From Woeseia sp. (lineage in GTDB: Bacteria > Pseudomonadota > Gammaproteobacteria > Steroidobacterales > Woeseiaceae), in contig JAJFKW010000001.1 in NCBI GenBank assembly GCA_021773015.1, positions 806,001 to 870,000 on the forward strand: a stretch of 64,000 bases of DNA, read 5' to 3'. Both the position numbers and the translations under genes were made by a program. Of this stretch, positions 1 through 64,000 are shown in pieces; position 1 is the first letter of the stretch, and every line of letters begins with the position of its first letter. The notes beneath the pieces are model-generated. The model ran no database searches. It worked only from the letters and a program-made list of their open reading frames with translations, and had not been told where the DNA came from.

Positions 1-1983
1 AATGGGTCAATTCATATGGGGCATTTGGTGGAGTATTTACAATCCGATATTTGGGCAAAATTCCAGAAATTGCGTGGCCACCAATGTACCTATGTATGCG
101 CGGCCGACGCCCACGGTACGCCCATCATGATTCGAGCTCGCCAAGAAGGCATCGACGCAGAGGTTATGGTCAAACGCATCGCGGCCGAGCAACATGAAGA
201 CCTCAAAGCGTTCGGCATTGAATTCGACAACTTTCATACGACACATTCGGCAGAAAATGAACAACTTGTTTGCCGAATGTTTCATGCCCTGTCTGACGCC
301 GGTTTCATTTACACCAAAACCATTGAACAGGCATACGATGAGCAGGAGAAAATGTTCCTGCCGGACCGTTTTGTGCGCGGCACCTGCCCAAACCCAAAAT
401 GCCGTAGTGAAGACCAATACGGTGATGCCTGCGAAGTATGCGGCGCAACCTATGCTCCGACGGATCTTATAGATCCGGTGTCCGTACTGTCGGGCAGCAA
501 ACCCATTATTAAAGAGTCAGAGCACTATTTTTTCAAACTCAGTGAATTTGGCGCCGAGTTGCGTCGTTGGATAGCGACCGCCGACCTGCACCAAAATATC
601 ACCAGTAAGCTCGAGGAGTGGTTTGAGGCCGGCCTGCAAGATTGGGATATTTCGCGTGATGAGCCCTATTTTGGTTTTCTGATACCGGGGACCACAGACA
701 AGTACTTTTACGTCTGGCTAGATGCACCGATGGGATACGTTGCGAGTTTCTTGCACTACTGCAATCGCCACGGCGATATCGATTTTGACGAGTATTGGAA
801 CGCTGACAGCGAGAACGAGGTCTATCATTTTATTGGTAAAGACATTGTTTACTTCCATACGCTGTTTTGGCCCGCGGTATTGAAGGGCTCCAACGTCCGC
901 CAACCGACTAGCGTATTCGCGCATGGCTTTCTTACGATCAATGGTAAGAAAATGTCAAAGGCGCGAGGCACCTTCATCAACGCTCGCACCTATCTTGATA
1001 ATTTGAATCCGAGCCAACTACGCTATTACTACGCGGCAAAACTTGGCCCCGGAATGGATGACATCGACCTGAACCTTGACGATTTTATTGCCAGGGTCAA
1101 CTCCGATGTCGTCGGTAAATTGGTCAACATAGCTAGCAGATGCGCTGGCTTCATTAGCAAGCGATTTAACGGTCAGTTAGCCGAAAAACTCGACGATCCT
1201 GATATGTTTGCAAAATTCACTGCACAATCCGAGGTGATTGCAGCGCACTACGAAAAACGCGAATACTCCAAGGCAATGCGCTCCGTCATGGCACTTGCAG
1301 ACACTGCGAACCGCTATATCGAAGAAAAGAAACCGTGGGTAATGGTGAAAAACGAGAATCAATCACAAGAGGTGCAGTACGTCTGTACGCAAGGTCTGAA
1401 CCTGTTTCGAACCTTGATGGTGTATCTCGACCCCGTCTTGCCGGCAGTCGCTGCGGACGTACGCCGGCTATTTGGCGAAACCGTATGGCATTGGGATTCA
1501 GCGTCAGAACCACTTCTCGACCGCAAAATTAAAAAATATGCGGCACTTGTAACACGGGTAGAACAGTCCCAAGTCGACAAAATGATTGCTCAATCGAAGC
1601 CGGCGGATGCGCCAGGCGAAACCAAAGAGAACGGTGAAATGCGCAACGAAACTTCCAGCGAAGTGACGATCGAAGACTTCATGAAATTGGACTTACGCAT
1701 TGCTACCATAAGTGACGCGCAACCGGTGGAAGGCGCTGACAAACTACTGCAGTTGACGTTGGATATTGGTGGCGAAGAACGCCAAGTATTTGCCGGCATT
1801 AAGGCAGCATACAAAGCCGAGGAACTCATTGGCCGTCAGGTGGTTGCAGTCGCAAATCTTAAGCCGCGGAAGATGCGATTCGGGCTATCTGAGGGCATGG
1901 TGCTCGCGGCAGGGCCGGGCGGTAAAGACATCTTTCTATTATCACCGGATACGGGCGCGGAATCTGGAATGAAGGTCAAGTAG
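1..1983 (+). CDS. metG: Methionyl-tRNA synthetase, 5' end outside window
   Basis: Charges tRNA-Met with methionine in the cytoplasm. The reading frame is open from base 1 (N-G-S-I-H before the first in-window ATG at 16), so the true start lies upstream; only about the first 15 to 20 residues are missing by comparison with E. coli MetG. The class I HIGH motif is HMGH at about 13-24. The KMSKS loop is KMSKA at about 949-963. Zinc-knuckle cysteines (CPNPKC and CEVC) lie near 382-445. The last ~105 residues form the EMAPII/Trbp111-type tRNA-binding dimerisation domain ([16 protein letters not shown] onward), joined by a linker to the anticodon-binding region. No terminator is visible before rsxA. 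Confidence 0.97.
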
Positions 1984-2071
1984 TAATAAACGCGACGCCG
2001 CAGTAACGAAGCACTACAATAAAGCCAGGCTTGGCGAAAGCACTGCGTAAAACTGGTTTCAATTTGCTTCA

Positions 2072-2653
2072 ATGACGGACCTAATACTCATTCTCATCGG
2101 CACCGTGCTGGTCAACAACTTCGTGTTGGTGCGGTTTCTTGGTTTGTGTCCCTTCATGGGCGTATCCAAGAATATCGAGGCAGCCGCCGGCATGTCGATG
2201 GCGACAGCATTTGTGCTTACGCTTTCCTCAGCTGCAAGCTATTTGCTTCATGAATACGTTCTGCTGCCGCTGCAGCTCGAGTACCTGCGTACGATCGCAT
2301 TCATTTTGGTGATCGCCGCTAGCGTGCAATTCACAGAATTGATGGTACGACGACTAAGTCCATTGCTCGACCAGGTCCTGGGTATCTTCATTCCGTTAAT
2401 CGCAACAAATTGTGCGGTGCTCGGCGTTGCTATTCTCAATGTTCAAGAAGCCAAGGGATTCGTACAGTCGGTCTTTTTCGGCTTCGGCGCAGCGCTAGGA
2501 TTTGCTTTGGTTCTCATCATGTTCGCGGCAATTCGAGAGCGCTTAGACGCCTCCGATGTCCCTCTGTCGTTTCGCGGCACGGCAATTGCGCTCATGACAG
2601 CTGGCATCATGTCCCTCGCGTTTATGGGGTTTTCCGGCATGGCGCGGATGTAG
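2072..2653 (+). CDS. rsxA: Rnf/Rsx electron transport complex subunit A
   Basis: Integral membrane subunit of the Rnf (Rsx) complex, which moves electrons between reduced carriers and NAD and is also linked to SoxR reduction in enterics. The 193-residue protein is almost wholly hydrophobic with about six membrane segments. It carries the family signatures [18 protein letters not shown] near the N-terminus and [17 protein letters not shown] in the middle; the conserved cysteines fit the membrane-embedded Fe-S site known for RnfA/RnfE. It is the first gene of a tight rsxABCDGE operon. It is homologous to RsxE downstream, as expected for this pair. Confidence 0.97.
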
Positions 2654-2659
2654 TCTGCG

Positions 2660-3166
2660 GTGACTGATAAGGTAAGCATTGCAATACTGGTCATAACCTC
2701 TCTAGCGATTGTAGCGGGCTTGCTACTGAGCTTTGCAGGCAGGCAATTTCCAGCAAACGCAGACGATCTGATTGAACAAGTCAATGCGCTACTACCACAA
2801 ACGCAATGCGCTCAGTGTGGCTACCCCGGGTGCAGACCTTATGCAGCCGCCGTCGTTCGGCAGGAAGCGGAAATCAATTTATGCCCGCCTGGAGGACAAT
2901 CGACTGCCGATAACCTTGCGTCGCTACTTGGCCGTCGTGAATTACCACTTTCCTCAGCTAACGAATACACACAAACAAAGCGAGTCGCCATCATCGACGA
3001 GCCGCTGTGTATTGGCTGCACTAAGTGCCGGGATGCCTGTCCCGTCGATGCCATCGTTGGCGCGCATCAATACATGCACACGGTAATCGCAGTCGAGTGC
3101 ACCGGCTGCGAATTGTGTCTGCCGCCGTGTCCGGTTGACTGTATTAGCTTGGTACCAGTTGCATGA
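2660..3166 (+). CDS. rsxB: Rnf/Rsx complex Fe-S subunit B
   Basis: Iron-sulfur subunit of the Rnf complex, anchored by one N-terminal membrane helix (about residues 4-24). It then has the Fes-type four-cysteine motif (CAQCGYPGCRPYA, with a later CPPGG cysteine) and two ferredoxin-like 4Fe-4S motifs (CIGCTKCRDACPVD and CTGCELCLPPCPVD). The start is GTG at 2660, six bases after the rsxA stop. At 168 residues it is somewhat shorter than E. coli RsxB (192), but all cluster ligands are present, so it looks complete. It ends in an ATGA overlap with rsxC. Confidence 0.96.
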   Translation: MTDKVSIAILVITSLAIVAGLLLSFAGRQFPANADDLIEQVNALLPQTQCAQCGYPGCRPYAAAVVRQEAEINLCPPGGQSTADNLASLLGRRELPLSSANEYTQTKRVAIIDEPLCIGCTKCRDACPVDAIVGAHQYMHTVIAVECTGCELCLPPCPVDCISLVPVA

Positions 3167-4680
3167 GCGCTCCGACCTACGATTTGGGAAAGCTCCACGG
3201 TGGTTTGCGTCTACCGGCGGAGAAGCGTTTGGCGACAAACCAATCGATACAACTCTTGCCGCTGCCCGAACAACTTTTTTTGCCGCTGTCGCAACACGTT
3301 GGCGATGCGGCACAGCCCATCGTCAACATCGGCGAACGCGTACTAAAGGGCCAGCTCATTGCGGAAACCGACAGCTCATTGAGCGCACCCATTCACGCGT
3401 CATCGTCCGGCAAAGTCATCGCAATCGAACCCTGGCCTGTCGCTCGACGCTATGGCAATCGCGCCCCATGCATCGTCATAGAATGTGATGGTGACGACAA
3501 ACCGATCGACGCGATGGAAAGTGTCGCAGGCTACGAATCGCTGACTCCCGATGATTTGCTATTACAAATTATGCGCGGCGGCATTGTCGGCTTGGGTGGT
3601 GCGGTATTTCCCACCGCACAAAAACTCATGGCGGCTATTAGTGGACCCTTGGATTACCTCATTCTTAATGGTGTGGAGTGTGAACCGTACATCAGTTGTG
3701 ACGATATGTTGATGCGCGAGCGCGCCGAAGAGGTCATTCGCGGTGCACAAATCTTGATGCACGCTTTGCAACTATCGAAGTGCTATGTCGTCACTGAGAG
3801 TGACAAGCCGGAGGCAATTCGCAGCCTCGGCGAAGCGATGGGCAAAATTGCAGATGATCGGCTCATCCTGAAACAAGTACCGACCATCTATCCGTCCGGC
3901 GGAGAAGATCAATTGGTGCAGCTAGTGACTAACCTTGAGGTACCAAGCGGCGGCTTGCCCACAGATGTTGGCTGCGTAGTGCAGAACGTTGGTACCGCTG
4001 CCGCAATTCACCGTTGGATAAATCTCGGCGAGCCGTTGATTTCGAGAATCACGACAATTACCGGCGACGGTATATCGAATCCGCTAAATGTCTCTGCACG
4101 CCTCGGAACACGTGTAGCTGACGCGGTTGAGTTTGCTGGCGGTTATACTGATCGAGCGAATCAATTAGTCGTCGGCGGACCGATGACCGGAAAATCGGTA
4201 ACCACAGACGACATTCCGCTGGTAAAAGCAACAAACTGTATTTTGGTGCTATCGGAGACACCGGATATTGGGCCTGAAATGCCGTGTATTCGTTGTGGCG
4301 AATGCTCCGCCGTGTGTCCGATTCAGCTTTTGCCACAGCAGCTATTTTGGTACGCCTGCGCCGACGACGAAAAGCAACTTCGCAAACACGGCCTGACGGA
4401 TTGCATCGAGTGTGGTTGCTGCGACTTGGTTTGTCCCAGCCATATACCGCTAACGGCGGACTTCAGACAGGCAAAGGCCCGAATGCTAGAAATGGCAGAC
4501 GAAAAAGCCCGCGCCGAACGCGCCCGACGGCGATTCGAGTCGCGTAACGAACGGCTGGCCGCCGATAAACAGCAACGTGAAGAGGAACTTGCGAATCAAA
4601 AACGACAAGCGAAATCGATCGGCAGCGCCGAAATTCAAGCAATGTTAGATCGCAGCAAAGAAAAGAAGGAGGACGACTAA
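3163..4680 (+). CDS. rsxC: Rnf/Rsx complex NADH-binding subunit C
   Basis: Peripheral, NADH- and flavin-binding subunit of the Rnf complex. The 505 residues contain an N-terminal barrel-sandwich RnfC domain, a Rossmann-like core (GGIVGLGGAVFPTAQK, then NGVECEPYI), the SLBB region and two 4Fe-4S motifs (CIRCGECSAVCP and CIECGCCDLVCPS). The C-terminus is a charged, probably coiled-coil tail (about residues 440-505) rich in A, R, K, E and Q. This is far shorter than the long alanine/lysine repeat tail of E. coli RsxC (740 residues). The gene starts inside the rsxB stop (ATGA), implying translational coupling. Confidence 0.96.
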   Translation: MSAPTYDLGKLHGGLRLPAEKRLATNQSIQLLPLPEQLFLPLSQHVGDAAQPIVNIGERVLKGQLIAETDSSLSAPIHASSSGKVIAIEPWPVARRYGNRAPCIVIECDGDDKPIDAMESVAGYESLTPDDLLLQIMRGGIVGLGGAVFPTAQKLMAAISGPLDYLILNGVECEPYISCDDMLMRERAEEVIRGAQILMHALQLSKCYVVTESDKPEAIRSLGEAMGKIADDRLILKQVPTIYPSGGEDQLVQLVTNLEVPSGGLPTDVGCVVQNVGTAAAIHRWINLGEPLISRITTITGDGISNPLNVSARLGTRVADAVEFAGGYTDRANQLVVGGPMTGKSVTTDDIPLVKATNCILVLSETPDIGPEMPCIRCGECSAVCPIQLLPQQLFWYACADDEKQLRKHGLTDCIECGCCDLVCPSHIPLTADFRQAKARMLEMADEKARAERARRRFESRNERLAADKQQREEELANQKRQAKSIGSAEIQAMLDRSKEKKEDD

Positions 4681-4681
4681 C

Positions 4682-5734
4682 TTGCAATTTTCTCGTCGCG
4701 ATGCGCCATTTGTCACGCCAAGCCAGAGCGTGCCAGTCATCATGCAACAGGTGCTTTTTGCACTGATCCCTGCCGCACTAGCGCATGTGTGGTATTTCGG
4801 GTTCGGCTTCGTCCTGAATTTACTTGTTGCAGCAATATTCTGCGCTGCCGGCGAATATTTCATGTTGCGACTTCGCAAACGAGCAATAGAACAGTTCCTG
4901 TACGACTATAGCGCAATGGTCACTGCGGCACTCATCGCTTTCGCACTGCCATCGCTTACGCCATGGTGGGTCACGGCAACCGCGTCTCTATTCGCTATCG
5001 TCGTCGCAAAACACCTGTATGGCGGACTAGGGTTCAACATATTCAATCCCGCGATGGCAGGATATGTCGTTGTTTTGGTCGCGTTTCCGCTGGACCTGAA
5101 TTTGTGGACCGCGCCACGCATGGGTGATCTCGATTATCATTATTTGACGTTCTCCGAAATTGCACGTTATACGTTAACCGGAACGTTCCCCGATTATTTG
5201 TCATTCGACGCTATCAGTCGCGCAACGCCACTTGATTCGGTCAAGTCCGGGCTTGTCGGTATGCAGACGTTTCAAGAGCTGCAAACGTTGCCAATGATGG
5301 GGGATTTTGGGGGTCGTGGTTGGGAATGGATTGGTAACTTCACAGCAATGGGGGGCGGCTGGCTACTTCTGCGAAAGATCATTCGCTGGCAAATTCCACT
5401 CGGTGTTTTTGCGGGACTCTTGCTACCGGCGGGCATTATGTATCTGTTGCAGCCAGGAATTCATGCGAGCCCGGGATTCTACTTATTTAGCGGTGGCACT
5501 ATATTATGTGCGTTTTTCATTGCCACAGACCCGGTTTCCGCGGCGACCAGCGATCGCGGTCGCCTAGTCTATGGGTTTGGCATTGGATTCCTCATCTATG
5601 CGATCCGACGATGGGGCAGCTATGCTGATGGCGTCGCATTCGCAGTTTTATTGATGAACATGGCGACACCGGCAATTGACTACCTTACACGCCCACGCAT
5701 TGTTGGCCACGTGAAGGACGAGCGCAAAACATGA
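4682..5734 (+). CDS. rsxD: Rnf/Rsx complex membrane flavoprotein subunit D
   Basis: Integral membrane flavoprotein of the Rnf complex, homologous to NqrB. The protein has 350 residues and roughly nine or ten membrane segments. The covalent FMN attachment threonine should be the T in DAISRATPLD (about residue 185); the family usually reads S-G-A-T-P, so the S-R-A-T here is a small variation next to the flavin site. The start is TTG at 4682, supported by a strong AAGGAGG about ten bases upstream within the rsxC end; no ATG gives a better fit to family N-termini. The stop overlaps the rsxG start. Confidence 0.95.
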   Translation: MQFSRRDAPFVTPSQSVPVIMQQVLFALIPAALAHVWYFGFGFVLNLLVAAIFCAAGEYFMLRLRKRAIEQFLYDYSAMVTAALIAFALPSLTPWWVTATASLFAIVVAKHLYGGLGFNIFNPAMAGYVVVLVAFPLDLNLWTAPRMGDLDYHYLTFSEIARYTLTGTFPDYLSFDAISRATPLDSVKSGLVGMQTFQELQTLPMMGDFGGRGWEWIGNFTAMGGGWLLLRKIIRWQIPLGVFAGLLLPAGIMYLLQPGIHASPGFYLFSGGTILCAFFIATDPVSAATSDRGRLVYGFGIGFLIYAIRRWGSYADGVAFAVLLMNMATPAIDYLTRPRIVGHVKDERKT

Positions 5735-6390
5735 GTGCGACGATTGAAGCCACAGAGTCAGTCTGGCGCGGAGGTTTGATTCTCGGCGCGTTGGCGGCAC
5801 TCTGTACAACCTTGGTGGCAACAACGCATCGGTTCACGGCACCAAGAATTCTCGCGAATGAGCAAGCGTATCTCGAAGAGAGCTTAAAACCGGTTCTTGG
5901 CGGAATTGAGTATGAGCAGGAATTGTCCAAATCAAAATTGACGCTTCCAGTGCCACATGCACTGCCAGGCAATGATCCGGCAGAAATTTACAGAATTTAT
6001 GCCGACGGCGAACCGGCTGCAGCGCTATTCGTAATATCGGCGCGCGACGGCTTCTCGGGGTCCATCAAACTGCTTGTCGGCGTGAAAATCGATGGGACGA
6101 TTACTCGTGTGCGAGTACTGCAACACCGTGAAACGCCGGGGCTTGGCGATAAAATCGAGTCTTCGCGGTCTGATTGGCTAGAGCAATTCGACAACGCTTC
6201 GCTCGGTAACCCGCTGCCAGATCTGTGGCTGATTCGCCGCGACGGCGGCAGTTTCGATCAACTTACAGGCGCGTCCGTGACGCCACGTGCGGTGATAAAA
6301 GCACTCAAAGAAACGTTACTGTACTTCGAAACAAATAGGCTGAGCGTATTCGAAGCAGCGGCGGACGACGTTGGAGAAACAGATGAATAG
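5731..6390 (+). CDS. rsxG: Rnf/Rsx complex periplasmic FMN subunit G
   Basis: Membrane-anchored subunit with a periplasmic FMN_bind domain, homologous to NqrC. One N-terminal helix (about residues 13-33, GGLILGALAALCTTLVATT) precedes the soluble domain. The covalent flavin motif is TGASVTPRAV near residue 178, where the second T is the expected phosphoester attachment site (consensus S/T-G-A-S/T-x-T). HRETPGLGDKIE is the conserved loop of the family. The ATG at 5731 overlaps the rsxD stop by four bases. Confidence 0.96.
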   Translation: MSATIEATESVWRGGLILGALAALCTTLVATTHRFTAPRILANEQAYLEESLKPVLGGIEYEQELSKSKLTLPVPHALPGNDPAEIYRIYADGEPAAALFVISARDGFSGSIKLLVGVKIDGTITRVRVLQHRETPGLGDKIESSRSDWLEQFDNASLGNPLPDLWLIRRDGGSFDQLTGASVTPRAVIKALKETLLYFETNRLSVFEAAADDVGETDE

Positions 6391-7054
6391 TCGCCTGTCA
6401 ATTGTAGATAGGCTGCGAACGGGCATTTGGAGAGATAACCCTGGCCTCGTACAGCTACTAGGCCTGTGCCCTCTGTTGGCGGTAACAACAACATTCGTCA
6501 ACGGTTTGGGACTCGGCATCGCAACGCTGTTCGTGATGACTTGTTCCAATTTGCTGGTTTCTGCGACCCGCAGATTCATCCGCAGCGAAATTCGTATACC
6601 GATGTACGTGCTGATCATTTCAAGCTTAGTCACCTGCATTGAGCTGATCTTTTATGCATGGTTTCCAAATCTTGGCAGGTCGCTCGGCATTTTCATCCCA
6701 CTCATAGTGACCAATTGCGCAATCGTCGCGCGCGCTGAGGTCTATGCATCGAGAAATCGAGTTTTGGATAGTGCAATTGATGGTCTGACAATGGGTACTG
6801 GCTTCATGCTGCTGCTCTGTTCAATAGGCCTTTTTCGCGAATTGATCGGCCACGGCAGCCTGCTTTCAAGGTTGGATATGCTGTTTGGCGGCAACCCTTG
6901 GCCGGGAATTGTGTTGGTCGATGGGGGTTTTCTGCTGGCAATTCTTCCACCTGGTGCTTTCATGAGTCTGGCGGTCGCCGTCGCTGCCAAAAACGCTATT
7001 GACCAGCGACGCAAGAAGAAAAAAATGCATTCGACACTGCGCGCCAGTCGCTAG
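6383..7054 (+). CDS. rsxE: Rnf/Rsx complex subunit E
   Basis: Integral membrane subunit paralogous to RsxA, here 223 residues with about six helices. Signatures are NPGLVQLLGLCPLLAVT and [19 protein letters not shown], the latter matching the cysteine-bearing motif of RsxA. The ATG at 6383 overlaps the rsxG stop and gives the usual N-terminus; an in-frame TTG at 6371 would add only four residues. This completes a canonical ABCDGE order, followed directly by nth, the arrangement common in gammaproteobacteria. Confidence 0.95.
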   Translation: MNSRLSIVDRLRTGIWRDNPGLVQLLGLCPLLAVTTTFVNGLGLGIATLFVMTCSNLLVSATRRFIRSEIRIPMYVLIISSLVTCIELIFYAWFPNLGRSLGIFIPLIVTNCAIVARAEVYASRNRVLDSAIDGLTMGTGFMLLLCSIGLFRELIGHGSLLSRLDMLFGGNPWPGIVLVDGGFLLAILPPGAFMSLAVAVAAKNAIDQRRKKKKMHSTLRASR

Positions 7055-7070
7055 TGCTGCGTGTTTTGAG

Positions 7071-7718
7071 GTGAACAAAGGAATACGCACAAATATCTAC
7101 GAGCGTCTGCGCGCGGGAAACCCGCATCCTGATACCGAATTGAATTATCAGAACCCGTTCGAATTATTAATTGCTGTCATCCTTTCCGCTCAAGCAACCG
7201 ATATTGGAGTCAACAAGGCAACGCAAAAGCTCTACCCCGTTGCCAACGATGCCCAATCAATCTATGCATTGGGTGAAACGGGTTTAAAAAAGTACATCCG
7301 TACAATCGGTCTGTACAACAGTAAAGCCGCGAACATCATTAAGACCTGCAAAATAATTCTCGACCAATACAGCGGAGAAGTACCACGCACACGGGATGAA
7401 TTGGAAGCATTGCCTGGTGTCGGTAGAAAAACGGCTAACGTCGTGCTTAATACAGCATTCGGTGAGCCCACTATTGCGGTTGATACGCACATTTTTCGGG
7501 TGTCCAATCGAACAGGAATGGCCAAAGGTAAGACGCCGTTGGAAGTCGAAAGGCGGCTAACCCGACTCACGCCGGAACAGTTTCGCAAAGACGCGCACCA
7601 CTGGCTCCTGCTCCATGGACGCTACGTTTGTAAGGCTAGAAAGCCCGAATGCCCTGAATGTATTATCCGGGATTTATGTGAATTCCGTCCAAAAACCCGC
7701 GCAACCAACATCAGATGA
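7071..7718 (+). CDS. nth: Endonuclease III (DNA glycosylase/AP lyase)
   Basis: Removes oxidised pyrimidines and cleaves the resulting abasic site in base-excision repair. The helix-hairpin-helix GLPGVGRKTANVV-type motif is present as LPGVGRKTANVVLNTAF and carries the catalytic lysine; the catalytic aspartate is in VDTHIFRV. Four C-terminal cysteines spaced C-x6-C-x2-C-x5-C (CKARKPECPECIIRDLC) bind the 4Fe-4S cluster. I start at GTG 7071 (V-N-K-G-I), which matches the E. coli M-N-K-A start and gives 215 residues; the frame stays open upstream to 6999 but that part overlaps rsxE. Confidence 0.95.
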   Translation: MNKGIRTNIYERLRAGNPHPDTELNYQNPFELLIAVILSAQATDIGVNKATQKLYPVANDAQSIYALGETGLKKYIRTIGLYNSKAANIIKTCKIILDQYSGEVPRTRDELEALPGVGRKTANVVLNTAFGEPTIAVDTHIFRVSNRTGMAKGKTPLEVERRLTRLTPEQFRKDAHHWLLLHGRYVCKARKPECPECIIRDLCEFRPKTRATNIR

Positions 7719-8140
7719 TATTCGGTCAAGACCGCAACGAACTTCGACAGATGTACGTCGATGCCTGGCAAAAATCGCAAGCAAATGGCGTATTGAGTCC
7801 GCTGGAAGCGCAGATCGCCAACGTCATTGCAGAACATCCTGAGTACCACGCGTTGTTAAATAGCGACTTGAGCGAAGGCCGCTTTCTACCAAAAGCGGGA
7901 TCGACCAACCCATTCCTACATATGGGTTTACATCTAGCGCTTCGCGAGCAGGTGACAACTGACCGCCCTGTTGGAATTGCAGGCATTTTCAATAGTTTAC
8001 GGAGCTCTCTTGGTAATTCACATGATACGGAGCATCGGATGATCGATTGTCTGGCCGAAGCGCTGTGGAGTGCACAACGCAACAATCAGCCACCAGACGA
8101 AATGCAATACCTGGAACAATTACGAATGCTTGGCGCCTAA
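7715..8140 (+). CDS. DUF1841 family protein
   Basis: A 141-residue cytoplasmic protein of the DUF1841 family, function unknown. Recognisable family stretches are FGQDRNELRQMYVDAWQK, EAQIANVIAEHPEYH, TNPFLHMGLHLALREQ and the C-terminal HDTEHRMIDCLAEALW. Conserved histidines in the last two could bind metal, but this is only inference. The ATG overlaps the nth stop (ATGA), so it is translated with nth. The nth-DUF1841 pairing recurs in gammaproteobacteria and beta-proteobacteria as I recall it. Confidence 0.88.
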   Translation: MIFGQDRNELRQMYVDAWQKSQANGVLSPLEAQIANVIAEHPEYHALLNSDLSEGRFLPKAGSTNPFLHMGLHLALREQVTTDRPVGIAGIFNSLRSSLGNSHDTEHRMIDCLAEALWSAQRNNQPPDEMQYLEQLRMLGA

Positions 8141-8254
8141 GGGAATGGCTATGTAATAAACTGCCCTATACATTGGTCTTAGTGAGCGATTGAAGTGCTC
8201 AGGAAGGCCGCCCGAACTACCACGCAGCGGCGGCGCCGCCGGATGGACGTATAA

Positions 8255-9124
8255 ATGCCCGAAATCAAATCTCAGCATCCTGTCGCAGGCGCGGGTCTCG
8301 GACTTCGCCGCGGACTGATCGACAAGCTAATGGCGGACCCGCCCAAAGAAATCGATTTCATGGAAGTTGCTCCAGAGAATTGGATCGGTCTCGGCGGAAA
8401 GTTAGGTAAGAAATTACGCTATTTCACCGAACGATATCCGTTTCTTATTCATGGCCTGTCACTGAGCATAGGCGCACCCTCGCCACTCAACGAAGCATTG
8501 TTACTCGATGTAAAGGCGTTCATCAAAGAACACGATATTCGCTTGTATTCTGAACACCTGAGCTTTTGCGGCGACGACGGTCAACTTTATGATCTGATGC
8601 CTATTCCCTTTACCGAGGATGCGGTGAGTTATGTTGCTGCAAGAATTCGCCGTGCCCAGGACATTTTGGAACAGCGAATGGCATTTGAGAATGTTTCTTA
8701 CTACGCACCAACAGATAGTTCGATGAGTGAGATCGAATTCACCAACGCAGTACTTGAAGAAGCCGATTGCGACATGTTACTGGATATCAACAATATCTAT
8801 GTCAACAGCATCAATCACGGTTACGACGCCAAAGAATTCCTGCAAGCAATGCCAGCAGAAAGGATCCGGTACTTTCATGTCGCCGGACACTACGTCGAGG
8901 CAGAAGATCTGCGCGTCGATACCCACGGAGACGCAATTTGCGACCCCGTCTGGTCTCTATTAGCCGATGCCTATCAACAGTTCGGCGATGTGCCGACTCT
9001 TTTGGAAAGAGACTTCAACTTTCCTCCCGTTGAGGAGTTGTTGCGAGAAATTCGGCAAATTAAGGCATTGCAGGCTGACAGCCGGCAATCGATCGGGACA
9101 ATGGCGGAAATTGCAAATGGCTGA
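8255..9124 (+). CDS. DUF692 / MNIO family enzyme (BufB/HvfB-like)
   Basis: Member of the multinuclear non-haem iron-dependent oxidase family (DUF692, TIM-barrel fold), whose characterised members modify cysteines of ribosomally made precursor peptides, some for copper handling. The 289 residues keep the metal-ligand motifs of the family: IHGLSLSIG, YSEHLSF, AFENVSYY, LLDINNIYVN, YFHVAGHY, DTHGDAI and LLERDFNFP. The next gene is the usual DUF2063 partner, overlapping by eight bases. No DUF2282-type (BufA) precursor gene lies in the 114-bp gap upstream or between this gene and 10675, so its substrate is not encoded nearby. Confidence 0.9.
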   Translation: MPEIKSQHPVAGAGLGLRRGLIDKLMADPPKEIDFMEVAPENWIGLGGKLGKKLRYFTERYPFLIHGLSLSIGAPSPLNEALLLDVKAFIKEHDIRLYSEHLSFCGDDGQLYDLMPIPFTEDAVSYVAARIRRAQDILEQRMAFENVSYYAPTDSSMSEIEFTNAVLEEADCDMLLDINNIYVNSINHGYDAKEFLQAMPAERIRYFHVAGHYVEAEDLRVDTHGDAICDPVWSLLADAYQQFGDVPTLLERDFNFPPVEELLREIRQIKALQADSRQSIGTMAEIANG

Positions 9125-9893
9125 AGTCAATAATTTTCAGCAAAAGCAATACGCCTTTGCAGCGCACATTCGCGATCCGCAGAACAACCCTGCGCCTAGT
9201 GGCATAGAAGACAGGCGGATGGCGATTTATCGGGAATTGTTTTTCAATAACTTGTTGAAGTTGCTGAGCGGCACTTTTCCGGTATTGAAAAAAATCCACA
9301 GCAAAGAACGATGGCGGCATATTGTGCGCCAATTTATGGTTCTTCACGAAGCACAAACACCTTATTTCAGGAAGATTCCGCTGGAGTTCTTGAGTTTTCT
9401 GCAGAACGAGTATCCATCAGACGAACAAGACTTTTCGTTTTTGCTTGAACTTGCCCATTACGAGTGGGTAGAACTCGATCTCGCGGTTGCCATCGAAAAT
9501 AATGTGACGGTAGAATTTGACGAAACGGTCGACTTCATCGGCGGTGTGCCGATTAAGTCAAAACTTTCGCGCGTGCTGGCCTACCAATTCCCGGTTCACC
9601 GAATCGCGGCGGACTACTTGCCGAAAACACCCGGTGAACAGCCAACCTACTTGGCCGTATTTCGAAAACCAGATGACGAGCTGGGATTCATGGAATTGAA
9701 CCCTGTGACGGCACGCCTACTGCAATTGATCGATGAAAATACTGCCATGAAAACCGGTCGCGGGCTGCTTGATTTGCTTGCGGTTGAGTTAAATTACGCA
9801 GAACCCAAGCAACTCGCCACACATGGTGAGCAAGCTATGCACGAACTCCACCAGTCCAATATATTGCTCGGCACTGTACGACCTGTAACCTGA
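9117..9893 (+). CDS. DUF2063 family partner protein (BufC/HvfC-like)
   Basis: A 258-residue protein with the N-terminal DUF2063 domain (residues about 5-100: QKQYAFAAHIRDP, RMAIYRELFFNNLLKLL, SGTFPVLKKI), formerly labelled putative DNA-binding. In MNIO systems this partner (BufC, HvfC) is thought to recruit the precursor to the DUF692 enzyme. I place the start at ATG 9117, which overlaps the end of the DUF692 gene by eight bases and gives the usual family N-terminus; the open frame extends to 8967 only as a shadow. The second half includes a typical beta-rich region (GVPIKSKLSRVLAYQFPVH). Confidence 0.87.
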   Translation: MAEVNNFQQKQYAFAAHIRDPQNNPAPSGIEDRRMAIYRELFFNNLLKLLSGTFPVLKKIHSKERWRHIVRQFMVLHEAQTPYFRKIPLEFLSFLQNEYPSDEQDFSFLLELAHYEWVELDLAVAIENNVTVEFDETVDFIGGVPIKSKLSRVLAYQFPVHRIAADYLPKTPGEQPTYLAVFRKPDDELGFMELNPVTARLLQLIDENTAMKTGRGLLDLLAVELNYAEPKQLATHGEQAMHELHQSNILLGTVRPVT

Positions 9894-9929
9894 CACTGGT
9901 GATTCTAAAAATCACCCGGAGAAAATTGA

Positions 9930-10517
9930 ATGCAATTTCTGACTAAGCTGCAAGATCTCATGGACGCTACTCGCAAAGCCGATTTTCTCGGCCCGCTTGC
10001 ACTGAGACTCTACCTCGTACCGGTGTTTTGGGTAGCGGGAACCAACAAACTTGACGGCTTTGAAAACGTCGTAAATTGGTTTGGTAATTCGGAATGGGGA
10101 TTGGGCTTGCCATTCCCGACACTAATGGCAGGAATGGCGGTCGGCGCGGAAGTCGTTGGCGCAATCGCTTTACTCGTAGGACTTGGCGTGCGCTGGATGT
10201 CGGTTCCACTGATGATCACTATGTTAGTTGCAATGCTGACAACGCATCTCGAAAATGGCTGGCAGGCAGTCGCAGATCGTATGAGCCCATTTGCAAATGC
10301 AAACATCGATGGCGCTATGCAGCGGCTCGACACGGCCAAAGATATATTGAAAGAACATGGCAACTACGACTGGTTAACCGAATACGGTAATTTCGTCGTC
10401 TCCAACGCCGGTATCGAATGGGCGGCAACATACTTCGTCATGCTGCTAGCGCTATTTTTCACCGGCGCAGGCAAATTGAGTTTAGATCACCTAATCGCGA
10501 AGCGATTTAGGAATTGA
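9930..10517 (+). CDS. DoxX family membrane protein (HvfX-like)
   Basis: A 195-residue four-helix membrane protein of the DoxX/DUF417-like superfamily. Characteristic stretches are RLYLVPVFWVAGTNKL, FPTLMAGMAVGAEVVGAIALLVGLG and the C-terminal helix FVMLLALFFTGAGKLSLD. A DoxX gene commonly closes bufABC/hvfABC operons, so the position supports a shared pathway with the two genes before it. A CGGAGAA ribosome site precedes the ATG. The last six residues (A-K-R-F-R-N) are encoded by the first copy of a 26-bp tandem repeat that runs through the stop codon. Confidence 0.87.
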   Translation: MQFLTKLQDLMDATRKADFLGPLALRLYLVPVFWVAGTNKLDGFENVVNWFGNSEWGLGLPFPTLMAGMAVGAEVVGAIALLVGLGVRWMSVPLMITMLVAMLTTHLENGWQAVADRMSPFANANIDGAMQRLDTAKDILKEHGNYDWLTEYGNFVVSNAGIEWAATYFVMLLALFFTGAGKLSLDHLIAKRFRN

Positions 10518-10561
10518 CGAGTGCGAAGCGATTTAGGAATTAATGAGTGCGAAGCGCATTT
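10497..10561. repeat. 26-bp tandem repeat across the DoxX stop codon
   Basis: The unit gcgaagcgatttaggaatt plus a seven-base linker (gacgagt or aatgagt) occurs at 10497-10522 and 10523-10548, and a third, diverged copy starts at 10549. The first copy contains the end of the DoxX reading frame and its TGA stop. The period of 26 is not a multiple of three, so further expansion would not extend the protein in frame. Confidence 0.85.
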
Positions 10562-10674
10562 GAAACTAACTAACAGATATAATGCAGTCACAATAATGAG
10601 CGAGTAGCACTAAGCGCTCGCCGGGTAGCGCGTGGATAGGGCCACGCGCGAATGCCACTTCTTGGGGTAAGTCA

Positions 10675-12180
10675 ATGAGAGATTCATTTCTCGGTGCGTT
10701 GAACTTTGTTCAAATTGCGTCGACTATTCTAGTATTCGTACTCGGCATAGGTTTTCTTGCCGTGGTCGTCATGTATGTCGTTGACAAGACACAAAAGACC
10801 CACGCGATACGCCGAAACTTTCCAGTCATTGGCCGCTTTCGATATCTTTTCGAAGAACTAGGCGAGTATTTTCGCCAGTACTTTTTCGCGATGGACCGTG
10901 AAGAGATGCCGTTTAACAGGGCGCAACGCAGTTGGATATATCGCGCCGCGAAGGGCATCGACAATACCGTCGCATTTGGCTCCACCAAAGATTTACGTCC
11001 GGTGGGAACACCAATATTTGTAAATTGCGCGTATCCGGTCCTCGAAGCAGACATCGCACCGATCTCCGAGGTCGAAATTGGGTCTCATGCAAGAATTCCG
11101 TATCGAACCAGCTCAATTCTTAACGTATCTGCAATGAGCTACGGCGCCATTTCAAAACCTGCGGTGCTTGCTTTATCCAACGGATCAAGGATGGCTGGCA
11201 ACTGGATGAACACTGGCGAAGGCGGGCTATCGCCCTACCACTTGGAAGGCGGCGCGGATATCGTCTTCCAGATCGGCACGGCAAAATATGGCGTGCGCGA
11301 CAAAGAAGGTCAGCTGAGCGACGACAAGTTACGAGAGGTCGCCGCTCACGAGCAAGTTAGAATGATTGAGCTCAAGCTCAGTCAGGGCGCCAAACCCGGC
11401 AAAGGCGGCATTCTTCCGGGCGAAAAAGTAACCCAAGCGATCGCCGATATTCGCGGCATTCATGTCGGCGAAGACTCCATCAGTCCAAATCGTCACCCGG
11501 ACATTGAGTCCGCTTCCGATCTGTTAGATATGCTAAATCACATTCGCGACGTAACCGGAAAGCCGGTTGGCTTTAAATCTGTCATCGGTGCTTACGGCTG
11601 GCTAAACGAGTTATTCGAGTTAATCAATCAACGCGGCATTGAGAGCGCTCCTGACTTCATTACTGTGGACAGTGGCGACGGCGGAACCGGCGCGGCACCA
11701 ATGGCATTGATTGACAGCGTCGGGCTGCCGATTCGCGAAAGCCTGCCACTCGTGGTTGATATGCTCACTCAAAATGGCCTACGCGGTCGAATTCGCGTGA
11801 TCGCCAGCGGCAAACTCATCACACCAACTGAGGCGGCGGTCGCACTCTGCATGGGCGCCGATTTTATAAACTCTGCGCGCGGCTTTATGTTTTCGTTGGG
11901 CTGTATTCAGGCTTTGCAGTGCAACTTGAATACTTGCCCGACCGGTATTACGACGCACGACAAAGCATTGCAGCGCGGCTTGGATATCACAGACAAAGCC
12001 CAACGCGTCAAGCAGTATTCGAAAACGATGCACAAAGAACTCGGCATCATTGCACATTCATGTGGTGTATCGGAGCCACGAAAATTGAAACGGATGCACT
12101 GCAGAATCGTACAGCACGATGGGCGATCAATTTCGTTGGACGAACTTTATCCAGAGATTGCGCCTAATAAAGTGGCGTAG
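10675..12180 (+). CDS. FMN-binding glutamate synthase-like protein, membrane-anchored
   Basis: A 501-residue protein with one N-terminal membrane helix (about residues 12-34) followed by a stand-alone glutamate synthase FMN-binding domain. Motifs include AMSYGAISKPAVLALS, NTGEGGLSPYHLEGG, KPGKGGILPGEKV, PDFITVDSGDGGTGAAP and the cysteine set in CIQALQCNLNTCP that holds a 3Fe-4S cluster in glutamate synthases. It lacks the amidotransferase domain of GltB, so it is not a complete glutamate synthase; the physiological substrate of this subfamily is not settled. The gene ends directly against the convergent Rieske gene with no spacer. Confidence 0.88.
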   Translation: MRDSFLGALNFVQIASTILVFVLGIGFLAVVVMYVVDKTQKTHAIRRNFPVIGRFRYLFEELGEYFRQYFFAMDREEMPFNRAQRSWIYRAAKGIDNTVAFGSTKDLRPVGTPIFVNCAYPVLEADIAPISEVEIGSHARIPYRTSSILNVSAMSYGAISKPAVLALSNGSRMAGNWMNTGEGGLSPYHLEGGADIVFQIGTAKYGVRDKEGQLSDDKLREVAAHEQVRMIELKLSQGAKPGKGGILPGEKVTQAIADIRGIHVGEDSISPNRHPDIESASDLLDMLNHIRDVTGKPVGFKSVIGAYGWLNELFELINQRGIESAPDFITVDSGDGGTGAAPMALIDSVGLPIRESLPLVVDMLTQNGLRGRIRVIASGKLITPTEAAVALCMGADFINSARGFMFSLGCIQALQCNLNTCPTGITTHDKALQRGLDITDKAQRVKQYSKTMHKELGIIAHSCGVSEPRKLKRMHCRIVQHDGRSISLDELYPEIAPNKVA

Positions 12181-13317
12181 CTAGTCGCAAAGCGCGCGGG
12201 CAAGATAGCGGCCGAAATCCCAAACATTGCGCTCCAGCCAGGACAGCGGACCTTGCTGTGCCTCATGAGAACGTGTTGCTTCATGAACGCGCGTCACTGC
12301 CATTTTGTCCTCGCCGTTGACTTGCTTCAGAAAGTCTATCTCTTCCGCGATGTATGCCGTTCGGTCCTCGGCTGTTTCAAGAATTTCCTTCGGTATGGAC
12401 ACAGACCAGCGAATTCTCACCCTGTCAATGCCATCGGGCATGATAGATAAATACCACAGCAAGTCGGGCTGTAGCTGTATGAGATGCGTTGGAAAGATGT
12501 TGATCAGGTAAGTCCGGTGCCTTTTGTCATCGCTCAACCAATGGTTATCTACATGCGCTTTGACCGAGTGCGGACCACCGTCTTCCTGAACGTATTGGAA
12601 AGCATAAGCATCTTCACCAGGAAAAAATTCAGTAACATCCTCAAATGAACTGTACTTATTGAACGAATTCGCATGTACCCGGTGCAAATGATAATCATCC
12701 ATAAAGTTTTCTGCGAGGCACTTCCAATTGATCCCCCAAACCTCCTCTTCCTGATGAACGTGCACGTAATCCGCAATACGATAATCTTCAATTTGCCGAC
12801 TTAAATTGCTGAGCCTCGGGCCGAGCGCGGGTGGATTTTCTTGCAGACAAACGTAAACAAATCCCTGCCAGACCTCGCAGGAAACCGTCTTGAGTTTGTG
12901 TTGCTTGAGGTCAAAATCGTGAGTCCTTTGCATGAACGGTGCGCCGACAAGCTGACCGGTCAAGTCATACGTCCAGGAATGATAGGGGCAGGATATTTTG
13001 CTTACATGGCCATTACCTTCGAGTAAACGCGAACAACGGTGCAGACAGACATTGGCAAAGGCCGAAACAGTATCGTCTTTCTGTCGAACGACCAAGATCG
13101 GCTGATCCGCTATATTAAAAGTAACGTAATCACCCGGCTGCGGTAGTTCGGCTAAGCGGCCGACGCACATCCAATCACGATGAAAGATGCGTTGTTGTTC
13201 AAGTTGATGAATTTCGTCGTCGTGATAAATGCCGGGCGGCAAACTCTGTGCTACTTGAAACGAACCCGCTGCATTTTTTTGCAGTAATCGAAGTATTTCT
13301 ATTGCGTTGTTCTGCAT
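12181..13317 (-). CDS. Rieske-type ring-hydroxylating oxygenase alpha subunit
   Basis: A 378-residue Rieske non-haem iron oxygenase. The Rieske 2Fe-2S ligands are C91-x-H93 and C110-x2-H113 (CLHRC and CPYHSW). The mononuclear iron site is ENFMDDYHLHRVH, giving D-x2-H-x4-H. Substrate cannot be read from the sequence; relatives act on aromatics, quaternary amines or sterols. ATG with a GCGAGG site lies only 12 bases after the lpdA stop, so it appears to be the fourth gene of the pyruvate dehydrogenase operon. No ferredoxin or reductase partner is adjacent, so electrons must come from elsewhere. Confidence 0.9.
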   Translation of the reverse strand: MQNNAIEILRLLQKNAAGSFQVAQSLPPGIYHDDEIHQLEQQRIFHRDWMCVGRLAELPQPGDYVTFNIADQPILVVRQKDDTVSAFANVCLHRCSRLLEGNGHVSKISCPYHSWTYDLTGQLVGAPFMQRTHDFDLKQHKLKTVSCEVWQGFVYVCLQENPPALGPRLSNLSRQIEDYRIADYVHVHQEEEVWGINWKCLAENFMDDYHLHRVHANSFNKYSSFEDVTEFFPGEDAYAFQYVQEDGGPHSVKAHVDNHWLSDDKRHRTYLINIFPTHLIQLQPDLLWYLSIMPDGIDRVRIRWSVSIPKEILETAEDRTAYIAEEIDFLKQVNGEDKMAVTRVHEATRSHEAQQGPLSWLERNVWDFGRYLARALCD

Positions 13318-13329
13318 AGCCTCGCTTAG

Positions 13330-15096
13330 TTACGAGCCTTTGCGTTTTGGCATGTAGAGATCTGTAATCGTACCCTCAAATGCCTCGGCAGCAAACGCAA
13401 TGGTCTCCGACAGCGTTGGGTGTGGGTGAATGGTTAAACCAATATCGGCCGCATCAGCGCCCATTTCTACTGCAAGTCCCACCTCGGCAATCAAGTCGCC
13501 CGCATTGGGTCCAACAATACCGCCGCCCAGCACACGGCCATTCGATTTATCAAATAGCAATTTGGTAAAACCCTCCGATCTGCCAAGAGACAATGCGCGA
13601 CCACTAGCCGACCATGGAATTCTTTCCTTTTTGTATTCCGTCCCGGCGGCTTTAGCCTCTGTCTCTGTAAGACCTACCCATGCGATTTCAGGATCCGTGT
13701 AAGCCACTGACGGAATGGTCCTGGCATCAAATGCACTCTTCTCCCCAGCAGCGACTTCTGCGGCAACTTTTGCTTCATGTGTCGCTTTGTGCGCAAGCAT
13801 TGGTCCGCCGGCTAGATCCCCGATGGCGAATATATGCGGCACATTGGTTTGCATTTGCTTGTTGACCGTGATGATTCCACGCTCGCCGACAGCGACACCC
13901 GCCTTGTCCGCATCGAGCTTGTCGCCATTGGCGCGGCGGCCGATCGAAACGAGTACCTTGTCAAATAACTCTGTGCTCTGCGTACCATCCGCCTCAAAAG
14001 TAACCTCGATTCCCGGCACTGTTGCCCGCATTGCGACGACCTTAGTATTCAAGCGTATCGATTCATACCGCCCGTCAACGATTTTTCGAAACGGTCGGAC
14101 GAGGTCGGGATCGGTACCCGGCATCAGCGTACTGGTCAGTTCTACGACGCTGACCATAGTGCCCAACGACGCGTACACGCAGGCCATTTCCAATCCGATA
14201 ATGCCGCCGCCAACCACCAACATACGTTTGGGAATGGGATCTAGTTCAAGCGCTCCGGTCGAATCAACGATGCGTGGATCGTCAGGTATACCAGGTAGCG
14301 CTGCACTTTCGGAGCCAGCGGCAATAATACATTTATCGAATTGAATGCTCTCACCGGTATCTAGCGTTAAGCGGTTCGCCGACTCGAACTTCGCCAAGCC
14401 GTGCATCACGCGAATTTTGCGTTGCTTGGCAAGCTGCGAAATTCCTCCAACGAGTTTCCCAACGACTTGATTTTTCCAAGCCCTAAGGCCATCAGCGTCA
14501 ATTTTCGGCTTACCGAATATAATGCCATGGTCGGCCATTGCCTCAGCATCATCGATGACCTTTGCCGCATGCAACAGAGCCTTGGACGGTATGCAGCCTA
14601 CATTGAGGCAGACCCCGCCCAATACCGGCCAGCGTTCGACGAGAATTACATCCAACCCTAGGTCTGCAGCCCTAAAAGCCGCGGTATAACCGCCAGGACC
14701 GGAACCGATGACGGCAACCGCACAACTATGCGACGCGCTGCTGGCACTTTGTGGAGCGGCGTCTGGTGCGTGCGCCGCGGCAATTGAACGCTGAGTATCG
14801 GGGTCTATGACTTGCGTCGACGCAACGTCTTCGGCGGCTGCTTTGACCGAGGCCTCCGCCGACTCAAGCGTGGCAATAACCGTGCCGTGCGACACCTTAT
14901 CGCCAACCGCGACCTGCACATTCAGTATTTTCCCTGCATGTGTGCTCGGGATATCCATCGACGCTTTATCCGTCTCGAGCGTTACCAACGATTCCTCAAT
15001 GTCTACTGTTTGGCCTGCAGACACCAATATTTCGATAACTTCAACATCAGCATAGTCCCCTAATTCCGGAACCCGTAACTCAACTGTATTGGTCAC
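13330..15096 (-). CDS. lpdA: Dihydrolipoyl dehydrogenase (E3) with N-terminal lipoyl domain
   Basis: E3 of the pyruvate dehydrogenase complex, reoxidising dihydrolipoamide with NAD. The 588-residue chain starts with a lipoyl domain (lysine in ETDKASMDIPS, about residue 44), an Ala/Ser-rich linker to about 125, then the FAD/NAD flavoenzyme. The redox disulfide is in GGVCLNVGCIPSK and the C-terminal catalytic histidine in HPHPTLSE. The GTG start shares one base with the aceF stop (TAGTG), indicating coupling. A lipoyl domain fused to E3 is known in several proteobacterial PDH operons. Confidence 0.95.
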   Translation of the reverse strand: MTNTVELRVPELGDYADVEVIEILVSAGQTVDIEESLVTLETDKASMDIPSTHAGKILNVQVAVGDKVSHGTVIATLESAEASVKAAAEDVASTQVIDPDTQRSIAAAHAPDAAPQSASSASHSCAVAVIGSGPGGYTAAFRAADLGLDVILVERWPVLGGVCLNVGCIPSKALLHAAKVIDDAEAMADHGIIFGKPKIDADGLRAWKNQVVGKLVGGISQLAKQRKIRVMHGLAKFESANRLTLDTGESIQFDKCIIAAGSESAALPGIPDDPRIVDSTGALELDPIPKRMLVVGGGIIGLEMACVYASLGTMVSVVELTSTLMPGTDPDLVRPFRKIVDGRYESIRLNTKVVAMRATVPGIEVTFEADGTQSTELFDKVLVSIGRRANGDKLDADKAGVAVGERGIITVNKQMQTNVPHIFAIGDLAGGPMLAHKATHEAKVAAEVAAGEKSAFDARTIPSVAYTDPEIAWVGLTETEAKAAGTEYKKERIPWSASGRALSLGRSEGFTKLLFDKSNGRVLGGGIVGPNAGDLIAEVGLAVEMGADAADIGLTIHPHPTLSETIAFAAEAFEGTITDLYMPKRKGS

Positions 15097-16727
15097 TATG
15101 GAATCGCCTGTAATAGCGCATCAACGTCAGAAAGTGCTTTTGCGAGGAAGGTGGTAAAACGTACGCCATACGCGCCGTCGATAACCCGGTGATCGTAAGA
15201 AAGTGCGTACGGCAGCATAAGTCGCGGTACAAACTCTTCGCCATTCCAATGCGGTTGCATCGACGATCTGGCAACGCCCAAGATGGCAACTTCCGGCGCA
15301 TTTACAATCGGCGTAAACGCCGTCCCACCGATTCCACCTAGGCTGGATATCGTAAAGCTAGCGCCCTGCAACTGGTCGACTTTCAACTTGCCATCGCGGG
15401 CCTTTTTCGAAAGCTCACCGAGTTCGCGCGCCAACTCGTAGACATCCATTTGGTCGGCATTTCGAATGACCGGCACCATCAGGCCATTTTCTGTATCTGC
15501 CGCAAAACCAAGGTGAATGTATTTTTTAAGCACCAGTGACTTACCGTCTTCGGACAGCGAGGCGTTCGCTTTCGGAAATTCTTTTAGCGCCGCCACGCAC
15601 GCTTTCATAATGAAGGCCAGCGGCGTTAGTCCGATACCACGTTCTTTTGCTGCGCCCTTCAGCGTCTGGCGCTTAGCTTCCAGGTCCGTGATATCGGCAA
15701 GATCGTGCTGCGTTACATGCGGCAAATTGATCCAACTTGCTTGCAATCGCGGTCCGGATATTTTTTGGATTCGCGTTAACGGTATTTCTTCGATTTCGCC
15801 AAATTTTGAGAAGTCTATGCTGGGAACGCTGGGCAACACAGCAGCCCCCGCAGGTGCGCCGCGTGCTCCGCTGAGAATCGCTTTGACGAAAGCTTTAACA
15901 TCATCGTGGAGAATTCGGCCTTTACTACCTTGGCCACGCACCTGCGCCAAATCCACACCTAATTCGCGGCCCAGTTTTCGCACTGACGGGCTCGCGTGTG
16001 CCAGCGAAAACTTCGACTCGTTTATCGACGGCAGTTGCTGAGGCACAGCAGTTTTTGGCGCTTGCGCAGGCTCAGCTGCGGCAACCGGTGTCGCAGTAAC
16101 TTCGGCTGCCGGCACGGCTTCCTGCGTTGTCGGCGATACAGCCTGGCCGACAGCATCGATCACTGCGATGGGTGTGCCCTTGGAAACCTTATCTCCTTCT
16201 TTCACCAAGACGCTATCTACCGTCCCTGCCTCCGTGGACGGTACGTCCATGGCGGCTTTGTCGGTTTCCAGGGTCACCAAGGCGTCTTCGAGCTGTACGG
16301 TCTGACCCTTCGCGACATGAATCTCTATGACGTCGACGTCATCAAAGTCACCAAGATCCGGCACCGCGATCGTGACGAGTCCGCCAGATACCGGTTGAGC
16401 ATCGGAAGACGGCCCAATGATTGCCGTTTGTTCGATAGGCACGTCATTGACGTCAATAGCCGGGGCCACGACAACCGTATCGCTCACTTGGACAGCGAGC
16501 GTTCCAATCACGTCTCCAGAAGACACGGTGTCGCCGACCTGAATGGTCAAGGATTCGATCACGCCGTTTTCCGACGACGGTACATCCATTGCAGCCTTAT
16601 CCGTTTCGAGCGTAATAAGACCATCTTCGCGAGCCACCTGATCGCCAACCTTGACCAGAACTTCGATGACTTCTACCTCCCCAAAATCTCCGAGATCGGG
16701 GATAACTATTTGATTGCTGCTGGGCAC
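15096..16727 (-). CDS. aceF: Dihydrolipoamide acetyltransferase (E2) of pyruvate dehydrogenase
   Basis: E2 core that passes the acetyl group to CoA. The 543 residues hold two lipoyl domains (each with ETDKAAMDVPS, lysines near residues 44 and 167), Ala/Pro/Val-rich linkers, a peripheral subunit-binding domain (HASPSVRKLGRELGVDL) and the catalytic domain with the HRVIDGAYG active-site motif. E. coli AceF has three lipoyl domains; with the one on LpdA this complex also has three per E2-E3 set. The GTG start at 16727 is preceded by GGAGG. It is 11 bases downstream of aceE. Confidence 0.96.
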   Translation of the reverse strand: MPSSNQIVIPDLGDFGEVEVIEVLVKVGDQVAREDGLITLETDKAAMDVPSSENGVIESLTIQVGDTVSSGDVIGTLAVQVSDTVVVAPAIDVNDVPIEQTAIIGPSSDAQPVSGGLVTIAVPDLGDFDDVDVIEIHVAKGQTVQLEDALVTLETDKAAMDVPSTEAGTVDSVLVKEGDKVSKGTPIAVIDAVGQAVSPTTQEAVPAAEVTATPVAAAEPAQAPKTAVPQQLPSINESKFSLAHASPSVRKLGRELGVDLAQVRGQGSKGRILHDDVKAFVKAILSGARGAPAGAAVLPSVPSIDFSKFGEIEEIPLTRIQKISGPRLQASWINLPHVTQHDLADITDLEAKRQTLKGAAKERGIGLTPLAFIMKACVAALKEFPKANASLSEDGKSLVLKKYIHLGFAADTENGLMVPVIRNADQMDVYELARELGELSKKARDGKLKVDQLQGASFTISSLGGIGGTAFTPIVNAPEVAILGVARSSMQPHWNGEEFVPRLMLPYALSYDHRVIDGAYGVRFTTFLAKALSDVDALLQAIP

Positions 16728-16738
16728 ACGCCCTCCAC

Positions 16739-19402
16739 TTAAAGTGTCACCGGATCCGGTTTCGTCGGATCGATGCCATATTTTGCGATGGCTTGCGCCA
16801 CCGTCTTTTGGTCGAGCACGCCATCGTCTGCCAGCGCCTTCAGTGTTGTGATCGCAATGTATCGCTTGTCCACTTCAAAATGATCGCGCAATGCGGCCCT
16901 GCCGTCGCTACGTCCATAGCCATCTGTACCCAGCGAAACGAACCTGCCCGGAAGCCAACGTTGAATCTGATCAGCATTTATCTTCATGTAGTCGGTCGCC
17001 GCAATATACGGACCCGGTCGATTCGCCACACACTGTTGGAGATAACTCTTGCGGGGCGCGTCTTCCGGATGCAAATGATTCCACCGGTCTGTTTCAAGTG
17101 CATTTCTGCGCAGTTCATTGAAACTCGTCACTGACCAAACATCGCTGGGAATACCGAAATCTTTGTCAAGCAATTCTGCTGCCGCGAGCACCTCACGAAG
17201 AATCGTACCTGAGCCCATTAGTTGTGCCCGAATTTGCCCCTGACCACCGACTTGCAACAAATACATACCCTTTAGGATCCCATCTTCAACGCCGCTTGGC
17301 ATTGCCGGATGTCGATAGTTCTCATTCATACAGGTGATGTAGTAGAAGACGTTTTCTTGATTACCGATCATGCGCCGCAGGCCGTCCTGAATGATCACCG
17401 CAAGCTCATAAGCGTAAGTAGGATCGTAGGAGATGCAATTCGGCACGGTCGACGCGTGGACTAGGCTGTGTCCATCTTGATGCTGTAGACCTTCGCCAGC
17501 CAGCGTCGTTCGCCCCGCAGTACCGCCAATCAGAAACCCTCGCGACTGCAAATCGCCGCCGGCCCAAATGAAATCACCTATACGCTGAAATCCGAACATT
17601 GAATAGTAGATATAGAACGGGACTGTTTGAATGTCATGGTTGCTGTAAGAAGTTGCCGATGCCAACCAGGAACAAAATGCGCCCGCTTCGTTGATACCTT
17701 CCTCCAGTATTTGTCCCTTTTTGTCCTCACGGTAGAACATCAGTTGCTCAGCGTCCTCTGGCGTATACAGCTGTCCTTTGGAGGAATAGATACCCACCTG
17801 CCGGAACATCCCTTCCATGCCAAATGTCCTTGCTTCGTCCGGCACAATCGGAACGATGTTCTTGCCGATTTGTTTGTCTTTGATGAGCGCCGTCAAAATT
17901 CGCACCAATGCCATTGTGGTGGAAGCCTCGCGCTCGCCGGTCCCTTCAAGCTGCGTCTTAAAAAGTTCTAATTCTGGAACTTGGAGCTTCGCCGGATTAT
18001 GTCGACGCTGCGGTAGGTACCCGCCTAGGGAGCGCCGCCGTTCGTGCAGATACTCGATTTCTGCGCTATCGGCGGCAGGCATGCAATACGGAACGTCCTC
18101 AATATTTTTGTCGGAAACCGGAATATTGAAGCGATCCCGAAATTCTTTTAGCGCATCGATATCCAGTTTCTTTTGCTGGTGTGCCGTATTCTGCCCCTCG
18201 CCTGCGGCACCCATGCCGTAGCCCTTAACTGTCTTCGCCAAAATAATGGTGGGACCACCCTTGTGGTCTACAGCATTTTTGTAGGCGGAATACACCTTGA
18301 GTGGATCATGTCCGCCGCGGTTTAGTCGCCATACGTCATCATCCGACATGTTGGCAACCATCTCCCGAGTTTCGGGAAACTTGCCAAAGAAGTTTTCACG
18401 AACGTAGTCGCCGCCCTTCGATTTGTAATTTTGGTATTCGCCATCGACCGTTTCTTCCATCAAACGCTTCAATATTCCAGAGTTATCGTTGGCCAGCAAC
18501 GGATCCCAGCGTGAGCCCCAAATGACTTTGACAACATTCCAACCGGCACCACCAAAAGCTGCCTCCAGCTCTTGTATAATTTTGCCGTTTCCGCGCACCG
18601 GGCCATCCAAACGTTGCAGATTACAATTGACAACGAATACCAGGTTATCCAATCCTTCACGAACCGGCATCGTAATCGCGCCCATGGATTCGGGCTCGTC
18701 CATTTCGCCGTCGCCGAGAAACGCCCAGATCTTGCGATCGCTGCGCGGCACCAATTCGCGATTCTCGAGATAGCGCATAAAGCGCGCCTGATAAATCGCC
18801 ATCATCGGACCTAAGCCCATCGATACCGTCGGAAATTGCCAGAAATCGGGCATCAACCATGGATGCGGGTACGATGACAATCCACCGCCACCGACCTCTT
18901 TGCGAAATCGATTCAACTGCCCTTCGTTCAACCGGCCCTCTAAATAAGCGCGCGAATAAATTCCAGGTGACGAATGCCCTTGAAAAAACACCATGTCGCC
19001 AAGCTGATCGTCGCTGGCAGCGCGCCAAAAATGATTGAAGCCGACTTCATACAGGGTTGCTGATGAAGCATAACTTGAAATATGACCGCCATATTCGGAG
19101 CTCTCGCGGTTTGCTTGCACCACCATCGCCATCGCATTCCAGCGGATATACGCCTCGATGCGACGCTCCAATGAGCGATCGCCTGGATATTCGAGCTGGC
19201 GCCCTGGCGCTATCGTATTCAAATATGCGGTATTCGGACTGTATGGCAAATAAGCACCAGAGCGGCGCGAATAGTCGATGATGCGATTCAGCAGAAAGTG
19301 CGCTCTTTCTGGTCCATGCCGCTTGAGTACGGAATCTATTGATTCCAACCACTCGCTGGTTTCTATCGGGTCAATATCGTCGTAACGGCTGAAATCGCTC
19401 AT
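16739..19402 (-). CDS. aceE: Pyruvate dehydrogenase E1, homodimeric type
   Basis: Thiamine-diphosphate-dependent decarboxylating subunit of the pyruvate dehydrogenase complex. At 887 residues it has the same length as E. coli AceE. The ThDP motif GDGEMDEPESMG ... NCN is intact, as are family blocks such as HISSYASSATLYEVGFNHFW, GGTAGRTTLAGEGLQHQDGHS and SYDPTYAYELAVI. It is the first gene of aceE-aceF-lpdA-Rieske. No clear PdhR palindrome was seen in the 174-bp region shared with the divergent aminopeptidase gene. Confidence 0.97.
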   Translation of the reverse strand: MSDFSRYDDIDPIETSEWLESIDSVLKRHGPERAHFLLNRIIDYSRRSGAYLPYSPNTAYLNTIAPGRQLEYPGDRSLERRIEAYIRWNAMAMVVQANRESSEYGGHISSYASSATLYEVGFNHFWRAASDDQLGDMVFFQGHSSPGIYSRAYLEGRLNEGQLNRFRKEVGGGGLSSYPHPWLMPDFWQFPTVSMGLGPMMAIYQARFMRYLENRELVPRSDRKIWAFLGDGEMDEPESMGAITMPVREGLDNLVFVVNCNLQRLDGPVRGNGKIIQELEAAFGGAGWNVVKVIWGSRWDPLLANDNSGILKRLMEETVDGEYQNYKSKGGDYVRENFFGKFPETREMVANMSDDDVWRLNRGGHDPLKVYSAYKNAVDHKGGPTIILAKTVKGYGMGAAGEGQNTAHQQKKLDIDALKEFRDRFNIPVSDKNIEDVPYCMPAADSAEIEYLHERRRSLGGYLPQRRHNPAKLQVPELELFKTQLEGTGEREASTTMALVRILTALIKDKQIGKNIVPIVPDEARTFGMEGMFRQVGIYSSKGQLYTPEDAEQLMFYREDKKGQILEEGINEAGAFCSWLASATSYSNHDIQTVPFYIYYSMFGFQRIGDFIWAGGDLQSRGFLIGGTAGRTTLAGEGLQHQDGHSLVHASTVPNCISYDPTYAYELAVIIQDGLRRMIGNQENVFYYITCMNENYRHPAMPSGVEDGILKGMYLLQVGGQGQIRAQLMGSGTILREVLAAAELLDKDFGIPSDVWSVTSFNELRRNALETDRWNHLHPEDAPRKSYLQQCVANRPGPYIAATDYMKINADQIQRWLPGRFVSLGTDGYGRSDGRAALRDHFEVDKRYIAITTLKALADDGVLDQKTVAQAIAKYGIDPTKPDPVTL

Positions 19403-19576
19403 AAACCATCCAAGTACCTGCTTGTAGTGACAATCAGGAAATTTGTTGCGTGAATTCGGCTAGGTGTCCTGCTAGGATCACTGCACTTATTTTCGCCTTC
19501 GGCGTACCAAGACCGACCGAGCGCTACTGTTGTTTCGCATATTATGGCCCATGCTGGGCACAAAGGTTAGTACCCG

Positions 19577-21091
19577 ATGGGGAATCTGTATTCCGATAAT
19601 TATACGCATAAGCGCCCGGCGATTGTTCAGCAACTCGGCTCGCCAAGTGCAAAGAGCATCGAGCAAATCGACCAACTACTGTTGGTGCTGCCACGCAAAG
19701 CCGATGCCGGAGTGTGGCGAAAGATACCGCATGGCAACAAAATAAAAGCCCTCATAAATCGGCACAACATTGAGCGAATTCCGGCGGCCACCTCACGCAT
19801 TCCAAACAACCGGCAAACCGCCGTTGCGGTTGCCTGCGTTGCCAAAGATTTGGAACCATTTCAACAACTAACGCAGGCCCGCGAACTTGTCGCAGACGCC
19901 AGTGCCCGGGGCGTAAATTCACTCGGAATCTGGGTCTTGGGCTTCGACGATGCAACCCAGGAAAAACTTGTTTCGCAGCATCTTGCTGCAGCGCTGGCTG
20001 CCGCGTTCCCGATGCCAGCATTCAAATCCAAGCCAGCGAAGCCATCGTTCAAAACGATAAAAATTCTTGGTCTAGAAACAAAACTAGATACTGATCGCGT
20101 CGCCGTAGAGGCCGATGCAAACAATCTAGTGCGCTGGCTTACAGCAATGCCGGCGAACAAACTTGACGCCGATGGCTACGTCAAGTTGATTCGAGGTATG
20201 GCCAAAGAAAATCAGTGGCAATACAAGAAATACGGCGTAGTCGAACTCGAAAAATTGGGCGCCGGCGCATTTCTGGCGGTCGCTCAAGGGAATGACGACA
20301 ATAGCGCAGCGATTGTTCACTTGAAGTACCGGCCCGCCAAGAAAACGGCAAAAGCGGCCCTCAGTCTTGTTGGCAAAGGCATTATTTTTGACACCGGCGG
20401 GACCAATCTCAAACCGTTCAACTCGATGTTGGACATGCATACGGACATGAGCGGCAGCGCCGTTGCATTGTCAGCATTCAAGGCAATCAGCGATCTAAAT
20501 TTGCCCATGGCGGCCGACTGCTGGCTCGCAATTACCGAAAATCGCACGGGTCCGCTTGCCTATAAATCGCAAGACATTCTAACGGCGGCAAACGGCAAAA
20601 CGATTCAAACCATTCATACCGATGCTGAAGGCCGGCTCGCCCTCGCAGATACGCTCGTTTTGGCCAGCCGCGAAAAGCCCGGCATGATTATCGACTACGC
20701 AACACTTACCGGTTCGTGCGTCGTCGCACTTTCGGAGCGTTACAGCGGCGTCTTTTCCAATCGCGGAGCGTTGCATCCAGCGCTGAAGCGAGCCGGACGT
20801 GATAGCGGCGAACGTGTTTGGCCATTTCCGATCGGCCAGGAATTCGTTGACTTGCTAAAAAGTGACACTGCAGATATTAAGCAATGCACCACCAGTGGCG
20901 GTGGCGATCATATACTTGCGGCAAGCTTCCTTGGCGAATTTGTCGACAAGAAGATCCCGTGGGTTCACGTTGATCTAAGCGCTTGCACTCATAAAGGCGG
21001 GCTGGCCCACGTGCCGACTGAGATTACCGGTTTCGGCGCACGATTTACGATGAACCTAGTGCTCGATCAAAATATCGTCGAAGCTAACTAG
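19577..21091 (+). CDS. Leucyl aminopeptidase family (M17) metallopeptidase
   Basis: Dizinc aminopeptidase of family M17, 504 residues. The N-terminal half (to about 190) is the variable macrodomain-like part; the catalytic half has the metal-binding lysine and aspartate in LVGKGIIFDTGGTNLKP, an aspartate in HTDMSGSA and the signature IHTDAEGRLALADTL (canonical NTDAEGRL with H for N). The protein is closer to the divergent PepB-like/leucyl aminopeptidase family branch than to PepA. It is transcribed divergently from aceE and is monocistronic or leads into rnt. Confidence 0.9.
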   Translation: MGNLYSDNYTHKRPAIVQQLGSPSAKSIEQIDQLLLVLPRKADAGVWRKIPHGNKIKALINRHNIERIPAATSRIPNNRQTAVAVACVAKDLEPFQQLTQARELVADASARGVNSLGIWVLGFDDATQEKLVSQHLAAALAAAFPMPAFKSKPAKPSFKTIKILGLETKLDTDRVAVEADANNLVRWLTAMPANKLDADGYVKLIRGMAKENQWQYKKYGVVELEKLGAGAFLAVAQGNDDNSAAIVHLKYRPAKKTAKAALSLVGKGIIFDTGGTNLKPFNSMLDMHTDMSGSAVALSAFKAISDLNLPMAADCWLAITENRTGPLAYKSQDILTAANGKTIQTIHTDAEGRLALADTLVLASREKPGMIIDYATLTGSCVVALSERYSGVFSNRGALHPALKRAGRDSGERVWPFPIGQEFVDLLKSDTADIKQCTTSGGGDHILAASFLGEFVDKKIPWVHVDLSACTHKGGLAHVPTEITGFGARFTMNLVLDQNIVEAN

Positions 21092-21165
21092 GTAAACGCC
21101 GACAATTATGAAACTTATTACCACCGCATATACGTGGCCAACGCAGATTGGTCGGCGCTCAACCA

Positions 21166-21831
21166 TTGTCTGATCGATTCGCAATAGCGAACAGATTTCG
21201 CGGCTTTCTGCCTGTGGTTGTCGACGTAGAGACCGGTGGATTCAATGCGGACACCGACGCTTTGCTTGAGTTCGCGGCCGTACTGGTTGACCCACAAGAA
21301 GACGGATCGCTGTTACGTGGCGAAACGATACGCTTTCACATCAAGCCGTTTGACGGTGCGAATATGGAAGCAGCTTCGCTAGCGGTGAATGGTATCGATC
21401 CAAATCATCCGTTACGCCCAGCGATAGACGAACGCGACGCCCTACAACGCGTTTTTCGAGAAATCCGCAAAGCCGTACGAGATCAAAATTGCAGTAGAGC
21501 AATTCTAGTCGGGCACAATGCTGCCTTTGATTTGGGTTTTTTGAACGCAGCAATAGAGCGCACCGGAATAAAGAGAAATCCTTTTCATCCATTCAGCGCC
21601 TTTGATACGGCCACGTTGTGCGGACTAGCGTATGGACAAACTGTGCTCGCGAAAGCTGTGCGTGCTGCAGGCATGGAATGGGATGACGAGTCGGCGCATT
21701 CGGCCGCGTATGACGCGGAGATCACCGCGGACATTTTTTGTGATGTCGTCAACCGCTTCAAACCTGTGTTCGATAAACTGCCGTTGCGAAGCCCAGATCC
21801 GATTGAGAGCAATAAGGCCGAAAGCCGCTGA
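21166..21831 (+). CDS. rnt: Ribonuclease T
   Basis: DEDDh 3'-to-5' exonuclease that trims tRNA and other stable RNA 3' ends. Exo motifs are VVDVETGGFN (D and E), HNAAFDLGF (D) and HSAAYDAEIT (H-x4-D), and the RNase T-specific blocks RFRGFLPVVVDVETGGF, NPFHPFSAFDTATLCGLA and CDVVNRFKPVF are clear. The open frame begins with a TTG at 21148, but TTG at 21166 gives M-S-D-R-F-A-I-A-N-R-F-R-G-F, matching family N-termini, so I prefer it (221 residues). There is no ATG start. Confidence 0.93.
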   Translation: MSDRFAIANRFRGFLPVVVDVETGGFNADTDALLEFAAVLVDPQEDGSLLRGETIRFHIKPFDGANMEAASLAVNGIDPNHPLRPAIDERDALQRVFREIRKAVRDQNCSRAILVGHNAAFDLGFLNAAIERTGIKRNPFHPFSAFDTATLCGLAYGQTVLAKAVRAAGMEWDDESAHSAAYDAEITADIFCDVVNRFKPVFDKLPLRSPDPIESNKAESR

Positions 21832-21842
21832 CAGAAAAATGC

Positions 21843-24044
21843 TTAGGCGGTAAACGAACCTGTACTTCTAGAAACTCTTCGAGAATTCAACGGGATCGGC
21901 ATCGACTTCAGCAATGGCCGCACCGCCGGTCTGCCTATGTAATATCCTTGTGCCATATCGATGCCAAGATCTCCAAGCAAAACTAGTGCGTCTGCACTCT
22001 GAACGTACTCTGCGATCGTCTTCATTCCCGCCTCGCGCCCTATTTCGCCAATCATTCTGACCATCTTCTGGTCAACCGGATTGTTCACAAGATCACGGAT
22101 AAACGATCCATCGATTTTTATATAGTCAACCGCAAGGCGCTGCAGATAACTAAATGAACTATACCCGGTGCCGAAATCATCTAATGCCAATTCGCAGCCC
22201 ATTTTTCGCAGCGCGGCAATTTGACGTTCAACATATCGAAGGTGGCGCACAGCCAGGCTTTCGGTAATTTCGAAGATTACGTGATGCGGTGGAACCGCAC
22301 ATTCTTTGAAGCATGAGGCGACGTAAGACGCAAGGTCTTCTGTTTCGAATGCGTTCGCGGACAAATTCACAGATAGCCTAAGACGTGGGTTGTCCGCCGA
22401 GTGTAGCGCGTACGCCTGCGACGCGTTTCGTATCATCCAGGTATCGATTTCCGACATAAGCCCGAACCTGACTGCTGCGGGCAGAAACGCGTCTGGGCTA
22501 ACCAATTTTCCGTTTGGTTCTCGCAGTCGCAGCAACACCTCGTGGTGTGTCGTTGTCCCCGTCGAAATGCAAACGATCGGTTGAAAGCGCAACTCGAATA
22601 AATTCTGATCAAGCGCAGTCCGGAGCTTTGTCATCCAGCCCACGTCGGCTGCCAACTTCACAACATCGGTTTGCGACCGACTGAAAAATTGTAGCCTGTT
22701 GCGCCCTGCCGCTTTGGCTTCACGACATGCTATATCGGCTTGCGCGACTAATTCGTCTTGGTCGATGCCAATGTCGTCGATCATGGTAATGCCAATGCTG
22801 CAATGAATGTGGAACACGCGATCCTCTTCAATGTGTGCAAGCCGGCGCATGTCCTCGAGTAACCCGCGCGCCAACTCCTTCGTGCTTCTCTGACTGGTAT
22901 CGGGCAGCAGGACCACAAACTCGTCGCCGCCGAATCTCGCCACTAACCCCGCTTCTCCAATACTCTGGCGTAGCTGGCTGGCCACCTTCCGAATCAACCG
23001 ATCACCAGCTGGGTGGCCGCAGGTATCGTTTACATACTTGAACTGATCAAGATCAATAAACAACAAGGCACTTGTCCGGTCCCCCTCGGACACTCGACCC
23101 AGCTCGATCTTCAACTCTTCGACCAATCGACGGCGATTAAATAGTCCAGTTAACACGTCGTGATTCGCCAATTTCAACAATCGCGCATTTCGTTCGTGCA
23201 AAGCGGTTGCCGTCGACTCCAGCGCCTCAACAATTTCCGATATTTCGTGATGTTCGGCGGCTTTGAATTCGACCTCCAGGTTCCCCTTCGCCAGTTGCGA
23301 AAGCGGTTCCTGTAAATCGGTTATGGACGTTAGCGCCTTGCGCAAGATGTGCCTACCGTATAGTGCGCTGGCAGCCAACAATATGAGCAACGCGAGGATG
23401 GCAATCTTTATATTCCCAACGAGCCGATCGTGGAACAAAACGAAGTCAAGATTGAGGCCTACAAATCCTGCAAGCTCCACCGTTGTTTCAACCGACCCGC
23501 TCGTCGGATCAAAACCGAATAGTCCATCGCCCTTTATGGATTCGGTCCACACAGGTGCGAGAATAAAGAACTTGCGAGGGTTGGCGATGCTGCTTTCAAT
23601 TACGTACGGCTCTGCGTTTCCCACTCGTTCGGCGGCTTCATCAATTCGCGAACTCGAGAGTTTTTTTGAAGGCGCCAAGTCCGATTGTTTATCTATCGAA
23701 TGCATCATCGAACCGTCGGCGCGATAGTAGCTAACGCGACTAATTTCCGGATATCGGTCGACAAAGCTCTCAAGTCGCAATACGACTTCGCTGTCGTCGC
23801 TAAGGTAAAGAGGGGCGCCCAATTCATTGAGCTCGCTGGTCCATTGTAGTGCCCAGCGGCTGTAGTTATCCTGCAGAACCCACTGACCGCCCCAATACAG
23901 ACTGGCAATTGCCAGCGCACCAACAACAACCGTCATCATTATTTGCAGCGAAAGAATTTCCCGAATGAGTCCGCGCTTGCGTCTTCGCTCACTCATTTTT
24001 CCGCGAAGCTGCGTCAGTTTTCTGATTAGCGGAACCGTAGTCAT
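21843..24044 (-). CDS. Membrane GGDEF-EAL c-di-GMP enzyme with periplasmic sensor
   Basis: Makes or breaks cyclic-di-GMP. Membrane helices at about 35-55 and 212-232 enclose a ~155-residue periplasmic domain; a HAMP region follows (to about 285), then GGDEF (about 290-455) with an intact GGDEF in ARFGGDEFVVLLPD, then EAL (about 470-715). The EAL signature reads EVL; catalytic N, E, DDFGTG and K positions are kept (NLSANAF, FEITES, LDDFGTGYSSFSY, IKIDGSF). No RxxD inhibitory site precedes GGDEF. The upstream lipoprotein gene ends two bases before this start, so the two probably form one signalling unit. It converges on rnt. Confidence 0.92.
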   Translation of the reverse strand: MTTVPLIRKLTQLRGKMSERRRKRGLIREILSLQIMMTVVVGALAIASLYWGGQWVLQDNYSRWALQWTSELNELGAPLYLSDDSEVVLRLESFVDRYPEISRVSYYRADGSMMHSIDKQSDLAPSKKLSSSRIDEAAERVGNAEPYVIESSIANPRKFFILAPVWTESIKGDGLFGFDPTSGSVETTVELAGFVGLNLDFVLFHDRLVGNIKIAILALLILLAASALYGRHILRKALTSITDLQEPLSQLAKGNLEVEFKAAEHHEISEIVEALESTATALHERNARLLKLANHDVLTGLFNRRRLVEELKIELGRVSEGDRTSALLFIDLDQFKYVNDTCGHPAGDRLIRKVASQLRQSIGEAGLVARFGGDEFVVLLPDTSQRSTKELARGLLEDMRRLAHIEEDRVFHIHCSIGITMIDDIGIDQDELVAQADIACREAKAAGRNRLQFFSRSQTDVVKLAADVGWMTKLRTALDQNLFELRFQPIVCISTGTTTHHEVLLRLREPNGKLVSPDAFLPAAVRFGLMSEIDTWMIRNASQAYALHSADNPRLRLSVNLSANAFETEDLASYVASCFKECAVPPHHVIFEITESLAVRHLRYVERQIAALRKMGCELALDDFGTGYSSFSYLQRLAVDYIKIDGSFIRDLVNNPVDQKMVRMIGEIGREAGMKTIAEYVQSADALVLLGDLGIDMAQGYYIGRPAVRPLLKSMPIPLNSRRVSRSTGSFTA

Positions 24045-24046
24045 GC

Positions 24047-25075
24047 CTAGCGATTCCTCGCCTGGCTATCCTCGTCTGCGATGCCATCGCGCATGCGACC
24101 ACTATGCAATCTTGCACTATTTGTCACAATCCGAATGTCCGACAGCGGCGTCACGGGAGCTACGGCGGAGACGCCGTGCCGACTGATTTCGGCCATTACG
24201 TCAATCGCTGTATCCGCAATATTAGAAGCGACACTTGACGAGCTAATTGATGCACCCATCTGCAACATCGCATCACTAAATACCGCCGTCTGTACGCCAT
24301 GCCGATCCGCGTCTTCTAACATCTCGCGAAGTACTGTGGCACTCAACACTCGATTGTCTGGAAATACCCAGAAACCATCGATGCGACTGACTAACCTGTT
24401 GAATAAATACAACGTCTCACGATCAGAACGCGCGTGTCGTATGTGCAGTTGAATATCGTGAGCTGCCGCTGCTGCCTCGGCCTCCGCGATAAGTTCATCG
24501 TGCCCGTAGCCAATAATCGCGCCGATGCTACGCAGCGACGGGTGAACCTTTTTCCACGCAGCGATTTGCATCATCAATGGCGGCAGCACCGCGATGCCTC
24601 GACTGTTATCGGTAATTAGTTCGTTGTCATTGATGTTGAAAACTTGGCAAAACACAACCGGTACATCAGAAAACGAGATCGCGGATACGGCAGCCTGCAA
24701 GCCAACGGCAACCACTGCGCTGACTTCCATGTCGTCGATTATTCGAAATGCGGAGACGGCGGGAATATTTTTGTCGCTGAGATCGAAAACCATCGCGTTC
24801 TCGATACGCTTAGACAATTCTAAGGCGACATTGACGTAAGCGGTCTGTTGGCCACTGAGCAAAACCGCGACCGACCTGGGCGCCTTAGGGGGCAACATTA
24901 CCGGAGGCGGATCGGGCTTACGTTGCACTTTTCGTGCTGGCTCCGCGATTTTGGCCGGTGGCGGCTCCACGGTTACTGGCGCCTTTTCGACTATCGGCTC
25001 AGGCGGACTTGTGTCTTGAACAGCGCAACCAACGACAAACAGTGTGCAGCACCACAAGGTCGCCCTTATCGTCAT
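24047..25075 (-). CDS. ABC-type substrate-binding-like lipoprotein
   Basis: A 342-residue lipoprotein of the PF04392-type ABC substrate-binding family (TrpX-like fold). The start at ATG 25075 gives a signal sequence with lipobox VVGC (about residue 16); the open frame to 25270 is probably not translated. After a Pro/Lys-rich linker (about 25-65) come the two-lobed binding-domain features: VAVLLSGQQTAYVNVALEL, VSAVVAVGLQAAVSAISF, DVPVVFCQVFN and DGFWVFPDNRVLSATVL. No permease or ATPase genes are nearby. It sits two bases before the GGDEF-EAL gene, so its likely job is presenting a ligand signal to that protein. Confidence 0.82.
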   Translation of the reverse strand: MTIRATLWCCTLFVVGCAVQDTSPPEPIVEKAPVTVEPPPAKIAEPARKVQRKPDPPPVMLPPKAPRSVAVLLSGQQTAYVNVALELSKRIENAMVFDLSDKNIPAVSAFRIIDDMEVSAVVAVGLQAAVSAISFSDVPVVFCQVFNINDNELITDNSRGIAVLPPLMMQIAAWKKVHPSLRSIGAIIGYGHDELIAEAEAAAAAHDIQLHIRHARSDRETLYLFNRLVSRIDGFWVFPDNRVLSATVLREMLEDADRHGVQTAVFSDAMLQMGASISSSSVASNIADTAIDVMAEISRHGVSAVAPVTPLSDIRIVTNSARLHSGRMRDGIADEDSQARNR

Positions 25076-25367
25076 CAACGACAATCGCTTATTCCGCACC
25101 ACGTTGCAGCACTCCGTCGCCCGCCATCCGTCCGGGCTAGCCAAATCCAATATGCAGGAATCCAATATACGCTCGCCAAAATATGGCGCAGTGACCGCCG
25201 TCGCAGTTGGCAAATGGGCTGGGCTTGGCATGCCGGCGAATGGCCGCAGGATGACTAATCTTGCACGCACAGCAATGTCGGCGACACACCAAGGGTATCG
25301 CCGAGGATGGACGATTTTTCTGTTAGTTTTCAGTCACCTAAATGCGACTGTCACAATGCCTCGGCTG

Positions 25368-25685
25368 CTATTCCGGAGCGACCTCAGACAAGATTTCCTG
25401 CAACTCACCTGCATGGTACATTTCGACCACAATATCGCAGCCGCCAACCAATTCACCTTGAACATAAAGTTGTGGAAACGTCGGCCAATTCGAGTAGGTC
25501 TTGAGTCCTTCTCGAATCTCCGGATCTTCAAATATATTCACATAGGAAAATGGTTTGCCGACCGCTTTGAGCGCGGCGACGGTTTGCCCTGAAAATCCGC
25601 ACTGCGGAAAATCTGGGGTCCCTTTCATAAACAGGAGTACGGGGTTTTCCCGCAGTTGTTCCTCAATTCGGTCTTTTATTTCCAC
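25368..25685 (-). CDS. grxD: Monothiol glutaredoxin, Grx4 family
   Basis: A 105-residue CGFS-type monothiol glutaredoxin involved in Fe-S cluster transfer and sensing. The active site is PQCGFSGQTV after KGTPDF; the glutathione-binding WPTFPQLYV and GGCDIV motifs follow. GTG start at 25685 with a GAGGAAATC ribosome site. Usually monocistronic in gammaproteobacteria, and the 114-bp gap to the next gene fits this. Confidence 0.95.
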   Translation of the reverse strand: MEIKDRIEEQLRENPVLLFMKGTPDFPQCGFSGQTVAALKAVGKPFSYVNIFEDPEIREGLKTYSNWPTFPQLYVQGELVGGCDIVVEMYHAGELQEILSEVAPE

Positions 25686-25799
25686 GATTTCCTCGGCTCA
25701 GCAATTTCATAGGAATGGGCGATTTGGATCCTCGCTCATCAGTTTCAAGTTCACTGTATAGAATTATTGATCATCAAGTAGTTCATAGCGCGCGTTCAG

Positions 25800-26138
25800 C
25801 TACCGCGTACTGACCTCAATTTGATTGTTGACTCTGACCACACCGATTACGTTTCTAGCAACGGCCAACGCACGATCACGCGTTGTAAATTCACTGACCG
25901 TCCCACTCAACGTCACAACACTCTTGCGAGTTACAACGCCAATACGGGCCGACCGAAGCGCAGAATCCTCTTCAAATGCATCGCGTACGGCACCGCTGAG
26001 ACCCTTGTCACGCGCAAGTTCACCCGCGGTCCTAGTTTCACTACCGATTGGAGATGTGCTCCTGCTGGGTGTTCCCAGCAGCATAGAGGTACACGCTGTC
26101 AAATGCAGTGAAATAAACAAAATAACAAGCAAACGCAT
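25800..26138 (-). CDS. BON-domain lipoprotein
   Basis: A 112-residue lipoprotein with lipobox LTAC (cysteine at residue 16) and one BON domain (about residues 50-110: DAFEEDSALRSARIGVVTRKSVVTLSG, then RDRALAVARNVIGVVRVNNQI). It is shorter than the two-BON OsmY/DolP proteins. BON domains often bind phospholipid and occur in envelope-integrity proteins; the role here is inferred only. The DUF1289 gene upstream is 28 bases away on the same strand. Confidence 0.8.
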   Translation of the reverse strand: MRLLVILFISLHLTACTSMLLGTPSRSTSPIGSETRTAGELARDKGLSGAVRDAFEEDSALRSARIGVVTRKSVVTLSGTVSEFTTRDRALAVARNVIGVVRVNNQIEVSTR

Positions 26139-26166
26139 ATTTCAAGATTCTCGATTAGCTGGGCAT

Positions 26167-26373
26167 TTATTGTACGTTGTTCGATGATGAAGACAATTGT
26201 GACGCAGCGCGGCTGGTCAAATCTCCAATGAGACGCCGCTGTTCGGTCGCCGACATCGTTCCCCAGCGAACTATTTCATCGAGTGTGCGCTTACAACCAA
26301 CGCACACGTTACTGTCATCCAAAGTGCAAATATTGGTACATGGCGACTGTGGATATTCAACTCGCGACTTCAT
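26167..26373 (-). CDS. DUF1289 family small cysteine protein
   Basis: A 68-residue DUF1289 protein. Four cysteines in SPCTNICTLDDSNVCVGCKRTLDEI form the family signature, probably a metal site, followed by the RWGTMSATEQRRLIGDL helix. ATG at 26373 is preferred over the TTG one codon earlier. Function unknown; the protein has no export signal. Confidence 0.85.
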   Translation of the reverse strand: MKSRVEYPQSPCTNICTLDDSNVCVGCKRTLDEIVRWGTMSATEQRRLIGDLTSRAASQLSSSSNNVQ

Positions 26374-26533
26374 CAAACGCTGCCCGTTTCTGCCAAGATC
26401 TATTCGTGGCCCGGGATTATGCCGACAATTCTAATTTTTTCAAGCAGTTATCTACGAAACGTCGGCTTTGAACATATCCCGAAACGCGCCGCCGAGTACT
26501 CTCGAAATTTCTGTAATTCAGTGCCTCAGACCC

Positions 26534-26539
26534 TATAAT
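26534..26539 (+). promoter_or_regulatory. Perfect TATAAT -10 box upstream of the urate-hydroxylase-type gene
   Basis: TATAAT stands about 97 bases before the ATG at 26636. No good -35 hexamer is seen 17 bases upstream, so this may be an activated or extended promoter. The leader ends with CAGGGAGAC, a good ribosome site. Confidence 0.45.
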
Positions 26540-26635
26540 AGCGGCGCGGCCGAAAAACTGACCAATAAACAGGCCAAGGCTCGCGCGACACCGATGCGCA
26601 GCGATAACAACTAATAAACCTCAGGGAGACTCAAA

Positions 26636-27250
26636 ATGAATCCATTGAACACAATTGCCGGCACAATTATCGGCGGCTTTGTTCTGGCAGTCATCATCGC
26701 GCTCGCAACAATGGGCGATCTAACCATCAATGCCGATTCGTTGATCATCTGGTTGCATGTGCTATTTGGTATCACGTGGATTGGCTTGCTCTATTATTTT
26801 AATTTTGTGCAAGCGCCTGCGCTGGTTGATGCAGCTGGCGACGACGGCGGACCAGGTGGCGCTGGTATCACCAAATACGTTGCGCCGCGTGCGCTCTGGT
26901 GGTTTCGCTGGGGCGCGCTTTTCACTTGGCTGTCGGGTGCCACATTCCTAATGCATAGTGCGAAGTACAATTTTGTAGATGTATTCGCGCTTGGCATGAG
27001 CGGTGAAGTATTCAATCAAAGCTCGATGACCATCGGTATTGGCGCATGGCTCGGCACGTTTATGCTTTTCAATGTTTGGGCAATTATTTGGCCAAATCAG
27101 AAAAAAGTGTTGGGTATGGTCGAAGCAACGGCGGACCAGATTGCGAAAGCGAAACGCGTAGCATTCCTCGCGTCACGCTCTAATACTCTTATGTCGATCC
27201 CGATGGCAATGAGTATGGTTGGCGCTGGCCATGGCGGCTTTTTCATATAA
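26636..27250 (+). CDS. Urate hydroxylase PuuD-type membrane protein without cytochrome domain
   Basis: A 204-residue polytopic membrane protein matching the N-terminal membrane domain of the PuuD family (PF06181, DUF989). Key parts are IIWLHVLFGITWIGLLYYFNFVQ, APRALWWFRWGALFTWLSGA and FMLFNVWAIIWPNQKKV. PuuD proper has a C-terminal cytochrome c domain after this region; here the gene stops at the membrane part with no CxxCH. No purine-catabolism genes are nearby, so urate oxidation should not be assumed. It stands alone between a promoter and a terminator. Confidence 0.78.
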   Translation: MNPLNTIAGTIIGGFVLAVIIALATMGDLTINADSLIIWLHVLFGITWIGLLYYFNFVQAPALVDAAGDDGGPGGAGITKYVAPRALWWFRWGALFTWLSGATFLMHSAKYNFVDVFALGMSGEVFNQSSMTIGIGAWLGTFMLFNVWAIIWPNQKKVLGMVEATADQIAKAKRVAFLASRSNTLMSIPMAMSMVGAGHGGFFI

Positions 27251-27271
27251 ATTTCTGTTGCAATGAAATCA

Positions 27272-27294
27272 AAAACCGGCCTTGTGCCGGTTTT
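27272..27294. terminator. Bidirectional rho-independent terminator
   Basis: Stem aaaaccggc / gccggtttt with loop cttgt, followed by eight T on the plus strand; on the minus strand the same hairpin is followed by TTTTTG. It therefore ends both the PuuD-type gene and could limit transcripts past the convergent gene ending at 27384. Confidence 0.93.
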
Positions 27295-27383
27295 TTTTGA
27301 GCAGCGGCAAGTCGAGATCACACACGCAATTATCGAAAAAATCAGCGGACCCGCATTGGCGACGGTCATTTGCCCAATTTCTA

Positions 27384-30047
27384 TTATGCGACGGCCCGAG
27401 TCACCCGTTTCGGCTCGGCAACACCGTAACCTTGCGCATAATCGATTCCCATGCCTCGCAACATAGTAATAATCTCTTCGTTTTCTGCAAATTCGGCGAT
27501 CGTCTTCTTACCCGTAAGGTGGCCGATTTCATTAATCGATCGAACCATTTCGCGATCAATCGGATCATGCAAAATTTCCTTGACGAAGCTGCCGTCAATC
27601 TTGAGAAAATCGACTGGAAAATGCTTCAGGTAGCCAAACGATGATAATCCCGTGCCGAAATCATCCAACGCGAATTTACATCCCAGTTCTTTAAGCGCAT
27701 TGATAAAACGATTTGCTTGAGAGTAGCTTGCGATCGCTGCAGTTTCGGTAATTTCGAAACAGATCTTCGTAGCGTCGAGGCCGCTCATCTGAAATTGTTC
27801 GGTTACAAATGGCAAGAACTTTTCATCACCTAAACTTTGCCCGGATAAATTGATCGAGCATAGTGATAGACGTTCGCGTTCGTCTGCCTCTGATACCAAC
27901 CATCTAAATGCGTTGCGAATAACCCAGCGGTCTATGCTGGGCGTGATTCCATAACGTTCAGCGGCCTCAATGAAAAGTCCCGGCGCGATAATTCCGCCAG
28001 ACTCATCGCGCATACGCAAAAGTATCTCGTAATGTGCACCTTCAATTTCTGCCTGCAACGGTAGAATGGTCTGCCGAAACAATTCGAACCTGTCTTCTTC
28101 AAGTGCATTGTTGATGCGAGCTGCCCATTGCATTTCGCGGCGCCGGCGCATGAGATCGATATCATTTTCGAGGAAGCTATGTATACGATTTCTACCCGCC
28201 TCTTTCGCGGCAGCGCAAGCACTATCTGCTGCACTTAAGAGCGCGGCAACGTCCTCGTTATCTGCCGTGATCGGTACCACGCCGATACTCGCACCCAATC
28301 GGAAACTTCGATCGTCCCACATGAATTTGAATTCACCTATCGCGACTCGAAGTACTTCGGCCGTTTGTAGTGCCTCCTCGAGACTGCAGCTTTCGAGCAA
28401 CACACCGAATTCGTCGCCGCCGAGTCGTGCTAACGTATCGCGCCAGCGGATTTTTGACTTCAACAGCGCTCCAAGCTGACCGAGTAGCGCGTCCCCCGCA
28501 CTATGCCCGCATGAATCGTTGACGATCTTGAATTGATCCAAATCCAGATAACACAGCGCGTAAGATGTCTCTCGTGCTTTGGCGCTTTTTAACGCTCTTT
28601 CCAGGCGGTTTTCAAACTCGCGCCGATTGACCAGACCCGTCAAGATGTCGTGACTAGCGTGGTAGCTTAGCCGGCGATTTAATTCGCGCGCTTCGCTGAC
28701 ATCGTGGAAAACAAGTACGCCGCCGGTTACATCCCCTCTGCCATCGCGAATAGGTGATGCTGTACTCTCAATATAGAGCTCGTTGCCATCACGCCGAATA
28801 AGTAGCGTTGGTCGCACCGATTTAATGGATCGATTGCGCCGTATCGAAACAGACAGCGGGTTTTCAAGCGGTTCGCAGGTTTCCTCGTGAAATCCGCGAA
28901 AAATATCATCGACCGTCTTGCCGCTAGCATCGTCGACCTTCCAACCTGTCAACTCTTCGGCAACTGGGTTTATGTATTCGACATTGCATTCTGCATCGGT
29001 AGTAATTACACCGTCACCAATCGAACGCAAGGTTATCTGTGCACTTTCCTTTTCGCGAAATAGTGCCTCTTCGTAAAGTTTGCGTTCGGTAATATCGACT
29101 TCGACGCCCAACAGCCTGATCAATCTACCGCGATCGTCCTGTCGCGATTTCGCGCGACTGGTCATCCAACGCCAATCCCCGCTTTGGTGTTTCATCCGAT
29201 GAACGCTTTCAAAAAACTCGGACTTGCCTTCCAGATGCTCACGCATTTTTGCCTGCACTCGAGCCATGTCATCTGGATGCACCAATCGATACCAGTCCGG
29301 TAGCACATCTTCTTGATTCTCATCGTATCCAAGCATGACTTTCCAGCGCCGCGACAATCTCAGGCTCTTGGTTTCGCCGTCAAAATCCCAAATACCATCG
29401 TTTGCCGTAAGACTGACAAGTTCATTCCTGTCTTCATATTCGTCAATGATCTCGGCAACTCGCATACGCTCCAATCCAGAGGCCAGCGACGCACCGACTA
29501 ATTTCATAAACAGGTGTAAATTGGCATCCCATGCGTCGACGCTACGCTCATTTGCCAAGGCCAGAAATCCGGCCACTTCATTTCGAACGGTGAAGCCGAT
29601 AATCAATATTGAGCCGATTTTTAATTCGGCAAATCTCGCCATTTCGGCGGCGGCGGATTTCGGTGCAGTATCGGTATCGGCAATCTCAGTTATTCGCAGA
29701 TGCCCTAGATTGCGCGCCAGCCACGGCCAATCGGCAAGAACCTCTTTCTCTAGCGCTGCTGGATTACACCCTGAGAAAACGCTGCCGGACGAGACAATTT
29801 TTTCGATGCTACTGATGTCGTCGGTAAACAGCGCGAGAAATGCCGCATCGCAGCCGGTTGCATCTGGTAGCTCAGCAATATTGTCGCTGAGTTGCTGAAG
29901 ATATTTTTCGCTGTCGAGATTTTGTAGATTGACCGCAATTTTCGTCTGTAGTGCATCGACAGAACCACGATTGCGCTCGCCGGCCTTGGGCCTGCTTCGT
30001 CGAACGGGTACGGCACCCGAAATTTTGTGGTCAGACGGTGGATTCAT
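27384..30047 (-). CDS. GAF-PAS-PAS-GGDEF-EAL c-di-GMP signalling protein
   Basis: An 887-residue cytoplasmic protein with no membrane segments. N-terminal GAF-like region (about 35-195), PAS (about 200-325: NDGIWDFDGETKSLRLSRRW, ending MTSRAKSRQDDRG and a PAC motif), second PAS (about 335-455), GGDEF (about 465-625) with intact ARLGGDEFGVLL and an RxxD inhibitory site (RWRD) five residues before it, and EAL (about 640-880) with signature EIL and the catalytic FEITET, LDDFGTGLSSFGY and LKIDGSF. ATG at 30047 is preferred; the frame opens with TTG at 30080. It likely has both enzymatic activities. Confidence 0.9.
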   Translation of the reverse strand: MNPPSDHKISGAVPVRRSRPKAGERNRGSVDALQTKIAVNLQNLDSEKYLQQLSDNIAELPDATGCDAAFLALFTDDISSIEKIVSSGSVFSGCNPAALEKEVLADWPWLARNLGHLRITEIADTDTAPKSAAAEMARFAELKIGSILIIGFTVRNEVAGFLALANERSVDAWDANLHLFMKLVGASLASGLERMRVAEIIDEYEDRNELVSLTANDGIWDFDGETKSLRLSRRWKVMLGYDENQEDVLPDWYRLVHPDDMARVQAKMREHLEGKSEFFESVHRMKHQSGDWRWMTSRAKSRQDDRGRLIRLLGVEVDITERKLYEEALFREKESAQITLRSIGDGVITTDAECNVEYINPVAEELTGWKVDDASGKTVDDIFRGFHEETCEPLENPLSVSIRRNRSIKSVRPTLLIRRDGNELYIESTASPIRDGRGDVTGGVLVFHDVSEARELNRRLSYHASHDILTGLVNRREFENRLERALKSAKARETSYALCYLDLDQFKIVNDSCGHSAGDALLGQLGALLKSKIRWRDTLARLGGDEFGVLLESCSLEEALQTAEVLRVAIGEFKFMWDDRSFRLGASIGVVPITADNEDVAALLSAADSACAAAKEAGRNRIHSFLENDIDLMRRRREMQWAARINNALEEDRFELFRQTILPLQAEIEGAHYEILLRMRDESGGIIAPGLFIEAAERYGITPSIDRWVIRNAFRWLVSEADERERLSLCSINLSGQSLGDEKFLPFVTEQFQMSGLDATKICFEITETAAIASYSQANRFINALKELGCKFALDDFGTGLSSFGYLKHFPVDFLKIDGSFVKEILHDPIDREMVRSINEIGHLTGKKTIAEFAENEEIITMLRGMGIDYAQGYGVAEPKRVTRAVA

Positions 30048-30303
30048 GCACCCGCCAGAGAACGCCCCAAACAAGCCCAATCATGCTTAGCCGATTTTTT
30101 TGAAATCGCCAAAATCGCTAAAGGCGCATTTTGACATGATACTGAAAGAATACAAGGTAAGTGCCTGTATTTTTTAGAGTCCGTGACCATTTTTATGCCC
30201 ACGCCAAGGTCGGGAAACGACATAATTGCGCGAATTCGTCAACCACAACGAAAACTTCGCGTTATTGCTCCTGAGAACCACGTCAATCGACAAGGAGACA
30301 CCA

Positions 30304-32214
30304 GTGAATACTTCAAACAACCGCCTTCCAGGTGTGAGAGCAACGACAATATGGACATGGATTGCACTCATGGCCGTTGTGTTAATGATGGCGGCATGCG
30401 GTGGCGGTACAGCCACCGAATCCAATACGACCACGCCACCATCAATTGCAGTCTGCGATCCATCCGATACATCGACCTCAGCCGAGTGCGGCACACTTTT
30501 GCTTGGTCTAACGGACGCCGACGGCGATTTTTTGAGCTATGTCGTCGACGTCGTATCCCTGCAGCTTGAAAAAGCGGATGGCACGATCGTCGAAACCTTA
30601 CCGAATACAACGCGAATCGACTTTACCGAATATGTAGACCTTACCGAATTCGTTACAGCCGCATTGGTTCCCCCAGGCGTATACGTTGCGGGAAATATCA
30701 CGCTGGACTACAGCGACGCCGAAGTGTTTGTCGAAGCGGACGGTATCGCGAAGGCAGCCATCGTTCTCGATACAGGCGGAGCTCAAGTAGGACAGTCGAC
30801 CTTGAAAATAGTGCTTGCCGATCGAGACCAGCTGATCATAACGCGGGGCCGACCGTCGCTATTGGCTGTTGATTTTGATTTAGATGCCTCACACACAGTC
30901 GATATTTTGTCGACGCCTGCTGAGGCGACAGCCGAACCGTTTATTCTGGCCGAGATCGACCCGATCGACGAAAAAGAAATTCGCGTACGTGGACCGCTTG
31001 TCGAAGTGAATGAAGATGAGTTGTCTTACACCGTCGTCTTGCGACCGTTTTATCGACGGGATGGCGACTTCGGACGTGTCAAAGTATTCATCAATGAAGA
31101 GACAGAATTTGAGGTTAATGAGACAGCATATATTGGCGTAGACGGACTGCGCGCGCTGAATGATGCGGGTCCTGGAACGGCAACCGTCGCACAAGGCGTT
31201 TTGGATGTTAGTGAGCGGGAATTCACCGCAAATATTGTACTCGCCGGAAGTAGTGTTCCGGGCACCAGCCGCGATGCTGTTAAGGGCAATGTTATTGCTC
31301 GTTTTGAAAACGAGTTGGTGGTGCGTGGCGGGACGATTATTCTCAGCGACGACGGCCGCAGTATCTTTCGTGACGACATCACGGTGAGCATCAGTCCTGA
31401 TACCAAGGTGTTCAAACGTGGCAGCGACGCTCAGCTCGATATCAGCGCGATATCGGTGGGCCAACGCGTCACCATTCGCGGTGAGGTAACTGCAAACGAT
31501 GAACTCGGCGTACATTTCGATGCAACGGCTGGGGCCGTTCGGATGCACGTCACTCGCCTCAGCGGCATCGTCAATACCGTTATTCCAGGACAAACAGACA
31601 TTACGTTGCATGCGATCGACCGGCGCCGTGCCAGCATCTTCGATTTTAGCGGCACAGGAAGTAGCCCGGATGTAGATGCAGACCCGAATAACTACGAGGT
31701 CTCTACTGGCGATCTGTTGCTTGCTAATCAGTCCAGCGGGCGCCCCGTTGCGGTGATCGGGTTTCCGAATGAATTCGGTGCAGCGCCACCGGACTTTGAT
31801 GGGCGCACGGTAATTGACTTTTCGGATGTCAGAAGCGTTTTGGGTGTCGGCTGGGGTAGCGCAGGAACGGTCGCACCGTTTATCAGCATGGGCGACGACG
31901 GCTTAATTCTTGATAACGAAAATTTGGACATTGATCAACGCCATTTTATCAAGCAAGGACCTGTCTTGATCGATTTGACTGCGCTACCATCTAGTACGCT
32001 AATTGCACCGACCGAGAGTGGTCGGATGTTATTTGTCGTCAAGACGACCGATAGCTTGCAACTTTACGCGGACTTCAGTGATTTCGTGAATGCACTGACG
32101 CTGGAACTCAATGGCGTGACGACGGCGCGATCAATGTATGCTCGTGGCACTTACAACGCCGACACAAACGTGTTTACCGCGTCTAAGATTGGCGTGAACT
32201 TGATTGAACCCTGA
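30304..32214 (+). CDS. DUF4382/DUF5666-like secreted lipoprotein
   Basis: A 636-residue lipoprotein with lipobox MAAC (about residue 31), followed by a flexible Thr-rich stretch. Residues about 55-190 resemble DUF4382 (GTLLLGLTDADGDFLSY, VVSLQLEKADG, VPPGVYVAGNITLDYSDA). The rest contains repeated beta-rich DUF5666-like units (IRVRGPLVEVNEDELSY, AVKGNVIARFENELVVRGG, GQRVTIRGEV). The GTG at 30304 has AAGGAG seven bases upstream and is chosen over the open frame from 30226. Probably outer-membrane or surface exposed; function unknown. Ends at a strong terminator and has no operon partners. Confidence 0.8.
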   Translation: MNTSNNRLPGVRATTIWTWIALMAVVLMMAACGGGTATESNTTTPPSIAVCDPSDTSTSAECGTLLLGLTDADGDFLSYVVDVVSLQLEKADGTIVETLPNTTRIDFTEYVDLTEFVTAALVPPGVYVAGNITLDYSDAEVFVEADGIAKAAIVLDTGGAQVGQSTLKIVLADRDQLIITRGRPSLLAVDFDLDASHTVDILSTPAEATAEPFILAEIDPIDEKEIRVRGPLVEVNEDELSYTVVLRPFYRRDGDFGRVKVFINEETEFEVNETAYIGVDGLRALNDAGPGTATVAQGVLDVSEREFTANIVLAGSSVPGTSRDAVKGNVIARFENELVVRGGTIILSDDGRSIFRDDITVSISPDTKVFKRGSDAQLDISAISVGQRVTIRGEVTANDELGVHFDATAGAVRMHVTRLSGIVNTVIPGQTDITLHAIDRRRASIFDFSGTGSSPDVDADPNNYEVSTGDLLLANQSSGRPVAVIGFPNEFGAAPPDFDGRTVIDFSDVRSVLGVGWGSAGTVAPFISMGDDGLILDNENLDIDQRHFIKQGPVLIDLTALPSSTLIAPTESGRMLFVVKTTDSLQLYADFSDFVNALTLELNGVTTARSMYARGTYNADTNVFTASKIGVNLIEP

Positions 32215-32279
32215 TTGAGCAACGCCAACGTTGGCAAGTCCTGACCTACCTCCCCTGCAACACGGACTTGTCTGACACA

Positions 32280-32314
32280 AACCCCCACATCGAACGGTGT
32301 GGGGGTTCTTTCTT
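32280..32314 (+). terminator. Rho-independent terminator after the DUF4382-type gene
   Basis: Ten-base stem aacccccaca / tgtgggggtt (32280-32289 with 32298-32307), eight-base loop, then cTTTCTT. It lies 66 bases after the stop codon. Confidence 0.9.
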
Positions 32315-32558
32315 AAGCGGTAAATCGTCATCCAACTTGGCCACGGAGCTGCCCCCTGGCTCGGACAAATGCCATTAATCTCTGGTCAGCTAGCTGGAAT
32401 CGCGAACCAGAAGACGCTCTTGCGTCAGCGGCTGGTTTTGGGTTTGTGTCAAGATTGCTGCCGCGATGTTGTTGTAGATCTTGATTTGCTAGGATGACGT
32501 CAGATCGCCAACAACCCGTTGCGTAAACTCGTGTTCTAAGGTTAATTCAGGTGGCTCT

Positions 32559-32762
32559 ATGGTGAATGATCCGATGCCTTGGCAGATGACCGTTGCTGAG
32601 CTTCGGTCCATACTGGAAAACGCTAATTCAGGTGCAGTTGTCAGTCTTAAGGTTCCCGCAGGAGGGATCGGGCATCCTGAGTTGGAAACGTATTTGAACG
32701 TTACCGTTGTTGACCGCGGGCCGATCGTCGTTCTACAACCCAACTTGAGTAAACGCAACTAG
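32559..32762 (+). CDS. Small hypothetical protein
   Basis: A possible 67-residue cytoplasmic protein in an otherwise gene-poor stretch. The sequence looks protein-like: MTVAELRSILENANSGAVV is an amphipathic helix followed by strands (SLKVPAGG, YLNVTVVDRGPIVVLQP). ATG is preceded by CAGGTGG at five-base spacing. It resembles small proteins that begin M-T-V-x-E-L-x-x-x-L, but I recognise no family. Confidence 0.4.
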   Translation: MVNDPMPWQMTVAELRSILENANSGAVVSLKVPAGGIGHPELETYLNVTVVDRGPIVVLQPNLSKRN

Positions 32763-33113
32763 TGTCAGTGGTATTCTCGGGCCGGATGTACAAGTCCGGC
32801 TGATACACTGCAGGCATCGGTCGTTGTTAGTCCTGCCTGCCCGTAGAGCTTTCGAATTAATACCCGTTGATCGCGCCGTGTAATCATCGAACGCCGGTTG
32901 CGGTGACGACATGGGGTGGAATCATAAAAAGCGACCATCTGTGGAAGAGTCGCAATCGTATTCTTTCGTCATCGCCCCTGCTAGTCCTGTCAGCCAGTGA
33001 TCCGCTGCAGAGCGCAACTAGGACGGTGTGGACGGAAGCGCGATCGATTTGGCGCCACTAAAGATAAATTCTCGCCGCTCAACAAGGTTCTAGCGCTATT
33101 AAGCGGGAGAATT
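32763..33113. other. Intergenic stretch without recognised genes
   Basis: About 350 bases between the small open frame and tRNA-Thr. Short open frames here (for example 32867-33061) have no protein-like features or ribosome site. I see nothing else supportable. Confidence 0.5.
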
Positions 33114-33189
33114 TGGTGCCGATTAGAAGATTCGAACTTCTGACCCCATCATTACGAATGATGTGCTCTACCAGCTGAGCTAAATCGGC
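33114..33189 (-). tRNA. tRNA-Thr (anticodon CGT)
   Basis: On the minus strand a full cloverleaf of 76 nt including encoded CCA. Acceptor arms GCCGATT and AATCGGC, D arm with AGCTCAGCTGGTAGAGC, anticodon stem CATCA/TGATG around loop TTCGTAA (anticodon CGT), T loop TTCGAAT. Closely resembles enterobacterial thrW. Confidence 0.97.
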
Positions 33190-33355
33190 AAATCATTAGG
33201 CCGGTTGCAGTCATACCGTCGTAAATTTGCCGGTACGCGCAGTGACTATTCATACGGCGCCTGCCTTGCGCTTTCGCGCCCCGCTATACCGGCAAAATCG
33301 GCCGCGAGTATATCGCCAGGCGCGTCTTTGGGCCAGCAAAAAAGGGCATTATGAT

Positions 33356-33751
33356 CTAGCGCGTCTCGCGAATTCGAATCATCACCTCAACGCTCTCTTG
33401 TTCAGTGCCTTTTGGTAGCGTTGGCAGACCGTGGACAGATACCTGATCTGCAGATATATCTTGTAATTCGCCGGTATCGACATGGTAGAAATGATGGTGT
33501 GGATGCGTCGAGGAATCGTAGATAATTCGGCTGGGATGTACGCTTATTTCTTTAACCAGCCCTTTTTCCGCAAACATATGCAAAGTGTTATAAACAGTAG
33601 CCTTGGAGACGCTGCCTCGTAAACGAACGCGTATCTGATCTGCCGAAAGGTGTTGTGGTTTGGCAAATAGTATTCTGGCAATTTTCAGGCGCTGCGGAGT
33701 CGCCGTAACGCCGTGCTTTACCAGTTTTGCCTGCAATTCAGCGCGTCTCAT
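33356..33751 (-). CDS. Fur-family transcriptional regulator lacking cysteines
   Basis: A 131-residue Fur superfamily repressor. Winged helix about residues 1-80 (VTATPQRLKIARILF, LSADQIRVRLRGSVSKATVYNTLHMFAEKGLVKEI), then the dimerisation domain with the histidine cluster HPHHHFYHVDTGEL. There is no cysteine anywhere, so the CxxC structural zinc sites of Fur, Zur and PerR are absent; this resembles Irr-like or cysteine-free members. I start at ATG 33751; TTG at 33769 is less likely. It is divergent from the pseudopilin cluster. The regulated metal or signal cannot be deduced. Confidence 0.86.
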   Translation of the reverse strand: MRRAELQAKLVKHGVTATPQRLKIARILFAKPQHLSADQIRVRLRGSVSKATVYNTLHMFAEKGLVKEISVHPSRIIYDSSTHPHHHFYHVDTGELQDISADQVSVHGLPTLPKGTEQESVEVMIRIRETR

Positions 33752-33783
33752 TTGCGTGCGCCCTCTCAATCAAGTTGCGCTGG

Positions 33784-33789
33784 ATTATA
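33784..33789 (-). promoter_or_regulatory. TATAAT -10 box for the Fur-family gene
   Basis: On the minus strand TATAAT lies 32 bases before the ATG at 33751. The -35 region is weak. A short leader of about 25 nt would result. Confidence 0.45.
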
Positions 33790-33942
33790 CGCACAAATAA
33801 GCCACCACGTAGCCAGGATCCTCATCCGTTGACTGATGAATTCGGCCCAAACAACCGGAAATTCGAGTCGTTAGCCAAGCGCGATTGTCCTACCCTGTAT
33901 TCCGAGGTCGGCGGTGTATAGCGAAGGACAAGGAGGTCCGAT

Positions 33943-34482
33943 ATGGCGATGAGAATGCCTGCTCTAGGCTTTAGTTTGTTCGAGTTGCTCATGACCATGG
34001 CGCTTGCTGCCATCGTATTTGGCCTTGGCGTTCCATCCTTCGCCGAGTTACTGGCGGATAACAGGTTACGAGTAGAGGCCGACGCACTATTTCACGCTGT
34101 GCATCGGGCACGCAAAGAATCCGTCGTAAGGCGGCGCCCAATCACCATTTGCGCAAGTCTTGATGGCAACACGTGTTCTGGGTCTTTTGATTGGACAGAT
34201 GGCTGGATCACCTTTGTAAACAAAGGGTTAAGAGATCCACTGCGGCGCGATCCGGACGAAGAACTGATCTCTCGGCATCAAGTGGGAGCCACTAGCCGTG
34301 TCACCGCTAACAGACGCGGCTTTACGTTTCGCTCTACGGAACTTCGAGCCACCAACGGTACTCTAGTGATATGCGATCAGAATGGGCGCTCAGCGAACCG
34401 CGCTATTGTAATCAGCTATACCGGACGGCCACGTGTTACCAGGGTCAATCGACGCGGACAACCCTATGACTGCGCGGATTAA
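33943..34482 (+). CDS. GspH/FimT-type pseudopilin (first copy)
   Basis: Minor pseudopilin of the type IV pilus, 179 residues. The prepilin peptidase site is ALG|FSLFELLMTMALAAIVFG with glutamate at +5, followed by the hydrophobic spine, then the GspH/FimT C-terminal beta domain (ITICASLDGNTCSGSFDWTDGWI and a pair of late cysteines). A strong AAGGAGG precedes ATG 33943. It opens the minor pilin cluster; FimT and FimU are the names used in Pseudomonas, and I cannot decide between them. Confidence 0.9.
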   Translation: MAMRMPALGFSLFELLMTMALAAIVFGLGVPSFAELLADNRLRVEADALFHAVHRARKESVVRRRPITICASLDGNTCSGSFDWTDGWITFVNKGLRDPLRRDPDEELISRHQVGATSRVTANRRGFTFRSTELRATNGTLVICDQNGRSANRAIVISYTGRPRVTRVNRRGQPYDCAD

Positions 34483-34581
34483 GTTAAATAGCCGATGTCG
34501 ATTCTGACCGCTCATCGGCTGGCGGTGGCCGTTTGTCGGATAGTTGAAACGACTCGTATTTGCCCGCGTATATTTCGGCTC

Positions 34582-35169
34582 ATGAAAACGTATAACGAAA
34601 CCGGCTTTACCCTATATGAGCTGCTGATTACCATGCTGGTCCTCGGCGTCGTACTGGCCGTTGGCATTCCCAATATGAACGCGTTTACGGCTAACAACCG
34701 AATAACTGCGTCGGCGAATGATCTGCACGCGTCCTTTTTGTTGGGTCGCTCAGAGGCTGCGCGGTCGAAGGCCAACATTACTATCTGTGCAAGCGCTAAC
34801 TCGCTGGATGCGCCCAACGCGGATTGCGGCGGCGAATTCGAAGACGGCTGGATTGTCTTTGAGGACACCGATGGCGATGTTATCCGGGATGCTGGTGAAC
34901 CATTGTTACGTTCTTATCCCGAGACGCCGCAGGGAATCGATATCATCTCGCAGGGCAACGACTACTTTTCATTTGCTCCGACCGGTCTGGGTCGCGGTAA
35001 TGTCGGTGTCGGTCCGGCGTTACAGGCTGCGATATTGTGCGACCACCGCGGCAACGTGCCGGCGAGCGGTGGCTTTTCTGCCGCCCGCGCGCTCATTGTA
35101 TTACCAATTGGTCGTGCGACAGTGCTGCGGGATATTGCAATCATAGACGGCCGCGGCGGGTGTCCATAA
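34582..35169 (+). CDS. GspH/FimT-type pseudopilin (second copy)
   Basis: A second minor pseudopilin of the same family, 195 residues from ATG 34582 (MKTYNETG|FTLYELLITM). The open frame back to 34495 would place 29 polar residues before the short leader, so it is rejected. C-terminal features match the first copy: ITICASANSLDAPNADCGGEFEDGWIVFEDTDGD. The two copies are clearly diverged, so they are probably functionally distinct (FimU/FimT-like) and not a recent duplication. Confidence 0.9.
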   Translation: MKTYNETGFTLYELLITMLVLGVVLAVGIPNMNAFTANNRITASANDLHASFLLGRSEAARSKANITICASANSLDAPNADCGGEFEDGWIVFEDTDGDVIRDAGEPLLRSYPETPQGIDIISQGNDYFSFAPTGLGRGNVGVGPALQAAILCDHRGNVPASGGFSAARALIVLPIGRATVLRDIAIIDGRGGCP

Positions 35170-35236
35170 ATTGACTGTGGCATTTCAAGACGTTGGCAGA
35201 AGCTGCCGGATCTAGCCATTACTCGGAATTGAACAG

Positions 35237-35710
35237 ATGACAGATATGACAAACAATAATCTCAAAACGGTAAAGCGAGAAGGCGGTTTTACGTTGATCG
35301 AAGTATTGATTTCGTTGATCATCATGTCCGTCGGGATGCTTGGAATTGCCGGCTTGTATGTTTTGAGTATGCAAGCAGGTCGAACCTCCCAATTCCAGCA
35401 TCACGCGGTGACGCTTGCCGGCGACGTCGCTGATCGAATTCGAGCTAACCCACGTGCGGCTGCAGCTTACGCAGGCGCCGGCGCAGATAACAATTGTGTT
35501 GATGGCGGCATAAATTGCACGCCGGCAGAGATGGCTGCAAACGATATTTTTTTGTGGGACGACCAAGCGGCCGATTCATTGCCTACCGGAACCGTCGCTA
35601 TCGTATTTAATAATGGGGTTGCGCCACCAACTTATCAAATTACCGTTGGCTGGGAAGAGCCGGGCCAACAGTTGACATACGTCATTACCATCCCAGTATT
35701 TGGAATTTAG
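35237..35710 (+). CDS. pilV: Type IV pilus minor pilin PilV
   Basis: A 157-residue minor pilin with leader ending GG|FTLIEVLISLIIMSVGMLG, the PilV hallmark of SVGMLGIAGL in the N-terminal helix and DRIRANPRAA after it. Minor pilins PilV, PilW, PilX with PilY1 form the priming tip complex of type IVa pili. The stop (TAG, 35708) is one base before the pilW start. Confidence 0.92.
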   Translation: MTDMTNNNLKTVKREGGFTLIEVLISLIIMSVGMLGIAGLYVLSMQAGRTSQFQHHAVTLAGDVADRIRANPRAAAAYAGAGADNNCVDGGINCTPAEMAANDIFLWDDQAADSLPTGTVAIVFNNGVAPPTYQITVGWEEPGQQLTYVITIPVFGI

Positions 35711-35711
35711 T

Positions 35712-36701
35712 ATGAAAGTTAACGCTTACAAAAATTCGCATCGTGAATCGGGCGTCACATTGGTAGAACTGATGGTCGCGTTGGCAATAGGGTCGTTCCT
35801 GATGATCGGATCGATTCAGGTTTACAACCAGAGTCGCCAAGCATATGTAATCAACGACTCCATTGCGCGTGTGCAAGAAACCGCACAATTCGCGATGGAT
35901 ACCGTTGAGGCTGACTTGCGCATGGCCAGTAACTGGGGTCGTCACAGCCGTGGCACCGCAGTTGAGGGGCGTGCAATCACTGGCAACCCGGATCCATTGG
36001 GTATCGGTGTACCAACAGAATGTGGTGCGGACTGGGCGCTTTCCGTCTCGCGCCCGCTTGAAGGTACAAATAACGGTTACGGCCTTGCATGCGGCGCCAC
36101 CGGCGGTATTCAGCCAAATTCCGATGTATTCACCACTCGACGCGCGACCGTTGCCGTCACTGTACCAACCGCTGGCCGCTTGCAAGTACACACATCGCGA
36201 ATGTTGGGCCAACTCTTCGATAACGGTAATGTTCCGAACCTATTTCTGCCTTTCGATCCATTGGTATCAGAGACACACGACCTTATCGTAAATTCGTATT
36301 ACGTTGCTGCCGATTCTGATTTGATTCCCGGCGTACCGACGCTGCGTAGAAAGACTTTGGTTGTGGATGGTGGCGGTCCGGCGATTGAAGATCAGGAAAT
36401 TGCGCCGGGCGTAGAAAACATACAATTGCAGTTCGGCGTCGACGTGAATGACGACAACACAATTGATCGCTATGTGAATCCGGGAGATCCGATTCTAGAT
36501 TCAACCAACGTGGCATTTATTCCCGGCGCCAACGTCATCACCGCAAGAATTTGGTTACTAATTCGCTCGGTGACAATCGAAACGGGCTTGAATGATTTGC
36601 GCGACTACGAACCAGGCGACGTCGATCTTGGTGTCATGAACGACCAATTTCGCCGGCTACTTGTTTCGAAAACTATTTTACTACGCAATGCGCGATCATA
36701 A
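35712..36701 (+). CDS. pilW: Type IV pilus minor pilin PilW
   Basis: A 329-residue PilW-type minor pilin; ATG 35712 immediately follows pilV. The processing site is ESG|VTLVELMVALAIGSFLM. The C-terminal part has the long PilW domain (NIQLQFGVDVNDDNTIDRYV; IWLLIRSV). The ORF opens with a TTG at 35700 that would overlap pilV and add four residues. Confidence 0.92.
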   Translation: MKVNAYKNSHRESGVTLVELMVALAIGSFLMIGSIQVYNQSRQAYVINDSIARVQETAQFAMDTVEADLRMASNWGRHSRGTAVEGRAITGNPDPLGIGVPTECGADWALSVSRPLEGTNNGYGLACGATGGIQPNSDVFTTRRATVAVTVPTAGRLQVHTSRMLGQLFDNGNVPNLFLPFDPLVSETHDLIVNSYYVAADSDLIPGVPTLRRKTLVVDGGGPAIEDQEIAPGVENIQLQFGVDVNDDNTIDRYVNPGDPILDSTNVAFIPGANVITARIWLLIRSVTIETGLNDLRDYEPGDVDLGVMNDQFRRLLVSKTILLRNARS

Positions 36702-36725
36702 GCATAAAGAGAAAAGGCATTTGTG

Positions 36726-37205
36726 ATGAAGACTATTTCGTATAAAAACAATCAAAGTGGTGCCGCACTTGTTGTCGGCCTCGTACTCTTGGTCGTCATA
36801 ACCGTCCTCGCCGTATCCAGCATCAATACAGCGACGACCGAACTTGCGATAGCCCGAAACGACATGAACTATGAATTTGCGTTTCAGGCGGCCGAGACTG
36901 GTTTGGAAGCAGCAATTTCGCGGGGACAATACAGCACCGTCGGCGACATCAATATGAACCAGGCCGTTACGCTAAATGAGGATGTCAGCTCGGTGATCGC
37001 CTACCAGGAATGGACCGCGGTACCGGATCGCGCATTCAGCCTCGGCGTTGGCAGCGGCATTTCCGCTTATCATTTTCAAGCGACTGCGACAGCAGAATCC
37101 AAGCGAGCGGGCACAGCCGGTTCCGCGACGGATCGCGACGCGAGCGCAGTACATACACAAGCTTTCTATGTGGTCGGCCCTGAGCCGCAGACATTAGTCA
37201 ATTGA
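36726..37205 (+). CDS. pilX: Type IV pilus assembly protein PilX
   Basis: A 159-residue PilX-type minor pilin. The N-terminus NQSGAALVVGLVLLVVITVLAVSS lacks the glutamate at +5 that other pilins have, which is normal for PilX, and AFQAAETGLEAA is the standard PilX motif. ATG 36726 is preceded by AAAGG; a GTG one codon earlier is possible. Confidence 0.9.
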   Translation: MKTISYKNNQSGAALVVGLVLLVVITVLAVSSINTATTELAIARNDMNYEFAFQAAETGLEAAISRGQYSTVGDINMNQAVTLNEDVSSVIAYQEWTAVPDRAFSLGVGSGISAYHFQATATAESKRAGTAGSATDRDASAVHTQAFYVVGPEPQTLVN

Positions 37206-37243
37206 TACGCCGAGCTAGCGCTCTACGAAATGGAGTAGTTCCA

Positions 37244-37582
37244 ATGCACATTCGAAAAATACTTATCGCAACTTTGCTGTTGATCAGTCTGCCGGTAGCG
37301 GCTGAATTTCGTACGGTGAAACTCGCATACGAAGTTCCGCTTAACGAATTTAATGTTCCCGTTACGAGAAACGGCATTATCAGCTTCCGCCAGTGCCCGG
37401 GATGCGCCACTGTCGAAGGGCGCCTGACACCGGATACGCGCTTCCTACTCAATGGTAATGCCGTGGAACTCAAAGAGTTTCGCAAGCATGTATTCACTGT
37501 ACGTAATCGCGCCGCAGAGACTATTGTCGTTACGCAGCATTTAGAAACAGAAACAATTACGTCCATTTCCATAAATTTATAA
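37244..37582 (+). CDS. Small secreted two-cysteine protein, copy A (PilY1-associated)
   Basis: A 112-residue protein with a signal peptide (MHIRKILIATLLLISLPVAA) and a mature domain of about 92 residues. It has one CPGC motif, followed by RLTPDTRFLLNGNAVELKEF and a strand-rich end (TETITSISINL). It is homologous to the protein at 41096, sharing G-x3-F-x2-C, the hydrophobic strand pattern, an F-R-K/R-x-x-F motif and a T-x-x-S-x-x-(V/I)-x-(F/L) end. Each copy stands directly upstream of a PilY1 gene, so it is probably a PilY1 chaperone, partner or tip factor. I recognise no named family. Confidence 0.72.
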   Translation: MHIRKILIATLLLISLPVAAEFRTVKLAYEVPLNEFNVPVTRNGIISFRQCPGCATVEGRLTPDTRFLLNGNAVELKEFRKHVFTVRNRAAETIVVTQHLETETITSISINL

Positions 37583-37618
37583 TCGACGTAGTCAAGAATA
37601 GGACTTGAGGAAAAGATC

Positions 37619-40600
37619 ATGAAGATCCGATCACAAAAAATTGCATGGACCGCGGTAGCAGGAATCCTTGCGCTGCTTGCTGGTGTACCGGTTTGGGCAG
37701 ACGATACTGAACTATTGCTTGTCAGCCCTGCGCTTACCGCGAAACCGAAGCCCAATGTGATGTTCATATTGGATACGTCCGGAAGTATGGGTACCGAGGA
37801 AGAAACCACGGAGCCCTATGATTCCACACAGGACTACAGCGGCGACTGCGATAGAGACAGTCTCTATTGGACTAATGTCGATGTACTTCCGGTATGTGAC
37901 GGAAACGAAACGCAGATAATTTTAAAATCTGCATTTCAATGTAACTTTGCGCAACGTCAAATTGATGGTATCGGTAGCTATACCAATACAATGGTGCAAT
38001 GGCGTACGACGCAGATCGCTTTGGGCGGTGGCATTGTACAAAATGTTTACTGGTGGCAAGACCTCATTCCCGGCGACGAAACAAGCTTTGTCGAGTGTCA
38101 AGCGGATAGAGCGTTGCACGGAGATGGTACGACCGGTGAGGTATATGCCACGGCCTATGGCTCGATCAACACGATCGGCGATCCTTGGGTAATCGATCCA
38201 AACTCTGAGCTGTCATGGGGCAGCGCGCCACGAAATATCGAATACACTGTGTTCGACGGAAATTATCTCAATTGGAAGGCTTCGCCGAACACGGTCGATC
38301 TTTCTCGTATGGAGATAGTGCGAGAAGTGACAAAGACCGTATTGAATTCTATTAACAACGTGAATGTTGGTATTATGCGATTCAATGACAGTAATGGTGG
38401 GCCGGTTATCCAAGCGGTTGTCGACCTCGACACAAATCGCAGTGACATTATAGATAAGATTGACTCGCTTGTGGACGGCGGTGCTACGCCGCTCTCCGAA
38501 GCCCTTTATGAATCCGCTTTGTATTGGAACGGTCTAGAAGCCGAATTTGGCGAAAGCGTCAATGAGCACGTTACAGATCCGGCAGCCTTAGCATCGGATA
38601 ACCCGGAGGTTTACAAATCGCCGACGCTTGATGCATGCGCAAAGAACTTCAACGTCCTGCTAACGGATGGTGTCCCGGTCAATGATGAGGAAGCACACGC
38701 GTTAGTACCGACATTACCGGACTTCAGCACGCTGATGGGCGGTGCGACCGCCTGTTCAGGTTCAGCGCAAGGTGATTGCCTCGATGACATCGGTGAGTAC
38801 CTTAGTCTAAAGGACACCGACCCTAATAACCCGGGCGTACAGAGTGTGGTTACACATACGATTGGCTTCGCGATCGATCTACCGATTCTTGAAAATACTG
38901 CTGACGACTCTGGCGGTAATTACTTTCTTGCAGACGACGTCGAAAGTCTAACCTTGGCATTACTGCAGATCGTTGCCGACATCACCGAACGGTCGCTGTC
39001 GTTTTCAGCGCCCGCAGTATCCGTGAATACGTTTAACCGAACGCAGAACCTAAATGATCTGTATTTAACGATGTTCGGTGCTAAACCAAGCGTACACTGG
39101 CCTGGCAACCTAAAGAAATATAAAATCACGAATCGGGTAATTACAGACGCCAATGACTTGTCGGCCGTAGACCCTAATACTGGCTTCTTCTTTAATTCTG
39201 CACAAAGTTTTTGGACAACGACTGGCCCGGACGGAAACGACGTACTGCGCGGTGGCGCTGCCAGCCTCTTTCCCGATCCTACAGTACGTAGCCTGTTTAC
39301 AAACAACGGCTCAGATAATGTTTTATCCGATGGAACGAATGCCATCACGCCATCCAATGCGAGCGCGTTCCAACTTTCGGACTTCGGTCTTAGTGGCGCA
39401 ACGGGCGAGCCTACAATGGACGAGATGATTCGTTGGATGCGTGGTGAGGATGTTCGTGACGAAGATCAAGACCCGGGGACGACCGTTAGAAATTCCATGG
39501 GCGACCCGCTTCATTCACAACCTGCCGCGATCGTCTACGGCGGAACACAGACCGACCCGGACGTTATTATTTACACGGCGACCAACGATGGTTACCTGCA
39601 TGCTGTCGACGGACGAACCGGCACTGAGATTTGGTCGTTTGTTCCGAAGGAATTGCTGGCAAATATGACCCGGCTGTTCTTCGACCCGAGCGCCAATTTT
39701 AAGAACTATGGACTCGACGGCAACATCGTTCCGGTCGTATTTGACGAGAACAACAACGGTATCGTTGACGGAGCGAACGACTTCGTGCGCATTATTGTTG
39801 GTATGCGCCGCGGCGGTAGCAGTTACTATGCGCTTGACGTTACCAATCGCGACGATCCGGAATTGCTATGGGCGGTGAGTCCCGCTGAAATGGGGCAAAG
39901 CTGGTCGACACCAGTGATCGCTCGAATCGACGCACCCGGAATCAATGATAAGAAAGCTGCGGTAATTTTTGGCGCAGGTTACGATAATTCACATGACACC
40001 TTTACGCACCCGGTCGTTAACGACGCGAATGGTGCTGCGATCATCATGCTCGACCTTGAGAGCGGTGCGGAATTGTGGCGTGCCTCGAGGAGCGCGAGCG
40101 GTACGAATGATCGAAATCTCCCAACGATGACCCGATCTATACCGGGTCAAATACGCGTCATCGACATCAGCGGCGACGGTTTGGCCGATAGAATGTATGC
40201 GTCAGACATGGGCGGTCAGATTCTCCGATTCGACATTTTTAATGGTCAAACTGGAGCAGACTTTGTGACGGGTGGTGTGATAGCACAGCTAGGAGCCGAG
40301 GGTCTTGGCTCCCCTACTTTGCCGGATACCCGACGATTCTATACATCGCCTGACATCTCTATATTCACTAGCGATAGACTTGAGCGCCGCTTCCTATCGA
40401 TTAGTATCGGTTCTGGTTATCGCGCGCACCCTCTGGCGAATAACAACGCCGACCGTTTTTATTCTGTAAGAGACAAAAACGTCTTCAATCAGCTATCGCA
40501 GGACGATTACAACAACCTCACCGTGGTAACCGATGCGAGCCTCGTGGAAGTCGGTGGCCAGTCACAGGTTGAACTGGATATTGCCGATACCGGCTGGAAA

Positions 40601-41005
40601 TTTACCCTTCCGAATACACAGAAAGTATTGTCCGATTCGATCACGTTTAACGATGAAATATTCTTCGTTGCATTTTCGCCTGAAAACAATACTACGAATA
40701 CGTGCTCGGTTGGTGCCGGAACTAACTTCCTATATCGAGTGAGCGTTTTCAACGGCGACCCGATCGTCAACAATCTCGACGACCTTGCAGATGATGACGC
40801 AGACGATGCGAGACGCCAGACACTTGCTCAGGGCGGTATTGCACCTACGCCTACGGTTCTATTCCCTAGTCCAGACGACCCCGATAACTGCCATGGCGAC
40901 GAATGCAAGCCGCCGCCACTGATGTGCGTTGGTGTCGAGTGTCCGCCGATGGACCTTGATATTCCGCCGGTACGTACCCTCTGGACACAAGACGGAATCA
41001 TGTAA
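37619..41005 (+). CDS. pilY1: PilY1-type pilus tip adhesin, copy A
   Basis: A 1128-residue secreted protein with a signal peptide (to about WADD at 27). The N-terminal half has a von Willebrand A-like domain with the MIDAS motif DTSGSM (about residue 52); the C-terminal half is the PilC/PilY1 beta-propeller (YTATNDGYLHAVDGRTGTEIW) with a calcium loop D-E-N-N-N-G-I-V-D in the region VVFDENNNG. The Cys-rich C-terminus ends PVRTLWTQDG. PilY1 proteins cap type IV pili, sense surfaces and antagonise PilT retraction. A good GAGG site precedes the start, 36 bases after the small secreted gene. Confidence 0.93.
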   Translation: MKIRSQKIAWTAVAGILALLAGVPVWADDTELLLVSPALTAKPKPNVMFILDTSGSMGTEEETTEPYDSTQDYSGDCDRDSLYWTNVDVLPVCDGNETQIILKSAFQCNFAQRQIDGIGSYTNTMVQWRTTQIALGGGIVQNVYWWQDLIPGDETSFVECQADRALHGDGTTGEVYATAYGSINTIGDPWVIDPNSELSWGSAPRNIEYTVFDGNYLNWKASPNTVDLSRMEIVREVTKTVLNSINNVNVGIMRFNDSNGGPVIQAVVDLDTNRSDIIDKIDSLVDGGATPLSEALYESALYWNGLEAEFGESVNEHVTDPAALASDNPEVYKSPTLDACAKNFNVLLTDGVPVNDEEAHALVPTLPDFSTLMGGATACSGSAQGDCLDDIGEYLSLKDTDPNNPGVQSVVTHTIGFAIDLPILENTADDSGGNYFLADDVESLTLALLQIVADITERSLSFSAPAVSVNTFNRTQNLNDLYLTMFGAKPSVHWPGNLKKYKITNRVITDANDLSAVDPNTGFFFNSAQSFWTTTGPDGNDVLRGGAASLFPDPTVRSLFTNNGSDNVLSDGTNAITPSNASAFQLSDFGLSGATGEPTMDEMIRWMRGEDVRDEDQDPGTTVRNSMGDPLHSQPAAIVYGGTQTDPDVIIYTATNDGYLHAVDGRTGTEIWSFVPKELLANMTRLFFDPSANFKNYGLDGNIVPVVFDENNNGIVDGANDFVRIIVGMRRGGSSYYALDVTNRDDPELLWAVSPAEMGQSWSTPVIARIDAPGINDKKAAVIFGAGYDNSHDTFTHPVVNDANGAAIIMLDLESGAELWRASRSASGTNDRNLPTMTRSIPGQIRVIDISGDGLADRMYASDMGGQILRFDIFNGQTGADFVTGGVIAQLGAEGLGSPTLPDTRRFYTSPDISIFTSDRLERRFLSISIGSGYRAHPLANNNADRFYSVRDKNVFNQLSQDDYNNLTVVTDASLVEVGGQSQVELDIADTGWKFTLPNTQKVLSDSITFNDEIFFVAFSPENNTTNTCSVGAGTNFLYRVSVFNGDPIVNNLDDLADDDADDARRQTLAQGGIAPTPTVLFPSPDDPDNCHGDECKPPPLMCVGVECPPMDLDIPPVRTLWTQDGIM

Positions 41006-41095
41006 ACCCAGCTGCTACGCCGTTACGATGGCCTACTAGCGATAGAATTGCGCCGCCAATTTATACTGGATGCGGCAAGAAAAAGGAATGATTAG

Positions 41096-41455
41096 ATGGT
41101 TAAAAGTATTCGTAATTGCGTAGTTGTTATCGTTATCACGTTCGGTTTGAGCTTACCGGCGATGGCGCAAATAACGACCTTAATCGAGGCAGTTGAAGCA
41201 TCGACTTCGGTTTTGAGTTTGCCCACAACGCCTAATGGTCGGCTCTTGTTTAAACCTTGTTCGGAACGATGCGATGTGCAATCAATATCGGTTCGGCTTA
41301 CGACAAACACTCAATTCGTATTTCAGGGAAAAAAGATGAGTTTTGTCGACTTCAGGAGGGATTTTTTCAACCTGCGTCGCAGCACGGAAGGCTACGCTCT
41401 GGTTAAATATGAAACTGAAAAAAACACCGTTACGAGTGTAGAAGTATCATTTTAG
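41096..41455 (+). CDS. Small secreted two-cysteine protein, copy B (PilY1-associated)
   Basis: A 119-residue exported protein (signal MVKSIRNCVVVIVITFGLSL...AMA) homologous to the product at 37244. The two-cysteine motif here is CSERC (C-x3-C against C-x2-C in copy A), followed by VRLTTNTQFVFQGKKMSF and RRDFFNLR. Identity between copies is low, so the duplication is old or the gene evolves quickly. It lies 65 bases before the second PilY1 gene, repeating the arrangement of the first cassette. Confidence 0.7.
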   Translation: MVKSIRNCVVVIVITFGLSLPAMAQITTLIEAVEASTSVLSLPTTPNGRLLFKPCSERCDVQSISVRLTTNTQFVFQGKKMSFVDFRRDFFNLRRSTEGYALVKYETEKNTVTSVEVSF

Positions 41456-41520
41456 AACACTAATGAAGGTGTGGCTGATTGAGCGATTAAGTCACGGACT
41501 GACAAATGAGGTAAGGACGA

Positions 41521-44500
41521 ATGACGAAGTCCAGGATACACGCCGCTTGGGCCGGTGTAGGACTGACGCTCGCGCTACTGACAGGAACTCCTGCATATGC
41601 AGATGACGTAGAGCTATTGCTCTCGAATCCTGCATCAAGTAATGCGGCTAAGCCAAACATACTGTTCATATTGGACAGCTCGGGTAGTATGACTTCCGTT
41701 GAAACGAGCCAAGAGCCGTTCGATGCGGCACTATCATACAGTGGACCTTGCAGCAGGGATAAACTGTATTGGACCACCAACAGTGGTGTGCCCTCCTGCA
41801 ATAGTGGTAATGAGCAACGCATTCTAAAAACGGCATTTGTTTGCCAGCAAGGCCTCATACAGGCCGCCGCCGCTGGCTCATACACCGATACGATGTCGCA
41901 GTACCGCAGGAATAGGGGCAAATGGAAATGGCGTACTATCAAGAGCGGCAACGAAACAAGTGTTGTCGAATGTAAAGAAGATTCCGGCAACCATGGCGAT
42001 GGAACCGCCGGCAAGGTGTACGCCAAGATTGGAACGAACACTGCCAAGTTCACCGTTGAACCGAGCCAGGAAGTCGCCTGGGGCAGCTCTCCAACGCATC
42101 GTATTTACACGACGTATGACGGCAACTATCTGAACTGGTTTTACAACCCACCAGGCACGTCGCTTTCGCGAACCGACATCGTTAAAGAAGTCACCAAGAA
42201 CGTACTAGGCTCCGTGAACAACGTAAACGTTGGGTTCATGCGCTTCCACCATAACCAAGGCGGCCCAGTAACTCGCGCAGTGAAAGATCTAGATTCCTCG
42301 CGAACAGAGGCGAACGCGGTTGTGGATGCATTGCCGGCCGCAGGCTGGACGCCGCTATCCGAGACGATGTACGAATCGGCACTGTATTGGCGCGGCATGA
42401 ACCGCAAGTACGGGGCACTTAGCTCGACCGATCCAGACGCCTTGGTGGATGGAAATAACGCCCAATATGAGAATCCGGCCGATTTTGCATGCTCAAAGAA
42501 CTTCACAGTTCTGCTGACCGACGGAGAGCCGACAGAGGATAGAGATGCCTATAGCCTCGTACCGATGCTGCCCAATTTTGTTGAAACAATGGGTCGCGGT
42601 AGTTGTACCGGCGGGGATGTCCATGGCGCCTGTTTGGACGATATCTCTGAGTATCTATCAAAAGAAGATATCAATCCGACCTTACCGGGTTTGCAAACGG
42701 TTACGACCTACACGATTGGTTTCAAGGTTGATCTGCCACTGCTAAAGAACACCGCGGAGCTTTCGGGTGGCGAATACTATCTGGCCGAGGATGTGCAATC
42801 CCTGACTACCGCTTTAACCGATATAGTTACCAATATTTTCGATCGGGATATTTCGTTCGCAGCGCCCGCTGTTGCGGTCAACGCGTTTAACCGCACACAA
42901 CACCTGAACGATTTGTATGTTTCCGTATTTCGCGCCAAAGATAATCATCATTGGCCTGGAAATCTGAAGAAGTACCGGATAAAAGACGGCATTGTCACAG
43001 ACTCACTCGGCGCTCCAGCAGTCGATCCAGCGACCGGTTTCTTTGCCGAAAGTGCCAAAAGCTACTGGACAGAGGGTTCGAACCCAGATGGGCCGAATGT
43101 CCATGCAGGCGGCGCGCGAAATAAACTCCCTGATCCGGTAACCAGGCGGTTGTTCACGAACAATGTCAGTAACAATCTGTCTGACGACGGCAATAAAGTA
43201 ACACCAGGTAACGCCGCTCGATTTTTACCGGCCGACTTCGGTCTAACCGGCGCTGCAGGCGAGCCTGACTTAGAAACGATCATCGCTTGGGCCCGCGGCG
43301 TGGACGTGAAAGATGAGGACAACGATCCAGACACGATGATCAGACGCGTGATGGGTGACACCTTGCACTCGCAGCCCGCGTCCGTCGTTTACGGTGCCGA
43401 TCCGAACGGGGACCTTGATATCGTCGTATATAACGCGACCAACGATGGCTATCTACATGCGATTGACGGCAAAACCGGAATCGAACTTTGGTCTTTCATT
43501 CCACATGAATTGTTAGAAAATCTAGTTGATCTGTATTACGACAACAATATCAACTTTAAGCACTACGGCATTGATGGAGATATCGTTCCGGTCGTCGCTG
43601 ATCGAAATCACAACGGCACAATCGAAACGGGTATTGACTCTGTATATCTGTTGTTCGGAATGCGCCGCGGTGGAAATAAATACTACGCGATGGATGTAAC
43701 TAACAAAAACGCGCCAACACTCAAGTGGATATCCTCCAATGCGAATTTTGGGCAAACTTGGTCTGCTCCGATCGTTGCAAAAGTAAAAGTAAACGGTGCT
43801 GGTGCAACCAGTCCGGACGACGCGGTCGTTATCGTCGGCGCGGGATATGACACCTCGCATGACCAACCAACATTGCCCGTGTCGGACGATGCCGAAGGTG
43901 CCGGAATTCTCATGCTCGACCTTGAAACCGGCCTCGAGCTGTGGCGTGCTGGCACCGATTCTGGGGCTGATCTAACACTCGACACGATGACCCGTTCGAT
44001 TCCTGCGCAGATTAAGGTCCTTGACCTCAGCGGCGACGGGCTCGCTGATCGCATGTACGCCGCCGACCTCGGCGGTCAAATATGGCGCTTCGACATATCG
44101 AATGACAGCAATGCCGCAAACCTGGTTGCAGGTGGTGTTATTGCACGTCTCGGCGCGGAAGGTGTGTCGGGTGCGGGAATTGCGCAGACACGTCGATTCT
44201 ACACCACACCTGACGTTTCGATGTTCCTCGACCACGAACATGACAGACGCTATCTATCTGTCAGCATAGGCAGTGGCTATCGGGCACACCCGCTAGACGA
44301 CCGAAATGACGACCGATTCTACTCGATTCGTGATACGGACGTTTTCAATCAGCTAAGTCAGATTGATTACAACGGGTATAGCGTAATTGAAGATGATGAT
44401 CTTAAAGAAGTCCAAGGCAAGCTCGGCGTAACACTGCAGCCGGGCGATAAAGGTTGGCGATTTACCTTACCGGCTGGCGAAAAAATACTCGCTGAATCAA

Positions 44501-44871
44501 AAACGTTTGACGACTCAGTGTTCTTTGTTTCTTTCCAACCGCAGACTTCTACAACGGACCCTTGCCAAGCTGGGCTAAGCATCAACAGGCTCTATCGGGT
44601 GAGTGTTGTCAACGGCGATCCAGTGGTAGATACTTCTCTTCTGGATGAAAATGATCCCGACGAAATCGACAATGCTCGCGTCACCGAACTCAATCAGGGC
44701 GGCATCGCGCCTAGACCGACATTCTTGTTTCCTAGCCCGGACGATCCGGAAAATTGCCACGGCGATGCATGTACACCACCACCGATTGGCTGCGTCGGCG
44801 TCGAGTGCTTTGACCCAGGGTATCCAAACAACCCTGTGAGGACGCTCTGGACGCAGGATGGTACAAACTAA
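41521..44871 (+). CDS. pilY1: PilY1-type pilus tip adhesin, copy B
   Basis: A 1116-residue paralogue of the preceding PilY1. Signal peptide to about AYADD, MIDAS motif DSSGSM, central domain, then the beta-propeller (YNATNDGYLHAIDGKTGIELWSF) with calcium-loop variant D-R-N-H-N-G-T-I-E. C-terminus NCHGDACTPPPIGC and PVRTLWTQDG matches copy A. Similarity extends along the whole length with clear divergence, so both copies are probably functional. The stop is directly followed by pilE. Confidence 0.93.
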   Translation: MTKSRIHAAWAGVGLTLALLTGTPAYADDVELLLSNPASSNAAKPNILFILDSSGSMTSVETSQEPFDAALSYSGPCSRDKLYWTTNSGVPSCNSGNEQRILKTAFVCQQGLIQAAAAGSYTDTMSQYRRNRGKWKWRTIKSGNETSVVECKEDSGNHGDGTAGKVYAKIGTNTAKFTVEPSQEVAWGSSPTHRIYTTYDGNYLNWFYNPPGTSLSRTDIVKEVTKNVLGSVNNVNVGFMRFHHNQGGPVTRAVKDLDSSRTEANAVVDALPAAGWTPLSETMYESALYWRGMNRKYGALSSTDPDALVDGNNAQYENPADFACSKNFTVLLTDGEPTEDRDAYSLVPMLPNFVETMGRGSCTGGDVHGACLDDISEYLSKEDINPTLPGLQTVTTYTIGFKVDLPLLKNTAELSGGEYYLAEDVQSLTTALTDIVTNIFDRDISFAAPAVAVNAFNRTQHLNDLYVSVFRAKDNHHWPGNLKKYRIKDGIVTDSLGAPAVDPATGFFAESAKSYWTEGSNPDGPNVHAGGARNKLPDPVTRRLFTNNVSNNLSDDGNKVTPGNAARFLPADFGLTGAAGEPDLETIIAWARGVDVKDEDNDPDTMIRRVMGDTLHSQPASVVYGADPNGDLDIVVYNATNDGYLHAIDGKTGIELWSFIPHELLENLVDLYYDNNINFKHYGIDGDIVPVVADRNHNGTIETGIDSVYLLFGMRRGGNKYYAMDVTNKNAPTLKWISSNANFGQTWSAPIVAKVKVNGAGATSPDDAVVIVGAGYDTSHDQPTLPVSDDAEGAGILMLDLETGLELWRAGTDSGADLTLDTMTRSIPAQIKVLDLSGDGLADRMYAADLGGQIWRFDISNDSNAANLVAGGVIARLGAEGVSGAGIAQTRRFYTTPDVSMFLDHEHDRRYLSVSIGSGYRAHPLDDRNDDRFYSIRDTDVFNQLSQIDYNGYSVIEDDDLKEVQGKLGVTLQPGDKGWRFTLPAGEKILAESKTFDDSVFFVSFQPQTSTTDPCQAGLSINRLYRVSVVNGDPVVDTSLLDENDPDEIDNARVTELNQGGIAPRPTFLFPSPDDPENCHGDACTPPPIGCVGVECFDPGYPNNPVRTLWTQDGTN

Positions 44872-44904
44872 ATGCGAAAATCGATTTTTAAGCGGAGAAT
44901 TATC

Positions 44905-45321
44905 ATGCGCAATTCAATGCGTGGTGTATCACTTTTGGAGTTAATGATAGTCGTCGTCATTATCGGAGTTATGGCGTCGATTGCCTACCCGAGTTATCGG
45001 GACTACGCAGCGCGTGCCAAGCGAAATGAGGCGCGAAACGGTCTGTTACAGATAGCCAACCTCCAAGAACGCTTTTACTTGCAGAACAATACATACACTA
45101 CCGATATGACCAATCTTGGGTTTGCGCTCGCGAGCGATAACCATACGGATACAGGCTCATACAATATTGATGTGCCGCAAGCAGATGCAAATGGATTTAC
45201 AGCCATCGGTACCTATCTGAACGGCGATCTAGAGGCGACGCGCTGTCTAACATTCCAAATTGATGGAACCGGCACCAGAACATCCGCTCCTGACGCCGAT
45301 TGTTGGGTGAAAACGCGCTAA
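44905..45321 (+). CDS. pilE: Type IV pilin PilE-type minor pilin
   Basis: A 138-residue pilin; leader ends MRG|VSLLELMIVVVIIGVMASIAYPSY with E at +5. Motifs ERFYLQNNTYTTDM and late cysteines (C-LTFQIDGTGTR...DCW) match PilE minor pilins. I choose ATG 44905 because a GCGGAGAA site lies before it; the frame also opens at ATG 44872 right at the PilY1 stop, with no site. The major pilin PilA is not in the window. Confidence 0.88.
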   Translation: MRNSMRGVSLLELMIVVVIIGVMASIAYPSYRDYAARAKRNEARNGLLQIANLQERFYLQNNTYTTDMTNLGFALASDNHTDTGSYNIDVPQADANGFTAIGTYLNGDLEATRCLTFQIDGTGTRTSAPDADCWVKTR

Positions 45322-45351
45322 ATAGCCGTACAAACTACGATTTACATGAGT

Positions 45352-45373
45352 ACGGGTCGCATATGCGGCCCGT
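45352..45373. terminator. Hairpin between convergent pilE and lspA
   Basis: Palindrome acgggtcgca / tgcggcccgt (one wobble) with almost no loop, followed by TCTTATT on the plus strand. A plausible but weak terminator for pilE; lspA ends two bases after it. Confidence 0.5.
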
Positions 45374-45375
45374 TC

Positions 45376-45987
45376 TTATTCCGAACCGTCCTTTATTTGA
45401 GCTTGGTCGCGTCCATCAATATCTGCATCAACTTCGGCAGTAGATTGTGTATCGCCGTTTGTTGCTTCGCCGAGCTTACTCAAAAAAAATGCATCGATAA
45501 TTAGCAACCCCGCACCTACGGAAATCGCGCTGTCTGCAACGTTAAATGCTGGAAACGGATAGCTGCCTATATAAACGAAAATAAAGTCGATCACGTGCCC
45601 AAGTAATATCCGATCAATGACATTACCGAGCGCTCCACCCAGCACCAGTGCAAGCCCGATACTCAAGACCAGCGAACGCTCTTTTCGTAACCGCCACAAC
45701 CAAATTACGATATATACACTTACGGCAAGCGCCAACACCGTAAGCGCCCAACGCTGCCAACCGGAAGCATCAGCGAGAAAACTCCATGCTGCGCCCCGAT
45801 TTTGACGATGCGTGATGTTAAACCAGGAGTTAATCGGGATGACCTGATGCAGCTCAACCCACTGCAATATCGCCCGCTTCGATATTTGATCGAGCACGAC
45901 GATTAGTGACGCCAGCACCATCCACAAAGTAAACGTCCGGTTGCCTTGCTGAGAATTGTTGTCGGTGGTCAATCTACTCTCTCCCAA
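45376..45987 (-). CDS. lspA: Lipoprotein signal peptidase II
   Basis: Aspartyl membrane peptidase that cleaves the lipoprotein signal peptide before the lipidated cysteine. The 203-residue protein has four helices and the active-site blocks VVLDQISKR, GNVIDRILLGHVIDFI and FNVADSAISVGA, with catalytic aspartates in the last two. It has a hydrophilic N-terminal extension of ~20 residues and an acidic C-terminal tail of ~35, longer than E. coli LspA (164). The gene lies 14 bases after ribF; ileS, which usually separates the two, is absent. Confidence 0.94.
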   Translation of the reverse strand: MGESRLTTDNNSQQGNRTFTLWMVLASLIVVLDQISKRAILQWVELHQVIPINSWFNITHRQNRGAAWSFLADASGWQRWALTVLALAVSVYIVIWLWRLRKERSLVLSIGLALVLGGALGNVIDRILLGHVIDFIFVYIGSYPFPAFNVADSAISVGAGLLIIDAFFLSKLGEATNGDTQSTAEVDADIDGRDQAQIKDGSE

Positions 45988-46001
45988 TCATCGAAATAAA
46001 A

Positions 46002-46952
46002 TCAGTTCGCAAGTATATCCCGCGCACTCTGCGCATCCGTATGTAATTGCTGCACTAGCGCTTCCACATTCTCGAATTTTTTTTCATTCCGCAATTTTCG
46101 CACGAATTCCACGTGAATTCGCTGGCCATACAAATCGCCGTCAAAGTCGAATATATGAGCCTCCAGTAAAGGATTCACACCATTAAACGTTGGTCTTACG
46201 CCAACATTTACAACTGCATCCATTGGATATTGGCCGATGCCGGTAACACGAGCGGCAAATGTCCCTAACACCGCACTTCGCTTACGATTGAGTTTGACGT
46301 TTGCTGTCGGAAAGCCCAGGGTTCGACCCAACTTCCTGCCCTCTACAACCTTTCCAGATAACCGATACGGCTTACCCAGTAGCTTTTCGGCAACATCGAG
46401 CTGACCCTCTGCGAGCGCCTGTCGAATCGCCGTACTGCTAACTCTTACACCGTCTATGTTGACGCTTTGTAATTGACTTACCGTCACAGCCAGCGCTTTG
46501 CCAGCTCTCATAAGATCATCAATGCCGCCGCTCCGATCAGACCCGAATCGAAAATCATCTCCCAATACGAGTGTGTTGGCATTCAAGCCATGAATTAGGA
46601 TGCGTCGAATGAACGCAGATACTTCTATATCACGCATCGATTTATCGAAGCGCGGACAAAACAGTACGTCGATACCTGCTTCGTCGAGCGCCGCGTGCTT
46701 TTCTCTAAAACTCATGAGCCTAGATGGAGGTCTGTCTGCCGAAAAATACTCTTTTGGCGTCGGCTCAAAACTCATAACAACAGACGGTATGCTTCTCTGA
46801 GCAGAGTAGCTCAGCACTTCCTGCAATAGTTTTTGATGACCCCGATGTACGCCATCATACGAACCTATAGTGACTACGCTACCGTGCCGAAGGTAGTCGA
46901 ATGGCAAACTTTCTAGGGAGCGCGAAACTATCAAAGCGGCAGTCTCACACAA
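46002..46952 (-). CDS. ribF: Bifunctional riboflavin kinase/FAD synthetase
   Basis: Converts riboflavin to FMN and FAD. FAD synthetase domain: GSYDGVHRGHQKLL, FEPTPKEYFS, VLGDDFRFGSDRSGG. Riboflavin kinase domain: RKLGRTLGFPTANVKL and an MDAVVNVGVRPTFNG strand. The 316-residue frame starts with TTG at 46952; an alternative TTG at 46934 is also possible. Downstream of murJ by 54 bases. Confidence 0.94.
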   Translation of the reverse strand: MCETAALIVSRSLESLPFDYLRHGSVVTIGSYDGVHRGHQKLLQEVLSYSAQRSIPSVVMSFEPTPKEYFSADRPPSRLMSFREKHAALDEAGIDVLFCPRFDKSMRDIEVSAFIRRILIHGLNANTLVLGDDFRFGSDRSGGIDDLMRAGKALAVTVSQLQSVNIDGVRVSSTAIRQALAEGQLDVAEKLLGKPYRLSGKVVEGRKLGRTLGFPTANVKLNRKRSAVLGTFAARVTGIGQYPMDAVVNVGVRPTFNGVNPLLEAHIFDFDGDLYGQRIHVEFVRKLRNEKKFENVEALVQQLHTDAQSARDILAN

Positions 46953-47006
46953 TTCAACGTAGCACAGACTGCGGCGGCATGGCTTTTGAATAGTGAAGAT
47001 AAATAG

Positions 47007-48614
47007 TCATGTGCGGTTCAACGCAAGCTTTGACGGACGCACACCGAGCATCAGCAATACGATTACGTAGCTGACGACCGCTGTGGTAATGATGACGGCA
47101 AGCTTTATCGATCGCTCAATAGTTGTCGTTGCAAGCCACCAGTCCAATGGCTCCTGAAAATGATCAACCACGAAATACATTGCTAGACACGCAATTAGAA
47201 TTGCTGGGAGTAGCGCAACAAATGATGGCAAGCGTTGAATGATACTTTCGCGCCGTAAACCACGATACAAGAGCAACGCATTCACTAAAGAAGCGATGGA
47301 AATTGCCAACGCCAGCCCAGCGTGCGTAGCGCGATAACCTATCGCCGCTAGCCAATATGCCAGCGCTACGCTTAATAAAACATTCACCCCTAACGCAATC
47401 AAGCCAAATTTGACCGGCGTCTTAGTATCCTCCCTCGCAAAATACGCGGGCGCGAGTATTTTGACGAACGAAAATCCTATGAGTCCAAGCGAGAACGCTT
47501 GCAAACTAATTGCCGTCAATTCAACATCTTCGCTATCGAATTCACCACCATAAAACATGGTAGCAACAAGCGGTTCCGCCAGTATGATCAGTCCAACAGC
47601 CGCTGGAATTACAATCAAACACACGAGTTTCATTGACCAATCCACAGTCGCCGCAAAATGTTTTGCTGATTGATTGGCATGCTGTCTGGACAGATGCGGC
47701 AAGATGACGGTCGCGAGTGCAATACTGAAAAGACCCAGTGGAAACTCCATTAGGCGATCTGAAAAATATAGCAAGCTGATTTTGCCGCTCCCTAGCATGC
47801 TCGCGATTATGCCGCCGACTAGTACATTTATCTGTGCCACAGACGAGCCAAATATTGCCGGTAACATCAATCTGAATGCTCGACGAACACCTTCGTGTCC
47901 AAAGCAAATTTTTGGGCGTGGCACGAATCCGATTTTCGCCAGAAATGGAACTTGAAAAAGCAGCTGAATTAGCCCGGCGAAGAACACCGCGTACGCTAGT
48001 GCCATACCCGGTTCCGCGAGCATCGGTGCAAGCCAGATTGCGGCCGCAATCAACGTGAGATTGAGCAGCACTGGTGTGAACGCGGCCGCAGCAAAGTGGC
48101 CATAGGTATTCAGCACGCCACCGGCAAACGCGACCAAAGACACAAAAAGCAGATAGGGGAAGGTAAATCTGACCATCAACGTCGCCAGATCGAAACCGCC
48201 GTCGCTATTTACCAATCCCGGCGCCACAATAATGACAAGCAGTGGTGCCAGAATGACGCCCAACAATGTGATGCCAAACAGCACTAGTCCGAATGTTCCG
48301 GCCATCGCGTCAACAAATTCCCGTGCCTCGCGATCGCTATGTTGTTCGCGATACCGCGCAATGACTGGCACAAATCCTTGCGAAAACGCGCCTTCCGCGA
48401 AGAATCTCCGCAACATGTTCGGGATTCTATTGGCGACCACAAAGGCGTCCATTACCAACGATGCTCCGAAGAACCTGGCCAACACGATATCCCGGATTAG
48501 CCCCGATACTCGCGAGACCAGCGTCATTGCGCTGACCACGGATGTGGAGCGCAACAGCCCGGATTCGGCAGCCAGCTTTCCGTCGTTATTCGGTGATGAT
48601 TTTTCGGTGCCCAT
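47007..48614 (-). CDS. murJ: Lipid II flippase MurJ
   Basis: Flips the peptidoglycan precursor lipid II across the inner membrane. A 535-residue polytopic protein with about 14 helices. Family motifs: SRVSGLIRDIVLARFFGAS, DAFVVANRIPNMLRRFFAEGAFSQGFVP and, later, LLYFSDRLMEFPLGLFSIALATVILPHLS. It is divergent from rpsT and leads into ribF-lspA, the common gammaproteobacterial arrangement apart from ileS. Confidence 0.95.
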   Translation of the reverse strand: MGTEKSSPNNDGKLAAESGLLRSTSVVSAMTLVSRVSGLIRDIVLARFFGASLVMDAFVVANRIPNMLRRFFAEGAFSQGFVPVIARYREQHSDREAREFVDAMAGTFGLVLFGITLLGVILAPLLVIIVAPGLVNSDGGFDLATLMVRFTFPYLLFVSLVAFAGGVLNTYGHFAAAAFTPVLLNLTLIAAAIWLAPMLAEPGMALAYAVFFAGLIQLLFQVPFLAKIGFVPRPKICFGHEGVRRAFRLMLPAIFGSSVAQINVLVGGIIASMLGSGKISLLYFSDRLMEFPLGLFSIALATVILPHLSRQHANQSAKHFAATVDWSMKLVCLIVIPAAVGLIILAEPLVATMFYGGEFDSEDVELTAISLQAFSLGLIGFSFVKILAPAYFAREDTKTPVKFGLIALGVNVLLSVALAYWLAAIGYRATHAGLALAISIASLVNALLLYRGLRRESIIQRLPSFVALLPAILIACLAMYFVVDHFQEPLDWWLATTTIERSIKLAVIITTAVVSYVIVLLMLGVRPSKLALNRT

Positions 48615-48810
48615 ATCGAGTGCGATTCTAGCCTAGAAAGATATGAAAATCAGTGATTTACAGCAGCATGTGGCTGACTGCAGCTTGTTGATCGATACGC
48701 TCGAATTAGACCATTGACATTCGCTTGCTGCCCACGAATAATACGCGGCTCTCTGGCCACGAGACTATTTGTCTCGATCTCGTGACCGACCCAACAAACG
48801 GAAATTTACA

Positions 48811-49077
48811 GTGGCAAATATCAAGTCAGCCCGCAAGCGCGCGAAACAGGCGGAAAAAACGCGTCTGCACAAGATGGGGCTTCGCTCAAAATTACGTACC
48901 CATATCAAGAGCGTGATTAGCGCTATAGAGAAAGGTGACCGCGAAGCTGCGTCAAGTGCATACAAAGAAGCGGTTCCAGTGATCGACAGCATGATCAATA
49001 AGGGCATTGTCAATAAGAATAAGGCAGCGAGGCACAAAAGTCGGCTCAATAAGATGATCAAGGCAATAGCGGCCTAA
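48811..49077 (+). CDS. rpsT: 30S ribosomal protein S20
   Basis: Ribosomal protein S20, 88 residues (ANIKSARKRAKQAEK, KNKAARHKSRLNKMIKAI). Translation starts at GTG 48811; the open frame from 48769 would add a non-homologous arginine-rich stretch. E. coli rpsT also uses a weak non-AUG start (UUG), known to matter for its translational autoregulation, so the GTG here may serve the same purpose. It converges with obgE. Confidence 0.96.
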   Translation: MANIKSARKRAKQAEKTRLHKMGLRSKLRTHIKSVISAIEKGDREAASSAYKEAVPVIDSMINKGIVNKNKAARHKSRLNKMIKAIAA

Positions 49078-49128
49078 AGCCACAATCGTCAGGGTTGCAG
49101 ATTTCTCGGTTTGCAACCGCCACACCCG

Positions 49129-50212
<1,084 letters not shown>

Positions 50213-50253
50213 AATGTATTGAAAGACTGTATTAAACGGGTTTGAGCGTCAAT

Positions 50254-50511
50254 TCAATTTGCTATGACGCTAACAAACTGCCTATTTTTGGGGCCTTTTT
50301 TCTCGAATTTGACGTGGCCATGGCTTTTCGCAAACAGCGTATGGTCCCTGCCAATACCGACATTGACACCGGCATGAAATCGCGTGCCGCGTTGGCGAAC
50401 GATAATGTTGCCGGCTACTACTTCTTGGCCGCCGTAAATTTTGACGCCGAGCCGTTTCGACTCCGAATCGCGTCCGTTCTTGGTGCTGCCGCCTGCTTTT
50501 TTATGAGCCAT
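50254..50511 (-). CDS. rpmA: 50S ribosomal protein L27
   Basis: Ribosomal protein L27, 85 residues beginning [20 protein letters not shown] from ATG 50511; the open frame further upstream lacks homology. Its N-terminal tail reaches the peptidyl-transferase centre. Between rplU and obgE in the usual order. Confidence 0.97.
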
Positions 50512-50582
50512 TTGATTGTCCTGTCTGTTACTGGCTGGGTAGCACTCGGCTGAACCCAACGTAAATTCTGCTAAAAGCAGAC

Positions 50583-51101
50583 TCAGTCTGCTTTCTTAGT
50601 TACTTTCTTTGCAGCCGTTTTTTTGGTGGCCGTCTTCTTAGCTGCCGTCTTCTTAGCAGCCGTCTTCTTAGCAGCAGGTTTCTTGGCCGCCACTTTTTTT
50701 GCCACAGGCTTTTTAGTCGCTGCTTTCTTACTTGCTGGTTTCGCGTCGCTGGCCTCGCTCGTAGCTTCCTTCTTCGGCGTCGCTTTGCCGCCGCTCTTTA
50801 TGTCAGTGATCTCTACCTCGGTAAAAAACTGACGATGGGTATGCTGACGCAGGTAGTTTTGACGACGCTTGAACTTAACAACGCTAACCTTCTTGCTTTT
50901 ACCTTGCTTAAGAACCTTCGCGCTGACACTACTGCCCGCCAGATAGGGACTACCCACTTTGACATTATGTCCTTCTCCAACGAGCAAAACGTCCGCAAAA
51001 TCGATATTGGCACCCTCTTCGGCTACCAATTTTTCAACCTTGAGGCGCTCGCCTTTGCTCGCCCGGTACTGCTTACCGCCTGAGCGAAAAACCGCGTACA
51101 T
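50583..51101 (-). CDS. rplU: 50S ribosomal protein L21 with lysine/alanine-rich C-terminal tail
   Basis: Ribosomal protein L21 core ([20 protein letters not shown] to about [13 protein letters not shown], residue 103) followed by a ~69-residue extension of K, A and T repeats ([10 protein letters not shown] units) that looks like the histone H1-like AlgP/HupB tails. Ordinary L21 is ~103 residues. ATG 51101 has TTGGAG upstream; starting five codons earlier is less likely. The tail is encoded by tandem ~15-bp repeats at about 50600-50720 and should be unfolded, highly basic and nucleic-acid-binding. Confidence 0.93.
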
Positions 51102-51223
51102 CGTATTGTGCTCCAATTAGCACGCTGCGTTAACTCGCAACCTGCTGAGAAATAAGAGATTTGTGGGCTTTCGACTGAATTGGCATTGTCTGCTGCAATA
51201 CCAATCGCCACAAAAGAGCCGGA

Positions 51224-51252
51224 ATTTTATAGATTTGCCACCCCTGGGTCAA
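51224..51252 (-). promoter_or_regulatory. Sigma-70-type promoter for rplU-rpmA
   Basis: On the minus strand TTGACC (51252-51247), 17 bases, then TAAAAT (51229-51224). It gives a leader of about 115 nt before the rplU ATG, within the region shared with the divergent prenyl synthase gene. Confidence 0.7.
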
Positions 51253-51367
51253 CGCTAGGTGACGAAAAATTGCACTTTATTTCAATGGCTTGCAATAGCT
51301 CAAATGGCCAATTTTGACGTCCTCTCGGTATCCTATTGGTAACGATTCAGGCATTATTCGAATTCTC

Positions 51368-52366
51368 ATGCACGCGGCACAAAACACACCCGATTCCCTG
51401 ACATTTGACGAAGTACGCGATCTTGCAAGTAGTGATATGCAGGCCGTGGATCTCCTCATTAGAGATAGCCTTAAAAGCGACGTGCAACTCGTCTCGCAGG
51501 TGTCAGAATACATCGTTACCAGCGGCGGAAAACGGCTGCGACCCCTGATCGTTTTGCTTGCTGCGCGTGCGCTCGGCTATCAAGGCAATTTGCATGTCAA
51601 CGCTGCCGCAATCATCGAATTCATTCATACGGCAACCTTATTGCACGACGACGTTGTCGACGATTCTGATCGCCGGCGGGGACGTGACACGGCGAATACA
51701 GTTTTCGGAAACCAGGCCAGCGTGTTGGTCGGTGATTTCCTGTATTCACGCGCCTTTCAAATGATGGTTGGAATCGGCGAAATGCCGATTATGCAAATTC
51801 TCGCCGATGCGACAAATACGATCGCCGCCGGCGAAGTAATGCAACTCATGAATGTTCATGATCCGGACGTCGATGAGGACGGCTACCTGCAAGTAATCTA
51901 TCGCAAAACCGCACGTTTGTTTGAGGCCGGCGCGCAAATAGCAGCAGTTTTGGCAAATCGAGACGCGTCAGACGTTCCAGCAATGATTGCCTACGGCAGA
52001 CATCTTGGTTGTGCCTTTCAACTGGTCGACGACGCGCTTGACTATGACGCATCGCCGGATGAGTTGGGCAAAAACCTTGGCGATGATTTGGCCGAGGGTA
52101 AACCGACACTTCCATTAATTTATGCTATGCAGCATGGCTCGGAAGAAAACAGAGAGCTTATTCGCAAAGCCATCGAGTCTGATGGCATTGATTTTCTTGA
52201 GCAGATCCAGCGAATTGTTGAGTCAACGGGCGCACTTGAATATACCGCGAGTCGTGCGCAGCAGGCCGCCGACTCGGCGATTGAAGCATTATCGAATATT
52301 CCTCAATCGGCACACAAAGACGCAATGGTCGCTGTGGCCGAATTTGCCGTTAAACGTCGTTCGTAA
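51368..52366 (+). CDS. ispB: Polyprenyl (octaprenyl-type) diphosphate synthase
   Basis: Trans-prenyltransferase making the ubiquinone side-chain precursor. From ATG 51368 it has 332 residues (E. coli IspB 323). First aspartate-rich motif LLHDDVVDDSDRRRG, second QLVDDALDYD, and the GGKRLRPL substrate loop. Chain length cannot be read with certainty. It is divergent from rplU, the standard gammaproteobacterial arrangement. The open frame to TTG 51314 has no ribosome site. Confidence 0.93.
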   Translation: MHAAQNTPDSLTFDEVRDLASSDMQAVDLLIRDSLKSDVQLVSQVSEYIVTSGGKRLRPLIVLLAARALGYQGNLHVNAAAIIEFIHTATLLHDDVVDDSDRRRGRDTANTVFGNQASVLVGDFLYSRAFQMMVGIGEMPIMQILADATNTIAAGEVMQLMNVHDPDVDEDGYLQVIYRKTARLFEAGAQIAAVLANRDASDVPAMIAYGRHLGCAFQLVDDALDYDASPDELGKNLGDDLAEGKPTLPLIYAMQHGSEENRELIRKAIESDGIDFLEQIQRIVESTGALEYTASRAQQAADSAIEALSNIPQSAHKDAMVAVAEFAVKRRS

Positions 52367-52504
52367 GTAAGCATCGACTTCGCAAGTACGTTGGGGTTTT
52401 TCGACCTCAATTCGTTTTGACCGGGATAGGCGACTAGCTGCGGCAATCGAAACTGAATAGTGATATTAGGTTCCCGTCGCACCAGCAACTTTAATTCGCT
52501 TCGG

Positions 52505-53500
52505 CTAGCTGAAATACGGAATGACCTCCGCACCCATCAAGCGAATTGCCTCGACAGGATCCGGACCTATCGGGCCACCAAGATTGACTTCGGTAACGCC
52601 TTGTTCTGCCAGCCGTTCGATTTGCTCAATAACATCCTTAGGTGTGCCAGCAATCGCTAGACGACACATTTCAGGTGTTACGGCATCCGCTGCGTGTCGA
52701 TAATTTCCCGCAGCTATCAGTGCACGTATGTCGTCGAAATCGTGCGGCACCAGGCCCACCGTCGCTAAAGCGGGCGCCTCAAGATAGGGCCCAAAGTAGG
52801 AAACCATCTTGCGCAACGTATCCGTGGCTGCCGTTCGATCAGAAGCGACTGATAGCCACGCGCAACCGGACAGCACAAATGCGCTTTTGTCACGTTTACT
52901 CTGCCGCACGCCGTCCATTATCGGCGGCACCATATAACTTGCAGACTCGGGGGGCGTGATCATCGGTAGACTACCGTCGCCAATCTCACCGCTCAGCCGT
53001 AAATAGTCCTCACCAAATGGGCACACATAGATCGGAATCGAATCGCGAAACGGCTTAAAACGAAGATAGCACTGGTCTGTCCACTGAAATTCGGCACCTT
53101 CGAAGTCAACAACTTCACCGCGCAACAATGCCCGAATAATACACGTTGCCTCGCGCGTCCTTTCCATACAGTTGGACGCATCGATCCCAGTCCACTCAAC
53201 CATTTTCTGTGTATGCAAGCCAAGACCGAGCAAAACACGACCTCGAGACAGTTCGTCCAACGTCGCAATATAGGTCGCAATTTCTGCGGGATTCGTTGTA
53301 TATGGATTGGTACCCACGCTGCCAATCTTAATTGTCGATGTTGCCGCCGCAACGGCGCTGCTCACAACCCATGTATTTTGCATGAACGTATCGTGCGGAT
53401 ACCAGACAGACTCAAAACCAGCCTTTTCGGCGAGCACCGACAGGTCGATAATCTGCTGCACCGAACCCATGTATTGAATAAAACGAATTGCGAATTTCAT
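52505..53500 (-). CDS. Luciferase-like (LLM class) flavin-dependent oxidoreductase
   Basis: A 331-residue LLM-class TIM-barrel oxidoreductase; MKFAIRFIQYMGSVQQIIDLSVLAEKAGFESVWYPHDTF is typical of the MER-like (F420 or FMN) branch, with a GRVLLGLGLH motif and GLVPHDF in the middle. In gammaproteobacteria without F420 the cofactor is likely FMN, but this is inference. Neighbours give no pathway. It faces ispB convergently. Confidence 0.82.
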   Translation of the reverse strand: MKFAIRFIQYMGSVQQIIDLSVLAEKAGFESVWYPHDTFMQNTWVVSSAVAAATSTIKIGSVGTNPYTTNPAEIATYIATLDELSRGRVLLGLGLHTQKMVEWTGIDASNCMERTREATCIIRALLRGEVVDFEGAEFQWTDQCYLRFKPFRDSIPIYVCPFGEDYLRLSGEIGDGSLPMITPPESASYMVPPIMDGVRQSKRDKSAFVLSGCAWLSVASDRTAATDTLRKMVSYFGPYLEAPALATVGLVPHDFDDIRALIAAGNYRHAADAVTPEMCRLAIAGTPKDVIEQIERLAEQGVTEVNLGGPIGPDPVEAIRLMGAEVIPYFS

Positions 53501-53721
53501 GTACGCCTACCATCGTGAAAGTGACCAATATAACAGTGACAGTCAAACTATTTCACGACGCATTGACGTTGCTGCCGACACCAGGCAATTGACGGACCGA
53601 CCATTTCGCAAGTGCCGACAATTACTCGTTCGCTAGCGGTGGGTATTGACCGGGTGTTTGTTGGGCATCTGCAGCGCCGTGAGGCAATTCCGGCAAAAAA
53701 TAGCTCTCAGCTTCCGAATAC

Positions 53722-53729
53722 TATAAAAT
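53722..53729 (+). promoter_or_regulatory. Promoter -10 for tRNA-Pro with GC-rich discriminator
   Basis: TATAAAAT lies 12 bases before the tRNA, followed by CGCGCGC, the GC-rich discriminator typical of stringently controlled stable-RNA promoters. The -35 is weak. Confidence 0.55.
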
Positions 53730-53741
53730 CGCGCGCTCATT

Positions 53742-53818
53742 CGGGGTGTAGCTCAGCCTGGTAGAGTGCATCGTTCGGGACGATGAAGCCGGAGGTTCGA
53801 ATCCTCTCACCCCGACCA
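53742..53818 (+). tRNA. tRNA-Pro (anticodon CGG)
   Basis: A 77-nt cloverleaf with encoded CCA: acceptor CGGGGTG/CACCCCG, anticodon stem CATCG/CGATG around TTCGGGA (anticodon CGG, codon CCG), T arm GGAGG-TTCGAAT-CCTCT. Its 3' 20 bases are repeated at 60242-60261, marking it as an island integration site. Confidence 0.97.
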
Positions 53819-53819
53819 A
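53799..53819 (+). repeat. attL: 3' end of tRNA-Pro, left island junction
   Basis: Twenty-one bases from the T arm through CCA plus one A (starts gaatcctctcacc, ends cgaccaa) recur exactly at 60242-60262 in the same orientation, the pattern left by a tyrosine-recombinase integration into a tRNA gene. Confidence 0.85.
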
Positions 53820-53871
53820 CTTGGTTTTTTCTAAACCGAGTACACACAAACATTTCAGCCCTATTTTCTCG

Positions 53872-53900
53872 GGGAAAAAGCGCCTGCTTTTTCCCTTTTT
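53872..53900 (+). terminator. Rho-independent terminator after tRNA-Pro
   Basis: Perfect ten-base stem gggaaaaagc / gctttttccc with loop gcct, followed by TTTTT. It lies inside the left end of the island and would end the tRNA transcript. Confidence 0.9.
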
Positions 53901-54155
53901 GCGTTAGCGTGCCCCTACGAATTATCCCCTATTTATCCCTTGGTTATCCCTTGGTTATCCCGAACGCGCAGCGGCAATGCGAACACTGCTCTCACAACCC
54001 CGAATTCACAAACCGTGAACTAGAGACCTACTGAGGCATACGATGAGCTGCGATGTTCCCAGTGGTGAAAAGACCTATGAAAATCGGGTTTCCATAACCG
54101 CGGAAAATTAGATGGCGGCTAATGCGATTCACTGACGAGAAAGGACCCACGTCCG
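53901..54155. other. Island left flank without genes, with ttatccc repeats
   Basis: No gene seen. Between about 53921 and 53961 the word ttatccc or tatccc recurs four times with the unit cccttggttat twice in tandem, next to the att site. Such short direct repeats can be recombinase arm sites, but this is only a suggestion. Confidence 0.4.
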
Positions 54156-54395
54156 ATGTGTGACAAGTGCATAAAAGCCTGCAACGCGATCAACAAATTG
54201 ACGCCGGAATTTGGCGACTCCGTGAAGATTGTTAACACAATTGGATATCCGACGGCTAAAGGCCGTCATGCCATCCAAGTATGCAACGAGAAATCACTAC
54301 ATCTAAATAGCGTCGTAGAAGGTACTAATCTACTTGACGACTGTTTGGAGTCTGCTGTTAAGGCTAGACGCGACGCAGACGGTAAAGAGCAGTGA
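54156..54395 (+). CDS. Hypothetical protein with N-terminal cysteines
   Basis: A 79-residue protein beginning MCDKCIKACNAI (C-x2-C-x3-C) with a further cysteine pair (VCNEKS, LDDCLES). An AAAGGA site lies ten bases before ATG. No signal peptide. The cysteine spacing suggests a metal or Fe-S site, but I recognise no family. It converges with the PEP-CTERM gene. Confidence 0.5.
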   Translation: MCDKCIKACNAINKLTPEFGDSVKIVNTIGYPTAKGRHAIQVCNEKSLHLNSVVEGTNLLDDCLESAVKARRDADGKEQ

Positions 54396-54416
54396 CTACA
54401 CTTACTCCATTTCGTT

Positions 54417-54776
54417 TTAGGCGCGCTGTTTCCTACGGACTACCAATAACATGCCGGCTAATGCGAGCAGCAGCAGAGGTAGCGTTGCGGGTTCCGGTAC
54501 TGAATTCGGTTCTCCGCCATTATCGTTTCCACCATTATCGTTACCACCCACGCACTCTGAAAAGTCATTCTGTGCCGATATTACACACTCTACCGCAGCG
54601 TCCGCTACAGCTTCTTCACATACTGTGTCACCTCCACAAAGTTCAACATTGAAGTTCTCCCCGCATTGGAGAGCCTGGGTCTCAAAAACGGCACTACAGC
54701 TGCTTTGCCCATACGAGGTGTTGGGAATGACAAAAAAGAACATCACAAACGATAACGCGGCGATTTTAGTCAGCAT
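54417..54776 (-). CDS. PEP-CTERM sorting domain protein
   Basis: A 119-residue exported protein: signal peptide MLTKIAALSFVMFFFVIPNTSYG, mature part with cysteine pairs (SCSAVFETQALQCGENF, LCGGDTVCEEAV, ECVISAQ, ECVGG), a short GGNDN repeat, then the sorting signal VPEPATLPLLLLALAGM plus VVRRKQRA. Such tags are processed by exosortase EpsH-type systems and tie the protein to exopolysaccharide-related surface sorting. No exosortase is in the window. Start at ATG 54776. Confidence 0.85.
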   Translation of the reverse strand: MLTKIAALSFVMFFFVIPNTSYGQSSCSAVFETQALQCGENFNVELCGGDTVCEEAVADAAVECVISAQNDFSECVGGNDNGGNDNGGEPNSVPEPATLPLLLLALAGMLLVVRRKQRA

Positions 54777-55021
54777 CGGATTTCCAGGATTCTTATTATT
54801 TGGAGAGACTGCTGCAGATATCGTGCCAACACCAAGAATCAACAATTTATGCACGCCACTCAGCAGCATTTGTAAAAGAACTCGACAATATTCGTATTTA
54901 GTTACTGTCCACAACGGGCAGGAATCACTCTCATGATGAGCGGACGTTCAAAATTTCTGAGGAAATTCGAAGTCCACTTCCGCTAACGGCCAGAAGCGGT
55001 CATTGGAATGCTGCGCGGGTC

Positions 55022-55834
55022 CTAGGTGCGGCCCTTCAATAATTGCTCAATTACAGTTTTAAAACCGCTCGTAAATACTATGCCGTTATGTCCTACACCC
55101 GGCACTTCTACAAAGGTGGCATTAATCCCCCTAGCTTTGATTTTTGCCACATAATCTCTGGCTAAAACGGATACAGTAATGTCATCGGCAGCGCCGGTAA
55201 TGGCAATAACTTTGGTTTTCTTGTCGATCTTGCCGATGAAATCATGCGGTGAAAGACTCAAAGACCACCTGTTGTAACCACGTCTCATGGTCCGCCAGTC
55301 GGCCACGTTGCAGGGGCAGGCACCAAGAACAGCTGCGTTTACCAGACCCGGATACTTACCGATTATGACACCCGAAATTGCCGACCCGCCGGAATGTCCT
55401 GCCAATACAACATACTCGGACTTGTAATGTTTCTTAAGCACTTTTACCGCGGCAGCCACGGTCGCGATCACATCCGGTTGATAGTTATCCCCATCACGAT
55501 GACTGTTGCCCGTTGAATGATTGCCCTTTGAATCAAAATAACCGGGCCGAATCAAGCTTATGGCGACAACACCCTTCGCCCCGAACAATTGCGCACCCTT
55601 GTGCATATAGTCGGACGGCGTGTAATCGGACGGGTCGGGCCGATAACCGTCTCCGTGGATGAAGATGATCAGTGACGTTCGCTCGTCAGTATCACCATAG
55701 GTTTTGATCACCACACATTCATCGTTTGCCGCAACACGGGTCCTGTTATCAGCGGCGCAGGGTTCTGCGGCGGCCACGCGATATGTCGCTGCAGCTAATG
55801 CGACGGATAGAGCCATCATCACAAGATACTTCAT
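55022..55834 (-). CDS. Secreted alpha/beta hydrolase
   Basis: A 270-residue serine hydrolase with signal peptide (MKYLVMMALSVALAAATYRVAAA). HGDGY near IIFIHGDG is the oxyanion part, the nucleophile is in VVLAGHSGGSAISG, the acid probably in ITGAADDIT and the histidine in GVGHNGIVF. It resembles prolyl-oligopeptidase/dienelactone-hydrolase-like secreted esterases; substrate unknown. ATG 55834 with GGAAGG upstream is chosen; the open frame to 55879 is not. Confidence 0.82.
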   Translation of the reverse strand: MKYLVMMALSVALAAATYRVAAAEPCAADNRTRVAANDECVVIKTYGDTDERTSLIIFIHGDGYRPDPSDYTPSDYMHKGAQLFGAKGVVAISLIRPGYFDSKGNHSTGNSHRDGDNYQPDVIATVAAAVKVLKKHYKSEYVVLAGHSGGSAISGVIIGKYPGLVNAAVLGACPCNVADWRTMRRGYNRWSLSLSPHDFIGKIDKKTKVIAITGAADDITVSVLARDYVAKIKARGINATFVEVPGVGHNGIVFTSGFKTVIEQLLKGRT

Positions 55835-56026
55835 AGCTTGCAGCCTTCCCCAAAAACCTTGAACGGTAACATTTCGCATTCATCCAAAGCTTAAAGACGT
55901 CCAGTATTATCGGCCACTTTTCGACGAGCCGCCATAGTGATCGAATGTCCGTTTTGGGTCATTTGCGGACCTTCAGACCAATATTAGCTGAAGTTCCGCT
56001 TTGAGTGGTACTGGTCTTGCCCCGGT

Positions 56027-56913
56027 TTAATGGACAGTTTGTAGTTGTCCTATGGCACGTTTCTCATACGCGACCGGACTTATATTACCAAGATAGCTGT
56101 GTCGGCGTTTTCGATTGTAGAAGCTCTCGATGTAGTCGAAGATATCTTGCTTCGCTTCATCTCTGGTTAGATAACGTGTTTGGTTTACGCGCTCGCGTTT
56201 CAGTAGCCCGAAGAAGCTTTCGACGACGGCATTGTCGTAACAGTTTCCCCGAGCACTCATGCTGCACGTGATGCCATGCTTGTTGAGCTCATCGCGGAAG
56301 TCTTCACTTGTATACTGCGCGCCACGATCAGAGTGATGCAGCAATACACCATCAGGTTGTCGCTGCTCGATCGCCATGTTCAGTGCATCGATAGCCAGGT
56401 GACGACTGTTCCATCGATCCATCGATCCATTGACCAACCGACGATGCGACGCGAGTAAAGGTCCATAACAACGGCCAGGTACAACCAACCCTGATGGGTT
56501 GCGATGTAGGTAATATCCGCCGCCCAGCGCTGGTTCGGTTCTGATGCTGAGAAATCCTGTTTGAGAAGATTGTCCGCTACAGCGTGGGCGGGGTCACGCT
56601 GGGTTGTGACCTTAAAACGCCGTTTAGGACATCCCCTGAGGCCCGCGCGGTGCATCAGTTGGGCGACTCGGTGGAGCCCGCAACGAGAGCCTTCTTCTTT
56701 GAGCTCGGCCCAGATCCTGGGGCTTCCATAGACGCCGCCGCTGGCCGCATGGATACGCTTTATTGCCGCTAACAGATGTCGACCGTCTTGCACTCTCTGA
56801 CTCTCAGGGCGACTCCGCCACGCGTAGTAACCGCTGCGCGACACCGCTAGAAGCTGACACATTAGCTCTACGGGATACTGGTCGCGGCGTCGAGTGATAC
56901 ACGCATATCTCAC
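56027..56913 (-). pseudogene. IS3-family transposase OrfB, frameshifted by 8-bp duplication
   Basis: DDE transposase. The first part (56380-56913) has the HTH_21 domain, GVYGSPRIW and the first D in WAADITYI; the second (56027-56488, other frame) has HSDRGAQYTS and VVESFFGLLKRER with the second D and the E. At 56411-56426 the word ccatcgat stands twice in tandem; deleting one copy restores a single frame reading VGWSMDRWNSRHLAID. The GTG start at 56913 overlaps the orfA stop. Confidence 0.9.
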
Positions 56914-57203
56914 TTCGACTCCTTGGCAAAGAAAACCGCCGCATCTTTTAAAAAATCCCGTTCCTGTTCAGCTCTTTTAAGTTTGCGCTTAAGCTCGACC
57001 ACCTCCTCACTCTGTGACTGCTTCAGACCTGGAAACGCTTCGTCACCCTCCAAACGAAACTGATCTCGCCAACGCCGAAGCTGCCGTTCACTGACCCCGA
57101 GATCCTCACAGACTTCTTTGTCCGTCACGCCATCTTCGCTGGCCCGTCGTAAAGCAAGACCCTTAAACTCTGAGCTGTAACGCTGGTACTTCTTCTTCGT
57201 CAT
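56910..57203 (-). CDS. IS3-family transposase OrfA
   Basis: A 97-residue OrfA with helix-turn-helix (YSSEFKGLALRRASEDGVTDKEVCEDLGVSERQLRRW) and leucine-zipper-like C-terminus (VVELKRKLKRAEQERDFLK). The run gattttttaaaaga near its end is where IS3-family programmed -1 frameshifting to OrfAB may occur. Broken OrfB makes the element inert. Confidence 0.92.
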   Translation of the reverse strand: MTKKKYQRYSSEFKGLALRRASEDGVTDKEVCEDLGVSERQLRRWRDQFRLEGDEAFPGLKQSQSEEVVELKRKLKRAEQERDFLKDAAVFFAKESK

Positions 57204-57476
57204 GCTGCACCTCCTTCCGCATTATTGCGGACAATCAAGGTGTCCATCAAAATGGGGGAAGACCTTACAGCGGTCGTTCGATCTCGATATTGACTGTCAG
57301 TGACTGTCCGATCAACTGCCGACAATCATAGCTAGCAGCACCGCATGATTCACGCCTCAAGCATCCGTTCTTGTGTCCCACGAAGACTCGAGGACGGTCA
57401 CTGAATCCATCCCCTGCGCGGGCGAGATCGGATATCTGACCGGAGCGGACAGCCGATCTGAGGTAGAATTCCGCCA

Positions 57477-58193
57477 ATGGTGAATACAGGTAGAAATCTC
57501 AATCTTATTAGCGCAGGTATTATCGTATATCTGTTATCGGGCGCGGATTTTCAAGCGATAGGCGTGTCCGGCCTCTCTTGGGACATTGAATACCCTCATG
57601 TGGTCAAGTTTGCGGCCGAACTCTTTTGGATTTGGATGGTGATTGCACATGGGATAGCAGACCGGCAAGGCGTGTATTATCGGGCGTGCATCGCACAATC
57701 GGCTGACAAGACACTTCCGGGAACGCCCAGAGGTACAACGGCAGATGAGATGGCGGCCGCGAAGAAGCAACTTGAATCGGCGTTGTCGTTCTACGGAATT
57801 CCGTTGATTGAACAGCGACAACAATCTCGATTTGCGCTCGCTTATGTGGACAAGAGAGGCTATAGACCGGTTGTTTATGTTTGCTAAGTAGCAAAGGAGC
57901 AACAGCTTCAGCCAACTAGCGTCCGAGAGGTTGGTGACAATGTTGTAATTTGGGTCGATACCCCTGCATCCGAGCGATACAGCTTCTTCCAGCTTCTCTG
58001 ACAGTTTCCAGACGTGCTAGTCAGAGTGTTGCGAAATGAGGTAGAAGTTGTGGCGCATCGAATACTGCCTTGGGCCTTCGCGGTAGTTGTGGCGTCGTTG
58101 CTAATATCAAACATATTTATAGATGTGAGTGAATTGTCTCGGATATTCTATTTTCCAAGCCCGTCGATTAGTTATCTTCCGACCGCTGCCTGA
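57477..58193 (+). pseudogene. Decayed membrane-protein gene with two in-frame stops
   Basis: One frame runs from ATG 57477 to a stop at 58191, broken by TAA at 57885-57887 and TGA at 57999-58001. All three pieces look like one protein: an N-terminal hydrophobic segment (LISAGIIVYLLSGADF), a middle (FYGIPLIEQRQ, VDKRGYRPVVYV, then VREVGDNVVIWVDTPASERY) and a C-terminal helix (ILPWAFAVVVASLLISNIF). The first piece alone is 136 residues. No family recognised; nonsense decay is the simplest reading. Confidence 0.6.
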
Positions 58194-58508
58194 CATGGGC
58201 AGTGGCGACTGCGCACTGAACGCCGAGAATCTTATGCTTCATATACGTTTTCGTTATACGATCAACGAGATGTGTGATCAATTCATCATATTTGTTCAGC
58301 TCTATCGGTCATAGACTATTCGTAGGAATTCTGCGTATATACGAAAGACTTGTCATTTCGCTTCTTAGTCCCGTCCAACTTCATACGCGCGCGCGGAGAA
58401 GATTGACCTTGTCAAATCAGATTGACTGTTACTATCTCGCTGCCTATAAATATTCTGCGTTCGTCGTTTACATCTTTTGGCACGTTTTCTTGAAGTCGGA
58501 ACATTGGC
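58194..58508. other. Intergenic stretch in the island, AT-richer
   Basis: About 315 bases with only short out-of-frame open stretches. No ribosome site, hairpin or repeat of note is seen. Confidence 0.5.
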
Positions 58509-59531
58509 ATGCGCTTTATACCCAAGATTATGTTTGCGCTGGCGTTTCTTGCATTCCTAGCGATGATCGGCAGGTATTATGTTGGCAACTCGACAATTAC
58601 TATCGACCCCACGAACGATGTTCTAGGCGACGTATCGAACGATGGTCTGAACGAAGAATCCGCGAATGACGAAGTACAGATAGGGTGGAGCAACGAGAAC
58701 GTTGATCTGGAACCATCTTCCGATAGCAATGGATTAATCGCACGTCTAGAGTCACCAAGCCAAACGGTCGAACTTGAGCGCTCGACGCTCGATATTTCCG
58801 AACCCCTGGCCAGCAAGTATGACAGGTTAGTGCTCAATGCGTTTGACGGTGACGCAGATTCCGCATTTGAGCTAGCAAGGTCGCTAGCAGAGTGTTTTAC
58901 GGCGCCGAGAGATCCTGACCAACTACATCAGTTGATAAATTTCACATACCAAACCCGTAGGATCGAAGGAAACGCTTTTCCAATTGACGACTTAGAAGAT
59001 GAAATTGAAAGAATAAATAATCGTTATCAGTATTGCTTAGACATAGATAGCGAGCAAACTCTCGACCATTTTATTTTCATGAAGAAGGCTGCTGAAAACG
59101 GCAGTCTCGAAGCAAAAATTGAACTGCTCAACTATGCAGGTCTACCAAATGATGCACGTGCGGTTGGATATGCAAGGGCATGGACCACTGACGAGGAAAG
59201 AATTCAAGATGTTGTTCGTCACCTTCAAGATGCCGCTGCGGCTGGTAGCGCGGAGGCAACATTCATCCTTGGGTCAAGAGCAGCCGAAGTACCCGAATTA
59301 TTTACGTCGATAGAGCAAGCGGCCTATGCGATGGCAGGTGCTCAGATAATGGTAGCGAGCGGTCGGGACCACGGGCAGCCGGAGCTTTTTTTGGGCGTAA
59401 TTCGTCGAACCTACATGGGGCTTGGGCCTGGCGATGCGGAAGCAGCGCTGGAGCTTGCTAATGAATTAATTGGAAGTGATCGCTGCTGTTTTTTTATTGG
59501 ACGTAAACAGAAATTAGGAGAATCGAAATGA
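58509..59531 (+). CDS. Sel1-like repeat protein, exported or membrane-anchored
   Basis: A 340-residue protein with an N-terminal hydrophobic helix (MRFIPKIMFALAFLAFLAMIG), an acidic linker (about 35-75) and several degenerate Sel1-like helix pairs: GDADSAFELARSL, NGSLEAKIELLNYAG, GSAEATFILGSRA, GDAEAALELANELIG. Such repeats mediate protein contact in the periplasm. It overlaps the next gene by four bases (ATGA), so the two are one operon. No enzyme motif seen; function unknown. Confidence 0.65.
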   Translation: MRFIPKIMFALAFLAFLAMIGRYYVGNSTITIDPTNDVLGDVSNDGLNEESANDEVQIGWSNENVDLEPSSDSNGLIARLESPSQTVELERSTLDISEPLASKYDRLVLNAFDGDADSAFELARSLAECFTAPRDPDQLHQLINFTYQTRRIEGNAFPIDDLEDEIERINNRYQYCLDIDSEQTLDHFIFMKKAAENGSLEAKIELLNYAGLPNDARAVGYARAWTTDEERIQDVVRHLQDAAAAGSAEATFILGSRAAEVPELFTSIEQAAYAMAGAQIMVASGRDHGQPELFLGVIRRTYMGLGPGDAEAALELANELIGSDRCCFFIGRKQKLGESK

Positions 59532-59968
59532 AAATCGTCAGAAGTTTAGCAACTTTATTGTCGGCCGTTTTGTTATTGGTTCCGATTGCGTACACTCCAA
59601 TTGCTCTTGGAGACGAGCCGGAGAATTCGTTTACCTGCGACTGTAATCCTGAAAACTCCAATTTAGCATCTTCTTACGCCGGCCAGTACAATCTTCCAGT
59701 GGGCACCGAGTTTACCATTACCAACAAGAATTCTGGCGACACGCAGAAGTGGAAAGTAACTTCGACTGCGAACCCGAATCTTCCGACCGTCCAAAAGCAA
59801 GGCGGTCTGAGTATTAGGGCTAATCTCGGCGGCGGCGTAGGTGGGCTGTTTCCCCTTATCAACGGTGTCTTAGTTGATAACGGATGGGTCGTCGGCGTAA
59901 ACATGACTGGTGGCGCGCATTTGATGGGTGTTTGTTTAAGCGTAAATGGCTGCGACTCCAGCTGGTAA
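59528..59968 (+). CDS. Small secreted cysteine-containing protein
   Basis: A 146-residue protein with signal peptide (MKIVRSLATLLSAVLLLVPI, cleavage probably after ALG) and a mature domain starting CDCNPENSN, with a glycine-rich segment GGGVGGLFPL and cysteines near the end (MGVCLSVNGCDSSW) that could pair as disulfides. AGGAG lies nine bases upstream, at the end of the previous gene. No family recognised; possibly the secreted partner of the Sel1-like protein. Confidence 0.6.
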   Translation: MKIVRSLATLLSAVLLLVPIAYTPIALGDEPENSFTCDCNPENSNLASSYAGQYNLPVGTEFTITNKNSGDTQKWKVTSTANPNLPTVQKQGGLSIRANLGGGVGGLFPLINGVLVDNGWVVGVNMTGGAHLMGVCLSVNGCDSSW

Positions 59969-60312
59969 CCGATAAGAACTCGTGAAATTGTTGGGTTGTT
60001 GATTGGGTATCAGTTGATCAAACGCTAGGACTAACCTAAAAATGCGAAGGAAGAATCCGTGTAGCTATCTCTGCCAACAGTTCGCGGTTTCTCCCTAGCG
60101 CAGTCTATGGATTACGGTTCGCCAGTATCTTTCGCAGATTTTCGTTTGCGGTTGTTCTACCGCTCTCGGCAGCCACCGCAGCCCACATGCTGAGGTCCAC
60201 GAATCCGACACAAAGCAATAATGAACGCCAGGCGGACTACGGAATCCTCTCACCCCGACCAAATCCTCCGCAGCCAGATATTAAAATGAGGCAAGCCACT
60301 AATTCGCGGCGG
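59969..60312. other. Island right end and junction, no gene
   Basis: No protein-coding gene or terminator found; it contains the right att repeat at 60242-60262. The pilus operon ends at 60313 from the other side. Confidence 0.6.
60242..60262 (+). repeat. attR: copy of the tRNA-Pro 3' end, right island junction
   Basis: Exact 21-base copy of 53799-53819, in the same orientation; the preceding bases (g instead of c) and following bases differ from the tRNA. There is no tRNA here, so the match has no other explanation than integration or recombination. Confidence 0.85.
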
Positions 60313-61674
60313 CTATTCTTGCTTCGGACGTACTGGTGGGCCGCTGAAAACGGCATCCATTTCCTCATCGAGATCTCTAGTCTCCAGGTCCTGGCGCGAT
60401 TCAATTGAATCGATTTTATCCCGTGTTTGTTTCGCGATCTGTATTCCATCGTTGCCGACAATCGTCGGTTTGATCAATACAACCGTCTCTGTATTGGTAT
60501 TTAGTTTCTGCCTGTTCGAAAACAGGCGTCCAATGCCTGGAATTTTACTAATGATCGGAACGCCCTGTTTACTTTCGTCAATTCTGTGTTTAATCAAGCC
60601 GCCGACAAACACCGTTTCGCCATCTCCAACGATCATCCGCGTGGAGACTTCGGTCGTTGATTGCGATGGTATACCGGTAATGGGATCAATAACCCCTGTA
60701 CTAACCTCTGGGTGAATAATCATCATAATTTTGCCGTCGGCATCCACCGTGGCTGTAACTCTCAGAATCACACCCGACTCAAGAAATTCAATGCTCTCCG
60801 TCGTTACTTGATTAATGGTTGTAGTAACCGAATAACCGCGGCGATCACCGATGATAACTGACGACTCCTGTTTTTCTAGCGCGAGCAGTTTCGGCGTCGA
60901 CAACGTGCGCACCCTGCCCTGTGACGTCAACGCATTCAGTTGCGCCGCAATATCTGGCGTTGAAAGATCGAAGAACAATCCTGAGCTCGACGAGTCACCC
61001 AGATTTTGCGTTCCGAAACTACCGGACCCTCCGTCACTATCAAAAAATCTGCTCCAGTCAACACCATAAGAATCTTCGTCAGTCAGCGTCACCTCTAATA
61101 TTTTCGCTTCAATAAGTATCTGTTTTGGCTGTCGATCAATCTCTTGAATCAACTTGGCAGTTCGGCGCAAAAATTCTGGCGTGTCTTCAACGAGTACGAT
61201 GCCCTTATCCGCAAATACGGTGAGCTCTCCGTATTCGGACAGAAAGGGTCTTAGCAGAGGTTCCATCTCTTCGACATTCGCGTACTGTAAAGAGAAGCTG
61301 CGAACGCGAGTCAGCGCATCTGGCGCATATTTGCCTGCTTCATCTCGGTCAACAATGAAGTAATTTCCATCATAATATTCAACGGCTAACCCCGCTGCAT
61401 TCGCTATCGCGCGAATCGCTTCCGGTACCAGCATGTCATACAGGCTAAACGAAACCGTATCCGTATTGTCTGTCGACACAAAAACGTTAACCCTCTGCTC
61501 CCGCGAAATCATATCCATGACGTCGGCCAATTCAGCGTCTTTCATCGTCATGCTGATTCGATGTTCTGACACTTGTGCGTTTGCGCTTATACTTATCAGA
61601 GTAATAGCCGCTATCGCGATAAACACAATGAGTTGAGTATGGGTCATGGATTGAAATTTACCGCTACTCACCAT
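60313..61674 (-). CDS. Secretin of a type IV pilus/MSHA-type system (PilQ/MshL-like)
   Basis: Outer-membrane secretin, 453 residues with a signal peptide (to about ANAQ). Residues 40-115 form an STN-like N-domain (SFSLYDMLVPEAIRAIANAAGLAVEYYDGN), then an N1-type domain (DKGIVLVEDTPEFLRRTAKL) and the secretin barrel (QILIEAKILEV, GQ/GRVRTLSTPKLLA, GETVFVGGLIKHR, IPGIGRLFSN). PilQ proper is longer (>600 residues with AMIN domains); this size and lack of AMIN fit MshL/GspD-like forms. Good GGGAG site, and it overlaps the gene before it by 11 bases. Confidence 0.9.
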   Translation of the reverse strand: MVSSGKFQSMTHTQLIVFIAIAAITLISISANAQVSEHRISMTMKDAELADVMDMISREQRVNVFVSTDNTDTVSFSLYDMLVPEAIRAIANAAGLAVEYYDGNYFIVDRDEAGKYAPDALTRVRSFSLQYANVEEMEPLLRPFLSEYGELTVFADKGIVLVEDTPEFLRRTAKLIQEIDRQPKQILIEAKILEVTLTDEDSYGVDWSRFFDSDGGSGSFGTQNLGDSSSSGLFFDLSTPDIAAQLNALTSQGRVRTLSTPKLLALEKQESSVIIGDRRGYSVTTTINQVTTESIEFLESGVILRVTATVDADGKIMMIIHPEVSTGVIDPITGIPSQSTTEVSTRMIVGDGETVFVGGLIKHRIDESKQGVPIISKIPGIGRLFSNRQKLNTNTETVVLIKPTIVGNDGIQIAKQTRDKIDSIESRQDLETRDLDEEMDAVFSGPPVRPKQE

Positions 61675-62032
61675 CGTCTCCCTGTTTTCGCCTTACGTAT
61701 ACTGTGCGAACTTCTCCGCGACTTTCAAAATCCACACGATTCTCGAAAATCTCAACAATTTTCCAGCCACGCGTAACGTCACCGGTCTGATAAATTTTTC
61801 CAAACACGTTCGCATATCTCTTCTTGGATCCGACAATTGTGGCTTGGACGACGATGTCTTCGCCTGGACGGCCAGATTCCGGCGATGACAGTCTATTTTC
61901 TGCCAGCCACTGTATAGCGGGCCGCGAGAATGGATTTCGATTCAATTCTGGTGCTTCGCTGCCGATTGCTGTGAGTGGCAGCAGCAGCACACTCGTCGGC
62001 AACCAGTGAGTCAATCTGCGATTCATATTCAC
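61664..62032 (-). CDS. PilP/MshK-like pilus assembly protein
   Basis: A 122-residue protein with signal sequence (LTHWLPTSVLLLPLTAIGSEA) and the RNPFSRP motif typical of PilP/GspC-like HR domains, then a beta-rich region (IVVQATIVGSKKRYANVFGKIYQTGD). In pilus systems this lipoprotein-like partner links the secretin to PilN-PilO. GTG start overlaps the previous stop (GTGA); ATG at 62026 also fits. Confidence 0.68.
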   Translation of the reverse strand: MNMNRRLTHWLPTSVLLLPLTAIGSEAPELNRNPFSRPAIQWLAENRLSSPESGRPGEDIVVQATIVGSKKRYANVFGKIYQTGDVTRGWKIVEIFENRVDFESRGEVRTVYVRRKQGDDGE

Positions 62033-62586
62033 TTCATTGCTCTGTAAGAAGCAAGGCTGAGATCTGCAACTAGTCGCGGATCGACATTCACGGTGTCAGC
62101 ACGACTCAACGCATACTCCTTGATCACGACGAAGCCCAGTTCGTTTTTTGCGTCCCATAGCCATTGATACAAATCGACATAGTTGCCAGACAGTTTGACC
62201 TTGAAGAGTACTTCCTGAAATATCTGAATCTCTTCTCCCGATGCTGGTTCTACGCTAACAAGATCGACATTATTCGCCCACGATATTTTTTGCAGCCGGC
62301 CGATAACGAATGCCTCGACCTCCTTGACGGGGAGGTCTGCGAGATCGCCATACAAACTGTGTTTTAGTTGTGCGATGTCGTCAGCCTTTTCTTGTAAAAG
62401 GCCTTCTAGATCCTCACCGTCTTGAGCCGGTAAGTGCAGCCGGGCAACCTCTTTTGAGGCGTTTAGGTAGCTTTTAATCTCGGGCAGCAACAGACCCGTC
62501 GCGACTAACGCCAGGATCACAGAACAACACCCTAGCAACAGTAAACCAAACTGCCGCGTGTCTATGTTCTCAATTAGCGCATTCAT
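62029..62586 (-). CDS. PilO/MshJ-like inner-membrane assembly protein
   Basis: A 185-residue protein with one N-terminal membrane helix (FGLLLLGCCSVILALVATGLLLP), a coiled-coil stretch and a ferredoxin-like PilO domain (VEAFVIGRLQKIS, KVKLSGNYVDLYQWLWDAKNELGFVVI). It is the third component after PilM and PilN. The start overlaps the pilN stop (TAATG). Confidence 0.78.
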   Translation of the reverse strand: MNALIENIDTRQFGLLLLGCCSVILALVATGLLLPEIKSYLNASKEVARLHLPAQDGEDLEGLLQEKADDIAQLKHSLYGDLADLPVKEVEAFVIGRLQKISWANNVDLVSVEPASGEEIQIFQEVLFKVKLSGNYVDLYQWLWDAKNELGFVVIKEYALSRADTVNVDPRLVADLSLASYRAMK

Positions 62587-63242
62587 TAACTTTCCTGCAA
62601 TTCACTATTCAGAATCACTGCAATGTTGAACTCAACTACTTGACCTTCTTCGTAATTGACTGTCGACGTTTTACTGACATTGACATCTTTCACGTCAACT
62701 TGAGAGAACAGCGAGCGTACAAATGAGGATAACGCCTGATGATCCCTAGCTTGTCCTCGAATTGTCATATGTGTTTCAACTTGCCAATTTTCCTCTTGCG
62801 TGCCGCCCGAATTGTTTTCAGTGATAATGAAGTAGCCGGTTTCTACACCGCGACTCACACCGTCAACGACTACTCCAGCTCGACGAAATTGCCAGCCGAC
62901 AAACCAGATATCATCTGCTGGCAGAGACTGATCAACGATCCTGAAAATGTCTTCGACGGCTGCTCCTGCACGTAGCCCTCGCAACATTGACCACTGGCTG
63001 CTGTATTCGGCGTACATCTTGTTCGTCTCATCGAGTTGTATACGCTGTCGCTGAAAGTTGGCACTCGCAAATTTCAGTTTTGACAACTCAGCGTTGGTAT
63101 TTTGTGCAGCGTGACTAATTGCAAAATATGCGGCAACCGTCAGAATCAGCAACGCTACGAGAACCAGTCCATAATTTCGAAGCATTGCCCGCTTGGTCAG
63201 CCAATGCCGATAATCTTGGGGAATTAAGTCCATATCAGACAT
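62586..63242 (-). CDS. PilN-like inner-membrane assembly protein
   Basis: A 218-residue PilN-type protein: cytoplasmic N-terminal motif MDLIPQDYRHWLTKRAML (comparable to the INLLP/NLLP peptide that binds PilM), a membrane helix (YGLVLVALLILTVAAYFAI), a coiled coil and a periplasmic ferredoxin-like domain. ATG 63242 overlaps the pilM-like gene by 8 bases. Confidence 0.8.
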   Translation of the reverse strand: MSDMDLIPQDYRHWLTKRAMLRNYGLVLVALLILTVAAYFAISHAAQNTNAELSKLKFASANFQRQRIQLDETNKMYAEYSSQWSMLRGLRAGAAVEDIFRIVDQSLPADDIWFVGWQFRRAGVVVDGVSRGVETGYFIITENNSGGTQEENWQVETHMTIRGQARDHQALSSFVRSLFSQVDVKDVNVSKTSTVNYEEGQVVEFNIAVILNSELQES

Positions 63243-64000
63243 TGAATAACTCACTCCGCAACGCGAGCCCTGTAGCAACAGCGATCTCCGGCGCGGCCGA
63301 CGAAGGAATTAGAGAATCGTTGCCGTGCGTCTCAGTGAACAGCGCCGGCGGATCAGGAATCTTTCGTACATCTACACCTGCCAGACCGCTTAATAACTTG
63401 GCAGAGCCCGGCCAGCGAGCGATGCTACCGAGTAGATAAACTTGCGTCTTAGCACCTCCCCTTGTCTCCGATGCTGCATACAAGAGTGCGCGTCTGATTT
63501 CGTCGACCAGATTAAGAAATTGCGGCTTCAATATTTCCGAAAGAGTATCGAGTAAACCGCTGCTATCGGCGCCAGTAGCATCCGATACCGTACTTTCATT
63601 GTCCCAAACCCCAGAGCGTGACACCAAACTACGTGCCATGTTCTCTGACATATCAAGCGTCTCAGAAATTCTCTGGATTAAGCTGTTCTCGCCTACGTCA
63701 ACCTCTTGGTCGAAAAGTAGGTCGCTACCGGACATCAACGTCAAATAGCACGCGCGACGACCGAAATTGAGGATGAGTGAATTGACAACTTCGTCGCCGC
63801 TAGACACCGTGCCAATTAGCCGACCGATTGCAACCGGGCCAATCTCCAGGTTTTGCACGTGCAAACCTGCCTTTCTAGCAAGCTCAAGGTAGTTTACGAC
63901 GGTACTGCGTTCGCTAACTGCCACGACGGCCAGACGTTCCTCACTTTTTGAGCGATTCCTCACTGGCATGTAGTCGAGTACGTAGTCGGAGATTTCGCCA
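63235..64000 (-). CDS. PilM/MshI-like actin-fold assembly protein, 5' end outside window
   Basis: The frame is open to the window edge (the last codons read G-E-I-S-D-Y-V-L-D-Y upstream of the first visible ATG at 63969), so the start lies beyond base 64000. Actin-like PilM-family features: VVAVSERSTVVNYLELARKAGLHVQNLEIGPVAIGRLI, NSLILNFGRRACYLTLMSGSDLLFDQEVDVG and VYLLGSIARWPGSAKLLSGLAGVDV. Membrane-peripheral, binds the PilN N-terminus. First visible gene of the minus-strand operon. Confidence 0.8.
   Translation of the reverse strand, partial: GEISDYVLDYMPVRNRSKSEERLAVVAVSERSTVVNYLELARKAGLHVQNLEIGPVAIGRLIGTVSSGDEVVNSLILNFGRRACYLTLMSGSDLLFDQEVDVGENSLIQRISETLDMSENMARSLVSRSGVWDNESTVSDATGADSSGLLDTLSEILKPQFLNLVDEIRRALLYAASETRGGAKTQVYLLGSIARWPGSAKLLSGLAGVDVRKIPDPPALFTETHGNDSLIPSSAAPEIAVATGLALRSELFNV

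Follow-up and report, generated by a model that had tools for sequence, protein, structure and literature searches.

A small exported protein paired with PilY1 in tandem cassettes of a Woeseiaceae-type minor-pilin operon

The minor-pilin operon and its surroundings

The window analysed here is a stretch of 64,000 nucleotides from Woeseia sp., and all positions refer to it. Between 33943 and 45321 it carries a minor-pilin operon of a Woeseiaceae-type gammaproteobacterium, with the gene order fimU-fimU-pilV-pilW-pilX-[smA-pilY1A]-[smB-pilY1B]-pilE, in which a gene for a small exported protein (SM) stands before each of two pilY1 genes. The features are as follows:

33943-34482, + strand: FimU/GspH-type minor pilin 1 (PF12019 GspH, E 1.7e-13)
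34495-35169, + strand: FimU/GspH-type minor pilin 2 (PF12019 GspH, E 9.4e-13; N_methyl)
35237-35710, + strand: minor pilin PilV (TIGR02523, 72 bits, above the cut-off)
35700-36701, + strand: minor pilin PilW (PF16074 PilW, E 2.5e-17)
36723-37205, + strand: minor pilin PilX, a single PilX for two PilY1 proteins (PF14341, E 3.5e-14)
37244-37582, + strand: smA, small exported protein with a predicted OB fold, cassette A (112 aa, CPGC)
37619-41005, + strand: PilY1A, VWA domain with MIDAS plus propeller (1128 aa; PF05567, 44.4 bits; VWA_2)
41096-41455, + strand: smB, small exported protein with a predicted OB fold, cassette B (119 aa, CSERC)
41521-44871, + strand: PilY1B, VWA domain with MIDAS plus propeller (1116 aa; PF05567, 28.4 bits)
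44905-45321, + strand: PilE-like minor pilin (PF16732, E 3.9e-18; N_methyl)
45352-45373, + strand: terminator-like hairpin ending the operon (9-pair stem with 7 G-C pairs, T-rich tail)

Two GspH/FimU-type pilins, PilV, PilW and PilX lie 5' of the cassettes and a PilE-like pilin, the start of which (44905) was picked by eye, lies 3' of them; the locus is thus the minor-pilin operon that a sequence-only reading of this DNA had taken it for. The FimU/GspH-type doublet at its start (33943-35169) consists of two different genes and is retained in most relatives. Spacers within and between the cassettes measure 36-90 nt, the gap from cassette to cassette holds no terminator-like site, and the strongest such site is the one after pilE (45352-45373). 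Elsewhere in the genome (6 contigs totalling 4.8 Mb, completeness 98.9%) there is no further PF05567 match, and the only other PF14341 (PilX_N) match belongs to a T2SS pseudopilin operon, so that one PilX serves both PilY1 proteins.

The operon is preceded by two genes read from the other strand, which encode a PAS-GGDEF-EAL c-di-GMP protein (27384-30080, - strand) and a Fur/Irr-type regulator (33356-33769, - strand). The block lspA-ribF-murJ-rpsT-obgE (45376-50169) adjoins the operon; the minor-pilin operon of Pseudomonas aeruginosa lies beside a similar block, a resemblance which suggests that the operon described here is orthologous to the P. aeruginosa minor-pilin locus. The named genomes with related loci are mostly Woeseiaceae MAGs.

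The two PilY1 proteins

The PilY1 proteins of the two cassettes are 54% identical end to end, and the earlier description of a full-length PilY1 with an intact MIDAS behind each small gene was borne out: both score above the cut-off of 28.1 bits for PF05567, the C-terminal PilY1 beta-propeller (44.4 bits for PilY1A, 28.4 for PilY1B), and both have the complete MIDAS set (DxSGSM at residue 52, TPLSE and LTDG) as well as a calcium-type loop, DxSGDGLAD. A VWA_2 Pfam match was obtained for PilY1A. For PilY1B, the AF2 model (pLDDT 83) is that of a VWA-propeller protein, with the PilY1 C-terminal domain (3hx6) as its top PDB match (E 1.8e-18). Propeller, minor-pilin context and an N-terminal VWA-MIDAS, the last a trait of a subset of PilY1 proteins, place both proteins with PilY1/PilC, for which location at the pilus tip and a role in adhesion would be predicted. 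After the propeller comes a proline- and cysteine-rich tail, CHGDxCxPPPxxCVGVEC (40880-41005 and 44750-44871), the four cysteines of which are about 90% conserved among SM-linked PilY1 proteins.

The small protein and its predicted fold

The small genes had been described as encoding homologous exported proteins with CPGC and CSERC motifs; coordinates and motifs proved exact, and the homology is evident at 27% identity over 110 residues (E 3e-14). Searches of Pfam 2025 and NCBIfam r20 returned no fitting family, and the remark that the protein belongs to no named family stands for these two collections; what it overlooked is PilY2, an analogue in Pseudomonas. For 14 members Pfam gave ExbD matches (best E 0.0011), which were ascribed to the hydrophobic signal peptide, and a third SM-like match in this genome (contig 6, E 0.09, two stop codons) was set aside as chance.

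Across the 87 members collected, the signal peptide carries AxA in 76, Glu30 and Pro39 are invariant, and exactly two cysteines, spaced 2-4 residues apart, are found in 86, the remaining member being without both. In the AF2 model (pLDDT 89.7) seven short strands are accompanied by a single small helix. Foldseek gave no match to the model below E 0.001, and a profile search of PDB sequences gave a single chance match (E 1.2). On structural realignment the neighbours were mostly OB folds, including a phage SSB (Z 5.8) and CusF (Z 5.7), Z values that establish the general fold arrangement only. There is no thioredoxin match in Pfam and the order of elements in the model is unlike the thioredoxin fold; absence of thioredoxins from the list of structures is not proof in itself. 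We predict from the model that SM, with its signal peptide and two cysteines, forms an OB-fold barrel.

Linkage of the small gene to pilY1

With a profile made from the two sequences, SM was found in 30 of 60 relatives; with the 87-member profile, 128 of the 246 genomes from the order and 14 of the 274 from the class gave matches, of which one at class level (G394, two stop codons, no neighbouring genes) is a chance match. The genomes compared are mostly metagenome assemblies. The profile search for the small protein across pilY1 loci that had been proposed as a check bears the sequence-only reading out: among the 150 SM matches listed in the order, pilY1 lies directly downstream in all 148 that could be assessed (121 by paired match coordinates and 27 by inspection of the locus, the other two lying at contig ends), at a median spacing of 83 nt between the matches in the 121 paired cases. 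Conversely, the best 150 PilY1 matches in the order comprise 136 with SM, 6 whose upstream side is truncated by the end of the contig and 8 with no detectable SM, so that 136 of the 144 readable pilY1 genes of the SM-linked class have the small gene. Outside the order, a number of other families have distant relatives of SM in the position between pilX and pilY1 (L257-L260, L262, L263), and in one genome a stand-alone pilY1 with no minor pilins around it is followed by an overlapping SM-like gene (L291, 6820-10586).

The association is not universal. Several lineages are missing SM and retain both the operon and the same class of PilY1 (L274/L276/L277/L278; L275/L281; L279; L131), which argues that the role of SM is dispensable or can be replaced. 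No feature of PilY1 clearly follows the loss: the PilY1 alignment columns that track the presence of SM are eight scattered positions that form no block.

A different PilY1 class, about 36% identical, occurs in the same genomes without SM (L134-L137). Several relatives (L048, L055, L061, L063, L067) have, a few kb downstream of the SM-type cluster and in opposed orientation, an additional minor-pilin/PilY1 cluster whose PilY1 is of a different class and which again lacks SM. Three relatives (G016, G002, G023) carry a PilY1-PilY2-PilE cluster separate from the SM-PilY1 cluster (L088, L089, L138) and hence two helper types per genome, which go with different PilY1 classes, the PilY2-linked class being without SM. 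PilY1-like proteins of about 1040-1130 aa with no minor pilins or SM detected nearby were also found (L127-L130).

A single duplication of the cassette

The tandem arrangement recurs in many related genomes, a pattern far beyond chance, and this recurrence, together with the homology of both gene pairs, upholds the tandem duplicated cassette first read from the window alone. In a tree of 87 PilY1 rows, one clade of 23 rows is made up of all second-position copies (21 copies of B) and two single-copy loci, its sister clade of 49 rows comprises all first-position copies and 33 single-copy loci, and the join of the two has an SH-aLRT support of 100. An independent SM tree gave the same make-up of 23 rows (21 B, two single) at an SH-aLRT of 99, these support values being from quick tree searches. 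Given that both trees recover the same B clade, the gene phylogenies show that the whole cassette was duplicated once, before the radiation of the Woeseiaceae-type clade. Copy B was subsequently lost many times, since rows for first-position and single-copy loci are interspersed, with at least nine changes of label; copy A was lost twice. No exchange of partners between copies A and B is seen in the trees.

Correlated evolution of the small protein and PilY1

SM lies about equally close to the preceding gene and to the pilY1 that follows, so that plain linkage predicts an equal correlation with both. Over 36 first-cassette loci, the rank correlation of distances was 0.62 (95% range 0.48-0.74) between SM and PilY1 and 0.06 (-0.15 to 0.29) between SM and PilX. 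At tandem loci (n=14) the values for cognate pairs were 0.77 (smA with PilY1A) and 0.60 (smB with PilY1B), and those for crossed pairs 0.33 (smA with PilY1B) and -0.13 (smB with PilY1A), all with wide bootstrap ranges; smB starts only 90 nt past the end of PilY1A, yet it is this pair that has the negative value. Untrimmed and trimmed alignments agree.

Among the pilins, PilW and PilE show a mutual correlation of 0.49 but almost none with the PilY1 of the first cassette, and within the operon this cassette therefore seems to have moved or recombined as one block; PilY1B, for its part, correlates with PilW at 0.74 in the tandem loci. No one domain of PilY1 consistently co-evolves with SM (residues 801-1010 in the A clade, other parts in the B clade). 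What mirror-tree correlations of this kind reflect is a history in common; recombination of whole cassettes could produce it too, and it is from this history that we infer binding of SM to PilY1.

Proposed role of the small protein

Linkage, co-inheritance, the single duplication and the conserved cysteine pair, together with the predicted fold, point to the small gene and the following pilY1 acting, in both copies, as a functional cassette. Our preferred reading, to which we would give a probability of roughly 60%, is that SM is a periplasmic folding or loading factor dedicated to PilY1, and that the two cassette copies provide alternative tip adhesins with helpers of their own. SM would be exported by Sec and would fold into a small beta-barrel of OB type, with one disulfide or another two-cysteine site closing it; in the periplasm it would bind its cognate PilY1 and, most likely, help to fold, stabilize or hold it, in the manner of a chaperone or loading factor. 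PilX, at the tip of the priming complex, would then receive PilY1; the two proteins have been modelled as joined at the tip by beta-strand complementation (PMC13190605). Cassettes A and B may in this way supply alternative adhesins, each with its helper, to a common set of minor pilins. One PilX for two PilY1 proteins suggests alternative tips, and tips that are swapped or combined are plausible, should both proteins be expressed and assembled. A bolder version we regard as doubtful: that a whole class of gammaproteobacterial PilY1 proteins has SM as its defining second polypeptide, and that SM pairs with its cognate partner alone and selects the adhesin loaded onto the shared PilX, with tandem cassettes serving as a built-in tip switch that is gained, lost and exchanged as a unit in otherwise stable pilus operons.

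The chief rival to a folding or loading factor is a stable subunit of the tip, SM remaining on PilY1, for instance where PilX and PilY1 meet or on the propeller, and aiding the binding of ligand. SM is exported and soluble, OB folds can bind oligosaccharides, the gene order pilX-SM-pilY1 mirrors the modelled order of PilX and PilY1 at the tip (PMC13190605), and the results on linkage and co-evolution apply equally; the lineages that have lost SM and kept PilY1 nonetheless oppose an indispensable structural joint, and we think this arrangement possible but rather unlikely. It is less likely again that SM is a true homolog of PilY2 (PF14481) that has been relocated and has diverged. The two proteins are alike in being small, exported, adjacent to pilY1 and of OB type, the lspA-ribF-murJ-rpsT-obg neighbourhood is presumably that of the Pseudomonas pilY2 locus too, and the PilY2 structure 3tdq is among the structural neighbours of SM (Z 4.2 over 63 residues, 2.8 A); however, unrelated OB folds outscore it, smA and smB do not match PF14481 at E <= 1, the family is absent among the 25 listed for the 87 members, hhalign gives a probability of 29.5 over 12 columns, the PilY2 gene lies after pilY1 and the SM gene before it, and the three genomes with both types hold them in separate clusters with different PilY1 classes.

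With CusF so close to the top of the structural neighbours, and a conserved cysteine pair, SM might instead be a metal handler whose two-cysteine loop supplies metal to PilY1 or senses it. We consider this very improbable, given that unrelated OB folds score equally, that a cysteine spacing varying from 2 to 4 fits a disulfide, and that the other columns of the family hold no conserved Met, His or Trp. Least probable of all is a bystander held beside pilY1 by conservation of the operon alone: the operon is indeed conserved, and some lineages have lost SM, but SM trees follow PilY1 and not PilX, SM was duplicated along with pilY1 and retained with each copy, and the pair occurs outside any pilin operon. 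The sequence-only reading of SM as a dedicated PilY1 partner rather than a bystander accordingly draws good support from linkage and co-evolution, and needs amending in that the partner is not always required.

Folding, protection and placement of PilY1 at the tip are poorly understood, and the known accessory proteins, TfcP and PilY2, are few and lineage-specific. SM adds a widespread, unnamed family linked to PilY1, for which cognate pairing is a clear prediction, and tandem cassettes offer a natural experiment, with two adhesin-helper pairs on a single set of minor pilins. If the folding or loading role is correct, it would explain alternative tips on one pilus machine and make SM an annotation marker for its class of PilY1.

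Comparison with known systems

Accessory proteins of PilY1 and multiple PilY1 proteins per genome are both already known. In the open-access literature we found no earlier report of a widespread family, still without a name, that goes with a single PilY1 class, nor of an adhesin-helper pair duplicated inside one operon.

PilY2 of Pseudomonas (Fimbrial_PilY2, PF14481; PA4555, PDB 3tdq), which P. aeruginosa requires for piliation (PMC2680260, PMC10191384), is, like SM, a small exported non-pilin encoded next to pilY1 in a minor-pilin operon, and has an OB-type barrel such as is predicted for SM. Its gene lies between pilY1 and pilE, whereas that of SM lies directly before pilY1; no sequence relationship was detected with the PF14481 profile or hhalign, and the PilY2-like sequences collected here are without a conserved cysteine pair, unlike SM. 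Searches of the order and the class with the PF14481 model gave few matches, all weak or in other clusters. SM was therefore not placed in the PilY2 family, to which it has no sequence match and whose genes lie on the opposite side of pilY1.

TfcP of Myxococcus xanthus, from one of three clusters, stabilizes the matching PilY1 (PilY1.1) (PMC8833165). Like SM, it is an exported periplasmic protein encoded in a minor-pilin/pilY1 cluster, and it serves one particular PilY1, as SM would; TfcP has a cytochrome c domain, whereas SM has a predicted OB-type fold and none of its 87 members has the CxxCH haem motif. On the reading preferred above, SM would most likely have the role attributed to TfcP and, plausibly, to PilY2.

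Genomes commonly encode more than one PilY1/PilC, as in PilC1/PilC2 of Neisseria and Kingella and PilY1.1-1.3 of Myxococcus and Xylella (PMC13190605). In Myxococcus each PilY1 has a minor-pilin cluster of its own (PMC8833165), whereas here a single operon with one PilX encodes two complete PilY1 proteins in tandem, each accompanied by a small protein of its own.
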